Part shown: positions 1 to 64,000 of the stretch, piece by piece | Layout: each line of letters begins with the position of its first letter | Numbering within the stretch: position 1 is the first letter of the stretch | Assembly: GCF_002954545.1 (NCBI RefSeq) | Contig: NZ_MSCH01000003.1 | Location: 2,395,991-2,459,990, forward strand | Direction of reading: 5' to 3' | DNA length: 64,000 nucleotides | Source of the DNA: Psychrosphaera saromensis | Lineage (GTDB): Bacteria; Pseudomonadota; Gammaproteobacteria; Enterobacterales; Alteromonadaceae | Position numbers and translations under genes: made by a program | Notes under the pieces: generated by a model | What the model was told of the DNA's origin: nothing | The model's database searches: none | The model's input: only the letters and a program-made list of their open reading frames with translations

Positions 1-2202
1 GCGGCACGTGATAAAACCAATAAAGAATTAGAACAAACCCGTAAGCAGTTCTCTGAACAGCAAACTCGAGTGGAACACACAGAGCAATTACTGTATCCAG
101 GTCAAAACACCTTATTAGAATTTTTACGTCGAGAAAAATCCGGTTGGGAATTTGAATTAGGTAAAGTCATTCACCCAGACTTATTAAAAAGAACCGACTT
201 ACACCCAAGTTTAGACAGTGACTCAAGTAAAGCCTTATACGGTATGTTATTGGAGTTAGGTAATGTTCCACATCCAGATTATGCAGAGTCGGAAAACGAA
301 TTAAAATCGCGTTTAGAGCAAGAACAAGAGCTGCTTAGTCAAATCGTGACCAACCAAGATGCGGTAGAAGCCAAACTGGTAGAAGCAAATAAAGCGGTAC
401 GTAATGCAGAAATGCAACAAACTAAAATTAGCACAGAGTTAAACAACGCTGAGTTAAGTCGTAAACGTGCGCAACAAGACAAAGACGATGCTTTACAAGA
501 GTTCCATCAAGCATTGCAAGAGCGTAAACAAAGCTACACCAGTAAACTTGCCAAGCTAAAGTCAGACAGTCAAAAGCTAAACCTATTACAGCAAGAAGCG
601 ATAGAAGAGCTACAAGATCAACAACGTGAAGCTGAAATGGAACTAAGTTCACATTGGCAGCTTGTTATTACCGATATAGAGCAGCAGCTTGCGCAAATAG
701 AAACGCATATCAGCCAATGCCGTAGCTCGTTAAAACAAGAGTTGTCTAAGCTAGATAGCTGGTTAAAAGATGAATTAGCCAACCGTGGTGTAGACGTTGA
801 CGTGATTGGTCAGTTAAAACGTGATATTACCAAGTTAAAACAAGACATTCAGTTAACCGAGAAAAACAGCCACTTAGTAGCGGAATACAAACATTGGTAT
901 AACACCTATTACATGGGTCATAAAGTTAAATGGCAAGAGCAACTTGCTGATGTTCGTAAACAGGTGAGCGATACATCGCGTGAACTTGAGAAACAACAAA
1001 CCACTTATAAACAAAATGTTGAACAAGCCAAAGCAAAACAACTAGAGTTTGAGAAAAACTTAAAAGAAGCTAACGAGCAAGAGTTTGAGCTAGGCAACAT
1101 CAGCAAACAATTGGCTAAATTAAAACTGCCAGTTGCAGACGTTAACAAAGAAAGCAGTTCAATCTCTCAACGTATTAACGACGGGCAAACTCGTTTAGTT
1201 AAACGTGAAGACTTAGCCGCCGACATTAAAGCTTACGTAGAACACTTTGACCAAAAAATTGCAGCCCAATCAGGTACTGGATTTTACGATACATGGGAAC
1301 ACAGCCGAGCGGAATGTTCAGTGGTTAACGAACAAGGTATTCGTTCACTAGATCACATTCGTTTGGTTGGCCATTTAGATCAATTTATTAATGAATTAGT
1401 ACCGCAACGTATCAACGGTATTCGTGAACAAGGCCGTATATTCGGTTTAGCCTTGTCTGAATACTACAAACTTCTAAAAGACATAGAAGGGCACATAGGC
1501 GGACAAAGCAAACGTATCAGTAAAGAAGTGGATGAAGAGCTATTTTTGGATGGCGTGTCTGAGTCTGCTGTTAAAATTCGTTCTAAAATCAGCGAACTTG
1601 AATTTTGGCCAGAACTGCAACAGTTTAATAAATTGTACACGGACTGGATCAGCGAAGGCGCGCACGACTTACCTGGCGACGATTATGCTTACAGCATGCG
1701 TCGTGTTATGGATATTTTAGGTCGTTCTGCGTTAACCGGTGGCATTAGCAAATTATTAGATATTGAGCTGCATATTAAAGAAGGTAACAGCGACTTAATC
1801 ATTAGAACTGACCGCCAGTTAAACGAATCGTCAAGTCACGGTATGGCGTACTTAATCTTATGTAAATTCTTATTAGCCTTTACTCGCTTATTAAGAGGCA
1901 ACAGTAAAACCATTATTCACTGGCCAATAGATGAGTTAGGGACTTTGCATCAAAGTAATATTAAAAAGATATTTGATGCTTGTCAGAACAACAATATCCA
2001 CGTTGTTGGTGCGTTTCCAAATCCAGAGTCAGAAGTATTGGCCTTATTTGAAAACCGTTACTTGATAGACAAAGACAAAAAACAACTACAGGTTGTTCAA
2101 CCTAAAGTCAGCGCTATTACGCAAAAGTTACAAACAAAAAAAACGGATGAGAACAAATCCGATACTGGACACTCTGATATTCAAGAAGGAGCAGGCGCAT
2201 GA
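1..2202 (+). CDS. SMC/MukB-like ATPase (DUF3584-type), 5' truncated by window
   Basis: The reading frame is open from base 1, so the N-terminus with the Walker A motif lies outside the window; about 733 residues are visible. The first half is long, charged, Gln/Glu/Lys-rich heptad sequence, typical of an SMC coiled coil. The end looks like an ABC head half: a signature-like SSSHG stretch near nt 1832 and a Walker-B-like stretch IIHWPIDELG near nt 1911. It overlaps the next gene by ATGA, so the genes are translationally coupled. With the two following genes it forms a three-subunit condensin-like set of the MukBEF/MksBEF kind. Related complexes act in chromosome organisation or, as Wadjet, in plasmid defence. 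The subfamily call (DUF3584) is from memory of family features and is not tested. Confidence 0.72.
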   Translation, partial: AARDKTNKELEQTRKQFSEQQTRVEHTEQLLYPGQNTLLEFLRREKSGWEFELGKVIHPDLLKRTDLHPSLDSDSSKALYGMLLELGNVPHPDYAESENELKSRLEQEQELLSQIVTNQDAVEAKLVEANKAVRNAEMQQTKISTELNNAELSRKRAQQDKDDALQEFHQALQERKQSYTSKLAKLKSDSQKLNLLQQEAIEELQDQQREAEMELSSHWQLVITDIEQQLAQIETHISQCRSSLKQELSKLDSWLKDELANRGVDVDVIGQLKRDITKLKQDIQLTEKNSHLVAEYKHWYNTYYMGHKVKWQEQLADVRKQVSDTSRELEKQQTTYKQNVEQAKAKQLEFEKNLKEANEQEFELGNISKQLAKLKLPVADVNKESSSISQRINDGQTRLVKREDLAADIKAYVEHFDQKIAAQSGTGFYDTWEHSRAECSVVNEQGIRSLDHIRLVGHLDQFINELVPQRINGIREQGRIFGLALSEYYKLLKDIEGHIGGQSKRISKEVDEELFLDGVSESAVKIRSKISELEFWPELQQFNKLYTDWISEGAHDLPGDDYAYSMRRVMDILGRSALTGGISKLLDIELHIKEGNSDLIIRTDRQLNESSSHGMAYLILCKFLLAFTRLLRGNSKTIIHWPIDELGTLHQSNIKKIFDACQNNNIHVVGAFPNPESEVLALFENRYLIDKDKKQLQVVQPKVSAITQKLQTKKTDENKSDTGHSDIQEGAGA

Positions 2203-2834
2203 TCACAGAACAAGGTCGCGTATTAGAATTATTGTTATCCGGTCAATTTGTTTGTACAACAATAGACGAAGATGCTTTCCGTTATTTACAATCTAGCGCT
2301 AACAGAGAGCTGGTGGAGCAACAACTAAACGTACTTAATCGTCACTTATCTAGTGCAGCCGACGGAGAAGTGTATTTTTGTTCTTATAGCTCAATTGGTG
2401 AAGCCGAACGTAAAGTATTGGCAACCCACTTCAACGATGTGTCTAGCCATCTTCTGCCTTTAATTGAATGGTTATTGTTAGTACAAGAAGCCATGGGGAC
2501 AGACGTACCATTGACTCAAGGTGCATTAATTCGACTACAAGAAGTGCAAACGGTCGTTGAAGATACGCCTGCGTATGCAGAGCAACTGGGTAAAATATCG
2601 CGCTATTCAATGTTTGGTTCAAAAGCTAACGAGCTCGACTCGCAGCTTAAACTTATCTTTAAGCGATTAGTTGAACTAGGTTATTTGGTTCGCCCAAATA
2701 TGGATAAACAAATTTACTGTGCCACAGGCAAAATTGATTACCTATTTGACGTACTTAAGTTTGTTGATGAAACTGAAAACTTGTCGTTGTCAGAACGTGC
2801 CGAAGACTCAATTAGTCAACCAAGTTTGCTGTAG
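2199..2834 (+). CDS. MksE/MukE-like (KITE) subunit
   Basis: A 211-residue acidic helical protein. Its start ATG overlaps the upstream stop (ATGA), with an AAGGAG ribosome site just before it. Position and size match the small dimeric winged-helix subunit (MukE/MksE/JetB) of bacterial SMC complexes, which binds the kleisin. The residues from about 130 to 185 (KISRYSMFG to QIYCATGK) look like a winged-helix turn and wing, but this is read by eye. Another small partner of an SMC-like ATPase is possible. No transmembrane segment or signal peptide is seen. Confidence 0.6.
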   Translation: MITEQGRVLELLLSGQFVCTTIDEDAFRYLQSSANRELVEQQLNVLNRHLSSAADGEVYFCSYSSIGEAERKVLATHFNDVSSHLLPLIEWLLLVQEAMGTDVPLTQGALIRLQEVQTVVEDTPAYAEQLGKISRYSMFGSKANELDSQLKLIFKRLVELGYLVRPNMDKQIYCATGKIDYLFDVLKFVDETENLSLSERAEDSISQPSLL

Positions 2835-2843
2835 GTTTAATTA

Positions 2844-4064
2844 ATGAATATTAACTTAAATAAATCAGGCTTGAGCTTACTTAACGCGTTAAGTAATCAC
2901 TCAGAGTTGATCATGCAAACCTACTTTAGCGGTAGTGTTAATGAAGCTGAGCATTCACCAAACATTATTCAAAATCTAATCGACCTTAAAGTGCTGTGGC
3001 GACCAGAGTCAGATGTAGAATTACGTTTGCGTCCGTCGTTAAGAACTTTGTTAGAGGAAAGCTTACAAGATGAGAGTAATCGTCAGATAGATGCCAATAT
3101 TGGTAACTTATTAACGACGTTAACCACTCAAGCTGAGCATTATAAAGAAGCATTAGCGCAACAAAAGTATCATGAGTCGCAAGCGTATTTGTCAGACTTA
3201 ACTGAACATGTTTATACCTTAACGGAAACTTTATCAACCAATGTGCGTTTATTATGGTCGCGTATTAGTAATGAGTTTGGTTATGTGAGTTCGGTTGATG
3301 CCAAAATTCGTGAAAACGAATTAGCGCAAACTCAAGTAACCGACATGTTAAATCAGTTATCTATGTTCCATTTTGATATTTTAAGTCAGTTAGCGGGAAG
3401 CCATAGAGAGTTGCGTCATTTATTGGTGATCACGCTGCAATCTGCATTTGCTACCAGCACGCAAGAACTCAGTTTAGTGCAGAGTAAATTACTTGAGTTG
3501 TTAGGCAGATTCAGAGAATTTAAAGGCAGAACCCGTTTGCTTAAGGGCTTTATGTTACACATGGAGCAAAAGCCAGACTTTACTCCAGTTAATTATTCCT
3601 CTTTATCACAAGTTCCAAACTTGTTTAACCACGCAGCTTGTATCATTAAAGGTGCTGCGCCAGATGTTTATAACGTGGAGCATGAGTTTGAATTAACTTC
3701 ACTGGTCGATAACTTACGCAGCATAAATAGATTATGGCAAGGTAAGAAAAATCGGGTAGTTGCAACGGCATTAATATTAGAACAAGAAACCTCAATAGAA
3801 TTAAATGAAGACTTGTTAAAAGACGAAGTGGAACGCTATTTCTGTCAGGTGATTGACTCGGGCAAAAACACACGTGCGCTCGATTATTTTAACCAACACA
3901 ACTTAGACTTTGATCAAGAAGTATGGATATACCAAGTTCTTGGTGCATTTCAAGGTTTACCAGACAGTGAACGTGACTTCTTTGATATAGATTTAGCCGG
4001 TATAGAAGATGAAATTTATACTGGAAACTTTATCATTCAAGATATTGAATTAGGGTTACGCTAA
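2844..4064 (+). CDS. MukF/MksF-like kleisin candidate
   Basis: A 406-residue soluble helical protein starting 9 bases after the MksE-like gene. The first ~80 residues look like a winged-helix domain (INLNKSGLSLLNALSNHS to LRPSLRTLLEE). Long helices follow, then an acidic C-terminal region ending in GNFIIQDIELGLR. In MukBEF/MksBEF the kleisin bridges the ATPase heads through such terminal domains. The gene order ATPase, small subunit, kleisin-like is the reverse of the usual mukFEB order. No fourth nuclease gene (JetD/MksG) follows; the next gene is DUF2999. Assignment rests on operon logic and length more than on recognised residues. Confidence 0.5.
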   Translation: MNINLNKSGLSLLNALSNHSELIMQTYFSGSVNEAEHSPNIIQNLIDLKVLWRPESDVELRLRPSLRTLLEESLQDESNRQIDANIGNLLTTLTTQAEHYKEALAQQKYHESQAYLSDLTEHVYTLTETLSTNVRLLWSRISNEFGYVSSVDAKIRENELAQTQVTDMLNQLSMFHFDILSQLAGSHRELRHLLVITLQSAFATSTQELSLVQSKLLELLGRFREFKGRTRLLKGFMLHMEQKPDFTPVNYSSLSQVPNLFNHAACIIKGAAPDVYNVEHEFELTSLVDNLRSINRLWQGKKNRVVATALILEQETSIELNEDLLKDEVERYFCQVIDSGKNTRALDYFNQHNLDFDQEVWIYQVLGAFQGLPDSERDFFDIDLAGIEDEIYTGNFIIQDIELGLR

Positions 4065-4154
4065 TACTTGTATAGTCCGTAATAAATAACAGGTTAGCCA
4101 TTGTCTCGACTATAGTGGTTAACAGATAAAATCATTAAGAAAATAGGATCAAAA

Positions 4155-4412
4155 ATGAACCCAATTATCCAAATATTAAAAGAACACAACGTTAGCCAAG
4201 AGCAAATTAACGACTTATTTAAAACATTAACAGAAAATCCAATGGCCGCTATGATGACCATTCAAACCTTGGGTATTCCGCCAGAAAAATTACAGTCATT
4301 AATGGGCTTGGTAATGACAAATCCTGGTTTAATTAAAGAAGCGGTTGAAGAATTGGGCTTAGACTTCTCAAAAGTAGAACAAGCCAAAGAAACGTTAAAG
4401 AACGGGCAGTAG
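4155..4412 (+). CDS. DUF2999 family protein
   Basis: An 85-residue soluble protein starting MNPIIQILKEHNVSQEQIND and containing AVEELGLDFSKVEQAK, the pattern of the DUF2999 family of marine gammaproteobacteria. Its function is unknown. It sits 90 bases after the kleisin-like gene with its own AGGAT ribosome site, so it may be a separate transcription unit. Confidence 0.8.
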   Translation: MNPIIQILKEHNVSQEQINDLFKTLTENPMAAMMTIQTLGIPPEKLQSLMGLVMTNPGLIKEAVEELGLDFSKVEQAKETLKNGQ

Positions 4413-4415
4413 ATA

Positions 4416-4632
4416 AGAGTTTCGAGCCGCGAGTTTCGAGATAAGAGGTAAGAGCTACGAGGTTTGAGTTACGAGGTTCGAGGTTTGAGATTCGAGTTAC
4501 GAGGTTTGAGATTCGAGGTTTGAGATTCGAGTTACGAGGTTTGAGTTACGAGGTTTGAGTTTCGAGGTTTGAGTTACGAGGTTCGAGTTACGAGGTTTGA
4601 GTTACGAGGTTTGAGTTTCGAGCTATTAGTTT
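4416..4632. repeat. Degenerate heptanucleotide tandem repeat (GAGxTxx)
   Basis: GAG recurs at a 7-base period through most of this stretch as units such as GAGTTAC, GAGGTTT, GAGTTTC and GAGATTC, about thirty in all. It fills the gap between the DUF2999 gene and rsuA. The rest of the gap to 4767 shows no gene. Similar 7-base arrays occur near 5500 and 28138. Confidence 0.85.
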
Positions 4633-4767
4633 CGTTGTAGATAACCGAACTTATAGATAGTTGGGCTTTAGCCTCAGCCGTTGGCATGTGATTGTCAGCG
4701 GCAGTCAACCTTATCGTTCCCCAATTTAAAACTGTCAATTTATGAACTGCCGATTTACGAGCTTAGC

Positions 4768-5499
4768 ATGCGCCTAGATAAATTCATTTGTAAAAGTACC
4801 CACTTCACACGAGCAGAGGCGCGTGAGGCAATAAGCTCTGGCCGAGTGAAAATAAACGGTTGGTACGACTGCCATGAAGCCACCCAAGTGCATGAAAATA
4901 ATGTGATGACTTTAGACGGCGAAATCCTACAAGCGCGTCCATCTCGTTATTTAATGCTGCATAAACCAGCCGGCTTTGTCAGTTCTAACGTAAGTGGTCG
5001 TTATCCATCGCTATTTAATAATTTAACTATTGATAACTTAATTTCTGATGATGCTAATAATTTAGATTTAGCGGATGTAGAAAACCTACATATAGCAGGG
5101 CGTTTAGATGCAGACACCACAGGGTTAGTTTTGATCACCGACGATGGTCGTTGGTCTTTTAACGTTATTTCACCCAAAAGTGAATGTGAAAAAGTCTACC
5201 GAGTAAGCCTACGAGATCCAATCACAGACGATGCCATAAACCAACTGGTTAACGGCGTATTGCTCAGAGGCCGAGAAGAGTTAACCTTACCCGCCAAACT
5301 AACCGTCGTGACAGAAAAAGAAGTATTACTCACCATAACCGAAGGCAAATACCATCAAGTAAAACGTATGTTTGGTGCAGTCCGTAATAAAGTCGTGGCA
5401 TTACACCGCGAAAAAGTAGGGCCGTTAAACTTAGATATCCCAGTAGGGCAATGGCGTTATTTAACAGAAGAAGAGGTGGGGTATTTTTATGAGGAGTAA
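4768..5499 (+). CDS. rsuA: RsuA-type 16S rRNA pseudouridine synthase
   Basis: A 243-residue enzyme of the RsuA/RluB/E/F family, which isomerises uridine to pseudouridine in rRNA; RsuA modifies U516 of 16S rRNA. The start MRLDKFICKST opens an S4 RNA-binding domain. The catalytic motif GRLDADTTG lies near residues 111-119, with the nucleophilic Asp at about 114. HQVKRMFG near the C-terminus is also typical. A TTG-started extension from 4681 is open, but MRLDKF is the family's usual N-terminus, so ATG 4768 is preferred. The RsuA assignment over RluE/RluF rests on the N-terminus and length. Confidence 0.85.
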   Translation: MRLDKFICKSTHFTRAEAREAISSGRVKINGWYDCHEATQVHENNVMTLDGEILQARPSRYLMLHKPAGFVSSNVSGRYPSLFNNLTIDNLISDDANNLDLADVENLHIAGRLDADTTGLVLITDDGRWSFNVISPKSECEKVYRVSLRDPITDDAINQLVNGVLLRGREELTLPAKLTVVTEKEVLLTITEGKYHQVKRMFGAVRNKVVALHREKVGPLNLDIPVGQWRYLTEEEVGYFYEE

Positions 5500-5554
5500 A
5501 AGCAGTCTTAAGTCTTAAGTTGTAAGCTATAAGTCGTAAGTGTGATGTGTGATG
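5500..5554. repeat. Heptamer repeats between rsuA and the IS
   Basis: The bases after rsuA read as 7-base units (GTCTTAA twice, GTTGTAA, GCTATAA, GTCGTAA, GTGTGAT twice) and run directly into the left end of the IS3 element. Confidence 0.65.
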
Positions 5555-5579
5555 TGACCTCGTAAAAGTAGACACGGGG

Positions 5580-6386
5580 TTAATTTAATTCTTCATATTG
5601 CATGGGACTCATATACCCTAGAGTGCCATGCCTTCTTACTGAGTTGTAATATTTTTCAATATAAAAACGACTTTGTACAGTCATTTCATTTCGACTCAAT
5701 TGAGTTAAGTTATGCATCCATTCTTTTTTATATTGGGCAAAGAAGCTTTCTGAGCATGCATTATCCCAACAATTTCCTTTTCTAGACATGCTAATTGTCA
5801 CGCCTCTCTTATTCAGCCAGCGGATTGTATCTTTTGCCCTGTACTGACATCCTTGGTCTGAATGAAACAATAAATTATCGCCATCTGGCTTACGAGCTTC
5901 CCATGCTTTCTTTAACGTCTTAATAACTAAAGAGGCATTGTTTATTCTACTCGTTGCCCAACCTACCACTTTACGTGAGTACAAGTCGAGAATGACACAC
6001 AAGTACTGCCAGCCTTCATTACAACGAACTTGAGTGATGTCTGAAGCCCACACCTTGTTTGCTTCTTTCACATCAAACTGGCGTTGTAGTATATGAGTCG
6101 TCGGAATAAATGTTGACTCTTTAGCTGCCTTATTCATTCTGTGTTTTCCCGCGACTGAGCGATAACCCATACACTGTAGCAAGCGTTGTACTTTGCCTTG
6201 ACTGCAATCAAAACCATGAGATACAGCTGCATCCCATAGTTTTCTATAACCTGGAATGCAATGCTCTTTATCACTAACGCGCTTTAGAAAGTCCCTCAGT
6301 AATGTGTTTTTATCTGCATGTTTACTGGGTGTTTGTTGGCACCATTTATAATATCCAGCTCTGGAAACACCCAGCCATTTACACAT
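5580..6386 (-). CDS. IS3 transposase OrfB (DDE integrase core)
   Basis: 268 residues counted from an internal ATG. The N-terminal WLGVSRAGYYKW is an HTH_21-type segment. The catalytic DDE triad is visible in WASDITQ, FHSDQGCQY and SESFFAQYKKE, so the enzyme looks intact. The frame is open upstream of this ATG to the orfA overlap, so the working product is probably the OrfAB fusion made by -1 frameshifting. The gene ends 4 bases inside the left inverted repeat. Confidence 0.93.
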   Translation of the reverse strand: MCKWLGVSRAGYYKWCQQTPSKHADKNTLLRDFLKRVSDKEHCIPGYRKLWDAAVSHGFDCSQGKVQRLLQCMGYRSVAGKHRMNKAAKESTFIPTTHILQRQFDVKEANKVWASDITQVRCNEGWQYLCVILDLYSRKVVGWATSRINNASLVIKTLKKAWEARKPDGDNLLFHSDQGCQYRAKDTIRWLNKRGVTISMSRKGNCWDNACSESFFAQYKKEWMHNLTQLSRNEMTVQSRFYIEKYYNSVRRHGTLGYMSPMQYEELN

Positions 6387-6436
6387 TTTATTAACGGGCT
6401 GTTTTGTATTCGCGTGTTTATTTATATACGCGAACC

Positions 6437-6751
6437 TTATTCTTTTAGCTTGTCGAAGTAGGCCTTCGCCTTTTTTAACACATCATTCTCCAATTGAGCC
6501 TCCTCAAGTTGCTTTTCGAGTTTACGTACTTGGCGCTCTAAATCAGTATAAGACTTATCTGGACCTGCATTCTTAATTGGCTTGTTTGTGTGTTTTTTAG
6601 AGGTCATTTGGTTTCTCCACCTTGATAGGGTTGCTGGATGTATTCCTAGCTTTAATGCCGTCATATTAACGGTATCTGGAGAGTCTAGCGATTGTTGAAC
6701 GGCTTTTATTTTAAACTCTATGGAGTGCTTACGTCTGAATTCGATTTTCAT
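6437..6751 (-). CDS. IS3 transposase OrfA (helix-turn-helix)
   Basis: A 104-residue protein with an N-terminal HTH_Tnp_1-type domain (RKHSIEFKIKAVQQS to HPATLSRWRNQM) and a C-terminal leucine-zipper-like coiled coil (RQVRKLEKQLEEAQLEND). It binds the IS ends. Near its 3' end the minus strand reads A-AAA-AAG (6470-6476), a standard IS3 -1 slippage site. Shifting there enters a frame open into orfB. Confidence 0.92.
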   Translation of the reverse strand: MKIEFRRKHSIEFKIKAVQQSLDSPDTVNMTALKLGIHPATLSRWRNQMTSKKHTNKPIKNAGPDKSYTDLERQVRKLEKQLEEAQLENDVLKKAKAYFDKLKE

Positions 6752-6796
6752 GACACCTTATTCCTAAAAATAGGTGTCTACTTTTGTGGAGTCATA

Positions 6797-6844
6797 TCAG
6801 GTTTAACAACGGAGTGTAAATTAGTTGACGATAGATCTCATTGA
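6797..6844 (+). pseudogene. 3' remnant of a lipoprotein cassette gene
   Basis: The 48 bases between the IS right end and attC encode SGLTTECKLVDDRSH and a stop. They match the end of the intact lipoprotein gene at 8876-9352 with a single visible base difference just after the stop (GACTTAG against GATTTAG). The 5' part of this second copy is gone. Confidence 0.85.
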
Positions 6845-6853
6845 CTTAGCGTA

Positions 6854-6949
6854 TAACAAACGCCTGAACTCCGACAATGATTAGTTGTCACGGTTTTGGC
6901 AAACAACGCAAAAAGCCACGCCAACACATTGCGTGTTAGGCGGGCGTTA
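6854..6949 (+). repeat. attC site, family A
   Basis: Starts TAACAAACGCC and ends GGCGGGCGTTA; the inner arms TTTTGGCAAACAACGC and AAGCCACGCC are shared with the other family A sites. It closes the truncated cassette beside the IS. Confidence 0.92.
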
Positions 6950-6973
6950 GATTTATATTGGAGTTACCCGCAC

Positions 6974-7345
6974 ATGGATGAACAATTAATTACATTACTT
7001 GTAGACAAAGTTGTAAGTGATGTTAGCTTTTGGACTGCTTTAATTGGATTAGGTGGCGTTGTTATCGGTGCTTTAATTGCTATCATTGGTAATGTTATTA
7101 TTTATAAAATGCAAAATAAGCAGCAAGTAACTATTGATGAGGCTAGGAAAGAGCTTCTTAATAAAATGTTAAGTGATTCAAGATTTTCAGAAGGCAGATC
7201 GTTAGAAACTTTATCAAAGGTTACTGGTTCGCAACTAGATGAATGCAGAAGGCTTTTAATCGGTATCAAAGCAAGAGGATTTACACTTTCTGATGGTCGA
7301 GAAGGCTGGGTTTATATCAAGAATAGACCTTTATCTGCACAATAA
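6974..7345 (+). CDS. Cassette protein: one TM segment, C-terminal helical domain
   Basis: A 123-residue protein starting MDEQLITLL. The ATG at 6974 is preceded by GGAG at 6960. An upstream TTG-started extension only translates the attC site and is rejected. One hydrophobic segment (about residues 18-45, FWTALIGLGGVVIGALIAII) probably anchors it in the inner membrane. The remaining part (DEARKELLNKML to GREGWVYIKN) is cytoplasmic, possibly a small winged-helix fold. No known family was recognised. Confidence 0.75.
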   Translation: MDEQLITLLVDKVVSDVSFWTALIGLGGVVIGALIAIIGNVIIYKMQNKQQVTIDEARKELLNKMLSDSRFSEGRSLETLSKVTGSQLDECRRLLIGIKARGFTLSDGREGWVYIKNRPLSAQ

Positions 7346-7348
7346 ATC

Positions 7349-7447
7349 TAACAAGAGAATAAATAGTGATTCACTTTAGTTTGTCATTTTTAGTTGCAAA
7401 CACCGCAATAAAACTGCCAAACTAGTTCACACATTATTCAGGCGTTA
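7349..7447 (+). repeat. attC site, family C
   Basis: Starts TAACAAGAGAAT and ends TTCAGGCGTTA, with inner TTAGTTGCAAACACCGC and AAACTGCCAAACTAG. Nearly the same as the sites at 10202 and 47486. Confidence 0.9.
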
Positions 7448-7464
7448 TAACTCAAGGAGGATTT

Positions 7465-7692
7465 ATGAGTACGAATCAAAGTAATCAGAATATATTTCGT
7501 TTTATTTTACTTAAAGGTGTTTTAGGTTGGGGTATTCCTACGGCTATTGTTTTTCAATTAATTATGCATTTAACGGGTGAACGAAACTTTTTCGATGGGC
7601 TAATTTCTTCTATAATAATATTTCCAATTACAGGGATATTTTTTGGTTATTTTCTGTGGAAGTCAAAAAGTAAAAAATCACTTAAACAATAG
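7465..7692 (+). CDS. Cassette protein: small two-TM membrane protein
   Basis: A 75-residue protein preceded by a strong AAGGAGG site 6 bases before the ATG. Two hydrophobic segments (about residues 12-32 and 45-65) are followed by a basic tail (WKSKSKKSLKQ), consistent with a cytoplasmic C-terminus. Function unknown. Confidence 0.78.
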   Translation: MSTNQSNQNIFRFILLKGVLGWGIPTAIVFQLIMHLTGERNFFDGLISSIIIFPITGIFFGYFLWKSKSKKSLKQ

Positions 7693-7711
7693 ACTTGTGG
7701 TATTTGAGTTA

Positions 7712-7807
7712 TAACAAGCGCCTGAACTCCGACAATGATTAGTTGTCACGGTTTTGGCAAACAACGCAAAAAGCCACGCCAACACATTGCTTGTTAGGCG
7801 GGCGTTA
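7712..7807 (+). repeat. attC site, family A
   Basis: Family A, from TAACAAGCGCC to GGCGGGCGTTA. It differs slightly from its relatives (CATTGCTTGTTAGG). Confidence 0.92.
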
Positions 7808-7828
7808 TGTTTACATGAGAGTCCTCAG

Positions 7829-8299
7829 ATGGCTGAAAAAATATTAATCGCCTTTATTGCATCAGTGTTTTCCGCGTTTGTTGCTTGGTCAATTGCGTTA
7901 AGAAGGCACCGTAAAACGCAGTTCTGGAATAAGAAACTAGAAGTTTATACATCTACACTATCCTGCCTTCACGAATTGAAGAAGGTGAGTCATCAGATTT
8001 TAGATGATACGACCAAGAAGAGTAGTGAAGAGGTTGCAGCCCTAATAAAAAATTTTAACAATCAGAAACACGACTTACATAAGTATCGCGACCTTGGCTA
8101 TTTACTTATATCTGATGAGGCAGAAGAATCTTTAGTATGGTTAATAGTGAATTTAGAAGTTAGCGCCGACAGCCATCAAATAGTAACGTCGGACTTAGAA
8201 ACAGATATAGAGGTATATGAAGCGGATGAAAATTTACTGAATATTGATAAATGTATATCTCTATTTAAAGATGCAGCTAAAGATGATTTGCAGGTATAA
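7829..8299 (+). CDS. Cassette protein: membrane-anchored, cytoplasmic helical
   Basis: A 156-residue protein starting MAEKILIAFIASV. The start is ATG 7829, 22 bases after the attC end; the longer TTG frame is attC translation. One N-terminal TM segment (about residues 4-22) ends in a basic stop-transfer RRHRKTQ. A charged helical domain rich in Glu, Asp and Leu follows. Function unknown. Confidence 0.75.
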   Translation: MAEKILIAFIASVFSAFVAWSIALRRHRKTQFWNKKLEVYTSTLSCLHELKKVSHQILDDTTKKSSEEVAALIKNFNNQKHDLHKYRDLGYLLISDEAEESLVWLIVNLEVSADSHQIVTSDLETDIEVYEADENLLNIDKCISLFKDAAKDDLQV

Positions 8300-8302
8300 A
8301 CA

Positions 8303-8395
8303 TAACAAGTCACTCAAAAGGACAAAAAACAGTTGGTTTTTGCTCCTTCGTCGCTTATTTTAACCAACTATTTTTTGCCTCTTAGTGGGGCGTTA
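8303..8395 (+). repeat. attC site, family B (VCR-like)
   Basis: Starts TAACAAGTCACT and ends AGTGGGGCGTTA, with inner arms CAGTTGGTTTTTGC and TTAACCAACTA. Confidence 0.9.
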
Positions 8396-8413
8396 TGTTT
8401 TATAGGACTTACA

Positions 8414-8737
8414 GTGAAAATTTTACTCTCTTTATTTTTATTTTGTAGTTTAAATGCTCTGGCCAATTCTTTTGTTGCGAAAGGTAAAATCCAGGAAATA
8501 ACTTTAGTTGAAGGGCGTAACGTTATGGTTGAAATCTCACATCAACCACATAAAGATGATTGCCAAGGTGATCGGTTTTATCTGAGCGTAGAAGATGAAA
8601 TAGGATTACAAAATAATTTAATGCTTTTAAATACGGCTTTAGCAAACAAATACACAATTACTTTACATCAAACAACTGGGGCAGAATGCACTGGAAATAA
8701 AGTATTTTTTAACATTGTAAAAGTACAAACGTATTAA
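8414..8737 (+). CDS. Cassette protein: small secreted protein
   Basis: A 107-residue protein read from GTG 8414 (AGGACTT ribosome site). The first 17 residues (KILLSLFLFCSLNALA) form a clear signal peptide with an ALA cut site. The mature part of about 90 residues has two cysteines (DDCQGD and AECTGN) that could pair in the periplasm. No family recognised. Confidence 0.78.
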   Translation: MKILLSLFLFCSLNALANSFVAKGKIQEITLVEGRNVMVEISHQPHKDDCQGDRFYLSVEDEIGLQNNLMLLNTALANKYTITLHQTTGAECTGNKVFFNIVKVQTY

Positions 8738-8743
8738 AAAACA

Positions 8744-8839
8744 TAACAAGCTCCTTAACTCCGACAATGTTTAGTTGTCATGTTTTTGGCAAACAACGCA
8801 AAAAGCCACGCCAACACATTGCGTGTTAGGCGGGCGTTA
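8744..8839 (+). repeat. attC site, family A
   Basis: From TAACAAGCTCC to GGCGGGCGTTA; the left arm CTCC rather than CGCC weakens pairing with GGCGGG. Confidence 0.9.
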
Positions 8840-8875
8840 TACGCTTCGATAATTTTGAGCCTTTAGGAACTTAAT

Positions 8876-9352
8876 ATGTTTATGAACAGAGTTTTTCTTG
8901 TTAGTGCATTAATCGTGATAGTGTTATTCGGTTGTAAGCCAAATACAAGTGTGGAAGTCTGGAATTGCTTTCAAGAAACTAAAATAAACGAGGATTGGAT
9001 TGGGATAAGCGAGAGCACATCAGAAATTCGTGATGGTGTATATGGTGAAACGAACTCTACAGTCATTGTCAGGGAAATATCTACCAATAAAGAGTCATTA
9101 TTGAAATCAAAAGTAACTTTTGACTTTCATAAAGATGGTAACTCCGTGGAACAAACATTAATTACAGCAGACTGGGAAATTATTAATGATGAGTTAAATG
9201 TATTTTCTGAAGGAAGAGCTAGTAACCTTCTTCCTAGCATTGGTTCAACTTTATATGGGACTCAAGAGTCATTAGATAATGGAGCAGTCAAAACTACTTA
9301 CGATTCAGGTTTAACAACGGAGTGTAAATTAGTTGACGATAGATCTCATTGA
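8876..9352 (+). CDS. Cassette lipoprotein, 158 aa
   Basis: An N-terminal hydrophobic stretch and the lipobox VLFGC (Cys near residue 20) indicate a lipoprotein; the mature part is probably periplasmic or outer-membrane bound. ATG 8882 (third residue) is an alternative start. Function unknown. The last 15 codons occur again next to the IS at 6797, so this cassette once existed in two copies. Confidence 0.78.
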   Translation: MFMNRVFLVSALIVIVLFGCKPNTSVEVWNCFQETKINEDWIGISESTSEIRDGVYGETNSTVIVREISTNKESLLKSKVTFDFHKDGNSVEQTLITADWEIINDELNVFSEGRASNLLPSIGSTLYGTQESLDNGAVKTTYDSGLTTECKLVDDRSH

Positions 9353-9361
9353 TTTAGCGTA

Positions 9362-9457
9362 TAACAAACGCCTAAACTCCGACAATGTAATGTTGTCATG
9401 GTTTTGGCAAACAACGCAAAAAGCCACGCCAACACATTGCGTGTTAGGCGGGCGTTA
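9362..9457 (+). repeat. attC site, family A
   Basis: From TAACAAACGCC to GGCGGGCGTTA. The last A is also the first base of the next gene's ATG. Confidence 0.92.
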
Positions 9458-9741
9458 TGAGTACTATGAGAAATTGGTTAATTTTAGCGTCATTGTTATT
9501 AGTTTCTTGTACTAGTACTAATATCAAGAAGCGAGATGCATTTGTAACGTGGGATGAGGCGATAGTAATATTGAACTCTGGAAATGTGGATTCTGCATTT
9601 CAAGCGCACAGTTTATATGTAGAATTGCATTTAAAAGATGGTTCGATTGTAAAAACCACATCGCCTAAGATTGATGAAATACTTAGAGAAATTCGAAGGT
9701 GTGGCAAAAAATGCACGGGCATTTCCATGATGCTAGAGTAG
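9457..9741 (+). CDS. Cassette lipoprotein, 94 aa; start codon inside attC junction
   Basis: The ATG is formed by the attC crossover (GCGTTATG), so the cassette's first bases supply the start. ATG 9466 (fourth residue) is an alternative. The lipobox LLLVSC marks a short lipoprotein. The mature part has a WDEAIVILNSG helix and two close cysteines near the end (RRCGKKC). Function unknown. Confidence 0.72.
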   Translation: MSTMRNWLILASLLLVSCTSTNIKKRDAFVTWDEAIVILNSGNVDSAFQAHSLYVELHLKDGSIVKTTSPKIDEILREIRRCGKKCTGISMMLE

Positions 9742-9747
9742 TACTCA

Positions 9748-9842
9748 TAACAAGCGCCTTAACTCCGACAATGTAATGTTGTCATGGTTTTGGCAAACAA
9801 CGCAAAAAGCCATGCCAACCATTGCGTGTTAGGCGGGCGTTA
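9748..9842 (+). repeat. attC site, family A
   Basis: Like the other family A sites but 1 base shorter (GCCATGCCAACCATTGCG). Confidence 0.9.
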
Positions 9843-10297
9843 TGTTTCTAAGTGAATATGTCTAAACTCTGCTCAAAATTATTCAAAGTATCCGATTCTG
9901 TATCTGGCGGAATTCTAGTTGTTTCGATTATAGTGGCACTATTGGCTTTTATCGTGCCGCCAGTTGCACTAGTTGTTACTGCAATTATGCTAGGTTCTAA
10001 TTTAGGGAGTTGGCCTTTATTCTATATTATTGCTTTCCTCACCTTTACATATCTAACGTACAGGCATAATTTTGTTTCAGTGTTTTGCCACCTTGCATTA
10101 ATCCTATTGCTGTTATTCAGTGGTAGCATCCCATATTTATATATAGTATTGTTTTTAGTATTTTTAATGCCTTATATAACCATCTATAGAGAGGCGATAC
10201 ATAACAAGAGAATGAATAGTGATTCACTTTAGTTTGTCATTTTTAGTTGCAAACGACGCAATAAAACTGCCAAACTAGTTCACACATTATTCAGGCG
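9840..10297 (+). repeat. 458-bp cassette duplicated exactly in array 2
   Basis: From the base after the G of one crossover to the G of the next, this 458-bp unit reads the same as 47124-47581 with no difference found by eye. The flanks differ on both sides. The unit begins and ends at G^TTA points, as expected for integrase-mediated movement of a whole cassette. Confidence 0.95.
9852..10232 (+). CDS. Cassette protein: three-TM membrane protein (copy 1)
   Basis: 126 residues from GTG 9852, or 124 from ATG 9858. About three or four hydrophobic segments cover residues 18-110 (GGILVVSIIVALLAFIVPP onward), so it is an inner-membrane protein. The last ten codons (KRMNSDSL) and the stop lie inside the attC site, so attC supplies the C-terminus. 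Identical to the protein at 47136. Function unknown. Confidence 0.75.
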   Translation: MNMSKLCSKLFKVSDSVSGGILVVSIIVALLAFIVPPVALVVTAIMLGSNLGSWPLFYIIAFLTFTYLTYRHNFVSVFCHLALILLLLFSGSIPYLYIVLFLVFLMPYITIYREAIHNKRMNSDSL

Positions 10298-10300
10298 TTA
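10202..10300 (+). repeat. attC site, family C
   Basis: From TAACAAGAGAAT to TTCAGGCGTTA; overlaps the 3' end of the preceding coding frame. Confidence 0.92.
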
Positions 10301-10318
10301 TGCATTTTAGGAGTTTCG

Positions 10319-10780
10319 GTGAAATATAATGTTTTATGGATAAATATTTGGAAAAAACTTACCAAGTTTATGAGTTTAGCGATTTCAATTCCGGTTTCTT
10401 TTGTATTTGTTATTCGTTTTTTTAAGAATGATATGAGTGTAGAGAAAACTTTTGAGCACATTACCTTAATTCAATTACCTTTATTTTTCTTAGGCATAAT
10501 TGCTTTTTCCGCTTTCTTTTCGTTTCTTATTGCTATTTTGATTCGGCTTGCTGCTGTTGAAATACAAGATGGAAATCTAATTGGTCGTAACTATTGGTAT
10601 TTTAAAAAAACGATACCTATTCATGCTATTTCACAGTTTTACCCTTTTAGTAATAATGGCATTGAAGCAATAGTCGCAGATGCAGGAGTTCATGGTAAAG
10701 TTTATATTTCTACACAGACTGAAAATTTAGATGAACTACTTGAATACCTTGAAGAAGGTAGTGGTGCAGGCAATGCATAA
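10319..10780 (+). CDS. Cassette protein: two-TM protein with possible PH-like tail
   Basis: 153 residues from GTG 10319, with TAGGAG 9 bases upstream. Two TM segments (about residues 18-38 and 58-80) precede a cytoplasmic part (VEIQDGNLIGRNYWYF to ELLEYLEE) whose strand-rich pattern and final helix resemble a bacterial PH domain. That is an inference. The stop codon TAA is the first three bases of attC. Confidence 0.73.
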   Translation: MKYNVLWINIWKKLTKFMSLAISIPVSFVFVIRFFKNDMSVEKTFEHITLIQLPLFFLGIIAFSAFFSFLIAILIRLAAVEIQDGNLIGRNYWYFKKTIPIHAISQFYPFSNNGIEAIVADAGVHGKVYISTQTENLDELLEYLEEGSGAGNA

Positions 10781-10868
10781 CAAGGCAATCAAGAGGGACT
10801 AAAAACAGTTTGCTGTTTCGTTCCTCAACATTTTAGCAAACAATTTTTAGCCCCTTATTGAGGCGTTA
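10778..10868 (+). repeat. attC site, family B
   Basis: From TAACAAGGCAATC to TTGAGGCGTTA, with arms CAGTTTGCTGTTTC and TTAGCAAACAA. Confidence 0.9.
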
Positions 10869-10896
10869 AGTAGCCAAGGAAATTACGGCGTTTAAA

Positions 10897-11322
10897 ATGA
10901 CCTACGAAGAATTTTATTACAGCATTGATTGCAAGTTTCCTTACCATCAAGAAAGTGAGTGGAAGCGAATCATTGAGCAATCAATTGAAATAGGTGAAAA
11001 CGCGCCTTTTCTCGTACTTCACGAAATATGCAGAGTGCCAGCCTCGGAGAAGCTGGATCAAGTAAAGCATATGGAAATGTATAAATATTGGAAGCAATCG
11101 TTTGCCAGCCCAGTGCAGGACATCGTTGAGCCAGCTTCTCTTTCATACATCAACAAAACTGAGATAACAGATTCCGAAGCACTAGATATAATGGAAAGAC
11201 TTTCACCGTTTCCAAAATCCTATAATGCGCTTCAAGTTGTCTTATTTTCGTGCCCAGATGATGATGAACTGGTCGACGAAAAATATGAAAATATTGTAGC
11301 TATGTGGAAATCGGCTACTTAA
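10897..11322 (+). CDS. Cassette protein: 141-aa soluble hypothetical
   Basis: Starts MTYEEFYYSID with AAGGAAA 15 bases upstream. No signal peptide or TM segment. The sequence is acidic with several tryptophan and tyrosine residues and ends ENIVAMWKSAT. The stop shares bases with the attC start. No family recognised. Confidence 0.75.
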   Translation: MTYEEFYYSIDCKFPYHQESEWKRIIEQSIEIGENAPFLVLHEICRVPASEKLDQVKHMEMYKYWKQSFASPVQDIVEPASLSYINKTEITDSEALDIMERLSPFPKSYNALQVVLFSCPDDDELVDEKYENIVAMWKSAT

Positions 11323-11415
11323 CAAGCGCCTAAACAACGACAATGTAAAGTTGTCATGGTTTTGGCAAACAACGCAAAAAGCCACGCCAACACATTGCGT
11401 GTTAGGCGGGCGTTA
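11320..11415 (+). repeat. attC site, family A
   Basis: From TAACAAGCGCC to GGCGGGCGTTA, with a small change (AAACAACGACAATG). Confidence 0.92.
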
Positions 11416-11434
11416 TAAGCCACAGGAGTTCGGC

Positions 11435-11809
11435 GTGCAATTCTTCTTCATCATAGCTTTCTCAGTGCTCTTTATTGGATTTCAACTGAATGCGTTTATT
11501 CAACGAAAAAGAGGATTACTTGTATCAATAGTGTTTACTTCTGTTGTTATAGTCTTGTTGTGTATTTATGCATTTTTTACTGAGTCTTCTTCATACGCTA
11601 GAGAGTCCCAAACAATTAAATTAATTGTTGTTAATTTTATTATTTTTCTAATACCGTCAGTTGTTATTGTCTGGCTAGCTTGGATAAGCAGAGCTGTTAA
11701 ACCTATGACTTTACATATAATATCTATTGTTGTTGCAATTTTACTTACAGCTGCATTCCCATTAATAGCATTGTTTACAAGTTGTTATACGGGTTTAGAT
11801 TGTATATAA
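11435..11809 (+). CDS. Cassette protein: four-TM membrane protein
   Basis: 124 residues from GTG 11435, preceded by AGGAG. The longer frame from 11351 is attC translation and is rejected. Four hydrophobic segments fill most of the protein (about residues 2-20, 27-48, 63-83 and 94-115). The tail CYTGLDCI carries two cysteines. Function unknown. Confidence 0.75.
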   Translation: MQFFFIIAFSVLFIGFQLNAFIQRKRGLLVSIVFTSVVIVLLCIYAFFTESSSYARESQTIKLIVVNFIIFLIPSVVIVWLAWISRAVKPMTLHIISIVVAILLTAAFPLIALFTSCYTGLDCI

Positions 11810-11817
11810 GTGGCTTA

Positions 11818-11911
11818 TAACAAGGCATTTAAACGGAAAATTTACAGTTGGCTGTTTTTCGTTCCTCAAACATTATAGCCAACTATAATTTTCCGCTTAA
11901 TGCGGCGTTAT
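11818..11911 (+). repeat. attC site, family B
   Basis: From TAACAAGGCATTT to ATGCGGCGTTA, with arms CAGTTGGCTG and TAGCCAACTA. Confidence 0.9.
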
Positions 11912-11928
11912 AAGTTTAGGAGAGTTCA

Positions 11929-12360
11929 GTGTCTAAATTCATTATTGTACTTTTCTTATTAAGTTTTAGTTTGAGTGCTCAAGAGAAAGTTATGGATAAC
12001 ATACCAAATAAAAATATCACGATTGAACAGCTTGATGAGATGTTCAGTAGTATCACCGAACAAGGTCAATGGGATTTATCCCAGCCATTACTTTGGGGTT
12101 ACTTCTTCACCGATAATGATCCGAATAAATTAGAATTAGCTATGCCTAAAATACAGGCAATGGGTTACTCAGTCGTTGGAATATTTCAGGCTGAAAAAGA
12201 AGAAGAAAATGAACCAGACTTATTCTATCTTCATGTTGAAAAGCCAGAAATTCACAATAGTAAATCCCTCGATAAAAGAAACGATGAGTTCTACATTTTT
12301 GCATATCAAAACGGCTTAGATTCATACGATGGAATGGATGTTGGACCTGTTGCGCAATAA
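11929..12360 (+). CDS. Cassette protein: secreted RraB-like protein
   Basis: 143 residues from GTG 11929, with AGGAGAG upstream. Residues 1-17 are a signal peptide (FIIVLFLLSFSLSAQ). The rest carries the pattern of the RraB family (RNase E inhibitor): WGYFFTDND, a MGYSVVGIF strand, FYLHVEK, SLDKRNDEFYIFA and the closing YDGMDVGP. RraB itself is cytoplasmic and binds RNase E, so a signal peptide here argues for a different periplasmic role. The family call is by remembered motifs. Confidence 0.75.
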   Translation: MSKFIIVLFLLSFSLSAQEKVMDNIPNKNITIEQLDEMFSSITEQGQWDLSQPLLWGYFFTDNDPNKLELAMPKIQAMGYSVVGIFQAEKEEENEPDLFYLHVEKPEIHNSKSLDKRNDEFYIFAYQNGLDSYDGMDVGPVAQ

Positions 12361-12365
12361 ACTTA

Positions 12366-12457
12366 TAACAAGCTGTTAAAGCAGGACAAAATACAGTTGG
12401 CTGTTTTCGTCCCTCAACATTTTAGCCAACTAAATTAGCCCCTTAACGAGGGCGTTA
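12366..12457 (+). repeat. attC site, family B
   Basis: From TAACAAGCTGTTA to CGAGGGCGTTA, with arms CAGTTGGCTGTTTTCG and TTAGCCAACTA. Confidence 0.9.
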
Positions 12458-12478
12458 TGTTTACCATAAGGATCGGTT

Positions 12479-13006
12479 ATGACCTCAAAAATTTATATAC
12501 TTTCATTTGCATTATTACTTTCAGGATGTAAATCCACTCCAATAGAGGCAATATATACAGAACTTGATCCTACCCCTTGGACCATTGGGTATCAAAAAGA
12601 TTTCGGAGTAGGTAACGGCTATATAAGAGAATGGGTTCCAAAAGGTGAAAATATTAAGTCTTGGACAAAATTATTTTCAATAGAGTTTTTGGAAAATGAA
12701 AAAACGCCAATACATAAGTATTCAAATAACTTTTTGAAGAAAAGACAAGAGCAGTGTTCAGGAACTAAATACAAGATATTAAAGGAAACTGACTTTAGCC
12801 GAACTTACATAATTAATTTTCCATCTTGTGCTGGCCAAGAGGCACAGTCAGAAATAACTCGAATGTTCCAAGGTAATGATGGTTTGCATCGTCTATCTTA
12901 TGCGGAAAAATCAGCACGTTTATCTCAGGAAGTTATTACTAAGTGGAACCAAGAGTTACAAAATTCTTATGTTGTAAAGGGCCCTAACAAAACTCGAATC
13001 AGGTAA
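12479..13006 (+). CDS. Cassette lipoprotein, 175 aa
   Basis: Starts MTSKIYILSF with lipobox LLLSGC (Cys near residue 17). ATAAGGAT precedes the ATG. The mature part has two further cysteines (EQCSGTK, PSCAGQ) that could form a disulfide. Function unknown. Confidence 0.78.
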   Translation: MTSKIYILSFALLLSGCKSTPIEAIYTELDPTPWTIGYQKDFGVGNGYIREWVPKGENIKSWTKLFSIEFLENEKTPIHKYSNNFLKKRQEQCSGTKYKILKETDFSRTYIINFPSCAGQEAQSEITRMFQGNDGLHRLSYAEKSARLSQEVITKWNQELQNSYVVKGPNKTRIR

Positions 13007-13009
13007 ACA

Positions 13010-13104
13010 TAACAAGTCGTTGAAGTCGGATTCGTAACAGTTGGCTCGAATTCGCTTCGCTCAGAAAGTTTAGCCAACTGTTCCTTACCTCTTAACGAGG
13101 CGTT
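13010..13104 (+). repeat. attC site, family B
   Basis: From TAACAAGTCGTTG to AACGAGGCGTT, with arms CAGTTGGCTCGAA and TTAGCCAACTG. The next base is G, not A, because the palindromic element abuts the GTT. Confidence 0.85.
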
Positions 13105-13250
13105 GAGGCCGTAGAATAACTCTTTTTTAAGAAAAATGGCCGTTTTTATGGGTTCAAAATGCATTGGCTAGTGCGAGAAAAGCGCTTAGCATTTGTTATA
13201 GGAGCTCGATTTTTCATCAATTTTGGCTGTTGGAGTAATTCTACAGCCTC
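13105..13250. mobile_element. 146-bp palindromic ORF-less element (copy 1)
   Basis: Bounded by an 18-bp inverted repeat with 2 mismatches: GAGGCCGTAGAATAACTC at 13105-13122 and GAGTAATTCTACAGCCTC at 13233-13250. Flanked on both sides by GTT (13102-13104 and 13251-13253). No gene inside; it holds further inverted arms (AAATGC with GCATTT, and a near-palindrome around GGCCG). A copy with a few base changes lies at 49531-49676 in array 2, also flanked by GTT. It is either an ORF-less cassette or a MITE that targets attC. Confidence 0.8.
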
Positions 13251-13280
13251 GTTATGTTTCACTAGAAATGGTTCTGCACA

Positions 13281-13505
13281 ATGAAAGTGTTTTGATACGT
13301 ATTATATGTAATTGCTTCACTATTAATTAGTTTTTTATACTCAATCCTTTCAGGCGTAGTTGGAAAAATGCAGGAAGATATTTGCCAGTTGTATAATGAA
13401 ATGTATTGAGATCATGTCTTGATTACATTGCTACAGCTAATGTTGTTTGGTTTGGTTGCATTTATTCTTAATAAAGTAGATTTATTAAATAAAAAATTCT
13501 TATAA
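13281..13505 (+). pseudogene. Broken cassette gene with two in-frame TGA codons
   Basis: From ATG 13281 one frame runs 74 codons to TAA 13503-13505 but is broken by TGA at 13293-13295 and 13407-13409. Reading both as Trp gives a plausible two-TM protein (IASLLISFLYSILSGVVG and LITLLQLMLFGLVAFIL). Two TGG-to-TGA changes are the simplest explanation. The region up to 13661 also holds a 40-codon ORF from ATG 13525 (MIVICFFEVP, stop 13645-13647). No attC lies between these and the DUF218 gene. Confidence 0.6.
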
Positions 13506-13524
13506 CTACATTTGTAGTACAAGT

Positions 13525-13647
13525 AATGATAGTCATATGTTTTTTTGAGGTACCTATGAAATCAGATACAATTTCTAGTATCGGGTATCAGGCGAATAGT
13601 TGTCCAAGTCTTTTGGGTATTATTTCCAAAATTATATCCACTGATTA
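13525..13647 (+). CDS. Short ORF before the DUF218 gene
   Basis: 40 codons from ATG 13525 to TAA; an inner ATG at 13555 follows a GAGGTACC stretch. It sits between the broken two-TM gene and the DUF218 gene without an attC, so it may be part of the same multi-gene cassette or a remnant. Low support for being real. Confidence 0.25.
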
Positions 13648-13661
13648 AGGAGGGTGGTTAA

Positions 13662-14213
13662 ATGTTTTTAAAATCAATATTACTGAGTGTTTTTCTGTAT
13701 TTTATTTTTGTTTTTTATATAGTTGTCGATTCTAGAAATAGCACTGATTTCAAAGCAGATGTAGGCATAGTGTATGGGAATAAAGTTGAGCTAACAGGAA
13801 AGCCGTCATCTAGATTGGAAGCTCGATTAAAAGCCGGTGCACACCTTTATGAAAAAAAATTAATAGGTAAATTGATAGTAAGTGGTGGCATTGGAAAAGA
13901 AGGATTCGATGAAGCTAAAATTATGGCTCGTTACCTTCTAAATAACGGTGTTAATAGAGGTGATATATTAATTGACAGTAATGGTTATAATACCAATATG
14001 ACGTCAATCAACGCTTTTAAATTAGTTGGCGTAGAATCATCAGTTGTCGCTATTTCTCAACAATATCATATATCGCGAGCTAAAATGTCATTGAGTAATA
14101 TTGGTTTTAAAGAAATCTATGGCTTCTCTCCTGATTACACTGAGTTTCGTGATGTTTATGCATATTTACGAGAAGTAGCTGCATGGTGTAAATACTGGTT
14201 GTTAAGCTTATAA
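13662..14213 (+). CDS. DUF218 (SanA/YdcF/ElyC-like) membrane protein
   Basis: 183 residues with a strong AAGGAGGGTGG site before the ATG. One N-terminal TM segment (residues 3-22), then a DUF218 domain: ADVGIVYGNKVE, SRLEARLKAGAHLY, KLIVSGG, EAKIMARYLLNNGV, then QQYHISRAKMSL. E. coli members (SanA, ElyC, YdcF) relate to envelope and peptidoglycan homeostasis. It is the last gene of a cassette longer than its neighbours. Confidence 0.87.
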   Translation: MFLKSILLSVFLYFIFVFYIVVDSRNSTDFKADVGIVYGNKVELTGKPSSRLEARLKAGAHLYEKKLIGKLIVSGGIGKEGFDEAKIMARYLLNNGVNRGDILIDSNGYNTNMTSINAFKLVGVESSVVAISQQYHISRAKMSLSNIGFKEIYGFSPDYTEFRDVYAYLREVAAWCKYWLLSL

Positions 14214-14218
14214 AAACA

Positions 14219-14321
14219 TAACAAGTTGCTACACTCGGACTCGATACAGTTGTCGCGGTTTTTGCTAAAAGAAAAGACAGCAAAAACAGCACCAACTTAC
14301 TCGCCGGTGAGCAAGGCGTTA
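14219..14321 (+). repeat. attC site, family D
   Basis: From TAACAAGTTGCTAC to GAGCAAGGCGTTA, 103 bp. The inner arms GTTTTTGCT and AGCAAAAAC differ from families A-C; the ends resemble the site at 47016. Confidence 0.88.
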
Positions 14322-14337
14322 GCATTCAAGGGATATA

Positions 14338-14958
14338 GTGAAGTACGTTTCATATTATGATATTTCAACAGAAGGCTTTTTTGATGGAGTGCTTTTTCCA
14401 TTCATTTTAATGTTCTTTTTTATTTCTATTGCTGTCGGGTTACTCATAAGCAAAAAGAACTATTCTGGTTCCGACTCAGAAACTATTACCAAATTGAAAT
14501 TTGGTAAGGTTTGGGCAATAGCGGCTCTCTTTATGGTTGTAACTTCACTTTATGGCTTAATAAATTCAAAAATAGAAAATAAAAATTCTTTTTCGAATAA
14601 CCTAGAGATAAAGACAATCGAAGGTAAGATCTCAAAATATACCGAATTAAAAAAAGAAATTGGTTTTTCTTCCTTTTTTGTAGCTTCTGAAAAATTTGAA
14701 ACGTTTAGCCCGTTTAGAGATTGTAAGTACCCTAAGTGTGGCCTATTCAATAATTTAAATGTGAGAATTACATACACGCATACTTTTATTAATAACATCA
14801 CCAAAAACGATGATAAATTATTTGGTGTGGAAGTGATTAAAGCCCCACATGAAAATAAAATATTAAAAATTGAACTCAAAGAATCAGATTTTAACTTTAT
14901 TACTGAAAGAAATAATAAAGCAAGGCAAAGGTGTTTAAATCAAGGTGTGTGTAGTTGA
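14338..14958 (+). CDS. Cassette protein: 206-aa two-TM protein
   Basis: Reads from GTG 14338 after AAGGGAT. Two TM segments (about residues 17-38 and 60-79) are followed by an extracytoplasmic part with paired cysteines (DCKYPKCG and RCLNQGVC). The layout suggests an inner-membrane protein with a disulfide-stabilised periplasmic domain. No family recognised. Confidence 0.75.
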   Translation: MKYVSYYDISTEGFFDGVLFPFILMFFFISIAVGLLISKKNYSGSDSETITKLKFGKVWAIAALFMVVTSLYGLINSKIENKNSFSNNLEIKTIEGKISKYTELKKEIGFSSFFVASEKFETFSPFRDCKYPKCGLFNNLNVRITYTHTFINNITKNDDKLFGVEVIKAPHENKILKIELKESDFNFITERNNKARQRCLNQGVCS

Positions 14959-14962
14959 ATGC

Positions 14963-15055
14963 TAACAAGGCATTCCAAAGGACTAAAAACAGCTGGCTGT
15001 TGTTCGTGCCTCACACATTTTAGCCAGCTATTATCAGCCCCTTAAATGGGCGTTA
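14963..15055 (+). repeat. attC site, family B
   Basis: From TAACAAGGCATTCC to AATGGGCGTTA, with arms CAGCTGGCTGTTG and TTAGCCAGCTA. Confidence 0.9.
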
Positions 15056-15062
15056 TATTTTT

Positions 15063-15356
15063 CTAGAGTGCGGAGTTAACATCCATACTTTTATGTAATA
15101 TACGCACTATGAGGATTTGATTGTCTTTGTGCTCTTTGTAATAAATCACATGACTAGCTTGTGGGTATTTGCTGTAACCTTCTCTAATGTAATCGCACTT
15201 AATACCTAACTCGGGTTCACCAGCTAATAAATGGAACGTGCTATCTAATACTTTTAGGTAATCATTCCGTTGAGAGGGTCCCCAAGTTATTTGGGTATAT
15301 TTAGCTATTTTAATTAAGTCTGTTTTGGCTTTAGAAGATAATACAAACTTAATCAT
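15063..15356 (-). CDS. parE: ParE/RelE-superfamily toxin
   Basis: A 97-residue toxin of the ParE type (MIKFVLSSKAKTDLIKIAKY, TWGPSQRNDYL, YYKEHKDNQILIVRILHKSMD), a fold that poisons gyrase in characterised ParE proteins. It is transcribed opposite to the other cassettes. Its ATG overlaps the antitoxin stop by 1 base. Reverse-oriented toxin-antitoxin cassettes with their own promoter are common in sedentary integrons and are thought to limit array loss. Confidence 0.88.
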   Translation of the reverse strand: MIKFVLSSKAKTDLIKIAKYTQITWGPSQRNDYLKVLDSTFHLLAGEPELGIKCDYIREGYSKYPQASHVIYYKEHKDNQILIVRILHKSMDVNSAL

Positions 15357-15595
15357 TAATGGTTATCTTCATCTAATTCAATCAATAAGCTTTCATAGCT
15401 GTACTCAGCAACACCGCTTTGCTCGCCTTGGATTAACATATTACGTAAATTTAAAAGCTTAGTTTCTTGATCTTCCAAGACCCTTAATCCAGCTCTAACA
15501 ATTTCACTTGCTGAGCCATAACGACCAGTGTTAAGTTGTTGGTTTATAAACTGATCAAAATGATCGCCTAGTGTAACGCTTGTATTTTTAGCCAT
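15356..15595 (-). CDS. parD: ParD-type antitoxin
   Basis: 79 residues from ATG 15595 (MAKNTSVTLGDHFDQFINQQ), a ribbon-helix-helix N-terminus; RYGSASEIVRAGLRVLE is typical of ParD. An acidic tail (LIELDEDNH) would bind the toxin. The GAGG ribosome site lies 8 bases upstream. The longer frame from 15691 would run through the promoter and attC and is rejected. The antitoxin precedes the toxin, as usual. Confidence 0.9.
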   Translation of the reverse strand: MAKNTSVTLGDHFDQFINQQLNTGRYGSASEIVRAGLRVLEDQETKLLNLRNMLIQGEQSGVAEYSYESLLIELDEDNH

Positions 15596-15608
15596 GCTGT
15601 AAACCTCA

Positions 15609-15630
15609 TAGGTACCTATATATAATATAT
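15609..15630 (-). promoter_or_regulatory. Putative ParDE operator/promoter
   Basis: A perfect 12-bp palindrome ATAGGTACCTAT (15609-15620) lies just before parD, next to an AT-rich stretch that could hold a -10 box. It is a candidate autoregulatory site for the ribbon-helix-helix antitoxin. Confidence 0.5.
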
Positions 15631-15647
15631 TATGGTATAAAGAATAT

Positions 15648-15738
15648 AACAAGTCACTCAAATGGACAAATAACAGTTGGTTTTTGCTCATTCGTCGCTT
15701 ATTTTAACCAACTATTATTTTCCTCTTAGTGAGGCGCT
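15648..15738 (+). repeat. attC site, family B, altered crossover
   Basis: From TAACAAGTCACTC, with arms CAGTTGGTTTTTGC and TTAACCAACTA, ending GTGAGGCGCTA. The expected GTTA reads GCTA, so the crossover triplet is damaged and this cassette is probably fixed in place. Confidence 0.8.
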
Positions 15739-15820
15739 ATTAACAGGGCACAAGTCTTCCAACGCTTCGCTCCACACTATAACTAATTATTTTATTACCT
15801 CTTTGCGAGACGTCAATAGT
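15739..15820 (+). repeat. Decayed attC-like stretch
   Basis: TTAACAGGGCAC to GCGAGACGTCA keeps fragments of family B (CTTCGCTC, TTATTACCTCTTTGCGAG) but lacks a GTTA crossover. Confidence 0.45.
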
Positions 15821-15855
15821 ACAAAAATTTATATCAACTAATACGGAGTATTTTT

Positions 15856-16047
15856 ATGTCTGAGACAAAAGGTAAACCTCAAATAAAAGAATCAAATGAC
15901 AATTTAGATCCTCTTAGAATGCAAACCGGATTGGCACTTGCTGATTCAATGACAAAATAAAAAACGCTAACAATTATTGTAGTTGTTGGTGTGTTGGCAT
16001 TTTCTGGGTTTGTGTATTTTTTATATAAAATGGCAGGTATGCAATAA
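15856..16047 (+). pseudogene. Broken small single-TM protein gene
   Basis: From ATG 15856 (CGGAG upstream), 34 codons run to TAA 15958-15960. The same frame then continues 28 codons to TAA 16045. The second part (LTIIVVVGVLAFSGFVYFLY) is a tail TM segment. Ignoring the inner stop gives a 63-residue tail-anchored protein. Likely a decayed cassette gene. Confidence 0.5.
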
Positions 16048-16063
16048 GCAACGAATATCAATC

Positions 16064-16178
16064 TAATAAGCCGTTAAAACATTGCAGCAAACACTTGTCT
16101 GTTGCTTTAATGTCACTTATTGTAGACAAAAATTTAAAGCCTTTAAACTGGTGTGTGTGGATATTAACTAGGGCGTTA
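16064..16178 (+). repeat. Degenerate attC at the array end
   Basis: Begins TAATAAGCCG (TAACAA with one change) and ends ACTAGGGCGTTA. The middle matches no other site. Confidence 0.5.
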
Positions 16179-16440
16179 TCATCAAAATATGTTTATCAAA
16201 TTTAGCTATATTAATTAGTTTTACTTCAACCTCGGTATTAGCAAATGATGATCAATTTGATTACGATAATTTTGTTAAACAGTATCATCTAGCCATTATT
16301 AATACGCAAATCCCCAGTGCATCTAAAGAGGACTTAGAGCATTATTATCATTTCTAACTGAAGATATTGATAACCAACACTTTCCTAATGCTCCCGATGA
16401 CTCTAGAGAGCCTGACGGTAAAAAATTAAAACGCATTACT
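16178..16440 (+). pseudogene. Broken secreted protein, possibly NTF2-like
   Basis: The crossover that would give GTTATG reads GTTATC, so the start is lost. The frame then reads a signal peptide (SNLAILISFTSTSVLA) and NDDQFDYDNFVKQYH. A frameshift near 16340 is needed to continue into LLSFLTEDIDNQHFPNAPDD. The FVKQYH...LLSFLTEDI pattern recalls SnoaL/NTF2-like proteins, at low certainty. The shifted frame runs on into the region before the RCC1 gene. Confidence 0.45.
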
Positions 16441-16578
16441 TGTTTTTTTAACTTCTTATTGATAGCTCTTTTAAACTTTACTTATTGGTATACCCTAAGC
16501 TGTACTTACTGGTATACTCACCCTCAAATATATAACAGAAGCAATTTTTGTCAGTTAATTAAAGGGGTTGTTCTACTA

Positions 16579-19167
16579 ATGAAGTATTTAGTAACTTTAT
16601 TATTTATAAGTGTGTTTGTTACAGGTTGCAGTAAGTCTAACGATTCTGAACAAATTATTGATGAGATAGAAGAAGTTGTAGTAGGCGAAACTGAAGAAGC
16701 CGAAGAAGCAACTGAGGAAGAAGCCGAAGAAGCAACTGAGGAAGAAGTTGAAGAAGAAGCCGAGGAAGAAACGGAAGAACAAGTCGAAGAAGAAATAAAA
16801 CCTTTCTCAATTACATCTATCACTCAAAATATATTTTTTGATGGTGCTAAAGTACAAGTTTCTGGCAGTGAATTAGACGATGCGATAAGTGTTACGTTAA
16901 ATAACATTCCGCTTGATATTACTTCTCAAAACTCTCACGAATTATATTTCACTGTTCCTGCGATGGCTGCGGGAGATTATGAATTAGAATTCTCACATCA
17001 ACAGACAAATCAACTGCACACTCAAACTCTAGAGTACGCAAACAAACAACTGGTAAATTCTATCAGCGTAGGCCAAAAACATAATTGTGCTATTAAGTCA
17101 GATAAAACGGTTGTTTGTTGGGGATCAAATGGCAATGGTGAGCTAGGTAATAATAACAAAAGAGATGGTGCTTCAGCGATACCAGTTAGTGTAGTTGGTT
17201 TAACTGAAATAATGGCTTTAGGTTTAGGGCAAGATCACAGCTGTGCTCTAAAGGGTGATGGCACTGTTAGTTGTTGGGGACGTAATGCATTTGGGATGCT
17301 TGGAGATAATTCAACAACTGAAAGGGAAAGCCCCGTTACTGTTTCTAGTTTAAGTACGGTTATCGCTTTGACTACCGGAAATCATCATAATTGTGCTTTA
17401 AAAACAGACCGCACAGTAGCTTGTTGGGGACGAAATTATTCAGGCCAACTTGGGGATGGAACCACTGTCGACGCTTTGGTTCCGGTTGTTGTGCAAGGTC
17501 TAACCAATGTAAGTGCCATTAGTGCTGGGGATAACCACACATGCGCACTTAAAGATGACAACACTATGGTATGTTGGGGCTCTAACACTTACGGACAATT
17601 AGGTGATGGCACAACAACGGATGCGTTAGCTTTTGTACCCTCAGCAGTGAGTAGTGTAAAAACCATTGAATTAGGCGGTGATAGTAGCTGTATAATTAAG
17701 CTTGATGATACCGTTGATTGCTGGGGTGATAATAGTGATGGAAAGCTCGGTAATGGCAGTTTAGATTCTAGTGTTACACCTGTTGCTGTAACAAATGTTA
17801 CAAATACAGCGGCTTTAACAAATGTAGCAACATTAAGTATGAGGGATAATCACTCTTGTGCAACGACTTATGATGGCGACGGCTATTGCTGGGGAAATAA
17901 TGAGGATGGTCAGCTTGGTGATGACTCAGAACTTTATATGGCAACTCCTATTCTGGTAACTCAAAGCGCAGACTTTAATTCAATACACGTTGGTTCTGAT
18001 CATACTTGTGGCCTAAAAGAAGATAACTCAATTGCTTGTTGGGGTGACAATGGCGAAAATCAATTGGGTTATAATGACACAATTTCATATGCTTCAAGCC
18101 CAGTTTCAATACCATCGCTTGTTAATATTACTTCATATGATTTAGGTGATAACCATAGTTGCGCCATAAAAGATGACGACTCAGTCGTTTGTTGGGGACG
18201 TAACCAATATGGTCAGTTGGGTAACGGTGATACCGTTAATTCAACTTATGAGGTGAAGGTTGTTTCCGGTTTAGATGATGTGGCCAGTCTCGGTTTGGGG
18301 GCATCACATAGTTGTGCATTACAGAATACTGGAAGCGTTCTTTGTTGGGGATATAATTTATATGGACAACTAGGTGACAGTAGTGAAAACGATTCAAGTA
18401 CACCGGTTCAAGTATTAAACCTTAATAACCCTGTGAGCGTAGAGGTTGGAAGTAACCATAATTGTGCGCTGAAAGATAATGGAACCGTAGTTTGTTGGGG
18501 GCATAACCAGTATGGTCAATTAGGCAATGGTACAGAAATAAACTCGTCAACACCTGTTGCCGTATCAAACTTAACTGATGCTGTGGATATCAAGCTAGGT
18601 GATGAACATAGCTGTGCAATAAAAAGTGATGCTTCCGTAGTTTGTTGGGGCCGTAATGGAAATGGTGCGTTAGGTACTGGTGATTTATCTAATTATTCTG
18701 TTCCGGTCGCGGTCGTTGGCCTTACAGATGTGATGGCAATTGACGCAGGTGATTTACACAGCTGTGCGGTTAAAATTGATGGCTCGGTTCAATGTTGGGG
18801 ATATGATTATAGTGGCCAGTTGGGCGATGGTATAAACAACACTTTGTCAACTACACCAGTGAACGTAGTTAACCTGTCTGATGCGGTAGAAGTTAGTTTA
18901 GGCTACCGTTATAGTTGTGCGTTAAAAGCCGATAGTACTGGCCAATGTTGGGGCGAAAATAGTAATGGACAGTTAGGTGCTGGCACGTTGACCGACTCGC
19001 TCATTCCTGTTGATATTAAAGGTTTAATAGACACTAAACAGATTAGTCTTGGTAGACAGCATATTTGCAGCCTCTATGAAGATGGGGCGTTAGCATGTTG
19101 GGGTAGAAGTAGTGTGGGCAGAATCCCTCATCATTTTAGTTATCCATTTGTGCTTGAACGTGATTAG
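16579..19167 (+). CDS. RCC1-repeat lipoprotein with Glu-rich stalk
   Basis: 862 residues from ATG 16579; the signal sequence MKYLVTLLFISVFVTGC gives a lipobox with Cys 17. An upstream frame from 16459 is open but would bury the signal. Residues ~25-75 are a Glu/Ala/Thr-rich stalk. Residues ~75-155 resemble an IPT/TIG (Ig-like) domain. From ~160 to the end are 14 RCC1-type repeats, each with HxCA then CWGxNxxGQLG, enough for two seven-bladed propellers. The first two Cys of each repeat are regularly kept. Probably a surface or periplasmic binding protein; its partner is unknown. Confidence 0.88.
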   Translation: MKYLVTLLFISVFVTGCSKSNDSEQIIDEIEEVVVGETEEAEEATEEEAEEATEEEVEEEAEEETEEQVEEEIKPFSITSITQNIFFDGAKVQVSGSELDDAISVTLNNIPLDITSQNSHELYFTVPAMAAGDYELEFSHQQTNQLHTQTLEYANKQLVNSISVGQKHNCAIKSDKTVVCWGSNGNGELGNNNKRDGASAIPVSVVGLTEIMALGLGQDHSCALKGDGTVSCWGRNAFGMLGDNSTTERESPVTVSSLSTVIALTTGNHHNCALKTDRTVACWGRNYSGQLGDGTTVDALVPVVVQGLTNVSAISAGDNHTCALKDDNTMVCWGSNTYGQLGDGTTTDALAFVPSAVSSVKTIELGGDSSCIIKLDDTVDCWGDNSDGKLGNGSLDSSVTPVAVTNVTNTAALTNVATLSMRDNHSCATTYDGDGYCWGNNEDGQLGDDSELYMATPILVTQSADFNSIHVGSDHTCGLKEDNSIACWGDNGENQLGYNDTISYASSPVSIPSLVNITSYDLGDNHSCAIKDDDSVVCWGRNQYGQLGNGDTVNSTYEVKVVSGLDDVASLGLGASHSCALQNTGSVLCWGYNLYGQLGDSSENDSSTPVQVLNLNNPVSVEVGSNHNCALKDNGTVVCWGHNQYGQLGNGTEINSSTPVAVSNLTDAVDIKLGDEHSCAIKSDASVVCWGRNGNGALGTGDLSNYSVPVAVVGLTDVMAIDAGDLHSCAVKIDGSVQCWGYDYSGQLGDGINNTLSTTPVNVVNLSDAVEVSLGYRYSCALKADSTGQCWGENSNGQLGAGTLTDSLIPVDIKGLIDTKQISLGRQHICSLYEDGALACWGRSSVGRIPHHFSYPFVLERD

Positions 19168-19203
19168 CGTAGATTGGCTTTAATTTTATTAAGTGTTAAC
19201 GAG

Positions 19204-19236
19204 CCTGAACGCATTTATTGCGTTCAGGTTTATTTT
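19204..19236 (+). terminator. Rho-independent terminator after RCC1 gene
   Basis: A perfect 10-bp stem CCTGAACGCA/TGCGTTCAGG with a 5-base loop, then TTTATTTT. The rest of 19168-19534 shows no gene. Confidence 0.85.
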
Positions 19237-19534
19237 AATAAATATGTAAAATACTTATTAAAATAGAGTAATCGAATGTTTTACTTTTAGAAGGAAAGTT
19301 AATCTAACTATTCATCGCTATATGTTCTTCTACTACACATGTCATTCCAACTCCTGGATAAGCAAAAATCAAAGCGTATATTCCTTTAACTTTGACGATG
19401 GGACTTACTAAAGTTTTTCGCTGGTAACTTAATTACAGCATTGCTATTTCCTTTATATAATATAACGTTAAGTTAAAAATACGCCTCAATATGAAACGAC
19501 TTATAACAACAAAGAGACTACAACCTTGTATGCA

Positions 19535-20056
19535 ATGATCACATTTTCGAAAGTTTTTAAATTCGGTGCTATTGGTGTTGGGGCGTTATTGCTCATTGGC
19601 TTTCTTATACCAGAACAAATTATTATTCCGGTTAAAGGCGCTACTAATAAAGATTGGAACTCAGATACGTTTTGGTATGAGCCTTGGGGATCATCAGGCG
19701 TACACAAAGGAATCGATATCTTTGGGACAAAAGGTACTTCTGTTGTTGCTGCGACAAGTGGTGTTGTTATTTTTTCTGGTCAATTGGAAAAAGGGGGGAA
19801 TGCTATTGCTATATTAGGGCCAAAATGGCGAATACATTACTTTGCTCATTTAGCTAAAAATAGCGTAGCGTTTGGCGACTTTGTTACTATCAATGAACAA
19901 ATAGGCACACTTGGTGATACGGGAAACGCAGCTGGTAAACAACCACATGTACATTATTCAATCTTATCTATTATTCCTATACCTTGGCTGGCAACTACGG
20001 AACGACAAGGTTGGAAGAAAATGTTTTTTTTGAGCCCGCACAAAAAGCTTATGTAA
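19535..20056 (+). CDS. M23-family peptidase, membrane anchored
   Basis: 173 residues from ATG 19535 (TTG 19526 is also possible). One N-terminal TM segment (residues ~9-27) places the domain in the periplasm. Zinc ligands of M23 (LytM-type) endopeptidases are present: HKGIDIFG (HxxxD) and HVHYS (HxH). The family cuts peptidoglycan cross-links. The gene is compact for an M23 enzyme. A phosphatase gene follows 29 bases later. Confidence 0.88.
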   Translation: MITFSKVFKFGAIGVGALLLIGFLIPEQIIIPVKGATNKDWNSDTFWYEPWGSSGVHKGIDIFGTKGTSVVAATSGVVIFSGQLEKGGNAIAILGPKWRIHYFAHLAKNSVAFGDFVTINEQIGTLGDTGNAAGKQPHVHYSILSIIPIPWLATTERQGWKKMFFLSPHKKLM

Positions 20057-20085
20057 ATGACAATTAACAAGGTGTTAGATTTTTA

Positions 20086-20637
20086 ATGAAAATAGTTTTA
20101 ATTAGACACGGAAAACCAACGTCAGCTGAAAATCTTGTATTAAGTGCTTCTGAATATACCAAATGGGTTCGTCGCTATAACTTCTCTGATGTTTCCAATC
20201 AAAGCCGCCCTGATACTATTAATAAGGCGTTCAGTGGGCATTACCTTGTTTCTAGTGACTTTCGTCGAGCAATTCATTCCACTGAAATTTATACCGGACG
20301 AGTTCCTGATTTAATTTCTCCAATATATAAAGAAATGGAAATACCTCGTTATAAACTACCTTTTAAGCTTAAAGCTATGACCTGGGTGTATTTGTGTCGT
20401 GTACTCTGGATGTTTGGTTTAAAAGGGCCATTTGAGTCTTATCAGTTAGCCAAACAACGTTCTGAATTAGCCTCCGAACAATTAATGGCTTTGGCGCAAG
20501 ATAAAGGTACTGTTGTTTTGTTTGGTCATGGGTATATGAATTTGCATATTAGGCGAGTATTAATCAAACGAGGTTGGTCGTTAAATTGTAAAAGTAATGA
20601 TTATTGGGGCGTATCTAGTCTTGAAATCGAACGTTAG
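20086..20637 (+). CDS. Histidine phosphatase family protein
   Basis: 183 residues starting MKIVLIRHGKP, the RHG motif whose His is phosphorylated in the phosphoglycerate-mutase-like superfamily. SSDFRRAIHSTEIY and VVLFGHGYMNLHIRR supply the other Arg and His expected in the active site. The substrate cannot be told. The stop overlaps the next possible start (TAGTG). Confidence 0.88.
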   Translation: MKIVLIRHGKPTSAENLVLSASEYTKWVRRYNFSDVSNQSRPDTINKAFSGHYLVSSDFRRAIHSTEIYTGRVPDLISPIYKEMEIPRYKLPFKLKAMTWVYLCRVLWMFGLKGPFESYQLAKQRSELASEQLMALAQDKGTVVLFGHGYMNLHIRRVLIKRGWSLNCKSNDYWGVSSLEIER

Positions 20638-21029
20638 TGTTAAGTAGGCAGTGTGTATTAGTGGAAAATTCAGAGCTAAATAGTTATCTTCAGGTATTAG
20701 AAGGTTTCGCCGATATTGAATTTATTGAGCGAGAGTCACATGATGTATCTGGTAAAATTAGGATTAAATTTACCGGTGATACAGGCTCCATAGACAAAGG
20801 TGAAATAGAGTTAACGTTTTATGGCGTCACTGTAATGTATTTGCCTTTTAGATTAATGCCGACTTGTGAGTTTGGCCAAAATGACGTTGAAGTTGACCGT
20901 TTTATTAGCCCGCAAGATCAAGAGGATGATTGTCACTTATACACGCTTAAAGATGACTCGGGCACGGTATGGTGGGTCTATGCTGAAGGGTTTGAAATAA
21001 AGGTGCTGCCGATATTCTACGGAAAATAA
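20637..21029 (+). CDS. Hypothetical protein, 130 aa
   Basis: Reads from GTG 20637, overlapping the phosphatase stop by 1 base; GTG 20661 (MENSELNSYL) is another start. Soluble and acidic with alternating strand-like segments (GEIELTFYGVTVMYLPFRL, TVWWVYAEGFEIKVLP). No family recognised. The region 21030-21471 after it holds no gene; a short direct repeat (TTAGCTGAACTATTGAAG, then TTAGCTGAGCTATTGAAG) lies near 21290. Confidence 0.65.
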   Translation: MLSRQCVLVENSELNSYLQVLEGFADIEFIERESHDVSGKIRIKFTGDTGSIDKGEIELTFYGVTVMYLPFRLMPTCEFGQNDVEVDRFISPQDQEDDCHLYTLKDDSGTVWWVYAEGFEIKVLPIFYGK

Positions 21030-21483
21030 CTCTAACAATATTTAAATTGTGGCAGCTAATAAGCACTACACTAATAAAACACTCATTTTACTTTAATTAA
21101 ATACCAACCCATATTCCCAAACTCAGTAGCGTATTTATGATTAAATCAACTGCTAGCTTGTTATATCAATTTTATTAAATAAAAAATAATTGGCGTAATG
21201 ACTGATCTGGTCGATAACAAGACTAGACATGAATTTAATCTGTTCAAAATAGCTAAACGTGTAGTCTTGTTGATTTAAGGATGGAAATTAGCTGAACTAT
21301 TGAAGCGAATTAGCTGAGCTATTGAAGTGAAAGTAATTTAACTAAAGACTTATCTTTTAAAACAGAATATAAAAGAATGAATAGTCAGTTTACAAAAGTG
21401 AGAGTTTTGGCCTAAAGTAAGTGGGTATACAAATCACCTAACCCTCTCAAATAACTATAAAAAGTAAGTATGTGAAAGCAAGT

Positions 21484-21687
21484 ATGATTATTACCAAAAA
21501 ACAAATTAAGACTGCAATTTTTATTAGTATTCTTGTTGGAACAATATTGACCTTAATAAACCAAGGTGAGGCATTTATAGATGGCTCAGCATTAAATTGG
21601 TACAAGGTAGTTCTTACTTATATTGTGCCTTTTTGCGTGTCGCTGTATTCAAGTATCGTGGCAAAAATGGATACTAAACAAGACTAG
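21484..21687 (+). CDS. nrtS: NrtS-type nitrate/nitrite transporter
   Basis: A 67-residue two-TM protein (MIITKKQIKTAIFIS, VGTILTLINQGEAF, WYKVVLTYIVPFCVSLYSS). TILTLINQG and the TYIVPFCVS segment are the family's recognisable parts. NrtS is a small nitrate/nitrite transporter known in marine bacteria. GTG 21472 would add four residues. No nitrate reductase gene is near. Confidence 0.75.
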   Translation: MIITKKQIKTAIFISILVGTILTLINQGEAFIDGSALNWYKVVLTYIVPFCVSLYSSIVAKMDTKQD

Positions 21688-21744
21688 TTACAAACACCTT
21701 ACCTATTGGATGGCTTAATCCGCCCACATTAAATTGGAAACAGA

Positions 21745-23394
21745 ATGAATTTTTTAAATGACATCAGTATTAACAGACGATTACTGATTGGTTTTAGTAT
21801 TACTACTTTGCTAATGATCATACTCACTATGGTGGGAATATATCGAGTTAATATGATCGGTAGCTCTTTAACCACTATGACCGACATCAACTTAGTTAAA
21901 CAGCGTAATGCGATTAACTTTCGTGGCAGCGTCCATGACCGAGCCATCGCCATTCGTGATTTAGCAACGTCTAGCACGCCAGCTGAAGCTAAAGTGCATA
22001 TTGATAACATCAATGAATTAGCTGATTTCTACCAAAAATCACAAAGAAATATGCAAGCAATGAAGTCGTCGGGAATATATTTTAGTGCTGAAGAAACATC
22101 AATTTTACAAAAACTCGATAACATCCAACAAAAAACAGAACGTCTTATACAAAATGTGATCAACAGCCAAGTGAATATGCCCAATAACGATGGTTTGATG
22201 TTGTTAAAAAATGGGGGCAGCCAACTGTTTGTGCAATGGCTGAGTAGTATCAATTCGTTTATTGATTTAGAAGAAAATAAAAATATTATCGCAACCGATG
22301 AAATTTTGAAAAATGCAGGTACCTTTAAAACCACTATGTTGGTGTTAACCTTTAGTGCATTGGTACTTTCAATTTTAATTGCCTACATTATTGCGAATAG
22401 CTTTAAAGCTTCTCTGGGAGCAGAGCCTATGGTTGCTGCCGAGTCTTTATCGCAAATAGCTCAAGGGAATTTAGTTCAATCACTTAGTACTGAACATAAA
22501 CTTAGTATGATGGCTACAATGGCAAAAATGCAGGAACGTTTGAGACACACTGTACTTGAAATTGCAGGGGCATCAAGCGACTTAAAAGTTCAATCTACGA
22601 TAGTGACCCAAGGTTCTCAAGACATAATCTTACTGGCTCATGAACAAGATAAATTAACCGTAAGTACGGGGGATAATCTTAATGATATTAAAGCCAATAT
22701 TACTGGAGTAGCGGAAACAGCTTCTCAAAATAAAGTAAATGCCAAACGTATGGTAGAAAGGGCAAGCACTGGACTTGAGTCGATGTCCTTAAGTGTAGAA
22801 GCGATGCAGAACGTGGCGAACATTGTTACTCAAGCAGTAGAGCAAATTAGTAAATTGGAGGCGTTAACAGAACAGATTGGTGGAATTACCAATGTGATCA
22901 TCAGTATTTCTGACCAAACCAACCTTTTGGCTTTGAATGCGGCTATTGAAGCGGCTCGTGCGGGTGAAACTGGTCGTGGTTTTGCTGTTGTTGCTGATGA
23001 AGTAAGACAACTTGCTTTACGTACCGGAGAAGCTACAAGTCAAATTCAATCTACCATTGACGAAGTTCAAAAAGAAACATCGGTCGCCGTCGCTGTGATG
23101 CAAAATACGTTACCTAAAGTACAAGACGGTCAAACCAAAACTCAAGATGCGATGACCTTATTACAAGAGATTGGTGACAATGCGAATAACTCGTTTAAAA
23201 ATGCAGGAATAGTTTCCGATACGGCAACTGAGCAAGTTGTAATTATCGGCTCAATAACTGAGGTTATGGCGCAAATTGATGATATCAACAAAAAGACGGT
23301 TGATTCGTTAGAGCAAAATAATACGGCGACTATTGCACTGGATAAATTAGCGGAGAGATTAAACAAAGAAATTGGTTTCTTTAAAACCTCTTAA
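21745..23394 (+). CDS. Methyl-accepting chemotaxis protein
   Basis: 549 residues. TM1 at ~12-32, a periplasmic four-helix (4HB_MCP-like) sensor to ~190, TM2 at ~195-215, a short HAMP-like linker, then the signalling domain. The hairpin tip that contacts CheA/CheW reads [20 protein letters not shown] near residues 400-420. It signals from the inner membrane to the flagellar or other chemosensory pathway. The ligand is unknown; no che genes are adjacent. Confidence 0.93.
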
Positions 23395-23450
23395 TTTCTC
23401 AAAGAGGGCATCAAAGTATTTAGCTTACTTAGTTGCTTGAGTTTATTGAT

Positions 23451-23480
23451 ATACATCCAGAGCTGACGTTCTGGATGTAT
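23451..23480. other. Perfect 11-bp hairpin
   Basis: ATACATCCAGA/TCTGGATGTAT with an 8-base loop between the receptor gene and the convergent oxidoreductase gene. No T-run follows on the + strand, so its role as a terminator is uncertain. Confidence 0.5.
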
Positions 23481-23593
23481 GCTCATTAAACGGTAATAAC
23501 ATAAATCCGAAATAAAAATCCGAAATAAAACTAATCAGCAAGAACGCTAAATAACCTTACGAGTATTATAAAGAGTAAATGCTTAATCTCAGT

Positions 23594-24583
23594 TTAGTCT
23601 TTTATTGCCATTAAAATTTCAAGAGCGTGATGGCGCTTCTCACTGTCGTACAAATCATTGGTGAATATAAACTCATCCACCCCCAAATCCTCAACGATAG
23701 TTTCTAATTTACTTTTTATACTAGCAGGGCTGCCAATAACGCTTAGCGCTAAAAAGCTATCTACTTGCGCTTTTTCTTGTGCGCTCCATTTTCCATCCAT
23801 ACTTTCTACGGGCGCTTGTAACCACAACTCTTGACCTCGCATAAGCGCAAGTACACGTTGTTTTGAGGTACTCGACAAATATTGAGCTTCTTCGTCGGTA
23901 TCAGCCGCAACTACAGGTAATGCCAACATAAAGTAAGGTTTATTCAGTTTGGCTGATGGTTTAAATTCTCGTCGGTATAATGCAACGGCTTCTTGTAAAA
24001 AGTGTGGTGCAAAGTGTCCAGCAAATACATAAGGTAACCCTTTTTCAGCGGCAAGCCTCGCGCTAAACAGACTTGATCCTAATAACCAGATAGGCACATT
24101 GGTATTTTCACCCGGTATCGCTCTTACTGGATGTGTACCATCGTAAGGACCTAACAGCTTTTGTAACTCTTCTACTTCTTCTGGAAACCGCTCAGCACGG
24201 CGCATATCACTATTTAACGCATGACTTGTAACCTGATCGCTGCCAGGCGCTCGGCCAAGACCTAGGTCGATTCGGTTTGGGTATAAGCTTTCTAATGTTC
24301 CAAACTGCTCCGCCACCACTAAAGTTGAATGATTTGGCAGCATGACTCCGCCGGAACCGACACGTATGCGTTTTGTTTTACCGGCTATATGACCAATTAA
24401 TATTGATGTGGCTGCGCATATAATGCCTAGCATATTATGGTGTTCGGCCAACCAAAAGCGATTAAAGCCAAGTTTATCGGCTTTTTGCGCGTATTCGGTA
24501 CTTTTGTTTATGGTTTCAGATACGGTTGACCCTTTTTGCATTGGGGCAAGTTCTAATAATGAAAAAGGAATGTTTGATAACAA
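23594..24583 (-). CDS. LLM-class flavin-dependent oxidoreductase
   Basis: 329 residues of the bacterial luciferase-like family, using FMN-type flavin. Visible features are RFWLAEHHNM, RVGSGGVMLPNHS, RIDLGLGRAPGSD and GSPASIKSKLE. The start is TTG 24583 with AAGAGGTG 5-6 bases upstream. Closest in appearance to the YhbW/MsnO8 group; the substrate is unknown. The gap 24584-24968 holds no gene, only loose repeats around AAAATCAAAG near 24825-24880. Confidence 0.88.
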   Translation of the reverse strand: MLSNIPFSLLELAPMQKGSTVSETINKSTEYAQKADKLGFNRFWLAEHHNMLGIICAATSILIGHIAGKTKRIRVGSGGVMLPNHSTLVVAEQFGTLESLYPNRIDLGLGRAPGSDQVTSHALNSDMRRAERFPEEVEELQKLLGPYDGTHPVRAIPGENTNVPIWLLGSSLFSARLAAEKGLPYVFAGHFAPHFLQEAVALYRREFKPSAKLNKPYFMLALPVVAADTDEEAQYLSSTSKQRVLALMRGQELWLQAPVESMDGKWSAQEKAQVDSFLALSVIGSPASIKSKLETIVEDLGVDEFIFTNDLYDSEKRHHALEILMAIKD

Positions 24584-24968
24584 AATAGCACCTCTTAATT
24601 AAATACATATTATGCGTTAGCATAACTAGATACTCCCATATATGGCTCTGCTTGCTACAGAATTCAAGGTGCTTTGGGTGCAAAGTTGTAAGCAATAAAC
24701 TTAGTAGGCTGAGCTGTTTGTTTTACAATGATTTTATCGTTAGGTTATTATGGTTAATGTTTTTGATAACTCGCATATGTGATTTTTGATCAACTAGAGA
24801 TACAACGCTTTTAAAATCAGTTCTCTTAAAATCAAAGTACTGAAAATAACAGCTTAGAAAATCAAAGCGCTGAAAATGAAAAGCTCAGTACCATCTAGAT
24901 CTAGTCGAGCAGCACCGCTCACAAAGTAGGCACCTTAAATAAAGTAGAAGTAGAGCAGAAGAACACCA

Positions 24969-25187
24969 ATGAAGAACATCCTAGACCTTTTATTGTACCG
25001 CCATCGTCGTTTTAAAGGTGAAAGCTATTTTAAAAATCACTTTCCTTTTATGTTAATTGTCAGCATGCTTTTTTCTATATTTTTAGCAGACTCATTAACT
25101 GGCTTTGTCTTTATTGTTTTATTTTTCATCGTTATAGATATGCTATTAGCATTTGCCGCTTGGCTGTATTATCCAACAAAGTTGTAA
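24969..25187 (+). CDS. Small two-TM membrane protein
   Basis: 72 residues: a basic N-terminus (LYRHRRFKGESYFKNH) then two hydrophobic segments (HFPFMLIVSMLFSIFLA and FVFIVLFFIVIDMLLAFAAW). Unknown function; the ribosome site is weak. The gap 25188-25553 shows no gene. Confidence 0.55.
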   Translation: MKNILDLLLYRHRRFKGESYFKNHFPFMLIVSMLFSIFLADSLTGFVFIVLFFIVIDMLLAFAAWLYYPTKL

Positions 25188-25553
25188 ATCCTTAATCGTC
25201 ACTAATTCATTCCACATTTTTCCATGCTCGGTCACCAGTATTTTTAACATACGCGATGCGTTTTTTTATTGAACAAGCTCTGGCTGTTTTGTTGAATATA
25301 CCAACGACTTGGTTAAAGCGTGAACCTTATTAATAATACATAGCGTTTTACTAATTAAGTTAACCCTCTGAATATATTAGAGAACGAACGACGATAGCGG
25401 GGAAAACTTTCAAATTATTTTTGCATAGTTAATATTAATTAATGTTTATTTAGTTCTTTATACCCCTCTTGTTTTTACTGCGACTATCCTCATCTATACA
25501 GGTATAAATAGTTTGTTTAATTCACCACGATAAAACGCATTAGGAAATTAATA

Positions 25554-26423
25554 ATGACAGATAAAACATATACACCAGCAAAAGTATGGCAATGGAATAG
25601 TGAAAACGGCGGTAAGTTTGCCAATATTAATCGTCCTATATCAGGTGCAACGAGTGAAAAACCATTAGCCCATGGCAAACATCCATTTCAGTTATATTCT
25701 TTAGCTACGCCAAACGGTGTCAAAGTCACCATAATGTTAGAAGAGTTATTGGAACGTGGTATTAAAGGCGCTGAATATGACGCGTATTTAGTGAATATTA
25801 TGGAAGGGGATCAGTTTGGTTCTGGTTTTGTTGACGTTAATCCAAACTCTAAAATTCCAGCGTTAGTTGATAACAGCACTGGCGACAACACACCTATCTT
25901 TGAATCAGGCGCAATTTTAATGCACTTGGCTGAAAAGTTTGATGCCTTTTTACCAACAGAGTCAATTGCTAGAGCTAAGTGTTTATCTTGGTTATTCTGG
26001 CAAGTTGGCAGTGGACCGTTCTTAGGTGGTGGTTTTGGACACTTTTATGCTTACGCACCAGAGAAGTTTGAATACCCAATAGAGCGTTTCACCATGGAAG
26101 TAAAACGCCAGCTTGACGTATTAGACAAACACTTAGCCAACAATCAATTTATGTGTGGTGATGATTACACTATCGCGGATATGGCTATTTGGCCTTGGTA
26201 TGGCGTGTTAGTCCAAGGCGGTTTGTATGAAGCGGCTGAGTTCTTAGATGTTAAGTCTTATAAAAACTTAGTGAGATGGGCGGATCAAATTGCTGAGCGA
26301 CCAGCGGTTAAGCGCGGTATAAAAGTAAATAAAAGTTGGGGCGAACTAGACGAGCAATTACATGAACGTCACGACGCGTCTGATTTTGAGTTAAAAACTC
26401 AAGATAAAGTAGAGCAAAGTTAA
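25554..26423 (+). CDS. yghU: YghU-like glutathione-dependent disulfide-bond oxidoreductase
   Basis: 289 residues, close to the 288 of E. coli YghU. The N-terminal extension (YTPAKVWQWN, INRPISGAT) and PNGVKVTIMLEELLE thioredoxin-like domain match the YghU/YfcG-type nu-class glutathione transferases, which reduce disulfides using two bound glutathiones. IFESGAILMHLAEK is the glutathione gamma-glutamyl site (E-S). AGGAAAT precedes the ATG. A good terminator follows. Confidence 0.93.
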   Translation: MTDKTYTPAKVWQWNSENGGKFANINRPISGATSEKPLAHGKHPFQLYSLATPNGVKVTIMLEELLERGIKGAEYDAYLVNIMEGDQFGSGFVDVNPNSKIPALVDNSTGDNTPIFESGAILMHLAEKFDAFLPTESIARAKCLSWLFWQVGSGPFLGGGFGHFYAYAPEKFEYPIERFTMEVKRQLDVLDKHLANNQFMCGDDYTIADMAIWPWYGVLVQGGLYEAAEFLDVKSYKNLVRWADQIAERPAVKRGIKVNKSWGELDEQLHERHDASDFELKTQDKVEQS

Positions 26424-26469
26424 TTAGCGTATAAAGTTAACGCATTAGATAAACAGCTCTTTGATTATG

Positions 26470-26504
26470 AAAGCAGAATATAACATTTATATTCTGCTTT
26501 TTTA
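26470..26504 (+). terminator. Terminator after yghU
   Basis: Stem AAAGCAGAATAT/ATATTCTGCTTT with a 7-base loop, followed by more T. Confidence 0.85.
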
Positions 26505-26611
26505 TTTGCCGATTAACGTTTTTATTGTCCTAGCCGAGATTGGCATAATAAAAGTTACTTTTACTTAATTAACCTCTATAATTCGCCCGTTAATTAAGCT
26601 TGGAATATATT

Positions 26612-27448
26612 ATGTTATCTGTTGTCGATTATACTGCTGAAAACGCAGCTCTTGAATTTGTTACCTCGTTACACGAAACGGGTTTTGGCGTATTAAAAAA
26701 TCATCCTATTCAAAAAGAATTACTTGAGTCTATTTATAAAAATTGGGCTGGCTTCTTCGCATCAGATGAAAAATTTGATTATCAATTTAACGTTGAAACT
26801 CAAGATGGTTTTTTCCCTATTACAGTATCTGAAACAGCCAAAGGTAACAGTTTAAAAGACATCAAAGAATACTTTCACTATTATCCTTGGGGTCAAGTTC
26901 CTGCAGAATTAAAGCAAGAGCTTGCTGATTATTATCAACAGGCTAATACGTTAGCGGCTACCTTGTTAGATTGGGTTGAAAAACATTCACCAGCGGACGT
27001 ATCAGCAAAGTTCTCAATTGCCTTATCAGAAATGATTGCGCAAAGTGAAAGAACATTATTACGTATTTTACATTATCCTCCAATTACTGGAGATGAAGAA
27101 CTAGGTGCTATTAGAGCCGCAGCTCATGGCGATATAAATTTATTAACGATTTTGCCTGCGGCAAACGCGAGCGGTTTACAAGTTCAGTTAAAAGACGGGA
27201 CTTGGTATGACGTACCTGGTGACTTTGGCTGTTTAATTGTTAATATTGGTGACATGTTGCAAGAAGCGTCTGGTGGATATTATCCGTCAACCATTCACCG
27301 AGTGATCAATCCAGAAGGGCAAGACAAAACGAAATCTCGTATTTCTTTACCTTTGTTTTTACATCCAAATGCTGATGTGGTTTTATCAGAGCGTTATACT
27401 GCAGATGAATACTTGCAAGAGCGCTTACGTGAGTTAGGTGTAAAATAA
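26612..27448 (+). CDS. 2OG-Fe(II) oxygenase (isopenicillin N synthase-like)
   Basis: 278 residues from ATG 26612. The N-terminal DIOX_N part ends TGFGVLKNH. Iron ligands are in AAHGDINLLTIL (HxD) and STIHRVINP (H), and the 2-oxoglutarate-binding Arg-x-Ser is in SRISLPLF. So it is a soluble non-haem iron dioxygenase. The substrate cannot be told from sequence. It stands alone between yghU and DUF6172. Confidence 0.9.
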   Translation: MLSVVDYTAENAALEFVTSLHETGFGVLKNHPIQKELLESIYKNWAGFFASDEKFDYQFNVETQDGFFPITVSETAKGNSLKDIKEYFHYYPWGQVPAELKQELADYYQQANTLAATLLDWVEKHSPADVSAKFSIALSEMIAQSERTLLRILHYPPITGDEELGAIRAAAHGDINLLTILPAANASGLQVQLKDGTWYDVPGDFGCLIVNIGDMLQEASGGYYPSTIHRVINPEGQDKTKSRISLPLFLHPNADVVLSERYTADEYLQERLRELGVK

Positions 27449-27613
27449 AGCATCTAACCTTAGCTCGTACTATAAATGGAATAATAATAATTTAATCTAT
27501 TGTTCCATTGATTGTATTTAAGGCATGTAAATTCATGTCTTTTACAATTTATTCGCGTATCATGCACGCCATTACTCAGATCTCAGTCTGAACGTTATCT
27601 TTTTAGGAATATC

Positions 27614-27952
27614 ATGAAAAAAACATTTGAACTTGTACACCCAAAAATCCAACCAGCACGTATGGTTGACTCAGTTAAACATGATGTAAAAAAATACTTA
27701 AGAAGAGAACGTAATAAACAAATACCTAAAGATGCAGATTTTTGGGATTTTGATGTTAAGTTTGGTTTAACTCAAGAAACAGCTGAAGTTATCCGTTTAA
27801 GCGAAATCAATAAATCTATTGATACTGCAGTTGAAGGTGGCGCTACCTCTTTTTATATTGAGATTATTGCTAAACCTGGTATTCGCATTATTCAAGAGCC
27901 AGAGTTTGATGAAGACGATATCGAACCAGAATTTGTTAATGATGAAGATTAA
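27614..27952 (+). CDS. DUF6172 family protein
   Basis: 112 residues from ATG 27614 with TTAGGAA upstream; the longer frame from 27512 lacks support. MKKTFELVHPKIQPARM, KKYLRRERNK, DFWDFDVKFG and FYIEIIAKPG fit the DUF6172 family. Small, soluble, acidic at the end; function unknown. Confidence 0.82.
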   Translation: MKKTFELVHPKIQPARMVDSVKHDVKKYLRRERNKQIPKDADFWDFDVKFGLTQETAEVIRLSEINKSIDTAVEGGATSFYIEIIAKPGIRIIQEPEFDEDDIEPEFVNDED

Positions 27953-27993
27953 CTGTTGATTTAAAAACAACAGTATTCAAGCAGTAAAAAAAG

Positions 27994-28020
27994 AACAGGT
28001 TTATATAACCTGTTTTTTTA
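27994..28020 (+). terminator. Terminator after DUF6172 gene
   Basis: Stem AACAGGTT/AACCTGTT, 5-base loop, then a T-run. Confidence 0.85.
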
Positions 28021-28096
28021 TGTCCATTTTTCATGGAAACACATAAACAGGGAATGTGCTCTCTTACTTGAAAACATATCCAAAGTTATAAACATA

Positions 28097-28129
28097 AAAA
28101 AATCCCGTTTGCATAAACAAACGGGATTT
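28097..28129 (-). terminator. Terminator for ald
   Basis: Stem AAATCCCGTTTG/CAAACGGGATTT with a 6-base loop; on the minus strand it is followed by a T-run (28096-28101 complement). Confidence 0.85.
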
Positions 28130-28137
28130 CAATACTA

Positions 28138-28160
28138 CTTACAGCTTACAGCTTACAGCT
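28138..28160. repeat. Heptamer repeat CTTACAG x3 over the ald stop
   Basis: Three tandem CTTACAG units; the last contributes the ald stop codon (TAA as TTA at 28153-28155). Same 7-base periodicity as near 4416 and 5500. Confidence 0.75.
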
Positions 28161-29283
28161 CTAGTGCTGCAGCTGCATCCATATATTCTAATTTTAATGT
28201 ATCGCCTAACGCATCAACAACGGCTTTATACGTTACTTTACCTTTATGAACGTTAAGACCATTTAATAAATGTTTGTCTTCTAACATTGCACGTTTAGGA
28301 CCTTTGTTAGCGAGTGCTAAACCAAATGGCAATGTTGCATTGTTTAATGCGATAGTTGAAGTACGAGCAACACCACCTGGCATATTAGCAACACAGTAAT
28401 GTACAACGTCATCTATAACATAAGTAGGGTCTTGATGAGTCGTTGCTTTTGCAGTTTCAAAACAACCGCCTTGGTCAATTGCAACGTCAACAACAACAGA
28501 ACCTGGTTTCATTGCTGCAATGTGAGCTTTGTTGATTAATTTAGGCGCTGCTGCACCTGGAATTAATACCGCACCAATAACTAAGTCAGCGTTTGCACTG
28601 TATTCTTCAATTGCATCAACAGTAGAAAATACTGTTTTAACACGACCGTTAAAGATATCGTCTAATTGACGTAAACGAGGTAGAGAACGATCTAAGATAG
28701 TCACGTCTGCGCCCATACCAACCGCCATTTTAGCTGCGTTTGTACCAACAACACCACCACCTAACACTAAGACTTTAGCTGGAGCTACACCCGGTACGCC
28801 ACCTAATAAAGTACCGCTTCCGCCTTGTGCTTTTTCTAAGTTATGCGCACCAGCTTGAATAGACATACGGCCTGCAACTTCACTCATAGGAGCAAGAAGA
28901 GGTAATCCACCAGTGTGATCAGTTACGGTTTCGTAAGCGATACAGGTAGAGCCTGAAGCAACTAACAATTCAGTTTGCGTAGGATCTGGTGCCAAATGAA
29001 GGTAAGTATATAAAGTTTGACCTTCACGTAACATTTTACATTCGTTAGGTTGTGGCTCTTTTACTTTAACGATCATTTCAGCTTGAGCAAATATGTCAGC
29101 AGCAGTTGCAAGGATAGTTGCGCCAGCTTCTTCATATTGTGCGTCAGTGAAACCAATTGCAGTACCAGCATTTGTTTCAACAATAACCTGATGACCATGA
29201 GCAACAAATTCTTTTGCAGAGGCAGGAGTAAGACCTACACGATATTCATGGTTTTTAATTTCTTTAGGTACGCCAACGATCAT
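28153..29283 (-). CDS. ald: Alanine dehydrogenase
   Basis: 376 residues. Converts L-alanine, water and NAD+ to pyruvate, ammonia and [24 protein letters not shown] is the typical start. [12 protein letters not shown] carries the pyruvate-binding Lys. The Rossmann motif is [20 protein letters not shown], and [16 protein letters not shown] is near the end. It is divergent from an Lrp-type regulator 163 bases away, a frequent arrangement in which the regulator controls ald in response to alanine. Confidence 0.96.
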
Positions 29284-29446
29284 TTTAAGTCTGCCTTTTA
29301 TAGTTATTTGTATTTGCGAGGCACAAACATAGTGTTGTGTGCATTTTATTTTGTGCGAGTATATGTGTAAGTAATAAATATTAAATACTGTATTTTTAGC
29401 TTTTACAGGATATTATTCTGTTACCTATTGCTTACTGAGTGGTTAA

Positions 29447-29917
29447 ATGAATAAAACGCTAGATCGTATTGATAAGAACATTTTAATTGAATTGCAAAAA
29501 AATGGCCGAGTTTCTAATGTAGATTTATCTAAGTTGGTTGGTTTAAGCCCAACACCTTGCCTGGAGCGAGTGAAGCGATTAGAGAAGCAGGGCATTATTG
29601 AAGGCTATAAAGCGGTTGTAAATGCTGAAAAAGTCGGTGCGTCATTATTAGTGTTTGTTGAAATCACCTTAGAAAAAACGGCGCAGGATGTATTTTCTGA
29701 TTTTTCAAAGTCGGTAAGTACTTTTGATGAAATATTAGAATGTCACTTAGTCTCGGGTAGTTTTGATTATTTGTTGAAAACTCGAGTTAAAAATATGGCG
29801 TCGTATCGTAAATTATTAGGTGACACCTTGTTAAGACTGCCTTCTGTTAGTGCTAGTAGAACGTATGTAGTGATGGAAGAAGTGAAGACAAATACGGCAA
29901 TTCCAATTAATATTTAA
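29447..29917 (+). CDS. lrp: Leucine-responsive regulatory protein family regulator
   Basis: 156 residues: an AsnC-type HTH (LDRIDKNILIELQKNGR, SNVDLSKLVGLSPTPCLERVKRL) and a RAM ligand domain (ECHLVSGSFDYLLKTRV, TYVVMEEV). The C-terminal part follows E. coli Lrp closely, and its place just before ftsK matches the usual lrp-ftsK-lolA-rarA order. It probably also acts on the divergent ald gene. Confidence 0.93.
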   Translation: MNKTLDRIDKNILIELQKNGRVSNVDLSKLVGLSPTPCLERVKRLEKQGIIEGYKAVVNAEKVGASLLVFVEITLEKTAQDVFSDFSKSVSTFDEILECHLVSGSFDYLLKTRVKNMASYRKLLGDTLLRLPSVSASRTYVVMEEVKTNTAIPINI

Positions 29918-30062
29918 ATATTGAATCCATTCAAGTAGATAATCTACAAATAATTGTGTAAAAGAGCACAAACGCAATGATTCTTATCATTAAATTTGCT
30001 ACAGTTTTACAGCCTCAAATGAATATTTCATATAAAACAAAAAATTGAGTGCGGAGTATATT

Positions 30063-32768
30063 TTGACAGAGAACCAACCGAATATGTTAAATGGATTTCA
30101 ACGATTGTTAGAAGCCGGATTATTTATTGCCGGGCTTATCGCAATATTCATTTTAATCACGCTATTTACTTTTGACCCAGCGGATCCTAGTTGGAGTAAA
30201 ACTGGCAACTATGAATTAATTAATAATGGTGGTGGTGCTTTTGGTGCTTGGCTATCGGACATCCTGTTATTTACTTTTGGTTGGCTAGCTTTTTTTGTCC
30301 CAGTGGCGGTTTCTTTAATTGGTTGGTTGTTATTTCGCAAATTTCATAATTTAATTGAAATCGATTACCTAGCATTAGGTTTGCGTTTAATCGGTATTTT
30401 TCTATTTATCATTGGCGCATCCACATTAAGCAGTATTAATTTTGATGACATCTACTACTTTTCTTCTGGCGGCATAATAGGCGATGTTTTTGCTTACTTG
30501 TTATTACCTATAATTGGTTTTACCGGAACCACGTTATTATTATTAGCGTTTTTAATGATTGGTATTACGTTAATGACGGGAATGTCGTGGATACGTTTGG
30601 TTGATGACTTAGGTAAATATTCATTAGTGTTATGTGGCTTACTGTATTCTAATCTGCGCACGTTTGTGCAAAATGCAAAACAAAAGAATAAGCAAAAGGG
30701 CAGTGATGTTGCTGATGTTGCTTTAGTGGCAACGCCAACAGTGGAATCAACTGAAAATGCAGCCCTTGAGAACATAAGTACAATTCCAGAGAAACTTGAC
30801 TCAAATAATTCTCAGTCATTCTTAAATCAATTCTTTGGTGCTGCAGAGCCTAAAGATGAAAGCGTTGATAATCGTATAGCTCCATCAATATCAACCGCAC
30901 CTTCAATATCAACCTCACCTAACAATTCAGGTTCAACTGGTGCAGAGTTAATTGAAGATGATGAGATTTCTATTGAGAACTCACAAGCAGCAGGCATGGT
31001 TGACTCTCATCCAGAGGTTGCAAAACCGACTCATAATATTTCAAAAGCAATAAACCAAGTTTCTCTTGATGACGACATGCCAATCTCATTTGAAGAATAC
31101 GAGCAACAACCAACGTATTCTGGTGTGGACGACGAGTTACACGATGATGACATCAAAGGCGCATTAGACGGTTTGCAGGCGGCACATCAACGTGCACCAC
31201 AACGAGATACGTCAGCAGTAGAAAATAAAACGCCATTAGTAAGAGAAGTACAACCTATTGTTTTACCGTCAATAGACTTACTAGACCGTCCAGACAAGGT
31301 AGAAAACCCAGTCTCACAAGAAGAGTTGGATGTGGTTTCAAGATTAGTTGAAGCTAAGTTATTAGACTTTAACATCCAGGCTAAAGTGGTTGGTGTATTC
31401 CCAGGTCCAGTTATCACTCGTTTTGAATTAGACTTAGCTCCTGGTATTAAAGTAAGCAAAATCACTACGTTATCTAAAGATTTAGCACGTTCACTTTCAG
31501 CATTAAGTGTGCGAGTTGTTGAGGTTATACCGGGTAAGTCGTTTATTGGTTTAGAATTACCAAATAAACATCGCCAAATTGTTCGTTTATCTGAGGTGAT
31601 GGATAGCCCAAGCTTCCAAAATTCAGAGTCACCTTTAACTATGGTTTTAGGTAAAGATATAGCAGGTAAAGCCGTTACGGTTGATTTGGCAAAAATGCCA
31701 CATTTATTGGTTGCAGGCACCACAGGTTCTGGTAAATCAGTTGGTGTAAATACCATGATTTTAAGCTTGTTGTATAAATCGACACCTGAAGATGTACGTT
31801 TAATAATGATAGATCCTAAAATGTTGGAACTATCTGTGTACGAAGGTATCCCACATTTACTTTCAGAAGTCGTAACTGACATGAAAGAAGCGGCAAACGC
31901 CTTGCGCTGGTGTGTTGGTGAAATGGAACGTCGTTATAAGTTAATGTCGTCTTTAGGGGTTCGTAACTTAAAAGGTTATAACGCTAAAGTGGCAAAAGCT
32001 ATTGCCGAAGGAAATCCAATTTTAGATCCGCTTTGGGTTAAGTCAGACCAAATGTCAGACCGTCAACCAGCGTTAGAAAAACTTCCAGCAATTGTGGTTG
32101 TTATCGACGAGTTTGCTGACATGATGATGATTGTTGGTAAAAAAGTAGAAGAACTTATTGCGCGTATCGCACAAAAAGCTCGTGCTGCAGGTATTCATTT
32201 AGTGCTTGCGACTCAACGTCCGTCAGTAGACGTTATTACCGGATTAATAAAAGCCAATATTCCAACAAGAATGGCATTCCAAGTGTCATCTAAAATAGAC
32301 TCAAGAACTATCTTAGATCAACAAGGTGCAGAAAACTTACTTGGTATGGGTGACATGTTGTATCTACCACCAGGTTCTGGTGTACCAACACGTGTACATG
32401 GTGCATTTGTAGATGATCATGAAGTTCATGCGGTTGTTAATGATTGGAAATCGAAAGCTAAACCAAATTACATTGCAGAAATCCTGCAAGGTGAAATGAC
32501 AGACGAAAATATGTTGCCTGGCGAAGCAGCAGAAGCCGCGGAAGGGGAAGAGATTGACCCAGTATTCGACGAAGCGGTTGCCTTTATTACTGAAACTCGT
32601 AAAGTTTCAATTTCAAGTATTCAACGCAAACTTCGTATCGGTTACAACCGTTCGGCTCGTATTGTTGAGCAAATGGAAGTAATGGGAATTGTAACTAAAG
32701 CTGCAAACAATGGTGGTCGTGAAGTATTAGCGCCGCCTCCAGTTAAAAACATTGAAGAAGAATTTTAA
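30063..32768 (+). CDS. ftsK: DNA translocase FtsK
   Basis: About 901 residues from TTG 30063, chosen because GCGGAG lies 6-7 bases before it; TTG 30045 is the alternative. Four N-terminal TM segments (to ~180) anchor it at the septum. An acidic linker runs to ~400. The motor has Walker [12 protein letters not shown] near 550 and Walker [10 protein letters not shown] near 676. The gamma winged helix ([21 protein letters not shown]) that reads KOPS is at the end. It moves chromosome termini during division and activates XerCD. lolA starts 3 bases after its stop. Confidence 0.96.
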
Positions 32769-32771
32769 TAA

Positions 32772-33416
32772 ATGAAAATAACAAAAATAGTTACACTGCT
32801 GACTTTAATAGTTAGCTTCGCCAGCAGCTTTTCGCTGTTAGCAGAACCTGCTGAAACTGAACTTAGAAAGTTATTAGCTGATTATGATGGTTTTACTGCT
32901 GATTTTAATCAGGAAGTAAAAGACACAAAAAACAATTTACTTCACAGTGCGTCAGGCCAATTGGTATTTAAACAACCAGGTAAGTTTATCTGGCAAATCA
33001 ATGAACCAGAAGAAGAACTGTTATTGTCTAACGGCGCCACCTTATGGTGGTTTAATCCGTTTTTAGAACAAGTTTCTATCTTTGATGCAGCCGATGCCGT
33101 ATCAACGACACCATTTGCACTATTGGTTTCGCAAAACGATGAAGTTTGGAATAAATTTACAATTACCGAGTTAGAGTCTGGTTTTATGATCAAACCTAAA
33201 GATGAAAACGACTCGCAAGTAAGTCAACTGGCTGTGTATTTTGATGAATTCTTATTAAACGAAATCGTTATTACCGACAGAACACAACAAACCAGTTCTT
33301 ATGTATTAAAAAAACAAGCATTTGATAAATCCCTTAATGTTAGTTTTGACTTTGAAATACCGGATGACATTGAAATAGATGATCAACGCCAGGTACAAGA
33401 AAAGCAGGGGCAATAG
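32772..33416 (+). CDS. lolA: Outer-membrane lipoprotein carrier LolA
   Basis: 214 residues with a signal peptide ([22 protein letters not shown]) and a LolA fold: [46 protein letters not shown]. It carries lipoproteins from LolCDE across the periplasm to LolB, and would serve the several lipoproteins encoded in this window. Tightly coupled to ftsK. Confidence 0.94.
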
Positions 33417-33424
33417 GACTTATT

Positions 33425-34750
33425 TTGTCTCACCACACCAATATAGGTTTTGATTTTTCTCCAACGGATACAAAACCGTTAGCCGCCAGAATGCGGCCTT
33501 TAACCTTAGACCAATATGTTGGACAAAAGCATTTGGTCGGTGAAGGCAAAGCAATCCGTAAAATGATTGAAGGTAAACGTTGCCATTCAATGATTTTATG
33601 GGGGCCTCCTGGTACCGGAAAAACCACACTTGCCGAACTTATTGCACAATATTGTGATGCCGAAGTTGAAAAGCTTTCGGCTATTAGTGCAGGCGTAAAA
33701 GAAATTAGAGCCACGGTTGAACGTGCCAAAGAACGATTACAGCAAACGGGCAAAAAAACAGTGTTGTTTGTTGATGAAGTTCATCGTTTTAATAAAGGCC
33801 AGCAAGATGCTTTTTTACCATTTATAGAAGATGGTACGGTCAGTTTTATTGGTGCAACCACAGAAAATCCATCCTTTGAGTTAAACAACGCTATTTTATC
33901 CCGAGCTCGGGTTTATATCCTTAAAGCGATAGAACCTAGCGATCTTGTTGAACTTGTCGACCGAGCTTTATCCGACACTGAGTTAGGCTTAGGAAAGTTA
34001 CAGCTTAAGTTATCTGCGCAAAATAAAGATCTTATTATTAGCCTAGCGAATGGTGATGGGCGTAAATTACTAAACTACCTCGAACTCTGTGGCGACTTAG
34101 TTGCAGATGATAATGTCATTACCGATGAAATTATTGAGCAAGCCACTGGCAACCAAATGGCAACCTTTGATAAAGGTGGCGATCATTTCTACGATTTAAT
34201 ATCAGCCTTTCATAAGTCGGTAAGAGGTTCAGCACCAGATGCTGCTTTGTATTGGTATTGTCGAATTTTAGCTGGCGGAGGCGACCCTTTATATGTTGCT
34301 CGTAGGTTATTAGCCATAGCGACAGAAGACATAGGTAATGCTGACCCAAGAGCAATGGAAATAGGCTTGAATGCATGGGATATATTCCATCGAGTTGGAC
34401 CGTCTGAAGGCGAAAGAGCCATTGCACAAGCAACCTTATATATGGCCGCCGCTCCAAAGAGTAATGCGGTTTATAAAGCCTTTAATCAAGCTAAACAAGA
34501 TGCTGCAAGTTTACCGAGTTACGATGTTCCAATTCATTTAACTAATGCGCCAACAGAATTAATGAAAACCATGGGCAAGGGCGCTGAGTATCGTTATGCT
34601 CATGATGAACCTAATGCGTATGCTGCTGGTGAAAAATACTTACCAGAGCAAATGAATGGCACTGAATACTATCACCCAGTCGAACGGGGCTTAGAGAAAA
34701 AAATTGCTGAGAAGCTACGTTATCTAAAAGGCTTAGATGATAATGCTTAA
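33425..34750 (+). CDS. rarA: Replication-associated recombination protein RarA
   Basis: 441 residues from TTG 33425 (AGGACT upstream). A clamp-loader-like AAA+ ATPase: [16 protein letters not shown], Walker [14 protein letters not shown], Walker [12 protein letters not shown], sensor [12 protein letters not shown]. The C-terminal half ([27 protein letters not shown]) is the MgsA/RarA domain. Acts at stalled replication forks. Confidence 0.95.
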
Positions 34751-34798
34751 TATCAAACAAACGCGTTTATCTGCAGTAAATATTCAAAAGGCAGTGCT

Positions 34799-35179
34799 AT
34801 GAACAATCTAATATTTGTCGCTATTGGCGGTGCGTTAGGTGCGAGTATGCGTTATGGCGTAACTATGTTGATGGTTAGCTTGTTAGGTAAAGGCTTTCCT
34901 TACGCAACTTTGTTAGTAAATGTTATTGGTTCATTTTTCATGGGGATCTTATTTAGCGTAATTGAACATGGTATGATGTCCGACTTGCCTTGGCGATCGC
35001 TATTTGGAATAGGTTTATTAGGTGCGTTTACGACCTTTTCTACGTTTTCATTAGACACCTTGTTGTTGTTACAGGACGGTGATTGGTTTAAGGCCATATT
35101 AAATATTTCGTTAAATGTCGTTGTTTGTGTTTTTGCCGCTTGGCTTGGAATGCAAATGATGGGATTTAAACACAGTTGA
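34799..35179 (+). CDS. crcB: Fluoride channel CrcB/Fluc
   Basis: 126 residues, four TM segments. [19 protein letters not shown] and FTTFSTFS are the conserved Fluc motifs, with the Phe/Thr track and the Asn of the pore. Exports fluoride from the cytoplasm as a dual-topology dimer. No fluoride riboswitch is recognised in the 48 bases before it. Confidence 0.94.
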
Positions 35180-35233
35180 ATCTGAACTCAAATTGTCGAG
35201 TTTAATTAAAAAAATCAGTTATAGGGTTATTAA

Positions 35234-36550
<1,317 letters not shown>

Positions 36551-36610
36551 TCAAATAAAGCTTAATCAAATAAAGCTTAATCAAATAAAGCTTAATCAAA
36601 TAAAGCTTAA
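36551..36610. repeat. 15-bp tandem repeat, four exact copies
   Basis: TCAAATAAAGCTTAA repeated four times without change, plus a degenerate fifth unit (TCGTATAAAAGCTTA), directly after the serS stop. Copy number would be expected to vary between strains. Confidence 0.92.
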
Positions 36611-36636
36611 TCGTATAAAAGCTTAGTTGAAAATAT

Positions 36637-36671
36637 AAAAAGCGACTGCATATAGTGTTAGTCGCTTTTTG
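36637..36671 (+). terminator. Terminator after serS
   Basis: Stem AAAAAGCGACT/AGTCGCTTTTT with a 12-base loop. Confidence 0.85.
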
Positions 36672-36701
36672 TTTATATAAACCCTAAATTGGAAATAACA
36701 C

Positions 36702-36995
36702 ATGTTTGATTTAACCACTGTATGGCTGATTATGTTTTTTGCTTGTATTGTTGTTGTATTTTTACAGTTTAGAAAACTTGCAGAAATTGCTGAGTCAGCA
36801 GCTAAAGGTTATTGTGAACGTTATCATCTTCAATTACTTTCTGTGCCTATGCAAAGCTGGAAAGTAGGATTTAACAAGAAGTTAATTATCAAGGCTAGCT
36901 TTATATTAAATTATAGTGGCGACGGTCTAAGCGCCAAAAAAGGTGAAATTATTTTGCACAATGGCAAAGTAGAGCATATCCACCATTGGGGATAG
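36702..36995 (+). CDS. DUF3301 family protein
   Basis: 97 residues: one N-terminal TM segment (TVWLIMFFACIVVVFLQF), then ESAAKGYCERYHLQLLSVPM and a strand-rich C-terminus ending HHWG. This fits DUF3301, a small family of unknown function in marine gammaproteobacteria. It lies between two terminators, so it is its own unit. Confidence 0.82.
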   Translation: MFDLTTVWLIMFFACIVVVFLQFRKLAEIAESAAKGYCERYHLQLLSVPMQSWKVGFNKKLIIKASFILNYSGDGLSAKKGEIILHNGKVEHIHHWG

Positions 36996-37096
36996 TCTGC
37001 GCATCTGCAATGCTCTGCCGTATTTCTATCCATTAACTAATTATTCGTTAATTAAATTTAAGTGATAGTGCAGTCATTCATTATGAAACAGCCAAT

Positions 37097-37128
37097 AAAA
37101 AAGCCTATTTAATAAATAGGCTTTTTTG
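37097..37128. terminator. Bidirectional terminator between DUF3301 gene and pyk
   Basis: Stem AAAAAAGCCTATTT/AAATAGGCTTTTTT with a 3-base loop; A-run and T-run allow use from either side. Confidence 0.9.
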
Positions 37129-37192
37129 TTTTAACTGTCCCGTCCTGAAATGAGTTTAATTTAAACAAGACAGTTGAATGAAAAGAATGGCA

Positions 37193-38632
37193 TTACGCTG
37201 TCATTATTTTCACTGTGTTAGTAGCACCAATTGTTTCCATAGTATCGCCATGAGTAACGATAACTAAGTCACCTTTTTGTAATCGTTCTTGACGAACTAA
37301 GGTGTTAAGCGCTTCACGAGTATCTTCATTATCAAACAATGTAGAGTCAAAGAATACTGGGTATACACCACGGTACATTGCACTTTTATTTAATGTTTTC
37401 TCGTGACGAGATAACGCAAAAATAGGTAGAGATGAACTGATGCGTGATAATAACTTAGCGCTACCACCAGACTCAGTTAACGCCACAATCGCTTTGATAC
37501 CTTGCATGTGGTTAGCTGCATACATAGCAGACATGGCAATTGCTTCAGATACATCATCAAACACTTTTTCCATACGGTGTTTTGAAATTTGTGCAGTAGG
37601 GTGTTTTTCAGCACCAAGACATACGTTTGCCATTGCTTGTACTGTTTCAACTGGGAAATCACCAGCGGCAGTTTCTGCAGACAACATAACCGCATCTGTA
37701 CCATCTAATACGGCATTTGAAACGTCCATTACTTCAGCACGAGTTGGCATCGGACTAGTTATCATCGACTCCATCATTTGTGTTGCTGTGATAACCGCTT
37801 TATTAAGTTGACGTGAACGAGCAATTAGTTTCTTCTGAACACCAACTAACTCTGCATCGCCAATTTCAACACCTAAGTCACCACGGGCAACCATGATAAC
37901 GTCAGACGCATGTACAATATCGTCAATCGCTGCATCAGTCGCTACTGTTTCAGCACGCTCTACTTTTGCAACAATAAGAGGTTTAAAACCAGCTTCGTGT
38001 GCTAGTGAACGAGCATAATCTAAGTCAGCACCAGAGCGAGGGAAAGAAATAGCAAGGTACTCAACATCAATTTTTGCTGCAGTAAGAATGTCAGCTTTAT
38101 CTTTGTCTGTAAGAGCTGGAGCTGTTAAGCCGCCGCCTTTACGGTTGATACCTTTGTTATTTGAAAGTGGACCGGCTACGGTTACTTCTGTGAATATTTT
38201 ACTACCAGACACAGACAACACTAATAATTGAACACGACCATCATCTAGTAATAGAAGATCTCCGTTATTTACATCATTTGGTAATTCTTTGTAATCGATA
38301 CCAACTTGGTTTTGATCACCTTCATCACGACCTAGCTCAGCGTCTAAAATGAATTTGTCGCCAATCGCTAAATGGATTTTTGTGTCTTTAAATCTTGCAA
38401 CACGAATTTTAGGACCTTGTAAGTCACCTAAGATAGCAACGTAAGTATTTAATTTTTTTGCTGTTTCGCGTACTTTTCTTGCTCTTTCAATATGATCTTC
38501 GGCTGAGCCATGAGAAAAGTTCATACGAACGACATTTACGCCACTTTTTATTATTTGCTCTAAAATGTCATCTTTGTCCGTTGCTGGACCTAATGTGGAT
38601 ACTATTTTTGTTCTTCTCAATACATTCGACAT
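37193..38632 (-). CDS. pyk: Pyruvate kinase
   Basis: 479 residues of the PykA type. Transfers phosphate from phosphoenolpyruvate to ADP. Visible motifs: [23 protein letters not shown], the active-site Lys/Glu stretch [21 protein letters not shown] and [11 protein letters not shown] HexR-type palindrome lies 34 bases before its start, consistent with co-control with zwf. Confidence 0.96.
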
Positions 38633-38665
38633 GACGACTATAAACTCCGTTGATATTTTTGCTTT

Positions 38666-38680
38666 TGTAATTTAATTACA
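38666..38680. promoter_or_regulatory. HexR-type operator before pyk
   Basis: TGTAATTTAATTACA, an inverted repeat matching the known HexR pattern TGTAATnnnATTACA. Confidence 0.8.
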
Positions 38681-38750
38681 TTTTGAGACAATTTAATAAA
38701 ATTACAAGGAAAAACTACTTAAACTGATTAAAAAATAACACAATAAAACA

Positions 38751-38777
38751 AAAAAGCAGCCTAGGCTGCTTTTTTTA
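38751..38777 (-). terminator. Terminator for hexR
   Basis: Stem AAAAAGCAGC/GCTGCTTTTT with loop CTAG. Serves hexR on the minus strand. Confidence 0.85.
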
Positions 38778-38782
38778 TTACA

Positions 38783-39640
38783 TTAACTGAAATTTTCTTT
38801 CTTTTCAAAGCGGGACGGTCTTAACGAGTCTTTCACTTTTTTCAGATTATCTCTGAATTTAGGACCGCGTCTTAAGGTAAATCCAGTCGCGAGTATATCC
38901 ACCAGTACTAGCTGAGCAATACGTGACGCCATTGGCATATATAAGTCTGTGTCTTCAGGGACATCAGAGCTGATACACATATTACACTCTCTACCTAGCG
39001 GGCTGTCTTTGGCTGTTAAGCCAATAACGGTTGCATCGTTTTGACGTGCAATTTGAGCGATTTCTACTAACGGTTTAGTACGACCTGTATGTGAGAAGAT
39101 CACTACAACATCACCATCTGTACTATTAATACAACTCATACGTTGCATAACAATATCTTCGAAACAGTTTACCGGTACATTAAAACGGAAAAATTTGTTT
39201 AGGGCATCTTGTGCCACTGAAGCGGATGCACCAAGACCAAAGAAAGAGATTTTTTTAGCTTGAGTTAAAATATCGACAGCGCGATTAATCTGACCAATAT
39301 CTAAGTTGCGGTGAGCTATGTCTAACGCCGCCATGGTTGATTCAAAAATCTTAGCGCAATATTCATCAGGCCCGTCGGTTTCATCAACGTGACGGTTAAC
39401 GTAAGGCGTACCATTGGCTAAGCCTTGAGCCAAATGTAATTTAAAATCAGGGAAGCCTTTGGTGTCTAAACGACGACAAAATCGGTTAACAGTAGGTTCA
39501 CTCACATCGGCAACTTTTGCTAATGTAGCTATGCTCGAATGAATAGCTTGTTCTGGGTTAGCAATGATGACTTCTGCTACTTTTCTTTCAGATTTACTGA
39601 AGGTGGTAATTTGAGAATTTATTTTTTCAAGAATATTCAT
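38783..39640 (-). CDS. hexR: RpiR-family regulator HexR
   Basis: 285 residues: an HTH_6 domain (KSERKVAEVIIANPEQAIHS, KVADVSEPTVNRFCRRL) and a SIS sugar-phosphate domain (ISFFGLGASASVAQDA, VVVIFSHTGRTKPLVE). In gammaproteobacteria HexR senses 2-keto-3-deoxy-6-phosphogluconate and controls central carbon genes. Its divergent position before zwf and the matching palindromes here support the name. Confidence 0.93.
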   Translation of the reverse strand: MNILEKINSQITTFSKSERKVAEVIIANPEQAIHSSIATLAKVADVSEPTVNRFCRRLDTKGFPDFKLHLAQGLANGTPYVNRHVDETDGPDEYCAKIFESTMAALDIAHRNLDIGQINRAVDILTQAKKISFFGLGASASVAQDALNKFFRFNVPVNCFEDIVMQRMSCINSTDGDVVVIFSHTGRTKPLVEIAQIARQNDATVIGLTAKDSPLGRECNMCISSDVPEDTDLYMPMASRIAQLVLVDILATGFTLRRGPKFRDNLKKVKDSLRPSRFEKKENFS

Positions 39641-39860
39641 TCTTTGTCCTTAACTTTACTAAGCTAACTCATTAATATAGTTGTTTTTTGTGTGGTAGTC
39701 TTTAATCAAAAAAGGCTATCATTTAAGTTTTCTCGAGATATCAACTTTTTATTAAATTGAAGATGGATTAACGAATAACGAGTTTTGAATAAGTTATATT
39801 CAGCATTAGAATGTAATTACGAGTTAAAAACAACAATATAAGTTAAAAATTTACTCAAAA

Positions 39861-39875
39861 TGTAAAAAAATTACA
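39861..39875. promoter_or_regulatory. HexR-type operator 1 before zwf
   Basis: TGTAAAAAAATTACA in the hexR-zwf gap. The gap 39641-39972 otherwise shows no gene. Confidence 0.65.
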
Positions 39876-39922
39876 TAATTTAGGTTTACATGCACCGATA
39901 TAGTTAGTTAGCATTGGAAACA

Positions 39923-39937
39923 TGTAGTTAAATTACA
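39923..39937. promoter_or_regulatory. HexR-type operator 2 before zwf
   Basis: TGTAGTTAAATTACA, one base from the perfect palindrome, 36 bases before the zwf start. Confidence 0.75.
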
Positions 39938-39972
39938 AATTAATCATACAAATTTGTTTATTGGAGAATCTG

Positions 39973-41442
39973 ATGGCCACAAATTTAAATCATAAGCCAT
40001 GTGATTTAGTGTTATTCGGCACTAGTGGTGATTTAGCACGCCGCAAGTTATTACCTTCGTTATATCAATTGGAATTAGCAGGGTTACTTGCTGATGACAC
40101 TAAAATTATCGGTGTTGCTCGCCAAGACTTTAGTCACGAAGAATATAAAGCGGCTGTTATTGAAAGTTTAGAACGTTTTGTGAAAGAAGACTTAAACGAA
40201 GCGGCTAAAACTAAATTCATCGCAAGACTAAGTTATTGCAAAGCTGACATGACCAACCCTAAAGATTACCAAGGGATAAAAGCGTTAGTCGACTTAGAAA
40301 ACAGAACATTAGTAAATTACTTCTCTACACCGCCTTCGGTATTTGGTGATATTTGTAGTGGCTTACATTCTGCTGGCCTTGTGGTTGATGAAACTCGAGT
40401 CGTTGTTGAAAAACCAATTGGACACTGTTTAGAGTCTTCAAAAGTTATCAACGATAAAATCGCTGAGTATTTTAACGAAAACCAAATTTATCGAATTGAC
40501 CATTACCTAGGTAAAGAAACCGTACTTAACCTTTTAGTACTGCGTTTTGCCAATGCCATATTCACCAACAACTGGGATCATGAGTGTATTGATCATGTGC
40601 AAATTACAGTTGCAGAAGAAGTGGGTGTAGAAGGGCGTTGGGGTTATTACGATGACGCAGGTCAAATGCGTGACATGGTACAAAACCATTTATTACAAAT
40701 CCTATCGTTATTAGCGATGGAACCTCCTGTTGATGTAAGCGCAGACAGTATTCGTGATGAGAAGTTAAAAGTATTAAAAGCATTACGTCCAATTACAGAA
40801 CAAAACTACCAACAGAAAACAGTACGTGGTCAATACACGTCTGGCTTTGTAAGTGGTCAAGCGGTACCAGGTTACTTAGAAGAAGAAGGCGCTAATACTC
40901 AAAGTAAAACGGAAACGTTTGCGTCTATTCGTGTTGATATCGATAACTGGCGTTGGGCTGGTGTTCCATTCTATTTACGTACTGGTAAACGTTTGCCAGT
41001 TAAAGGTACTGAAATTGCGATTCACTTTAAAAAGTTACCGCATAATATCTTTAAAGATACGTACAAAGACTTACCGGCTAATAAATTAATTATTCGTTTG
41101 CAACCAGATGAAGGCATTGAAATTCACCTGTTGAATAAAGTACCTGGCCTAGGTGAGCAAATGGAATTACAACAAACTAAGCTTGATTTAAGTTTCTCAG
41201 AAACCTTTAAAAACGATCGTATTGCCGATGCTTACGAACGTCTTATCCTAGAAGCTATGTTAGGTAATCAATCTCTGTTTGTTCGTCGTGATGAAGTTGA
41301 AACTGCATGGACTTGGGTCGATGGCATTTTAGACTCATGGGACCGTTCTAACGAATTACCTAAACCATATTCAGCTGGCTCTTGGGGGCCTGTTGCGTCT
41401 ATTGCTATGTTGGCAAGAGATGAACGTGAGTGGGATGAATAA
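39973..41442 (+). CDS. zwf: Glucose-6-phosphate 1-dehydrogenase
   Basis: 489 residues from ATG 39973 (TTGGAGA upstream; the TTG frame from 39961 is the ribosome site). Oxidises glucose-6-phosphate to 6-phosphogluconolactone with NADP+. The nucleotide site GTSGDLARRKL is near residue 16 and the substrate site RIDHYLGKE near 175. First gene of the zwf-pgl-edd-glk-eda operon. Confidence 0.97.
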   Translation: MATNLNHKPCDLVLFGTSGDLARRKLLPSLYQLELAGLLADDTKIIGVARQDFSHEEYKAAVIESLERFVKEDLNEAAKTKFIARLSYCKADMTNPKDYQGIKALVDLENRTLVNYFSTPPSVFGDICSGLHSAGLVVDETRVVVEKPIGHCLESSKVINDKIAEYFNENQIYRIDHYLGKETVLNLLVLRFANAIFTNNWDHECIDHVQITVAEEVGVEGRWGYYDDAGQMRDMVQNHLLQILSLLAMEPPVDVSADSIRDEKLKVLKALRPITEQNYQQKTVRGQYTSGFVSGQAVPGYLEEEGANTQSKTETFASIRVDIDNWRWAGVPFYLRTGKRLPVKGTEIAIHFKKLPHNIFKDTYKDLPANKLIIRLQPDEGIEIHLLNKVPGLGEQMELQQTKLDLSFSETFKNDRIADAYERLILEAMLGNQSLFVRRDEVETAWTWVDGILDSWDRSNELPKPYSAGSWGPVASIAMLARDEREWDE

Positions 41443-41495
41443 TCTCACTTTTTGTTCAAAATAAAGATTAGCCAAATAGAAGCTACGGACAAAAA

Positions 41496-42194
41496 ATGAA
41501 AGCAAAAATTAGAAAGTTTGAAAACTCTACACTTCTCAATGAAGCGTTTTCACAAGAAATTGCAGATAAATTACAAGCGGGTATTAATGAAAATGGCAGC
41601 GCCACTTTATTAGTATCAGGCGGAAATACGCCTAAACCTATGTTCTTAATGTTGAGTAACAAAGACATTGAGTGGAACAAGGTTAATATTGCATTGGTAG
41701 ACGATCGTTGGGTTGAACTATCAGACTCAGCATCTAATGAAGCCATGGTAAATAGCGCGTTATTAATAAATAAAGCCAGTGTTGCCAACTTTGTTGGAAT
41801 GAAAACCGAACATAAAGATGCGTTCGATGCTCAAGCAACGGTCAGTGCTAAGTTTGATGCGTTTAAACGTCCATTTGATGTTGTTATTTTAGGAATGGGA
41901 GAAGATGGACACACAGCTTCAATTTTCCCATGTTGCGCTCAGTTAGATGAAGCGTTAACAACCAGCAAAGACATTATGGCAACCGAACCAACAACGGCAC
42001 CACATCAACGTATGACCTTCACTAAATCTGCGTTGTTAAATTCAAAACAACTTTATTTACACTTAGTTGGTGAAAGTAAAGAAACCGTATTATTAGACGT
42101 TGCCGCAGGTAGCGACGAAAAACAAGCACCTATACGTGCATTCCTAAATCAGTCAGTTGTACCTATGTCTGTGATGTTAGCAACGACAAAATAA
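41496..42194 (+). CDS. pgl: 6-phosphogluconolactonase
   Basis: 232 residues. Hydrolyses 6-phosphogluconolactone. LLVSGGNTPKPMF, ALVDDRWVE and GMGEDGHTASIFP (near 133) are the family signatures of the NagB-like fold. Lies 53 bases after zwf, 24 before edd. Confidence 0.96.
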   Translation: MKAKIRKFENSTLLNEAFSQEIADKLQAGINENGSATLLVSGGNTPKPMFLMLSNKDIEWNKVNIALVDDRWVELSDSASNEAMVNSALLINKASVANFVGMKTEHKDAFDAQATVSAKFDAFKRPFDVVILGMGEDGHTASIFPCCAQLDEALTTSKDIMATEPTTAPHQRMTFTKSALLNSKQLYLHLVGESKETVLLDVAAGSDEKQAPIRAFLNQSVVPMSVMLATTK

Positions 42195-42218
42195 CCTGAC
42201 TTAGCTTTGGAGAGAATT

Positions 42219-44036
42219 ATGAATTCAGTCATTCAAGAAGTAACAAACACAATCATTGAGCGTAGCAAAGTAACAAGAGCTGCGTATTTAGCCAAAATTG
42301 AAAAAGCACGTTTAAAAGGGCCACATCGTGGCATTCTTTCTTGTGGTAACTTAGCTCATGGTTTTGCAGCTTGCTCTCCTCAAGAAAAAACCGACCTTAC
42401 TCAATTGACCAAAGCAAATGTTGGTATTATCTCTTCTTATAACGACATGTTATCAGCACACCAACCTTATGAAGTTTATCCAGCTAAAATAAAAGCAGCG
42501 ATTGAGAATGTTGGTTCTGTTGCCCAGTTTGCTGGCGGTGTTCCTGCCATGTGTGACGGTGTTACACAAGGTCAACCAGGTATGGATTTGAGCTTAATGA
42601 GTCGTGATGTTATTGCGATGAGTGCGGCTGTTGGTTTATCTCATAACATGTTTGATAGCGGTATCATGCTAGGTATTTGTGACAAAATCGTCCCAGGTTT
42701 GGTGATGTCAGCATTAACATTTGGTCACTTACCATTTATCTTTATTCCAGCAGGTCCTATGGAATCTGGCATTCCAAATAAAGAAAAAGCACGTATTCGT
42801 CAGTTATACGCACAAGGTAAAGTAGGGCGTGATGAGTTATTAGAGTCTGAGTCTAAGTCTTATCACTCAGCGGGTACTTGCACGTTCTACGGAACGGCTA
42901 ACTCAAATCAACTTGTTGTTGAAGTAATGGGATTACATTTACCGGGTGCGTCATTCGTTAATCCAGGTACAGAGTTACGTGATGCATTAACAGATGCGGC
43001 GTCAGTCCAAGCAACCAGAATTACAGATTTAGGTACTGAGTACCGACCTGTTGGTCATATCGTTGATGAAAAATCAGTGGTTAACGGCATAGTTGCACTA
43101 TTAGCTACGGGCGGCTCAACTAACCATACAATGCATTTAGTGGCTATGGCCAAAGCTGCAGGGATTTTAGTTAACTGGGATGACTTTGATGCGTTATCGT
43201 CGGTTACGCCTTTAATTGCTAAGATTTATCCAAATGGTGAAGCTGATATTAATCACTTCCAAGCAGCTGGCGGCATGGCATACCTAATCAAAGAATTATT
43301 ACGCGGTGGTTTCTTACACAACGATGTAACGACTATCTGTGGTGAAGGTTTAGATAAATATACACAAGAGCCAATTGTTCGTGACGGTAAACTAATGTGG
43401 GTTGACGGTCCTGATAAAGCACTAGATTCAGAAGTATTAGCAACGATTGAAAAACCGTTTAAAGCTGACGGTGGTCTTTCTGCATTATCGGGTAACTTAG
43501 GTCGCGCTGTTATTAAAACATCGTCTCTACGTCCAGGTAAGGCAACGGTTAAAGCACCAGCAGTTGTATTTGAAAGTCAACATGACATAGACGCTGCATT
43601 TAATGCTGGCGACTTAGATAAAGATTGTGTTGTTGTTGTTCGTTACCAAGGGCCAAGAGCTGTTGGTATGCCTGAATTGCATAAACTAACGCCACCTCTA
43701 AGTGTATTACAAGATAAAGGCTTTAGTGTTGCTTTGGTTACAGACGGTCGTATGTCTGGTGCATCAGGTAAAGTACCTGCGGCTATCCATTTATATCCAG
43801 AAGCGTTGGATGGCGGTTTGATCGCAAAAGTACAAAATGGCGACATTATCGAAATTTGTGCAGAGAAAAATATTGTCCACCTTCATGTAAGTGAAGAAGA
43901 ATTGGCAAAACGTATCGTTACTGTTAAAGACTTAACAGAAGATCGTGAAGGCATGGGGCGTGAATTGTTTAACGGATTACGTCAAGCAATGACAACGCCA
44001 GAAGAAGGCGCATCTTGCGTTTTTCATGAAGCATAA
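42219..44036 (+). CDS. edd: Phosphogluconate dehydratase
   Basis: 605 residues from ATG 42219, with TTGGAGAGAA as the ribosome site. Dehydrates 6-phosphogluconate to KDPG, the first committed Entner-Doudoroff step. An IlvD/Edd-family protein: [28 protein letters not shown] and TGTFYG-like [11 protein letters not shown] carry the Cys ligands of the iron-sulfur cluster; [17 protein letters not shown] is near the end. Confidence 0.97.
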
Positions 44037-44061
44037 TTCGATTTAATCGTGGATTTAAAGT

Positions 44062-45015
44062 ATGACTATTAAAGCATTAGTTGCCGATATTGGCGGCACT
44101 AATATTCGACTTGGTATTGCGGATATGGAAACACTTTCCATATCCAATATTTTGTCTTACCAGTGTAAAGATTTTGATAATGTAGATGGTGCAATTAGCC
44201 AATACAAACAAGATTCAAAACAAGAGTTTGAGTATGCATGTCTTGATGTTGCTTGCCCTGTTGTTAGCGATGAAGTTAATTTAACCAACAACCACTGGTG
44301 TTTTTCACAAGCGGCAGTTGCTAAACAATTTGGTTTGAAAAAATTAATTGTTATCAATGACTTTACAGCCATAGCTATGTCAGTGCCAAATATAGCAAAA
44401 GATAAGCTAGTACAAATTGGTGGACAAGATGCTATACCTAATGCGCCAATTGCGATTTTTGGTGCAGGAACAGGACTTGGCGTTGCCAATTTAATCCATG
44501 CCGAAAATAAATGGATCCCAGTTGGAGGCGAGGGCGGACATGTCGACTTTTCTCCAATCGACAGCGATGAAATTGGGATTTTACAAGAATTACAAAAGAA
44601 ATACGCTCGAGTTTCTGCAGAGCAAGTATTGTCTGGTTTAGGTTTAGTACAAATTTATCAATCTTTGTGTGCCATGAATAATGAAACAGCAAAAGATTAT
44701 GAACCAGCCGACATTACTAAGCATGCAATTGACGGAACCGACCCATTAGCGGTTAAAACACTCGATGTTTTTTGTCGTATTTTAGGTAGCTTTGGTGGTA
44801 ATTTAGCACTGACGTTAATGACCTACGGCGGTGTATTCATTGCTGGCGGCGTAGTACCAAGATTTATTGAATATGTTAAGACAAGTGAATTTAGAGCTCG
44901 TTTTGATGCAAAAGGACGTTTTGGAAAAATAATAAAAACAGTTCCTGTATACGTTGTAACAGAAGAACAACCTGGATTAATTGGTTGCGCGGCATATTTA
45001 CAACAAGAAATTTAA
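44062..45015 (+). CDS. glk: Glucokinase
   Basis: 317 residues. Phosphorylates glucose with ATP. VADIGGTNIRLGI is the phosphate loop, INDFTAIA holds the catalytic Asp, and GAGTGLGVA and GGEGGHVDFSP form the sugar site. The family is the proteobacterial Glk, not ROK. In this operon it feeds glucose directly to Zwf. Confidence 0.96.
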   Translation: MTIKALVADIGGTNIRLGIADMETLSISNILSYQCKDFDNVDGAISQYKQDSKQEFEYACLDVACPVVSDEVNLTNNHWCFSQAAVAKQFGLKKLIVINDFTAIAMSVPNIAKDKLVQIGGQDAIPNAPIAIFGAGTGLGVANLIHAENKWIPVGGEGGHVDFSPIDSDEIGILQELQKKYARVSAEQVLSGLGLVQIYQSLCAMNNETAKDYEPADITKHAIDGTDPLAVKTLDVFCRILGSFGGNLALTLMTYGGVFIAGGVVPRFIEYVKTSEFRARFDAKGRFGKIIKTVPVYVVTEEQPGLIGCAAYLQQEI

Positions 45016-45069
45016 TTAGGCTTCCACACCGGAACAACCTCAAGTTAGAAAAGTTTAAAAGGGTTTAAA

Positions 45070-45711
45070 ATGGCAGAACGTAATTGGTTAATCGACTCAG
45101 CAGAAGTATTTGCAGCAGGTCCTGTAGTGCCTGTATTAGTTATTGAGCATGTTGAAGATGCGGTTCCAATCGCTGAAGCATTAATGGCCGGTGGCATTAA
45201 AGTATTAGAAGTGACTTTGCGCACAGCCGCAGCACTTGACGTAATACGTGAAATTGCTACGCATTGCCCAGATGCCATCATTGGTGCTGGAACAGTGACA
45301 AACGCAGAACAATTAAGACAAGTAACAGAAGCGGGGGCTAAGTTTGCAATTAGCCCTGGTTTAACACCTGACTTATTAGATGCGGGTAATGCAGGTTCTA
45401 TTGCATTAATCCCAGGTATTGCGTCTATTTCTGAGCTTATGACTGGATTAGATAAAGGTTACTCACACTTTAAATTTTTCCCAGCAGAAGCCTCTGGTGG
45501 TGTGCAATCATTAAAATCTATTGGTGGCCCATTCCCAAATGTTCGTTTTTGCCCAACAGGCGGCATTAACCCAGGTAACTATAAAGACTATTTATCACTG
45601 TCTAACGTTATGTGTTGTGGCGGCTCTTGGTTATGTCCAGATGACGTTATTAAAGGCAAACGCTGGTCAGAGATCACCGAGTTAGCTAAAAAGGCAACAG
45701 CAGGCTCTTAG
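45070..45711 (+). CDS. eda: KDPG aldolase (2-dehydro-3-deoxy-phosphogluconate aldolase)
   Basis: 213 residues. Splits KDPG into pyruvate and glyceraldehyde-3-phosphate. EVTLRT holds the catalytic Glu (~47) and FKFFPAE the Schiff-base Lys (~135). Last gene of the operon; a strong terminator follows. Confidence 0.97.
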   Translation: MAERNWLIDSAEVFAAGPVVPVLVIEHVEDAVPIAEALMAGGIKVLEVTLRTAAALDVIREIATHCPDAIIGAGTVTNAEQLRQVTEAGAKFAISPGLTPDLLDAGNAGSIALIPGIASISELMTGLDKGYSHFKFFPAEASGGVQSLKSIGGPFPNVRFCPTGGINPGNYKDYLSLSNVMCCGGSWLCPDDVIKGKRWSEITELAKKATAGS

Positions 45712-45735
45712 GCTGTCAAAGTTTAGATTTCTAAT

Positions 45736-46314
45736 TTAATTATTCAAAAACCAGCCTAAGCTGGTTTTTTGGTTTTTAAGCATAGGAATTAACTCTTGAG
45801 CTAGAGTGACTATTCTATGTTTATTGCCTTTTCCATTCCATATTCGAATGCATTTGTAGTCAAAGTCGATGTCTTGGACACGTAGTTTAACCGCTTCCAT
45901 AACCCGCAAACCACTACCATATAACAAACTTGCGACCAAATGATGCCGTTTATGTAGATTAGACAGCAGTAGACTTACCTCATCCGGTGTTATAACAACA
46001 GGTAACTTTTGCTGACGGTTACTTTTAATAAAGTTTAAATTTAGTGTCAGTTCATTATCAAGGATATGTTTGTATAAAAACGACAGCGCATTTAACGCCG
46101 TAGCTTGAGTTCTAGCAGCGACATTTTTAGTTAATATTAGGTCATCCAAAAATAACTCAACCTCTCTATCACCCATGCTAGCAGGGTGACGTTTATCATG
46201 AAAATGAATATAAGCGGAAATCCAACCCAAATATGTTTCGATAGATGATTTGGCGTAATGTTTACGGTACATATATTCTACAATGCTGTTTAAAAATGGC
46301 GATCTTGTTTTCAT
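45736..46314 (-). pseudogene. intI: Integron integrase, 3' truncated
   Basis: 192 residues where IntI normally has about 320. The SAM-like N-terminal domain (EYMYRKHYAKSSIETYLGWI, FLDDLILTKNVAARTQATALNALSFLYKHIL) and the start of the catalytic domain (LLYGSGLRVMEAVKLRVQDIDF, catalytic Arg 137) are normal. After LAQELIPMLKNQ the frame enters eda-terminator DNA (TSLGWFLNN) and stops. The integron-specific additional domain, the HxxR box, the second His and the Tyr nucleophile are all missing, so it cannot recombine. It is transcribed away from array 2, as in a normal integron. Confidence 0.93.
45746..45775 (+). terminator. Terminator after eda, overlapping the broken intI end
   Basis: Stem AAAAACCAGC/GCTGGTTTTT with loop CTAA. 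The truncated intI frame on the minus strand reads through this hairpin, giving its foreign last residues. Confidence 0.9.
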
Positions 46315-46332
46315 TACACTCTTATTTTGTAA

Positions 46333-46348
46333 CTGTATTTATATACAG
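46333..46348 (-). promoter_or_regulatory. LexA (SOS) box at the intI promoter
   Basis: CTGTATTTATATACAG, a perfect CTGT-N8-ACAG LexA box, 19 bases upstream of the intI start. SOS control of integron integrases is established in Vibrio and class 1 integrons. The site is intact although the gene is broken. Confidence 0.88.
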
Positions 46349-46419
46349 CATTGATGAGTTTCCTACCAAGTCAAGAAAACAGGAAAAATGCCCATCCTTG
46401 GGGGATCACAAAAAACCGA

Positions 46420-46536
46420 GTTGGTACGTAACAAAGGTGTGGTAAATGTTGTAGAGGTTTGGTATTAATATTGAAAATAAATAAGAGGAACCGCGTTGTC
46501 AGAAACTTAGGCAATCGTCCTCTGATTAAATTGTTA
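46420..46536 (+). other. attI region of array 2
   Basis: Lies between intI and the first cassette. The crossover is set at G46533^T46534 (TTGTTAGGGC), since GTTAGGGC pairs with the GCCCTAAC that begins the first cassette's attC at 47013. The left boundary is not visible and is only approximate. A cassette promoter is expected here but no clear -35/-10 pair was picked. Confidence 0.65.
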
Positions 46537-46552
46537 GGGCTCAAGGACAGCT

Positions 46553-47011
46553 ATGAACGAATCCGAGAAAAAAATTATCGGTAATATAGACGAGTATGGA
46601 TGTCATATCACATCTGTAGTTGATCGAAAAAAAGAAGACCCAGATTTCACTTATACGATCGGAATTAATCAGGAAGAAAAAGCACCTGAACTAATTGTTC
46701 TCGGCCTACGTCACGAGCTAGGCTCGTGGATTGCAAATGAATATAATCGAAGAGTTAAGGGTGGGGAAAAATTCTTAGAGGGCGAATACTATAATGGCTT
46801 CCTAGAAGGGTTTCAGGTCAGTTTTCGAGAGGTCGCCGAAGAATACAAAAAAGAATTTATGCTTTCTTGTAATTGGCTGTATAAAGGTACTAATTATCCT
46901 GCGTTACAACTTGTATACCCCAATATTTCGGGTGTCTGGCCTTGGGCTGAGGATGCTGATGAAGAATTTAGGGACCTTCAGCCAAGCTTTCAAGAGAAAC
47001 CAGAATGGTAA
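46553..47011 (+). CDS. DUF4262 family protein (first cassette)
   Basis: 152 residues; CAAGGACAG precedes the ATG. IDEYGCHITSVV, PDFTYTIGINQ, PELIVLGLRHELG, YPALQLVYPN and GVWPWAED fit DUF4262, a small soluble family of unknown function. As the attI-proximal cassette it should be the most recently gained and best expressed. Confidence 0.88.
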   Translation: MNESEKKIIGNIDEYGCHITSVVDRKKEDPDFTYTIGINQEEKAPELIVLGLRHELGSWIANEYNRRVKGGEKFLEGEYYNGFLEGFQVSFREVAEEYKKEFMLSCNWLYKGTNYPALQLVYPNISGVWPWAEDADEEFRDLQPSFQEKPEW

Positions 47012-47015
47012 GCCC

Positions 47016-47126
47016 TAACAAATTGCTCCAGTTGACGCATCGGTCTACGCTCCTTTTTGTGCATTCGCGGTGCTCATTGTCGCACAAAAATCCACTACAA
47101 CCGCTGCGCAACTGAGCAAGGCGTTA
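47016..47126 (+). repeat. attC site, family D-like, 111 bp
   Basis: From TAACAAATTGCTCC to GAGCAAGGCGTTA, with a long inner hairpin (TTTTTGTGC/GCACAAAAA). Confidence 0.88.
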
Positions 47127-47581
47127 TGTTTCTAAGTGAATATGTCTAAACTCTGCTCAAAATTATTCAAAGTATCCGATTCTGTATCTGGCGGAATTCT
47201 AGTTGTTTCGATTATAGTGGCACTATTGGCTTTTATCGTGCCGCCAGTTGCACTAGTTGTTACTGCAATTATGCTAGGTTCTAATTTAGGGAGTTGGCCT
47301 TTATTCTATATTATTGCTTTCCTCACCTTTACATATCTAACGTACAGGCATAATTTTGTTTCAGTGTTTTGCCACCTTGCATTAATCCTATTGCTGTTAT
47401 TCAGTGGTAGCATCCCATATTTATATATAGTATTGTTTTTAGTATTTTTAATGCCTTATATAACCATCTATAGAGAGGCGATACATAACAAGAGAATGAA
47501 TAGTGATTCACTTTAGTTTGTCATTTTTAGTTGCAAACGACGCAATAAAACTGCCAAACTAGTTCACACATTATTCAGGCG
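47124..47581 (+). repeat. 458-bp cassette, second copy
   Basis: Identical by eye to 9840-10297 of array 1; flanks differ. Confidence 0.95.
47136..47516 (+). CDS. Cassette protein: three-TM membrane protein (copy 2)
   Basis: Same 126-residue protein as at 9852-10232, including the C-terminus encoded by attC. Being second in the array, it is close to where integron cassettes are usually expressed, unlike copy 1. Function unknown. Confidence 0.75.
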   Translation: MNMSKLCSKLFKVSDSVSGGILVVSIIVALLAFIVPPVALVVTAIMLGSNLGSWPLFYIIAFLTFTYLTYRHNFVSVFCHLALILLLLFSGSIPYLYIVLFLVFLMPYITIYREAIHNKRMNSDSL

Positions 47582-47584
47582 TTA
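47486..47584 (+). repeat. attC site, family C
   Basis: Same as 10202-10300 up to the crossover; then TTAGAG instead of TTATGC. Confidence 0.92.
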
Positions 47585-47595
47585 GAGTTTCTTCA

Positions 47596-47940
47596 ATGTC
47601 ATACGATAAAATCATAGTCAGTGAAAATGGCGAAGAGTTTCCATATTCAGAATCATTTGATGAGGACTCTTATTATTACGAAGTAAGTATCGTTCTTGAT
47701 GATCGTGATGGTGAATTATTCATTTCAAAATGGGGTTCCCATATTGCATTTGACGACGACGGTAGTTGGTTGGATTTTAAAATAGCACCTAATGAATTTT
47801 TTCCTAATCAAAAAGAGTTAACTCACGAAAATATACTCTCTTACATGGGAACTTTGCTAGATAGAGAATCTGAGGGTAAAGTGTTATCTAAAGATGAGGT
47901 AGAAAAGCATTATCAAAGGTTTTTAAAATCAGAGCAATGA
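47596..47940 (+). CDS. Cassette protein: 114-aa acidic soluble hypothetical
   Basis: Starts MSYDKIIVSENGEEFPY, 11 bases after the crossover; no strong ribosome site. Very acidic (FDEDSYYYEV, LDDRDGE, AFDDDGSWLDF). A helical C-terminus (KDEVEKHYQRFLKSEQ). No signal or TM segment; no family recognised. Confidence 0.72.
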   Translation: MSYDKIIVSENGEEFPYSESFDEDSYYYEVSIVLDDRDGELFISKWGSHIAFDDDGSWLDFKIAPNEFFPNQKELTHENILSYMGTLLDRESEGKVLSKDEVEKHYQRFLKSEQ

Positions 47941-47945
47941 AACTC

Positions 47946-48041
47946 TAACAAGCGCCTAAACTCCGACAATGTAAAGTTGTCATGGTTTTGGCAAACAACG
48001 CAAAAAGCCACGCCAACACATTGCGTGTTAGGCGGGCGTTA
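47946..48041 (+). repeat. attC site, family A
   Basis: From TAACAAGCGCC to GGCGGGCGTTA; the same layout as the family A sites of array 1. Confidence 0.92.
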
Positions 48042-48057
48042 GGGGGCAAGAGTTATC

Positions 48058-48468
48058 ATGATCGTTCAGCATATTATTGAAGATTTAGAATCAGTGTTGA
48101 CTTCAACACCTGAGGCCTCGAGTTTTGAGGTGGCATTCGCCAGTTACATTGATGATGACTTTGAGCAAATAGAATTTAAAAGTATTGAAGCCTTTAATTG
48201 GGATGAGGATGAAGAGTTTTTCCTAGTACCAACAGGTATCGCTAAATATTACAATCTTGAAGAGAATGTATATTCTGCTGAAACGTTTTTAAATCAATTA
48301 AAAAATATTGAAAACACCTCTGTTTTAAATTTTGTTACCTTCGCACGAGCTAGAACAAAAATAGCAAAAGACGGTAGTGTTGCTTCCTTAAACTCACCAC
48401 TTTGGGGAACAGGAATTCATAAAACTGAAAAGCTAGTATATTTTTATCACGGCAAGCAACCAGAATAG
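48058..48468 (+). CDS. Cassette protein: 136-aa soluble hypothetical
   Basis: Starts MIVQHIIEDLESVL. Acidic N-terminal half (YIDDDFEQIEFKS, WDEDEEFF), more basic C-terminal half (FARARTKIAKDG, GIHKTEKLVYFYHGK). No signal or TM segment; no family recognised. Confidence 0.73.
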   Translation: MIVQHIIEDLESVLTSTPEASSFEVAFASYIDDDFEQIEFKSIEAFNWDEDEEFFLVPTGIAKYYNLEENVYSAETFLNQLKNIENTSVLNFVTFARARTKIAKDGSVASLNSPLWGTGIHKTEKLVYFYHGKQPE

Positions 48469-48473
48469 CCCCC

Positions 48474-48569
48474 TAACAAGGGTTTTCAAGTCGGACAAAT
48501 TACAGTTGGCTTTTTGTTCGTGCCTCACTTATTTTAGCCAACTGCAATTTTCCGCTTAAAACGGCGTTA
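48474..48569 (+). repeat. attC site, family B
   Basis: From TAACAAGGGTTTT to AACGGCGTTA, with arms CAGTTGGCTTTTTG and TTAGCCAACTG. The final A starts the next gene's possible ATG. Confidence 0.9.
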
Positions 48570-48871
48570 TGTTTGAGTCAGGTATGGATGAAGATTTAAA
48601 GAAAAAAGTAGATGTAGTAGTTGGATTGAGCCGTCTTGCAGGTGGCACATTGATTCTTGTTGGTAGTATTTTGTTGTTCGTATTTACACAAGCTGCGCTA
48701 GACCCAAATGCTGTAATAGAAATTAATGGAGCTCCAACTAAAGATCAAGCAGATAAAATTATGGCCGCCATTTTTAGTGCTTTATTTCCAATAGCAGGTT
48801 TGTTTTTATCTTTTGCGCCAGCCAAACTTCTTGATAAATGGGCTGCAAAAATAATCAGCCGTTTGAGTTAA
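48569..48871 (+). CDS. Cassette protein: two-TM, 100 aa
   Basis: ATG 48569 is formed at the crossover; ATG 48584 (MDEDLKKKV) is equally possible. Two TM segments (about residues 22-42 and 66-84, GGTLILVGSILLFVFTQ and IFSALFPIAGLFLSF) flank a short polar loop. Function unknown. Confidence 0.72.
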   Translation: MFESGMDEDLKKKVDVVVGLSRLAGGTLILVGSILLFVFTQAALDPNAVIEINGAPTKDQADKIMAAIFSALFPIAGLFLSFAPAKLLDKWAAKIISRLS

Positions 48872-48880
48872 TCTCAAACA

Positions 48881-48976
48881 TAACAAACGCCTGAACTCCG
48901 ACAATGTAAAGTTGTCATGGTTTTGGCAAACAACGCAAAAAGCCACGCCAACACATTGCGTGTTAGGCGGGCGTTA
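48881..48976 (+). repeat. attC site, family A
   Basis: From TAACAAACGCC to GGCGGGCGTTA. Confidence 0.92.
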
Positions 48977-48988
48977 TAAGGCTAGAGA

Positions 48989-49432
48989 ATGGTTCGGTAT
49001 TTGTGTTCAATATTTTTTATCTGTACGTTAGCTAATGCATCTGAACAAGTTTGCGAAGATCAGCAACAAGCTATTGACCAGCAATTTAAAACAATTAAAG
49101 ATATGATCATTATCTTGGATAAAAATGATGGTGCACCTACTGATGATAGTTATTCGGTTCGCTTTATAAAAAAGCCCAATAAATGGGATTCTATTTCTAA
49201 GTGGGTTTATGTTCCTAAGTCGAGCAATATTATTATAAACTCAATTGCTCTTAGTAAAGATAAGTGCAAAATACCTCATCATGATGAATGGCTTGATTGT
49301 TGGATTAAGACAACAAATGCAACTTACCATAATGATAGTAATGAATATAAGTTTAAAGTTAGTGGTGTTCCAGAGGATAAATATTTAGGTTGTAAATCAT
49401 CAAATGAATTTTATAACTGGGTAGCGTCATAG
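48989..49432 (+). CDS. Cassette protein: secreted, Cys-containing, 147 aa
   Basis: A short signal peptide (RYLCSIFFICTLANASEQ, cut near ANA/SEQ) then EQVCEDQQQAIDQQF. Further cysteines (DKCKIPHH, DCWIK, LGCKSS) would allow two disulfides in the periplasm. No family recognised. Confidence 0.73.
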   Translation: MVRYLCSIFFICTLANASEQVCEDQQQAIDQQFKTIKDMIIILDKNDGAPTDDSYSVRFIKKPNKWDSISKWVYVPKSSNIIINSIALSKDKCKIPHHDEWLDCWIKTTNATYHNDSNEYKFKVSGVPEDKYLGCKSSNEFYNWVAS

Positions 49433-49437
49433 CCTTA

Positions 49438-49530
49438 TAGCAAGGCAATCAAGCAGGAAAGTTTACAGTTGGTTTTTGCTCCTGTGTCGCTTATTTAAAC
49501 TAACTATTATTTGCCTCTTAGTGGGGCGTT
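49438..49530 (+). repeat. attC site, family B, altered left end
   Basis: Begins TAGCAAGGC, with TAAC changed to TAGC, and ends GTGGGGCGTT next to the palindromic element. Confidence 0.8.
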
Positions 49531-49676
49531 GAGGCCGTAGAATAACTCTTTTTTAAGAAAAACGGCCGTTTTTATGGGTTCCAAATGCATTGCCTAGTGC
49601 GAGAAAAGCGCTTAGCATTTGTTCTAGGAACTCGATTTTTCATCAATTTTGGCTGTTGGAGTAATTCTACAGCCTC
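49531..49676. mobile_element. 146-bp palindromic ORF-less element (copy 2)
   Basis: Same 18-bp ends as copy 1 (49531-49548, 49659-49676) and the same length. Flanked by GTT at 49528-49530 and 49677-49679. A handful of base differences from 13105-13250 (for example AACGGCC against AATGGCC) show it is not a very recent copy. Confidence 0.8.
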
Positions 49677-49704
49677 GTTAGCAATACATCAACAAGGAGT
49701 AGCA

Positions 49705-50280
49705 ATGGAAGCAAGTATTGAAAGTTCGGAAGTTGAATCTCAAGTTCAATCAAATGAAATGGAATTCTATGTAGTATCCCCAAAAAAATTCTTAATTTTA
49801 TTTCTCGGTACATTTGGTATGTATACCGTTTATTGGTTTTTTAAACATTGGAGTCAATACAAAAAAAGTACAAATGAAGATATGTGGCCAATTATGAGGG
49901 GAATCTTTTCAATATTTTTTACTCATTCTTTGTTTGCCTTATTCGAAATGAAATACAAAAACAAAACTGGAGAAAATCCTAAAAGTATTAATTATCTCGC
50001 TACCATATATGTAGTATTTGCTATTGGTTGCCAAATTTGTAGTATGTTTTCTGATAATGGCTACGGTAATCCAATAACATTGTATCTTGGTTTATTAATA
50101 CTCCCTATATCGTGTTGGGTTTTGTATAAAGCACAATCTTTAGCAAACTATGCTAGTGAAGATGTAAACGGTGAATCAAATAGCAAACTAACGGGCTTAA
50201 ATTATTTTTGGCTTGCATTAGCTGTTGTATTTGGGTTCTTGGTTATTTTGGGGTTGTATGCAACCGCTGTTGGCATGTAA
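49705..50280 (+). CDS. Cassette protein: four-TM membrane protein, 191 aa
   Basis: Reads from ATG 49705 with AAGGAG 7 bases upstream. The longer frame runs through the palindromic element and is rejected. A polar Glu/Ser-rich N-terminus (residues 1-24) precedes four TM segments (about 27-46, 66-85, 98-130 and 163-188). The opening MEFYVVSPKKFLILFLGTFG resembles DUF4234-like small membrane proteins, at low certainty. Confidence 0.74.
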   Translation: MEASIESSEVESQVQSNEMEFYVVSPKKFLILFLGTFGMYTVYWFFKHWSQYKKSTNEDMWPIMRGIFSIFFTHSLFALFEMKYKNKTGENPKSINYLATIYVVFAIGCQICSMFSDNGYGNPITLYLGLLILPISCWVLYKAQSLANYASEDVNGESNSKLTGLNYFWLALAVVFGFLVILGLYATAVGM

Positions 50281-50289
50281 CCGTATTGC

Positions 50290-50479
50290 TAACAAGTATT
50301 TAACAAGGCCACCTATCTTAATTTGATTCAAAATCTACACATTATTTTAAGTTTAGAGGTTGGATAAGTTTCATTTAAAATGGATGTCCACGTTATTTAC
50401 GACTCCGCTAATTTGTCACTTTTAGTTGCAAACACCGCAATAAAACTGCCAAAATAGCTTACACATTATTTAGGCGTTA
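50290..50479 (+). repeat. attC site, family C, lengthened to ~190 bp
   Basis: Begins TAACAAGTATTTA and ends TTTAGGCGTTA. The right half (TTAGTTGCAAACACCGC, AAACTGCCAAAATAGC) is family C, but about 90 extra bases sit between the left end and the right arms. Confidence 0.75.
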
Positions 50480-50495
50480 TGTTTCTAGGAGAGGT

Positions 50496-50897
50496 ATGAG
50501 TAAATTTGTAGTAGTGTCTAAATATTCATTCCCTTTAGATGCAAATATTGCTAAAGCTAGTTTAGATAGTGAAGGGATTCCTGCCCTCATTGCTGATGAA
50601 CACACTGTTAATATGCAATGGCTTTATTCCAACGCTATGGGGGGTGTTAGATTATTTGTTCCAGAGGAATTTGAAACTGAAGCAAAGGCTATATTAGACA
50701 TCAATTTTTCTGAGGATGTCGAATCAGCTTTTGATGAAAAGCCTGAACAATGCTCTAAGTGTAGTAGCGGTAATATTATCAACTTCACTAAAGGAAAAAA
50801 GCCTGCATTCCTATTGTTTATATTTTTGGGATTTCCTTTGTTTTTTTATAAACATGGTAAAAAATGCTTAGACTGTGATTTCTTCAAAGAAACCTAA
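50496..50897 (+). CDS. DUF2007-type protein with zinc-ribbon-like tail
   Basis: 133 residues; TAGGAGAGGT precedes the ATG. The N-terminal half (SFPLDANIAKASLDSEGIPALIADE, GGVRLFVPEEFETEAKAIL) fits the DUF2007 signal-transducing-like domain. The C-terminal half has two CxxC pairs (CSKC and CLDC) around one TM segment (FLLFIFLGFPLFFY). The CxxC pairs could bind zinc. Function unknown. Confidence 0.82.
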   Translation: MSKFVVVSKYSFPLDANIAKASLDSEGIPALIADEHTVNMQWLYSNAMGGVRLFVPEEFETEAKAILDINFSEDVESAFDEKPEQCSKCSSGNIINFTKGKKPAFLLFIFLGFPLFFYKHGKKCLDCDFFKET

Positions 50898-50990
50898 CAA
50901 GAATATTAAGCGGGACTGTTAACAGTTGGTTAGGTTTCGCTCCGCTTCACATTTTAGCCAACTATTAATCAGCCCTTTATTTGGGCGTTA
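50895..50990 (+). repeat. attC site, family B
   Basis: From TAACAAGAATATT to TTTGGGCGTTA, with arms CAGTTGGTTAGG and TTAGCCAACTA; the first three bases are the gene's stop. Confidence 0.9.
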
Positions 50991-51011
50991 TATTTTCAAG
51001 GAGGATTGGCA

Positions 51012-51599
51012 TTGCGTCACATCATAATTATTCTTACTTTTATTTCACTGGCAGGCTGCGCAGCTGCATTAGTTCCGTATACGAGTGATCCTAAACAAAA
51101 AATATCGGATGCCTACTGGCTTTTTGATCAAAATCAAAGAGCACTGCCAGCTCAAAAGCTTATATTAGAAGCCATTGAAATTTATAAAAAGAACAACGAT
51201 AAATCAGGGCTTGCTCAAGCGTATGTTGCTTATGCTGTTTTTCTAAGATCGTATGCGGTTAACAGATATAGTGAACATTACGAAGAAACAGGCTTTAATA
51301 GCGGCAATATAACTTTTAAAGATAGATTCGATGCGTCTATTGAATACCTCGAAAAATCTAGTGCTATTTATGAAGAAAAGCAAGAATATGACAATCTAAC
51401 AAACACCTATCTTCACATGGGTTTTACCTATCTCGCGAACAATAATATTCCAAAAGTTTGTGATATGTATATGAAAAGCTTGGACATGAATAAACTCTTC
51501 ATGGATAAAAATCCAGATGCAAAATTAAACTTAGGTGGCTTTAAATCTTATAAAGATTATATAAACAATGAGATGCAACAAGCTAAATGTCCAGCGTAA
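51012..51599 (+). CDS. Cassette lipoprotein with TPR-like repeats
   Basis: 195 residues from TTG 51012, chosen because AAGGAGG ends 7 bases before it; TTG 51006 would leave only 1 base. The lipobox SLAGC gives Cys ~15. Helical pairs typical of TPR follow (AYWLFDQNQRALPAQKLILEA, KSGLAQAYVAYAVFL, NTYLHMGFTYLANN). Probably periplasmic scaffold-like protein; partner unknown. Confidence 0.8.
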   Translation: MRHIIIILTFISLAGCAAALVPYTSDPKQKISDAYWLFDQNQRALPAQKLILEAIEIYKKNNDKSGLAQAYVAYAVFLRSYAVNRYSEHYEETGFNSGNITFKDRFDASIEYLEKSSAIYEEKQEYDNLTNTYLHMGFTYLANNNIPKVCDMYMKSLDMNKLFMDKNPDAKLNLGGFKSYKDYINNEMQQAKCPA

Positions 51600-51607
51600 A
51601 TAAAATA

Positions 51608-51630
51608 TAACAAGCGCCTGAAAGCGAATA
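51608..51630 (+). repeat. Truncated attC (family A left end only)
   Basis: TAACAAGCGCCTGAA matches family A, then the sequence becomes TA-rich (TTAATAATTAATAATTAATAATTAATG) with no right half or GTTA before the next gene. Confidence 0.7.
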
Positions 51631-51692
51631 AGATATGACTTTTATTATAATTAATAATTAATAATTAATGTTTCAAATTTAAAGGTGATTCA

Positions 51693-51989
51693 GTGTTTTA
51701 TTTTAAACTATATGATGACAAAAGATTAAAAGATCTCAAGCACAGTAAGAAAGTTGAGATCGTAAATAATGCTGTAAAGCTATATCGAAAAGATATGCCA
51801 TTGAATGTAACCAGCCGAATATTATCAATAATAACTTTGTGTGGTATTCCCGCTTTGGTTTTATTCTTACTCTTCAATCTTAGTTTTGCTGTTGGTTGGT
51901 TTGCGTTATCTATCTTTATCCTTGAGGTTAAAGTAGCAAATGATGAAAGCATAAATGTAGAACCGTATTTAAACCAAGTGTTAGAGTGA
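51693..51989 (+). CDS. Cassette protein: 98-aa two-TM protein
   Basis: Reads from GTG 51693, AAAGGTG upstream. A basic N-terminus (YDDKRLKDLKHSKKVE), then adjoining hydrophobic segments (SRILSIITLCGIPALVLFLL, SFAVGWFALSIFIL) and an acidic tail. It is fused into one mobile unit with the TPR lipoprotein because the attC between them is broken. Function unknown. Confidence 0.72.
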   Translation: MFYFKLYDDKRLKDLKHSKKVEIVNNAVKLYRKDMPLNVTSRILSIITLCGIPALVLFLLFNLSFAVGWFALSIFILEVKVANDESINVEPYLNQVLE

Positions 51990-51997
51990 GGTAAATA

Positions 51998-52093
51998 TAA
52001 CAAGGCAATTCAACAAGGATAAAAAACCGTTGTTTTTTGCTCCTTCGTCGCTTATTTTAACCAACATATTATTTTCCTCTTAACGAGGCGTTA
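51998..52093 (+). repeat. attC site, family B
   Basis: From TAACAAGGCAATTC to AACGAGGCGTTA, with arms CCGTTGTTTTTTGC and TTAACCAAC. Confidence 0.88.
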
Positions 52094-52110
52094 TATACCA
52101 AAGGAGTATC

Positions 52111-52443
52111 ATGGCTAGCACTAAATCACGAAGATTACGTAAGAAGCTATACCTAGGTGAATTTGCTATTTTAGGTTTTGAGTTTTCCTGCGATTTAGCT
52201 ATTAATGATGATGGTGGTTTTAATTCATTCTTAGATCTATTTCTTGAGTTTATTGTAGAACGTGAACTTTACATGGGGGGCGGTGGAGATACTAAATCAT
52301 TTAGTGCTTTCATTTGTTCAGATCATCGTTATGGTTCAGTAACAACAGAAGACCATGATGCTATTAGCAATTGGCTCCAATCTAATTCTTACGTCTCAAA
52401 AGTTGTTATGGGTCAATTAGTCGACGCAAACTATGGCATATAA
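52111..52443 (+). CDS. YggL-like (DUF469) protein as a cassette
   Basis: 110 residues; AAAGGAG precedes the ATG. KSRRLRKKLYLGEFAILGFEF matches the start of YggL, which binds the 50S subunit in E. coli, and VTTEDHDAISNWLQSN matches its later helix. E. coli YggL is 108 residues. Last gene of array 2. It could be a captured paralogue of a chromosomal yggL; the arginine/lysine-rich ribosome-contacting end is kept. Confidence 0.87.
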   Translation: MASTKSRRLRKKLYLGEFAILGFEFSCDLAINDDGGFNSFLDLFLEFIVERELYMGGGGDTKSFSAFICSDHRYGSVTTEDHDAISNWLQSNSYVSKVVMGQLVDANYGI

Positions 52444-52490
52444 CAAGACACTATGGCGTCAATAGTTAATTTTTAACTAATGGCGCTCCA
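52441..52490 (+). repeat. Truncated terminal attC of array 2
   Basis: TAACAAGACACT starts like an attC but no right half or GTTA follows. A 7-bp hairpin TAGTTAA/TTAACTA lies at 52463-52479. The rest up to 52728 shows no gene. Confidence 0.55.
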
Positions 52491-52728
52491 CATAATTCCC
52501 CATCTATTAACATCGAATTTAGTATCACAATCATCTTTCTAATGCAGGTAATGATAGCGATCTTTTTGGATTCCAGCATCGACTAACCGCTGATAGTTTT
52601 TTTTAAACAAAAATAACAAAAATAACAAAAACACGGGCTCTAGTTAATTACTTAGAAGGAAGAGTCCTTTTCTCGTTACTCGCTGTTAGCTAATATTCAC
52701 CTACAGCTCTGCATTTAAAGCTTTAGCT

Positions 52729-53913
52729 TTAAATGCCGTCATTTTTTACTGCGTTTCTTCTTAGAAGTCGCTGTAAAAATAAGGTTAAGCTGCCTGCAAC
52801 TATTCCCCATAATACTGAACTGATCCCCAATAACGATAAGTCTGACGCTGTAACCAATAAGGTGATGATTGCGGCTTCGGATATCTTAGTATCAGTTAAT
52901 GATTGTTTAATGCTGTTGGTGATTGTTGAGAAGAGGGCTATGCCCGCTAGTGCATATATTAGTGCGCCAGGTAACGATGAAAATAACAACATTAAATATC
53001 CGGCAAAGATAGCCATAACGATATAGAATATTCCGCCTGCGACGGTGGCCCAGTAACGTTGTTGTGGTTTATCACTCACTTCGTCAGTCATACATATCGC
53101 GGCGGTTATCGCAGCTAAGTTTATCGCATAGCTACCAAAAGGTGCTGCCAGTAACGTAACGCCACCAGTGACACTTAATACAGAAGAGACTGGCGCTTTA
53201 TAGTTATGGGCTTTTAATACGGCAATGCCTGGTAGGTTCTGTGCGGCCATAGTAACGATAAATAATGGGATGCCTATACCAAGTAAAACTTCGATACTAA
53301 AGACTGGAGAAATGTACTGGAACTCACTAAATTGCCACGACAGTTCAACCGCTTTCACTAAGTTAAATTGCCACGCTAGCAAGCCACTGATTAATAATAC
53401 AAATAACATAGTGAATTTGGGCGTTAACTGCTTACATATTAAGTAAGTAACAAACATAGAAATAACTAAAATTGGTTGTGCATTCATTTGGTTAAAAACA
53501 TCAATACCAAACTTAATTAAAATGCCGGCCAACATGGCGGAGGCCAGTTGAAAGGGTAATTTACTGATCAGTCTTTCAAATAAGCCAGTCACACCACATA
53601 AGAAAATAAAGGCACCAGAAAAGATAAAGCCACCAACGGCTTCATTTAAGGTAAAGCCTTGAGTGTTCGCCATAAGTAAAGCCGCGCCTGGTGTCGACCA
53701 CGCGATGAGGATAGGAATACGGTAATACAGAGAAAGGCTGATGGAGGTGATCCCCATCGACAAACCTAAAGCCAATATCCAACTTGCGGCTAGATTTACA
53801 TCACCACCTAAATTAATCACGGTTTGGTAAATCAAAGCAACTGAACTGGTAAAGCCAACAATTACGGCAACTAATCCTGCGACAGTTGAACTTACAACAC
53901 GATTGACTAGCAT
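52729..53913 (-). CDS. benE: Benzoate/H+ symporter BenE family transporter
   Basis: 394 residues, about twelve TM segments. SLSLYYRIPILIAWSTPGAALL and PFQLASAMLAGILIKFG are typical of BenE, a proton-coupled aromatic acid transporter. No benzoate-degradation genes are near, so the substrate is open. It follows the mutarotase gene on the same strand, 58 bases away. Confidence 0.9.
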   Translation of the reverse strand: MLVNRVVSSTVAGLVAVIVGFTSSVALIYQTVINLGGDVNLAASWILALGLSMGITSISLSLYYRIPILIAWSTPGAALLMANTQGFTLNEAVGGFIFSGAFIFLCGVTGLFERLISKLPFQLASAMLAGILIKFGIDVFNQMNAQPILVISMFVTYLICKQLTPKFTMLFVLLISGLLAWQFNLVKAVELSWQFSEFQYISPVFSIEVLLGIGIPLFIVTMAAQNLPGIAVLKAHNYKAPVSSVLSVTGGVTLLAAPFGSYAINLAAITAAICMTDEVSDKPQQRYWATVAGGIFYIVMAIFAGYLMLLFSSLPGALIYALAGIALFSTITNSIKQSLTDTKISEAAIITLLVTASDLSLLGISSVLWGIVAGSLTLFLQRLLRRNAVKNDGI

Positions 53914-53971
53914 AAAATGATCCCGTAATTAATTTAAAATGTGCGAAATAACGCAGCTATACATAAAGCAG

Positions 53972-54823
53972 CTATAAAGAAACAAGCGTTATTTTTTGTT
54001 TTAGACTATGACAACTATTTACTTCTAAAACAAGACCTTGTGTATTGGCCATTTCAACGCAAACCATTTTTTTATAACCTAGGTCATCAAAATCTGTCAT
54101 GTTTTTAGCGTTTTGTTGCCACGGATTCCAGATCACAACTGAGTCGTGTCCTTCACCTACAATATCTAATTTACGGTTTGAATTGAGTAAACTGACTTTA
54201 TCTTGAGCGGTTAAATAAATACGGTCGGTATGCTTGTTTATTATTACAGGGCCGTTTTGTTTGGTTTTTCTATCATGGGATAATTTATCAATATAACTGA
54301 TTTCATCTAACCCTATGATTTGAGAGTCATCAATATTATCTACTGCGAAATATGTATGGATAGCTTGAGATAGTTTTTGTGGTGTTGTGGATGTGTTTTT
54401 AGTGATTAATTCTATTTCAACATTATCAGTGAAAACATAACGCATCTTTAGACTTAAACCTAATGAGTCGGCAAGCGTTTTTGGTAATTGAGGAGATAGC
54501 ACTAATTCAACCGCGTGTTCGCTTTCTTCAAAGTGTTCAAGCTTCCAGTTAACAGAACGAGCATAACCGTGTTGCGGCTCACCCGCGTATAAACCTGATG
54601 CAGGGCCAAACCAAGGCCAGCAAATTGGTGCGCCACCTCTAATTGGTTTACTGCCATCTAGTGGGCATGAATCTGACAACCATAATACATCGGCTTTGCC
54701 TTGAGGCGTAAAACTAATTAATTGCCCACCTAACTCAGTGATACGCGCTGAGAACTTAGGGTGATTTATTTGATAACTAACGCCATCGTCAATGGTGGCT
54801 TTGGTAATATATTGGCTGTTCAT
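53972..54823 (-). CDS. D-hexose-6-phosphate mutarotase (YeaD-like)
   Basis: 283 residues of the aldose-1-epimerase superfamily: RGGAPICWPWFG, PQHGYARSVNWKLE, ELTLSQAIHTYFAVDN-like QAIHTYFAVDN and VVIWNPWQQ. Interconverts the anomers of hexose-6-phosphates, which would help Zwf and Gnd use glucose-6-phosphate. It follows gapA as yeaD does in E. coli. Confidence 0.92.
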   Translation of the reverse strand: MNSQYITKATIDDGVSYQINHPKFSARITELGGQLISFTPQGKADVLWLSDSCPLDGSKPIRGGAPICWPWFGPASGLYAGEPQHGYARSVNWKLEHFEESEHAVELVLSPQLPKTLADSLGLSLKMRYVFTDNVEIELITKNTSTTPQKLSQAIHTYFAVDNIDDSQIIGLDEISYIDKLSHDRKTKQNGPVIINKHTDRIYLTAQDKVSLLNSNRKLDIVGEGHDSVVIWNPWQQNAKNMTDFDDLGYKKMVCVEMANTQGLVLEVNSCHSLKQKITLVSL

Positions 54824-54892
54824 GTAATTACTCCAAAATACTAAAGCTTTACAGGGCTATAGTGTTACAACGTAATTTAAAAAGGCGTAAAC

Positions 54893-54920
54893 AAAAAAGG
54901 TGACATTTAAGTCACCTTTA
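54893..54920 (-). terminator. Terminator for gapA
   Basis: Stem AAAGGTGAC/GTCACCTTT; the minus strand ends in a T-run. Confidence 0.85.
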
Positions 54921-54954
54921 ATAGAATCGAAATAATATTTATTTTAATAACAAA

Positions 54955-55962
54955 TTATTTCATTAGCAACATAGCGTTGTCTAGCATGCGGTTTGAGAAA
55001 GCCCATTCATTGTCATACCAGCTCATTACTTTAACTAAACGTCCGATAACACGTGTTTCTGTGGCATCAAAGTTAGAAGAGTAAGGGATGTGGTTGAAAT
55101 CGATAGAAACTAAAGGTTCATCATTTACCGATAACACTTCAGCTAAAGGACCGCCAGCAGCAACTGCTTTACGGATAACGTCGTTAACTTCATCAACGGT
55201 TGTATCTTTTTTCGCAATGAAAGTTAAATCAACTAAAGAAACGTTTAACACTGGAACACGTACAGAAAGTCCGTCTACTTTACCAGCAAGTTCTGGAACC
55301 ACTAAACCAACAGCAGCTGCTGCACCGGTTTTAGTTGGGATCATAGACATTGCAGCGGCACGGGCACGACGTAAGTCAGTGTGATATACATCACTCAAAC
55401 GTTGGTCATTTGTGTAAGCGTGAATTGTATTCATTAAACCAGACTCAATACCAATCTCGTCATTTAATACTTTAGCAAATGGTGCAAGACAGTTAGTCGT
55501 ACAAGATGCATTTGATATTACTGTCATATCTGGTGTGATTGTTTCATGGTTAACACCATAAACAATAGTGGCATCAACGCCTTTAGCAGGAGCTGATATA
55601 ATTACTTTCTTTGCGCCAGCATCAATATGTGCACTTGCTGTGTCTTTAGACTGGAACATACCAGTACATTCAAAAACAACATCAACCTTAAGGTCTTTCC
55701 AAGGTAAGTCTGCTGGATTTCTTTCAGACGTTACTTTGATTAAATCACCATTAACAGTAATTGTATCGTCGGTGTTTTCTACTTTTGCATTAAAACGACC
55801 ATGTGCTGTATCGTATTTTAAAAGGTGAGCATTTATATTTGCATCGCCTAAGTCATTAATTGCTACAATTTTTAAATCGTAGTTTTTTTCTGATTCATAC
55901 AAAGCTCGTAATATATTTCTACCAATTCTACCAAAGCCGTTAATTGCTACGCGAATAGTCAT
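54955..55962 (-). CDS. gapA: Glyceraldehyde-3-phosphate dehydrogenase, class I
   Basis: 335 residues. Oxidises glyceraldehyde-3-phosphate with NAD+ and phosphate. [14 protein letters not shown] is the NAD site, [15 protein letters not shown] holds the catalytic Cys (~150), and [11 protein letters not shown] is near the end. A HexR-type palindrome lies before the gene. A second, longer GAPDH is at 60015. Confidence 0.97.
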
Positions 55963-55999
55963 ACTTTTACCTGTTAATGATGTTGTGTAATTTCAAATT

Positions 56000-56014
56000 G
56001 GTAATAAAATTACA
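56000..56014. promoter_or_regulatory. HexR-type operator before gapA
   Basis: GGTAATAAAATTACA, one base from TGTAATnnnATTACA, 38 bases before the gapA start. HexR control of gapA is known in related bacteria. Confidence 0.7.
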
Positions 56015-56212
56015 TCCATTGAACCGTAAAGTAAAGCAAAATGGCAAAAAATTAACATGATTTATGCCTATAAAAGGCCATGTAGAGGCAAAGCTTGATA
56101 AAGTCCTTTTACTGTTGCTGTTAAAGCCAATACAATTGCGCTAATTAATAAATCATCATTGGCTACGTTTACAATAATCTTAGCCAAATCTGTCGCTGTA
56201 AATAGGAATTAA

Positions 56213-57235
56213 ATGAACGCTTCTTTAATTGAACATCTGGTTCAATCCCGTGGAATAGAATCTCAATACATAGATGCTTTGGGGCATGAACAAGTCGTCA
56301 GCCCACAGATTATAAAACAGCTTTTAGCGGCGATGGGATATCCAGTGGATGATCAAGAAGCGTTAATTAATACTGCCAATCAAGAAACTGAAAGAGCTTG
56401 GTTCACTATTGTTGAACCCGCGTCCATTGTCCGTCAGGGGCAGGGTAATGTTTTGCATTTTAAACTACCGATAGATTTTGCTAATGACGAACTAGATTTA
56501 ACCATCAGCAAAGATAATCAAATTTGTAAGAAGATAAAATTTGTTCCTATAGACCAAGAGTTATTGGGTTATTTTGATGTGCGCGATATGGAAATTCAAC
56601 ATTATGCTTTACCCGTTGAATTAGACTTACCTATTGGTTATTACCAATTAGCACTTTTTGAGCCTGGGATTGAAGAACCTCTAGGAAGTGGTACTTTGAT
56701 CATTACGCCTGAATCTTGTTATAAACATCCAACTTTAGAGCAAAACGACAAGGTGGAAACCAAAAGCCTAACACTTGCGAATGCTGAAGAAATAAATGCA
56801 ATCAAAGCGCCGCTAAACAAAGCCTTATACTGTACTGACGTTATTATTGGGCAGGCTCCCGATGAATATACTACAACGAATGTACAGGCTAATACCGTAA
56901 ATAATACAGCTGCTCAAAGCCCAATGAACCCAGCTGAACTTTATCAGCAGGGTTATCAGCCGATTATCGACTTATTCCGCTCTAACATGTCAGCTAACAA
57001 CCGATTAAAAATAAATGATGTCTTAAGCTTATTAAGGCAGTGGTGGGTACCCAAAGCTAGTGAAGTAAACCGTGTAGCTAATGAAGGCGCTTATGTGTAT
57101 TACCCATTTGACGACTTATTGGCAATATTAGCGCTTGAAAGTCAGTTAAACCAAACGGTTATCCTTGGTGGGGACTTAGCTCGTTTGCCAGAAGAAATTG
57201 CTCAGCAATTACAACAAATGGCAATTGAAGCTTAA
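56213..57235 (+). CDS. Internally shortened, catalytically degenerate MalQ-like protein
   Basis: 340 residues against about 700 for MalQ (4-alpha-glucanotransferase). The N-terminal part (LVQSRGIESQYIDALGHEQVV, LLAAMGYPVDD) is the MalQ N-domain. The end (DVLSLLRQWWVP, EGAYVYYPFDDLLAILALESQ) is the MalQ C-terminal barrel. The middle of the barrel is missing. The nucleophile motif RIDHV reads KINDV (~265), and the acid/base GEDLG reads GGDLA (~317). The frame is intact and starts after TAGGAAT. It cannot be a normal glucanotransferase; it may have a binding or regulatory role, or be a decaying gene. Confidence 0.82.
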   Translation: MNASLIEHLVQSRGIESQYIDALGHEQVVSPQIIKQLLAAMGYPVDDQEALINTANQETERAWFTIVEPASIVRQGQGNVLHFKLPIDFANDELDLTISKDNQICKKIKFVPIDQELLGYFDVRDMEIQHYALPVELDLPIGYYQLALFEPGIEEPLGSGTLIITPESCYKHPTLEQNDKVETKSLTLANAEEINAIKAPLNKALYCTDVIIGQAPDEYTTTNVQANTVNNTAAQSPMNPAELYQQGYQPIIDLFRSNMSANNRLKINDVLSLLRQWWVPKASEVNRVANEGAYVYYPFDDLLAILALESQLNQTVILGGDLARLPEEIAQQLQQMAIEA

Positions 57236-57426
57236 GTTGTTGGCTTTTACATATAAATTTTTAACTAAAACGACAAGCTGTTAATCAGCATATTCCAAGG
57301 CGGAATACATAACAATAAAGGCGTTATCGCGCTGCCTTGTGCTAATTAGATTAATAAATCTGCGCCCTTGTTCATCCAATTAGCCACATAATATAAAATT
57401 ATTACCGTTTAATTTCAGTTAACTGG

Positions 57427-57455
57427 TATGAAATTAGGCGGTAATTCTATATAAT
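57427..57455 (+). promoter_or_regulatory. Possible promoter of gnd
   Basis: A perfect -10 TATAAT at 57450-57455 with a weak -35-like TATGAA 17 bases upstream, 60 bases before the gnd start. Confidence 0.4.
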
Positions 57456-57515
57456 CCGCGCCAAAATTGCACTGTGCAATAACCATTATTATTGAAACTA
57501 AGAGAAGCTAATTCT

Positions 57516-59039
57516 ATGTCAGACAACGCTATTTTATGTGATATCGGTTTTATCGGTTTAGGAGTCATGGGTAAAAACCTAGCTCTTAATTTGGCTGACA
57601 ATGGTTATACCATTGCTGCTTTTGACTTGGATACGGAAAAGGTAGCCAGTGCAATTAATCAAGACAAGCTGGAAAGAGGCGACAAACCACAACGCATTTT
57701 TCCATGTACATCCTATACAGAATTACTCGCCAAATTAAAATCTCCTCACTTAGTTATCTTATCCGTTCCAGCAGGGCGTCCAGTTGATGATGTTTGTCAT
57801 AAACTGATTGATGCAGGCATAGAAGCTGACGATATTATTGTTGATACAGGTAACAGCCTGTGGACTGACACAGTAGAACGTGAAAAGAACTTTGAAGGTA
57901 ACTTCTTATTCTTCTCAACCGCTGTTTCTGGTGGCGAAGTTGGTGCTCGTTTTGGTGCTTCATTAATGCCAAGTGGTGACCGTTATGCTTGGACTCGTAT
58001 TGCTCCTATGTTTAAAGCAATCGCAGCAAAAGTTGACGATGCAACAGGTAAACCAATCGAACGTCATGAGCCTGGTAACCCAGTAACAGAAGGCGAACCT
58101 TGTGCCACTTATATTGGTGAAACCGGTTCAGGTCATTACGTTAAGATGGTTCACAACGGTATTGAATATGCCGATATGCAATTAATTTGTGAAGCTTACA
58201 ATATTATGCGCTCTGGCCTTAATATGAGCCCTGCAGAAATTGCCGTGATTTTTAGAAAATGGAATGAAGGTGAGTTACATTCATATTTAATTGAGATCAG
58301 TGCTGAAGTATTGGAGCATATCGATCCAGAAACAAACCTACCTTTAGTTGATATTATCTTAGATAAAGCAGGCCAAAAAGGGACTGGTTTATGGACAGCA
58401 GTTAGCTCATTGCAAATTGGCGCTCCATCACCAACGATTTCATCTGCCGTGTACTCAAGAGCATTATCAACATTAAAAGACGAGCGTATCGCTGCATCTA
58501 AGGTGCTTGCTGGTCCAGATATCTCTGAATTTAATTTAGATAAAGACGAAGTTATCGCACAGTTACACGATGCTTTATATTGTTCAAAAATCTGTGCTTA
58601 TGCTCAAGGCTTTCAGCTAATGAGTATGGCTGGCAAAGAACACGGTTGGAACTTAGATTTTGCTGGCATTGCTAAAATTTGGCGTGCAGGTTGTATCATC
58701 CGCGCTGTATTTTTACAGTCAATTACCAAAGCGTATGAGCGTGACGAAGAGTTATCTAACTTATTAGTTGACCCATTCTTTGCCGAGCAAATTGCTAAAT
58801 ACCAAACAAACTGGCGTCGTACTATCGCTAATTCGTCATTAATAGGAATTCCTATTGGTGCGTTCTCGTCAGCTTTGGCGTACTACGATTCATACCGTAG
58901 CGAAATACTGCCAGCTAACCTATTACAAGGTCAGCGCGACTTCTTTGGTGCACATACATTTGCTCGTACTGACAAAGCCGACGGTAAGATGTACCACGTT
59001 GAGTGGAGTCAACCGAACCGTCCGATCGTTAAGGTATAA
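57516..59039 (+). CDS. gnd: 6-phosphogluconate dehydrogenase, decarboxylating
   Basis: 507 residues from ATG 57516 (GAGAAG upstream). Converts 6-phosphogluconate to ribulose-5-phosphate with NADP+. GFIGLGVMGKNLALNLADNG is the nucleotide site and SGGEVGARFGASLMP the substrate loop; KMVHNGIEY holds the catalytic Lys. It competes with Edd for 6-phosphogluconate. Confidence 0.96.
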   Translation: MSDNAILCDIGFIGLGVMGKNLALNLADNGYTIAAFDLDTEKVASAINQDKLERGDKPQRIFPCTSYTELLAKLKSPHLVILSVPAGRPVDDVCHKLIDAGIEADDIIVDTGNSLWTDTVEREKNFEGNFLFFSTAVSGGEVGARFGASLMPSGDRYAWTRIAPMFKAIAAKVDDATGKPIERHEPGNPVTEGEPCATYIGETGSGHYVKMVHNGIEYADMQLICEAYNIMRSGLNMSPAEIAVIFRKWNEGELHSYLIEISAEVLEHIDPETNLPLVDIILDKAGQKGTGLWTAVSSLQIGAPSPTISSAVYSRALSTLKDERIAASKVLAGPDISEFNLDKDEVIAQLHDALYCSKICAYAQGFQLMSMAGKEHGWNLDFAGIAKIWRAGCIIRAVFLQSITKAYERDEELSNLLVDPFFAEQIAKYQTNWRRTIANSSLIGIPIGAFSSALAYYDSYRSEILPANLLQGQRDFFGAHTFARTDKADGKMYHVEWSQPNRPIVKV

Positions 59040-59088
59040 GCTAAACACAGTCTGGTTATTATTATTGAATTAGTAGTAACTTGCTGAG

Positions 59089-59117
59089 GAAAACCATATC
59101 AATAGATATGGTTTTTT
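59089..59117 (+). terminator. Terminator after gnd
   Basis: Stem AAAACCATATC/GATATGGTTTT with a 4-base loop, then T-run. Confidence 0.88.
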
Positions 59118-59308
59118 TATGTCTGTGGTTTATCAAAGTCTCTTATAAAACACACGTTTGTAATGTTAATGTAGATCAATTGTATTAAGTACAAACGGAT
59201 ATTGATATAAAGTGGCTAACTTAATAGAAATACCAAGCAATTAAATTGCCTCAATATTTTCAGCACATCGATATCCAAATAAAATAATTAAACCGAGAGC
59301 TAAAGCGA

Positions 59309-59713
59309 ATGACAAAATCAATAGACAAAATAGTGAAAACAGAAGCGCAGTGGCAGTCATTACTTGATGATGAAACTTACAGAGTAACCAGACTCAAAGG
59401 CACTGAACATCCATACACAGGTAAGTATTTAGAACATAACGAACAAGGTAAATATGCCTGTGTTTGTTGTGGTTCTGAATTATTTAACTCAGAACAAAAA
59501 TTTGATTCTCATTGCGGTTGGCCTTCATTTGATCAAAGCATAGAAGGTGCTGTCGATTATCATAAAGATTCAACACTAGGGATGATTAGAGTTGAGATCA
59601 CTTGTGCTAACTGTGATGCACATTTAGGTCACATATTTGAAGATGGACCAACAGAAACTGGTAATCGTTACTGTGTTAATTCAGTGTCACTTACATTTGG
59701 CGGCGAGAAATAA
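59309..59713 (+). CDS. msrB: Peptide-methionine (R)-S-oxide reductase
   Basis: 134 residues. Repairs methionine-R-sulfoxide in proteins. Zinc-binding CVCC and CANC pairs, SHCGWPSFD, and RYCVNSVSL with the catalytic Cys (~123). The gap 59714-60014 after it holds no gene; a palindrome TGTAATATTACA at 59889-59900 resembles HexR half-sites without the 3-base spacer. Confidence 0.96.
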   Translation: MTKSIDKIVKTEAQWQSLLDDETYRVTRLKGTEHPYTGKYLEHNEQGKYACVCCGSELFNSEQKFDSHCGWPSFDQSIEGAVDYHKDSTLGMIRVEITCANCDAHLGHIFEDGPTETGNRYCVNSVSLTFGGEK

Positions 59714-60014
59714 CAAATGCCTTAGCTTTTGGTGTTAATGCTAAAAAATAAATAACCACCTGTTTTTAAACGGCTTTAAGCGTTAAAGGTCTTTTCTGTA
59801 TGGTTTTTGATGTTACTTTTCTTGTTCGTAAGAAATGACTTATGACGCTAGTTATTTTTAACTATAATTAATTTATGTAACTAAACTTGTAATATTACAT
59901 TTAAACTTACGAAATAATAATTTACAATGCATCCGCACTTGAGGCTTACGCATGGTCGTTAGCCTTCTTTAGTGAATCATTTTTGTGAATTAAATTATTA
60001 TAAAGGCAGATGTA

Positions 60015-61463
60015 ATGACGTTAACTCCTGAACAGGCTTATCAGAAAAGTTGGTTAGAAAGACAAGAATTTGCAGACCGCATGCAACCATTAATCGGTAT
60101 GTTGTACCGTGGCCGCGGTATTGAAATTTGTATTTATGGCCGTCCATTAGTTTCCGCATCTGCTATTGAAATCATCAAAGCCCATAAAACCGTCACTAAG
60201 TATGAAAAAACCAAACTTAGAGTACGCGAAAGTTACGAATTCTTAGAGATCCTTTCTGGTTTAAATTTAAACCCAGCAAAAATAGATTTAGGAAAATTAG
60301 CCTTTGGTTACATTTATAAAGATAAAGGCAAAGGACTTTCAAAAGAAGACTATTTAAAACAGGAGCTAGCCGACATCTTAGACCAAGACGGACACCCCGA
60401 GCCGCAAGATGTTGTGCTATATGGTTTTGGCCGAATAGGGCGTTTATTAGCGCGTTTATTAATTGAACGTAACGGACCCAATGCAACATTACGCTTACGC
60501 GCAATTGTGGTTCGTGGCGGTAAAGACGGTGACTTAGAAAAACGCGCCAGTTTATTACGCCGTGATTCAGTTCATGGGCCATTTAACGGCAGTATCACTG
60601 TCGATAAAAAAGCCAATGTTATAAAAGCCAACGGTTCATACATTCAAGTAATTTACGCTGACTCACCAGATAGTATTGATTACACAGATTACGGTATTAA
60701 CAACGCATTAATTGTTGATAACACTGGTATTTGGAAAGATGAAGAAGGCCTTGGATTACACTTAAAATCTAAAGGCGCAGCCAAAGTGTTGTTAACGGCA
60801 CCTGCTGGCGGAAAAATTAAAAATATTGTTTATGGTGTTAATCACTCAGATATCAAACAAGACGACAAAATTGTGTGTGCGGCAAGTTGTACTACAAATG
60901 CCATTACACCAATATTAAAAGCCATTAATGATGAATATGGCATTGATAATGGTCATGTTGAAACGGTTCACTCTTATACCAACGACCAAAACTTAATTGA
61001 TAATTTCCACAAAGGTGAACGCCGAGGCCGTGCTGCGGCACTTAACTTAGTATTAACCTCAACCGGCGCAGCAAAAGCGGTATCTAAAGCATTGCCTGAG
61101 CTCGAAGGTAAATTAACGGGTAACGCTATTCGTGTTCCTACGCCAAATGTATCAATGGCGATTATGAATTTAAACTTAGAAAAAGCCACGTCAGAAGATG
61201 AGTTGAATAAGTTTTTACTAGACGTTGCTTTGCACTCAGAACTTAGAGACCAAGTTGATTACACCAGTTCAACCGAGATTGTATCTACGGATTTAGTGGG
61301 CAACCGATATGCAGGTATTGTTGATTCAAGAGCAACCATAGTACAAGACAACCGCGCTGTATTGTATGTATGGTATGACAATGAATTTGGCTATAGCTGT
61401 CAGGTTGTTCGTGTTATGCAAGAAATGGCTGGGATTAAATACCCATCATTACCAACGGCTTAA
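60015..61463 (+). CDS. Glyceraldehyde-3-phosphate dehydrogenase, long form
   Basis: 482 residues: a helical N-terminal extension of about 130 residues (MTLTPEQAYQKSWLERQEF, GRGIEICIYGRPLVSAS), then a GAPDH body with VVLYGFGRIGRLLARLL, CAASCTTNAITP (catalytic Cys ~293) and VWYDNEFGYSCQVVR. This long form is widespread beside a normal GapA in marine gammaproteobacteria. It may work in the gluconeogenic direction, but that is not shown here. Confidence 0.92.
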   Translation: MTLTPEQAYQKSWLERQEFADRMQPLIGMLYRGRGIEICIYGRPLVSASAIEIIKAHKTVTKYEKTKLRVRESYEFLEILSGLNLNPAKIDLGKLAFGYIYKDKGKGLSKEDYLKQELADILDQDGHPEPQDVVLYGFGRIGRLLARLLIERNGPNATLRLRAIVVRGGKDGDLEKRASLLRRDSVHGPFNGSITVDKKANVIKANGSYIQVIYADSPDSIDYTDYGINNALIVDNTGIWKDEEGLGLHLKSKGAAKVLLTAPAGGKIKNIVYGVNHSDIKQDDKIVCAASCTTNAITPILKAINDEYGIDNGHVETVHSYTNDQNLIDNFHKGERRGRAAALNLVLTSTGAAKAVSKALPELEGKLTGNAIRVPTPNVSMAIMNLNLEKATSEDELNKFLLDVALHSELRDQVDYTSSTEIVSTDLVGNRYAGIVDSRATIVQDNRAVLYVWYDNEFGYSCQVVRVMQEMAGIKYPSLPTA

Positions 61464-61519
61464 CTAATTTATATCGCTGATATCTATAGATAAAGGCGTA
61501 AATATTTATCCGTCACAAT

Positions 61520-61546
61520 AAAGCCACGTTTTAGTGGCTTTTTTTA
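61520..61546 (+). terminator. Terminator after long GAPDH
   Basis: Stem AAAGCCAC/GTGGCTTT with a 6-base loop, then T-run. Confidence 0.87.
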
Positions 61547-61695
61547 TTTTCATTTTAATTATCCTGTCTGGTTCTAGAATGTGTTTTCGCTAAAATTTTT
61601 TAACAGATTGGGTTAATTTTAATGAATTGAAACGGCAATTAAGATACCGTTAACACCTAATCAAAAAAATCACTCAAAATGGATCGTTAGATTAA

Positions 61696-63723
61696 ATGTT
61701 TAGTTCAGTATTTAGCTCAGTAAAGCCCAATTCTATAATCTTATTCTCACTACTTATTAGTCAGTCTTCTTTCATCGCTCAGGCTGCAACTAAAGCTCAA
61801 GCTGAAACTAAAAAAGCAAAAATAGAAACCGCTTCAGAATCAATTTTCCAACAGCCTGATTATGTTTTTGATCAACAAAAAATACAAAGTTACGGTGCAT
61901 CTAATCTTTATAGTTTATTGAATTATCTCCCAGGTTTTCAGAATGTGATTGGCGAAAACGTGTCTGCTCATAGTCAGTTGCAAGTAAGAGGCGTCAATGC
62001 AGAGGACGGTTATCTGGTATTAATGATTGATGGTATTCAAATCAATAGCTTACTGTTTAATGATGTACAAATGTCATCACCATATTTCAACTTATCTTTG
62101 GCCGAACGCGTTGATGTCTATACAGGGCCTAATGCGGTTAAATTTGGTAATAATGCAGCATTAGCCGTTATTAATGTGATCACCAAAAAATCGAATTACG
62201 TGTTGTTGGAAGCCGGACAAAGTGAACATAAAAAAGGCATAGCTAGTTTATTCAGAAAAACTCGATTTGGTCAGTTCTCATTTTTCATTGCCGAGAGTCA
62301 AGGCGATGGTGGGAAATATTCAGCAAGCAATATTCCAACGTCTAGTTATTTGGACGACAAAGATCATATTAATCAACCTTATGTACACGACCAGCTTAGT
62401 GCCAGTTGGCAGCTTGGTAACTATGCGCTGAGTTATTACGAAGAGCAACATGAACAAAATGGCTTTTTAAGTAATCAAAATTATCATCCAGATAATCATT
62501 TTGAATCAAGAACTCGATTTTTATCGAATCAACTACATGGTCAACCTCATAAAAAGATCAGCTATAAAACTGACTTATCCTATACCGATCAAGAAGTTAA
62601 ATATGTTGGTTTAGTAAGAGAAGGGGGGATCCGTCCTTTCTCAGAAGATTATTGGTTTGGACCTAATTGGGCTTCAAATAAACTTGAATTCAACATATCT
62701 ACACTTTATGCCTGGTCTGAATGGTTAAGTTTTGAGTTTGGCGGACAGTGGCAACGACAAGAACAAGATAAAGCGGGGGTGATTACATCGCATTTAAGCC
62801 CAGACTTGCAAAATAGTTTACCCTTAGATAGATATCACTTTGACGAATTACAATCAGTATCTGATTTTGGTCAATCCTCTAGTCTATTACAAGAGATAGA
62901 AAGCCATGGTTTATTTTCCAATGTGAATTGGAAGATGACGGGTGTAGATACCTTATCTGCAGGTGTAAGATTAGAACGCAATCATAGTTTTTCTGATGAT
63001 ATTTCAATGCAGTTTAATTATAAACGCAGCTTAAATACCAACAGCTCTTTTACGGTTGAGTATTCAGAAGGTTTCCGTTCCCCAACATTTACTGAGTTAT
63101 TCTCTAAAGAACTTTCCTATTATGGTAATCCTTCTTTAACACCAGAAAAAATTCGTTCATTTGAAGTAGGTTACTCTTATATTGCTCAAACTTGGAATGT
63201 GGATGTAACGTCATTTTACCAAGAACAAACCGATATCATTGCATTAACTGACTTTGACACTGGTTTTAGACGTTTATACAGTAACCTTGAAGACCAAGAA
63301 ATGTTTGGAATAGAAACTCAAGCCGATTATAAAATGAATCAAAATTGGAAACTCGCTGGTACGTTAACGCATTATTTAACCGACACTGAAAACAACGAGT
63401 TTACGACGTTTGGTTCTTTGAGTTTACTTGGTGAACTTGGCCGTTTAAATGTGGGGTTTAATACTATATTGCGCTCTGGCGTTGAAGTTGATTTATCAGG
63501 GGAGACTAGCAGTAATGAGCAAGTGGTCTTTGATGAAAACCCAACGGTATTAGTTAATGCGATAATTAACTATAAACTAGGGCGAAGTATTTTATTCTCA
63601 TTTAAAATTGAAAATGCCTTTGAACGAGATCATAAGGTTTACGACTCTAGCCAAACGTTAAATCAATACTATGTAGCTCAGCAAAAACAATTTGCGTCGT
63701 TCAGTTTAAGTTATGAATTTTAA
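61696..63723 (+). CDS. TonB-dependent outer-membrane receptor
   Basis: 675 residues with a signal peptide (IILFSLLISQSSFIAQA). Plug domain: IQSYGASNLYSLLNYLPGFQ, LQVRGVNAEDGYLVLMIDGIQ, ERVDVYTGPNAVKFGNNA. Then a beta-barrel ending in the aromatic FASFSLSYEF. EYSEGFRSPTFTELF is the usual barrel motif. Substrate unknown; no siderophore or metal genes are near. Confidence 0.93.
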   Translation: MFSSVFSSVKPNSIILFSLLISQSSFIAQAATKAQAETKKAKIETASESIFQQPDYVFDQQKIQSYGASNLYSLLNYLPGFQNVIGENVSAHSQLQVRGVNAEDGYLVLMIDGIQINSLLFNDVQMSSPYFNLSLAERVDVYTGPNAVKFGNNAALAVINVITKKSNYVLLEAGQSEHKKGIASLFRKTRFGQFSFFIAESQGDGGKYSASNIPTSSYLDDKDHINQPYVHDQLSASWQLGNYALSYYEEQHEQNGFLSNQNYHPDNHFESRTRFLSNQLHGQPHKKISYKTDLSYTDQEVKYVGLVREGGIRPFSEDYWFGPNWASNKLEFNISTLYAWSEWLSFEFGGQWQRQEQDKAGVITSHLSPDLQNSLPLDRYHFDELQSVSDFGQSSSLLQEIESHGLFSNVNWKMTGVDTLSAGVRLERNHSFSDDISMQFNYKRSLNTNSSFTVEYSEGFRSPTFTELFSKELSYYGNPSLTPEKIRSFEVGYSYIAQTWNVDVTSFYQEQTDIIALTDFDTGFRRLYSNLEDQEMFGIETQADYKMNQNWKLAGTLTHYLTDTENNEFTTFGSLSLLGELGRLNVGFNTILRSGVEVDLSGETSSNEQVVFDENPTVLVNAIINYKLGRSILFSFKIENAFERDHKVYDSSQTLNQYYVAQQKQFASFSLSYEF

Positions 63724-63841
63724 TCCTGCTTAATAAACAGAAGTTGGAAAGTAATCTCAGGCTTTTCAGGTCTACTAAAGACAATGCACTTTTATAACGT
63801 AAGAGTGCACTTTAATTATACCAAGGGCAGCAGTTGTATTT

Positions 63842-64000
63842 ATGTTAAAAAATTTAACCACCCAAGCACTGGTGTTTGTCGCAATATTTATGGCGATCAC
63901 TTGGTTCCAAGAGTCTAGTTTATTATCAACGTCAGGCGATACTAAAGCACCTGACTTTGAATTACTTGATACTAATGGCAATCAAACAAGCCTGGCGTCA
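63842..64000 (+). CDS. TlpA/ResA-like redoxin, 3' truncated by window
   Basis: The frame is open from ATG 63842 to the window end (53 codons). A TM segment or signal (ALVFVAIFMAITWFQ) then KAPDFELLDTNGNQTSL, the usual opening of AhpC/TlpA-type thioredoxin domains. The CxxC site would lie beyond the window. Confidence 0.72.
   Translation, partial: MLKNLTTQALVFVAIFMAITWFQESSLLSTSGDTKAPDFELLDTNGNQTSLAS

What the first reader, a model, noticed from the sequence alone, without database searches (positions are those of the whole stretch)
13102..13253. A 146-bp palindromic element sits exactly at attC crossovers in both arrays
At 13105-13250 and 49531-49676 lie same-length copies of an ORF-less element with 18-bp inverted ends. 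In both cases it is flanked by GTT, the three bases at which IntI cuts attC. Upstream is a complete family B attC; downstream a new cassette begins. Either it is an ORF-less cassette whose whole body is a recombination hairpin, or a MITE with a 3-bp GTT duplication that targets attC as the IS1111-attC group does. It lacks the GCCTCAAC left core an ordinary cassette should carry, so it fits neither class neatly.
Basis: partly seen in the sequence, partly recalled or inferred. Interest (0 to 1): 0.85.

Follow-up and report, generated by a model that had tools for sequence, protein, structure and literature searches.

The report
Tiny transposon targeting integron cassette junctions
The 146-base element is a very small non-coding transposon that, like its full-length relatives, sits mostly at the exact point where integrons cut and join gene cassettes, so it can colonise cassette arrays without breaking genes.

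Summary
In detail: two 146-bp copies (5 differences) with 18-bp inverted ends lie between GTT triplets, each exactly at an attC crossover. The element is not a cassette: no attC model hit inside, and the downstream cassettes start at the GTT after it, matching their own attC left cores. It is best read as a MITE. Nine elements of 1855-2038 bp with the same ends sit at the same place in attC; four carry an uninterrupted IS1182-type DDE transposase, and one decayed copy is in this genome. Of 98 end pairs in related genomes, 97 are real and occupy 94 sites; an attC model built from this window ends at the site in 76 of 94 (five of these weakly). A flank-free search with the 18-bp end found 103 ends in mostly marine gammaproteobacteria; 50 of 64 GTT/ATT-flanked ends abut attC. 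Distant homologues (38-53% identity) share ends and GTT, but the model supports attC at only 6 of 21 sites, and some copies are clearly elsewhere. attC-targeting IS are known in IS1111; I saw none reported for IS1182. Filed as a new attC-targeting variant of IS1182 with MITEs. Transposition in trans and target recognition are inferred.

The parts
13105..13250 (+). MITE copy 1, 146 bp
13102..13104 (+). GTT, attC-proximal copy of the presumed 3-bp target duplication
13251..13253 (+). GTT, distal copy of the presumed duplication; first bases of the next cassette
13105..13122 (+). attC-proximal terminal inverted repeat, copy 1
13233..13250 (-). distal terminal inverted repeat, copy 1
13006..13108 (+). 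host attC of copy 1; model hit ends 4 bases inside the element
   Evidence: 64.4 bits
49531..49676 (+). MITE copy 2, 146 bp
49528..49530 (+). GTT, attC-proximal copy of the presumed duplication
49677..49679 (+). GTT, distal copy of the presumed duplication
49531..49548 (+). attC-proximal terminal inverted repeat, copy 2
49659..49676 (-). distal terminal inverted repeat, copy 2
49434..49534 (+). host attC of copy 2
   Evidence: 50 bits
13251..14324 (+). cassette downstream of copy 1 (end approximate); its attC (14215-14324) has the left core AACATAAC that matches its own start GTTATGTT
6850..16181 (+). first attC array (host of copy 1)
47012..52096 (+). second attC array (host of copy 2)

Best explanation
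The element is a non-autonomous MITE mobilised in trans by an IS1182-like DDE transposase. The transposase recognises the ~18-bp ends and joins the element to attC at the IntI crossover triplet, duplicating GTT. The end that reads GTT-GAGG usually faces the attC. Insertion between cassettes spares their genes, so the elements persist; lying in one direction, they act as direct repeats through which homologous recombination can duplicate or delete cassettes. Shown: shared ends, GTT flanks, attC position, and one cassette duplication with a hybrid MITE. Inferred: catalysis in trans, GTT as a duplication made on insertion, and how attC is recognised.
For: Nine elements of 1855-2038 bp with these ends, all flanked GCGTT / GTT-A and all with an attC-model hit ending at the site: L066, L067, L068, L075, L077, L156, L157, L158, L159. 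Transposase frame uninterrupted in L067, L068, L158, L159. The 509-aa protein of L068 matches DDE_Tnp_1_6 and DUF772 and IS1182 NF033551 at 263.2 bits, cutoff 270. L156 is a decayed 1870-bp copy in this genome. 96 oriented elements: GTT proximal 88, distal 87, both 80 (orientation was itself chosen by GTT against AAC). attC hit ends at the site for 70 of 98 pairs at E<=0.1, 76 of 94 sites. Flank-free scan: 50 of 64 GTT/ATT-flanked ends abut an attC hit at E<=0.3; some of these places are also in the first set. Proximal end begins GAGG in 89 of 96, distal in 36 of 96. L080: the middle MITE has the left half of one neighbour and the right half of the other, between two copies of one cassette.
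Against: 18 of 94 sites have no model support even at E<=10; by eye five (L013, L014, L016, L040, L103) lack a clear left core. Five of the 76 rest on weak hits (E 0.14-0.82) at the right place. No direct empty site was found among held loci. For the 146-bp type I saw likeness to the IS only at the ends, so its transposase is inferred. The copy in this genome is interrupted. In two MAGs 1 of 18 ends has an attC hit. In the class-level set 6 of 21 sites have a hit, and 15 loci retried at E<=10 added none; the model was trained on one genome. In G635 the IS sits at attC in L287 but not in L306 and L312. The IS1182 score is just under the curated cutoff.
Confidence: 0.88

Rival explanations
1. 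It is an ORF-less integron cassette of 149 bp (146 + GTT) that IntI inserts and excises, using its palindrome as recombination hairpin.
For: Boundaries fall at G^TT of attC; two copies in tandem share GTT with period 149; folded as DNA, either strand pairs the ends.
Against: No attC model hit inside either copy on either strand at E<=0.1; no GCCTCAAC left core; the downstream cassettes do have left cores that match their own starts. Elements with the same ends and an IS1182-like transposase sit at the same position. Units of the three tandems differ from each other (L003 6, L095 4, L076 2 differences), as successive insertions would.
Confidence: 0.05
2. The transposase reads a short double-stranded motif (about TTA-N5-GC-GTT-A), not attC as such; attC sites match it, and insertions elsewhere are purged because they hit genes. 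(A rival on target recognition only; it does not exclude the MITE reading.)
For: The two-MAG relatives share T at -10 (16 of 16 sites) and A at -8 (93%) with hardly any attC. G635 copies lie at ACGTT outside attC. The own genome has 144 motif sites against 63 attC hits (the attC search scored only 150 of 2298 candidates), so non-attC targets exist.
Against: In the class-level logo the TTA lies one base further out than in the family, which fits natural attC spacing better than a rigid motif. All 5 element-bearing sites found in the own genome (4 MITE sites, 1 IS) are attC hits.
Confidence: 0.4
3. Few insertion events occurred; copies were spread by cassette shuffling and homologous recombination rather than transposition.
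For: L080 hybrid MITE and duplicated cassette; some shared neighbours.
Against: Only a handful of pairs among the 96 share an upstream or downstream flank. Different MITE types sit at the attC of one cassette family (L019, L044, L095).
Confidence: 0.05

Closest known systems
IS1182 family (IS1272 as studied member)
   Same: IS1182-like transposase by NCBIfam; terminal inverted repeats; target tied to DNA palindromes (IS1272 targets stem-loops and some IS1182 members target palindromes: passages of PMC5678879).
   Different: IS1272 replaces its stem-loop and leaves no target duplication; here attC is kept and GTT flanks both sides.
IS1111-attC group (ISKpn4, ISPst6)
   Same: Insertion sequences that target attC (passages of PMC11187229).
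   Different: DEDD transposase, seekRNA guide and subterminal repeats (abstract and passages). I did not look for a guide RNA here. The original paper (PMC2447020) is not held, so exact insertion points were not compared.
Group IIC-attC introns
   Same: Mobile elements that target attC (recalled; only a reference title was seen).
   Different: Retroelements with a ribozyme (recalled); this has inverted ends and a DDE transposase relative.
MITEs such as NEMIS and RUP (recalled, no call)
   Same: Short, non-coding, inverted ends.
   Different: Here found mostly at attC crossovers.

Membership tests
MITE | Short, no coding capacity | tested here: met
   146 bp, longest stop-free run 43 codons
MITE | Terminal inverted repeats shared with an autonomous element | tested here: met
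MITE | Target-site duplication | tested here: inconclusive
   GTT on both sides in 80 of 96, but no direct empty site found
MITE | Mobilised in trans by the autonomous element | not testable with these tools
   needs an assay
IS1182 family (the full-length relative) | IS1182-type transposase | tested here: inconclusive
   NF033551 263.2 bits against cutoff 270; next family IS5 38.1 bits
IS1182 family (the full-length relative) | Terminal inverted repeats around one transposase gene | tested here: met
   1855-1862 bp in the four with uninterrupted gene
IS1272-type stem-loop replacement | Target palindrome lost on insertion, no duplication | tested here: not met
   attC retained up to GTT
IS1111-attC group | DEDD transposase of IS1111 type | tested here: not met
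   Pfam and NCBIfam matches are to DDE_Tnp_1_6, DUF772 and IS1182
Integron gene cassette | Own attC with a left core matching the cassette start | tested here: not met

The most novel reading that the evidence does not exclude
A branch of DDE transposons has evolved to read the recombination site of integrons at the very triplet IntI uses, with a proximal end (GTT-GAGG) that rebuilds most of the attC right-hand core. The upstream attC would then stay active, and the element would ride with the downstream cassette as a compound cassette that IntI can move.
Probability: 0.2. Interest if true: 0.8.

Novelty: new variant of a known kind. Interest (0 to 1): 0.62.

Why it matters
It suggests a second, unrelated transposase family that homes to attC, beside IS1111, so attC homing would have arisen more than once. 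The elements are same-direction direct repeats inside cassette arrays and give an IntI-independent route to cassette duplication or loss, with one case seen. They can also confuse cassette annotation. A DDE enzyme that finds attC sites of several kinds makes target recognition by DNA shape against sequence directly testable.

Tried and rejected
Cassette hypothesis: rejected (no attC hit or left core inside). Conserved RNA or hairpin function: as RNA the window copies fold well (+ strand z -3.8 and -5.4, - strand -3.3 and -4.4) and RNAalifold gives 33 pairs on 30 aligned copies, but covariation is no better than shuffles (3 pairs against 1.9, 146 of 500; score reached by 80 of 500), so not claimed. 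As DNA the fold is only modestly better than shuffles (z -1.6 to -2.5). Promoter or terminator pattern in 12950-13450: 0 found. Rfam on 12900-13400: no match up to E=1. Direct empty site: none among held loci; the 40 rows that spanned a junction looked to me like tandem units or other attC-plus-element copies, and I did not go through each (one, L039 against L234, is an attC-region match of 146 bases). Co-mobilisation of MITE plus cassette: three pairs share the downstream cassette but not the upstream one (L020/L085, L019/L090, L060/L070). In the first two the MITEs are not each other's closest, and in the third the elements differ in kind, so independent insertions are likelier; L019 has what looks like an older MITE-end remnant, suggestive only. 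Simple left-core motif test: 63 of 90 family sites, 40 of 56 scan sites, 12 of 19 class sites, 3 of 16 two-MAG sites; control 981 of 4961 RCGTT positions, not cleared of other attC sites. It is crude: variants such as TAGCAAG in the window's own second site are missed. A transposase tree to date attC targeting was not built.

Full report
Observation. The two copies are as described: 146 bp each, 5 differences, 18-bp ends with 2 mismatches, GTT on both sides, no GCCTCAAC inside. A covariance model (R1) of 17 window attC sites finds 27 hits in the window at E<=0.1, the 17 among them by construction; two others end four bases inside the elements, and none lies within them. Both downstream cassettes start at the GTT after the element and match the left core of their own attC. 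The element is therefore an insertion at a cassette junction, not a cassette.

Copies. The genome (8 contigs; this one 3.63 Mb) has 5 copies, one pair in tandem sharing GTT. Of 8 genus genomes including this one, 4 have copies. In the family 26 of 395 genomes match, with only two candidates scored per genome. Of 72,556 plasmid records 5 match, all Pseudoalteromonas.

Full-length relatives. Searching the ends in 25 genomes (matches in 21) showed end pairs 1861 bp apart. Nine elements of 1855-2038 bp are now in hand: L066, L067, L068 (1861), L077 (1857), L075 (2038), and L156-L159 (1870, 1860, 1855, 1862), all flanked GCGTT on one side and GTT-A on the other, and all with an R1 hit ending at the site (weakest L159, E 0.008). 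The transposase frame is uninterrupted in L067, L068, L158 and L159; L066 and L157 have one stop, L077 several, L156 is split by stops, and for L075 only a fragment of about 169 codons was found. The 509-aa protein of L068 gives Pfam DDE_Tnp_1_6 and DUF772 and NCBIfam IS1182 at 263.2 bits, just under the cutoff of 270. L156 is from this genome. Fourteen of 20 genomes examined have a homologue at E<=1e-30. Among 72,556 plasmid records 3 match at E<=1e-60, in Pseudoalteromonas and Catenovulum.

Target statistics. One search listed 98 distinct end pairs in 82 loci (L156-L159 not among them). One is a false pairing (L059) and one was oriented wrongly (L048, where attC abuts the other listed end). 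In the 96 others GTT is proximal in 88, distal in 87, both in 80; orientation had been chosen by GTT against AAC. R1 hits at E<=0.1 end within 4 bases of the expected place for 70 of 98; uniform placement of the 139 hits would give about 0.2 (my arithmetic). At E<=10 five more coincide (L091, L085 at 3284, L051, L025 at 164, L087; E 0.14-0.82), and L048 makes 76. Three elements are second units of tandems, so there are 94 sites: 76 supported, 18 not. One pair of sites (L080) has the same upstream attC by duplication. By eye 13 of the 18 carry a left-core-like sequence and 5 do not. No element other than L048 had an attC hit at its other end.

Flank-free scan. Five are flanked by neither GTT/ATT nor AAC and look like chance (Candidatus Manganitrophus, Ruminococcus, Syntrophomonadaceae, Halothiobacillaceae, Chitinophagales). 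Eighteen are in two MAGs (Bathyaustriella symbiont; N3S-Bin_2): 16 flanked by GTT or ATT, 1 with an attC hit. The other 103 are in gammaproteobacteria, mostly marine genera (Pseudoalteromonas, Psychromonas, Colwellia, Shewanella, Marinomonas, Motilimonas, Psychrosphaera, Paraglaciecola among them) and further MAGs: 64 flanked by GTT/ATT, 50 of these with an attC hit at E<=0.3 ending there, and 39 flanked by AAC, read as distal ends. Of the 14 without a hit, one is cut by the locus start (L183), one follows another element (L249), and L269 shows no attC by eye. Some places are the same as (for example L216 = L028, L250 = L086), so the two sets are not independent.

Wider family. In 369 gammaproteobacterial genomes, 21 including this one have a homologue at E<=1e-40; those outside the own genome are 38-53% identical over the matched part. 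A search of their loci that favoured GTT/AAC flanks found GTT-flanked ends, mostly GAGGCTGTAGAAAA, in 23 of 28 loci (L286-L313, my count). Of 21 distinct GTT sites counted, R1 supports attC at 6 (L287, L289, L291, L300, L302, L310); 15 other loci retried at E<=10 gave none at the site. Several more look like attC by eye (for example L286, L290, L292), and the simple left-core motif is present in 12 of 19 against 981 of 4961 control positions. G635 carries IS copies at an attC (L287) and at two ACGTT sites that are not attC by eye or model (L306, L312). attC targeting is thus well shown for the family around the window, likely but unproven for the distant ones, and not absolute.

Ends and orientation. 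The proximal end begins GAGG in 89 of 96, the distal in 36 of 96. In 13 of 87 short elements the body aligns better reversed relative to attC, clearly in the 10 from G246 and by a small margin in 3 (L040, L072, L103), yet the proximal end is GAGGCT in all 13. Orientation seems to be set by the ends. GTT-GAGG resembles the attC right core (GTTRRRY, recalled) at 6 of 7 positions, which suggests, but does not show, that the upstream attC keeps working.

Consequences. At L080 three MITEs flank two copies of a cassette. The middle MITE has the left half of the third and the right half of the first, the mark of unequal homologous recombination between MITEs. Because the MITEs lie in one direction, they are direct repeats that can duplicate or delete cassettes without IntI.

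What recognises attC. Own-genome counts are 63 attC hits (only 150 of 2298 candidates scored) and 144 sites of TTANNNNNGCGTTA, so a short motif alone is not exclusive to attC; purging of gene-disrupting insertions could contribute. I cannot separate recognition of attC structure from a motif plus selection.

Viral contigs. A pattern anchored on GCGTT matched 4 stretches of IMG/VR; all four show an element like this one at a site that looks like attC by eye (not model-tested).

Literature. I saw no paper that reports IS1182 elements or MITEs targeting attC, in listings (title and start of abstract) of 20 of 547, 20 of 86, 20 of 7,695, 10 of 27,748, 4 of 4, 15 of 54, 15 of 74 and 10 of 99 papers. 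The library holds only open-licence papers, so this is weak evidence of absence. Passages were read of PMC5678879 (IS1272 replaces stem-loops, no duplication), PMC9137128 (nothing relevant), PMC11187229 (ISKpn4 and ISPst6 target attC), PMC12444791 and PMC11616780, which cite the attC-targeting IS1111 papers.

Noticed in passing
window 45736-46314 (-): Integron integrase fragment: matches positions 1-178 of 315 of TIGR02249 (230 bits, cutoff 265), the rest missing, just before the second array.
   Followed up: partly
window 5580-6386 (-): IS3-family transposase just before the first array.
   Followed up: no
L080 4697-6408: Three MITEs and a duplicated cassette with a hybrid middle MITE.
   Followed up: yes
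window 13105 and 49531: The two window copies are direct repeats about 36 kb apart, on either side of chromosomal genes such as glucokinase; recombination between them would delete that stretch.
   Followed up: no
L334-L337: Four contigs labelled viral carry an element like the 146-bp type at attC-like sites.
   Followed up: partly
L019 1237-2193 (-): IS110-family transposase annotated just upstream of the MITE-bearing attC in Pseudoalteromonas sp. Bsw20308.
   Followed up: no
L175, L199 and other JAHXHI contigs: A repeat with the same 18-bp end at many contig ends of a symbiont MAG, at T-N-A-N6-C-GTT-like sites mostly outside attC.
   Followed up: partly
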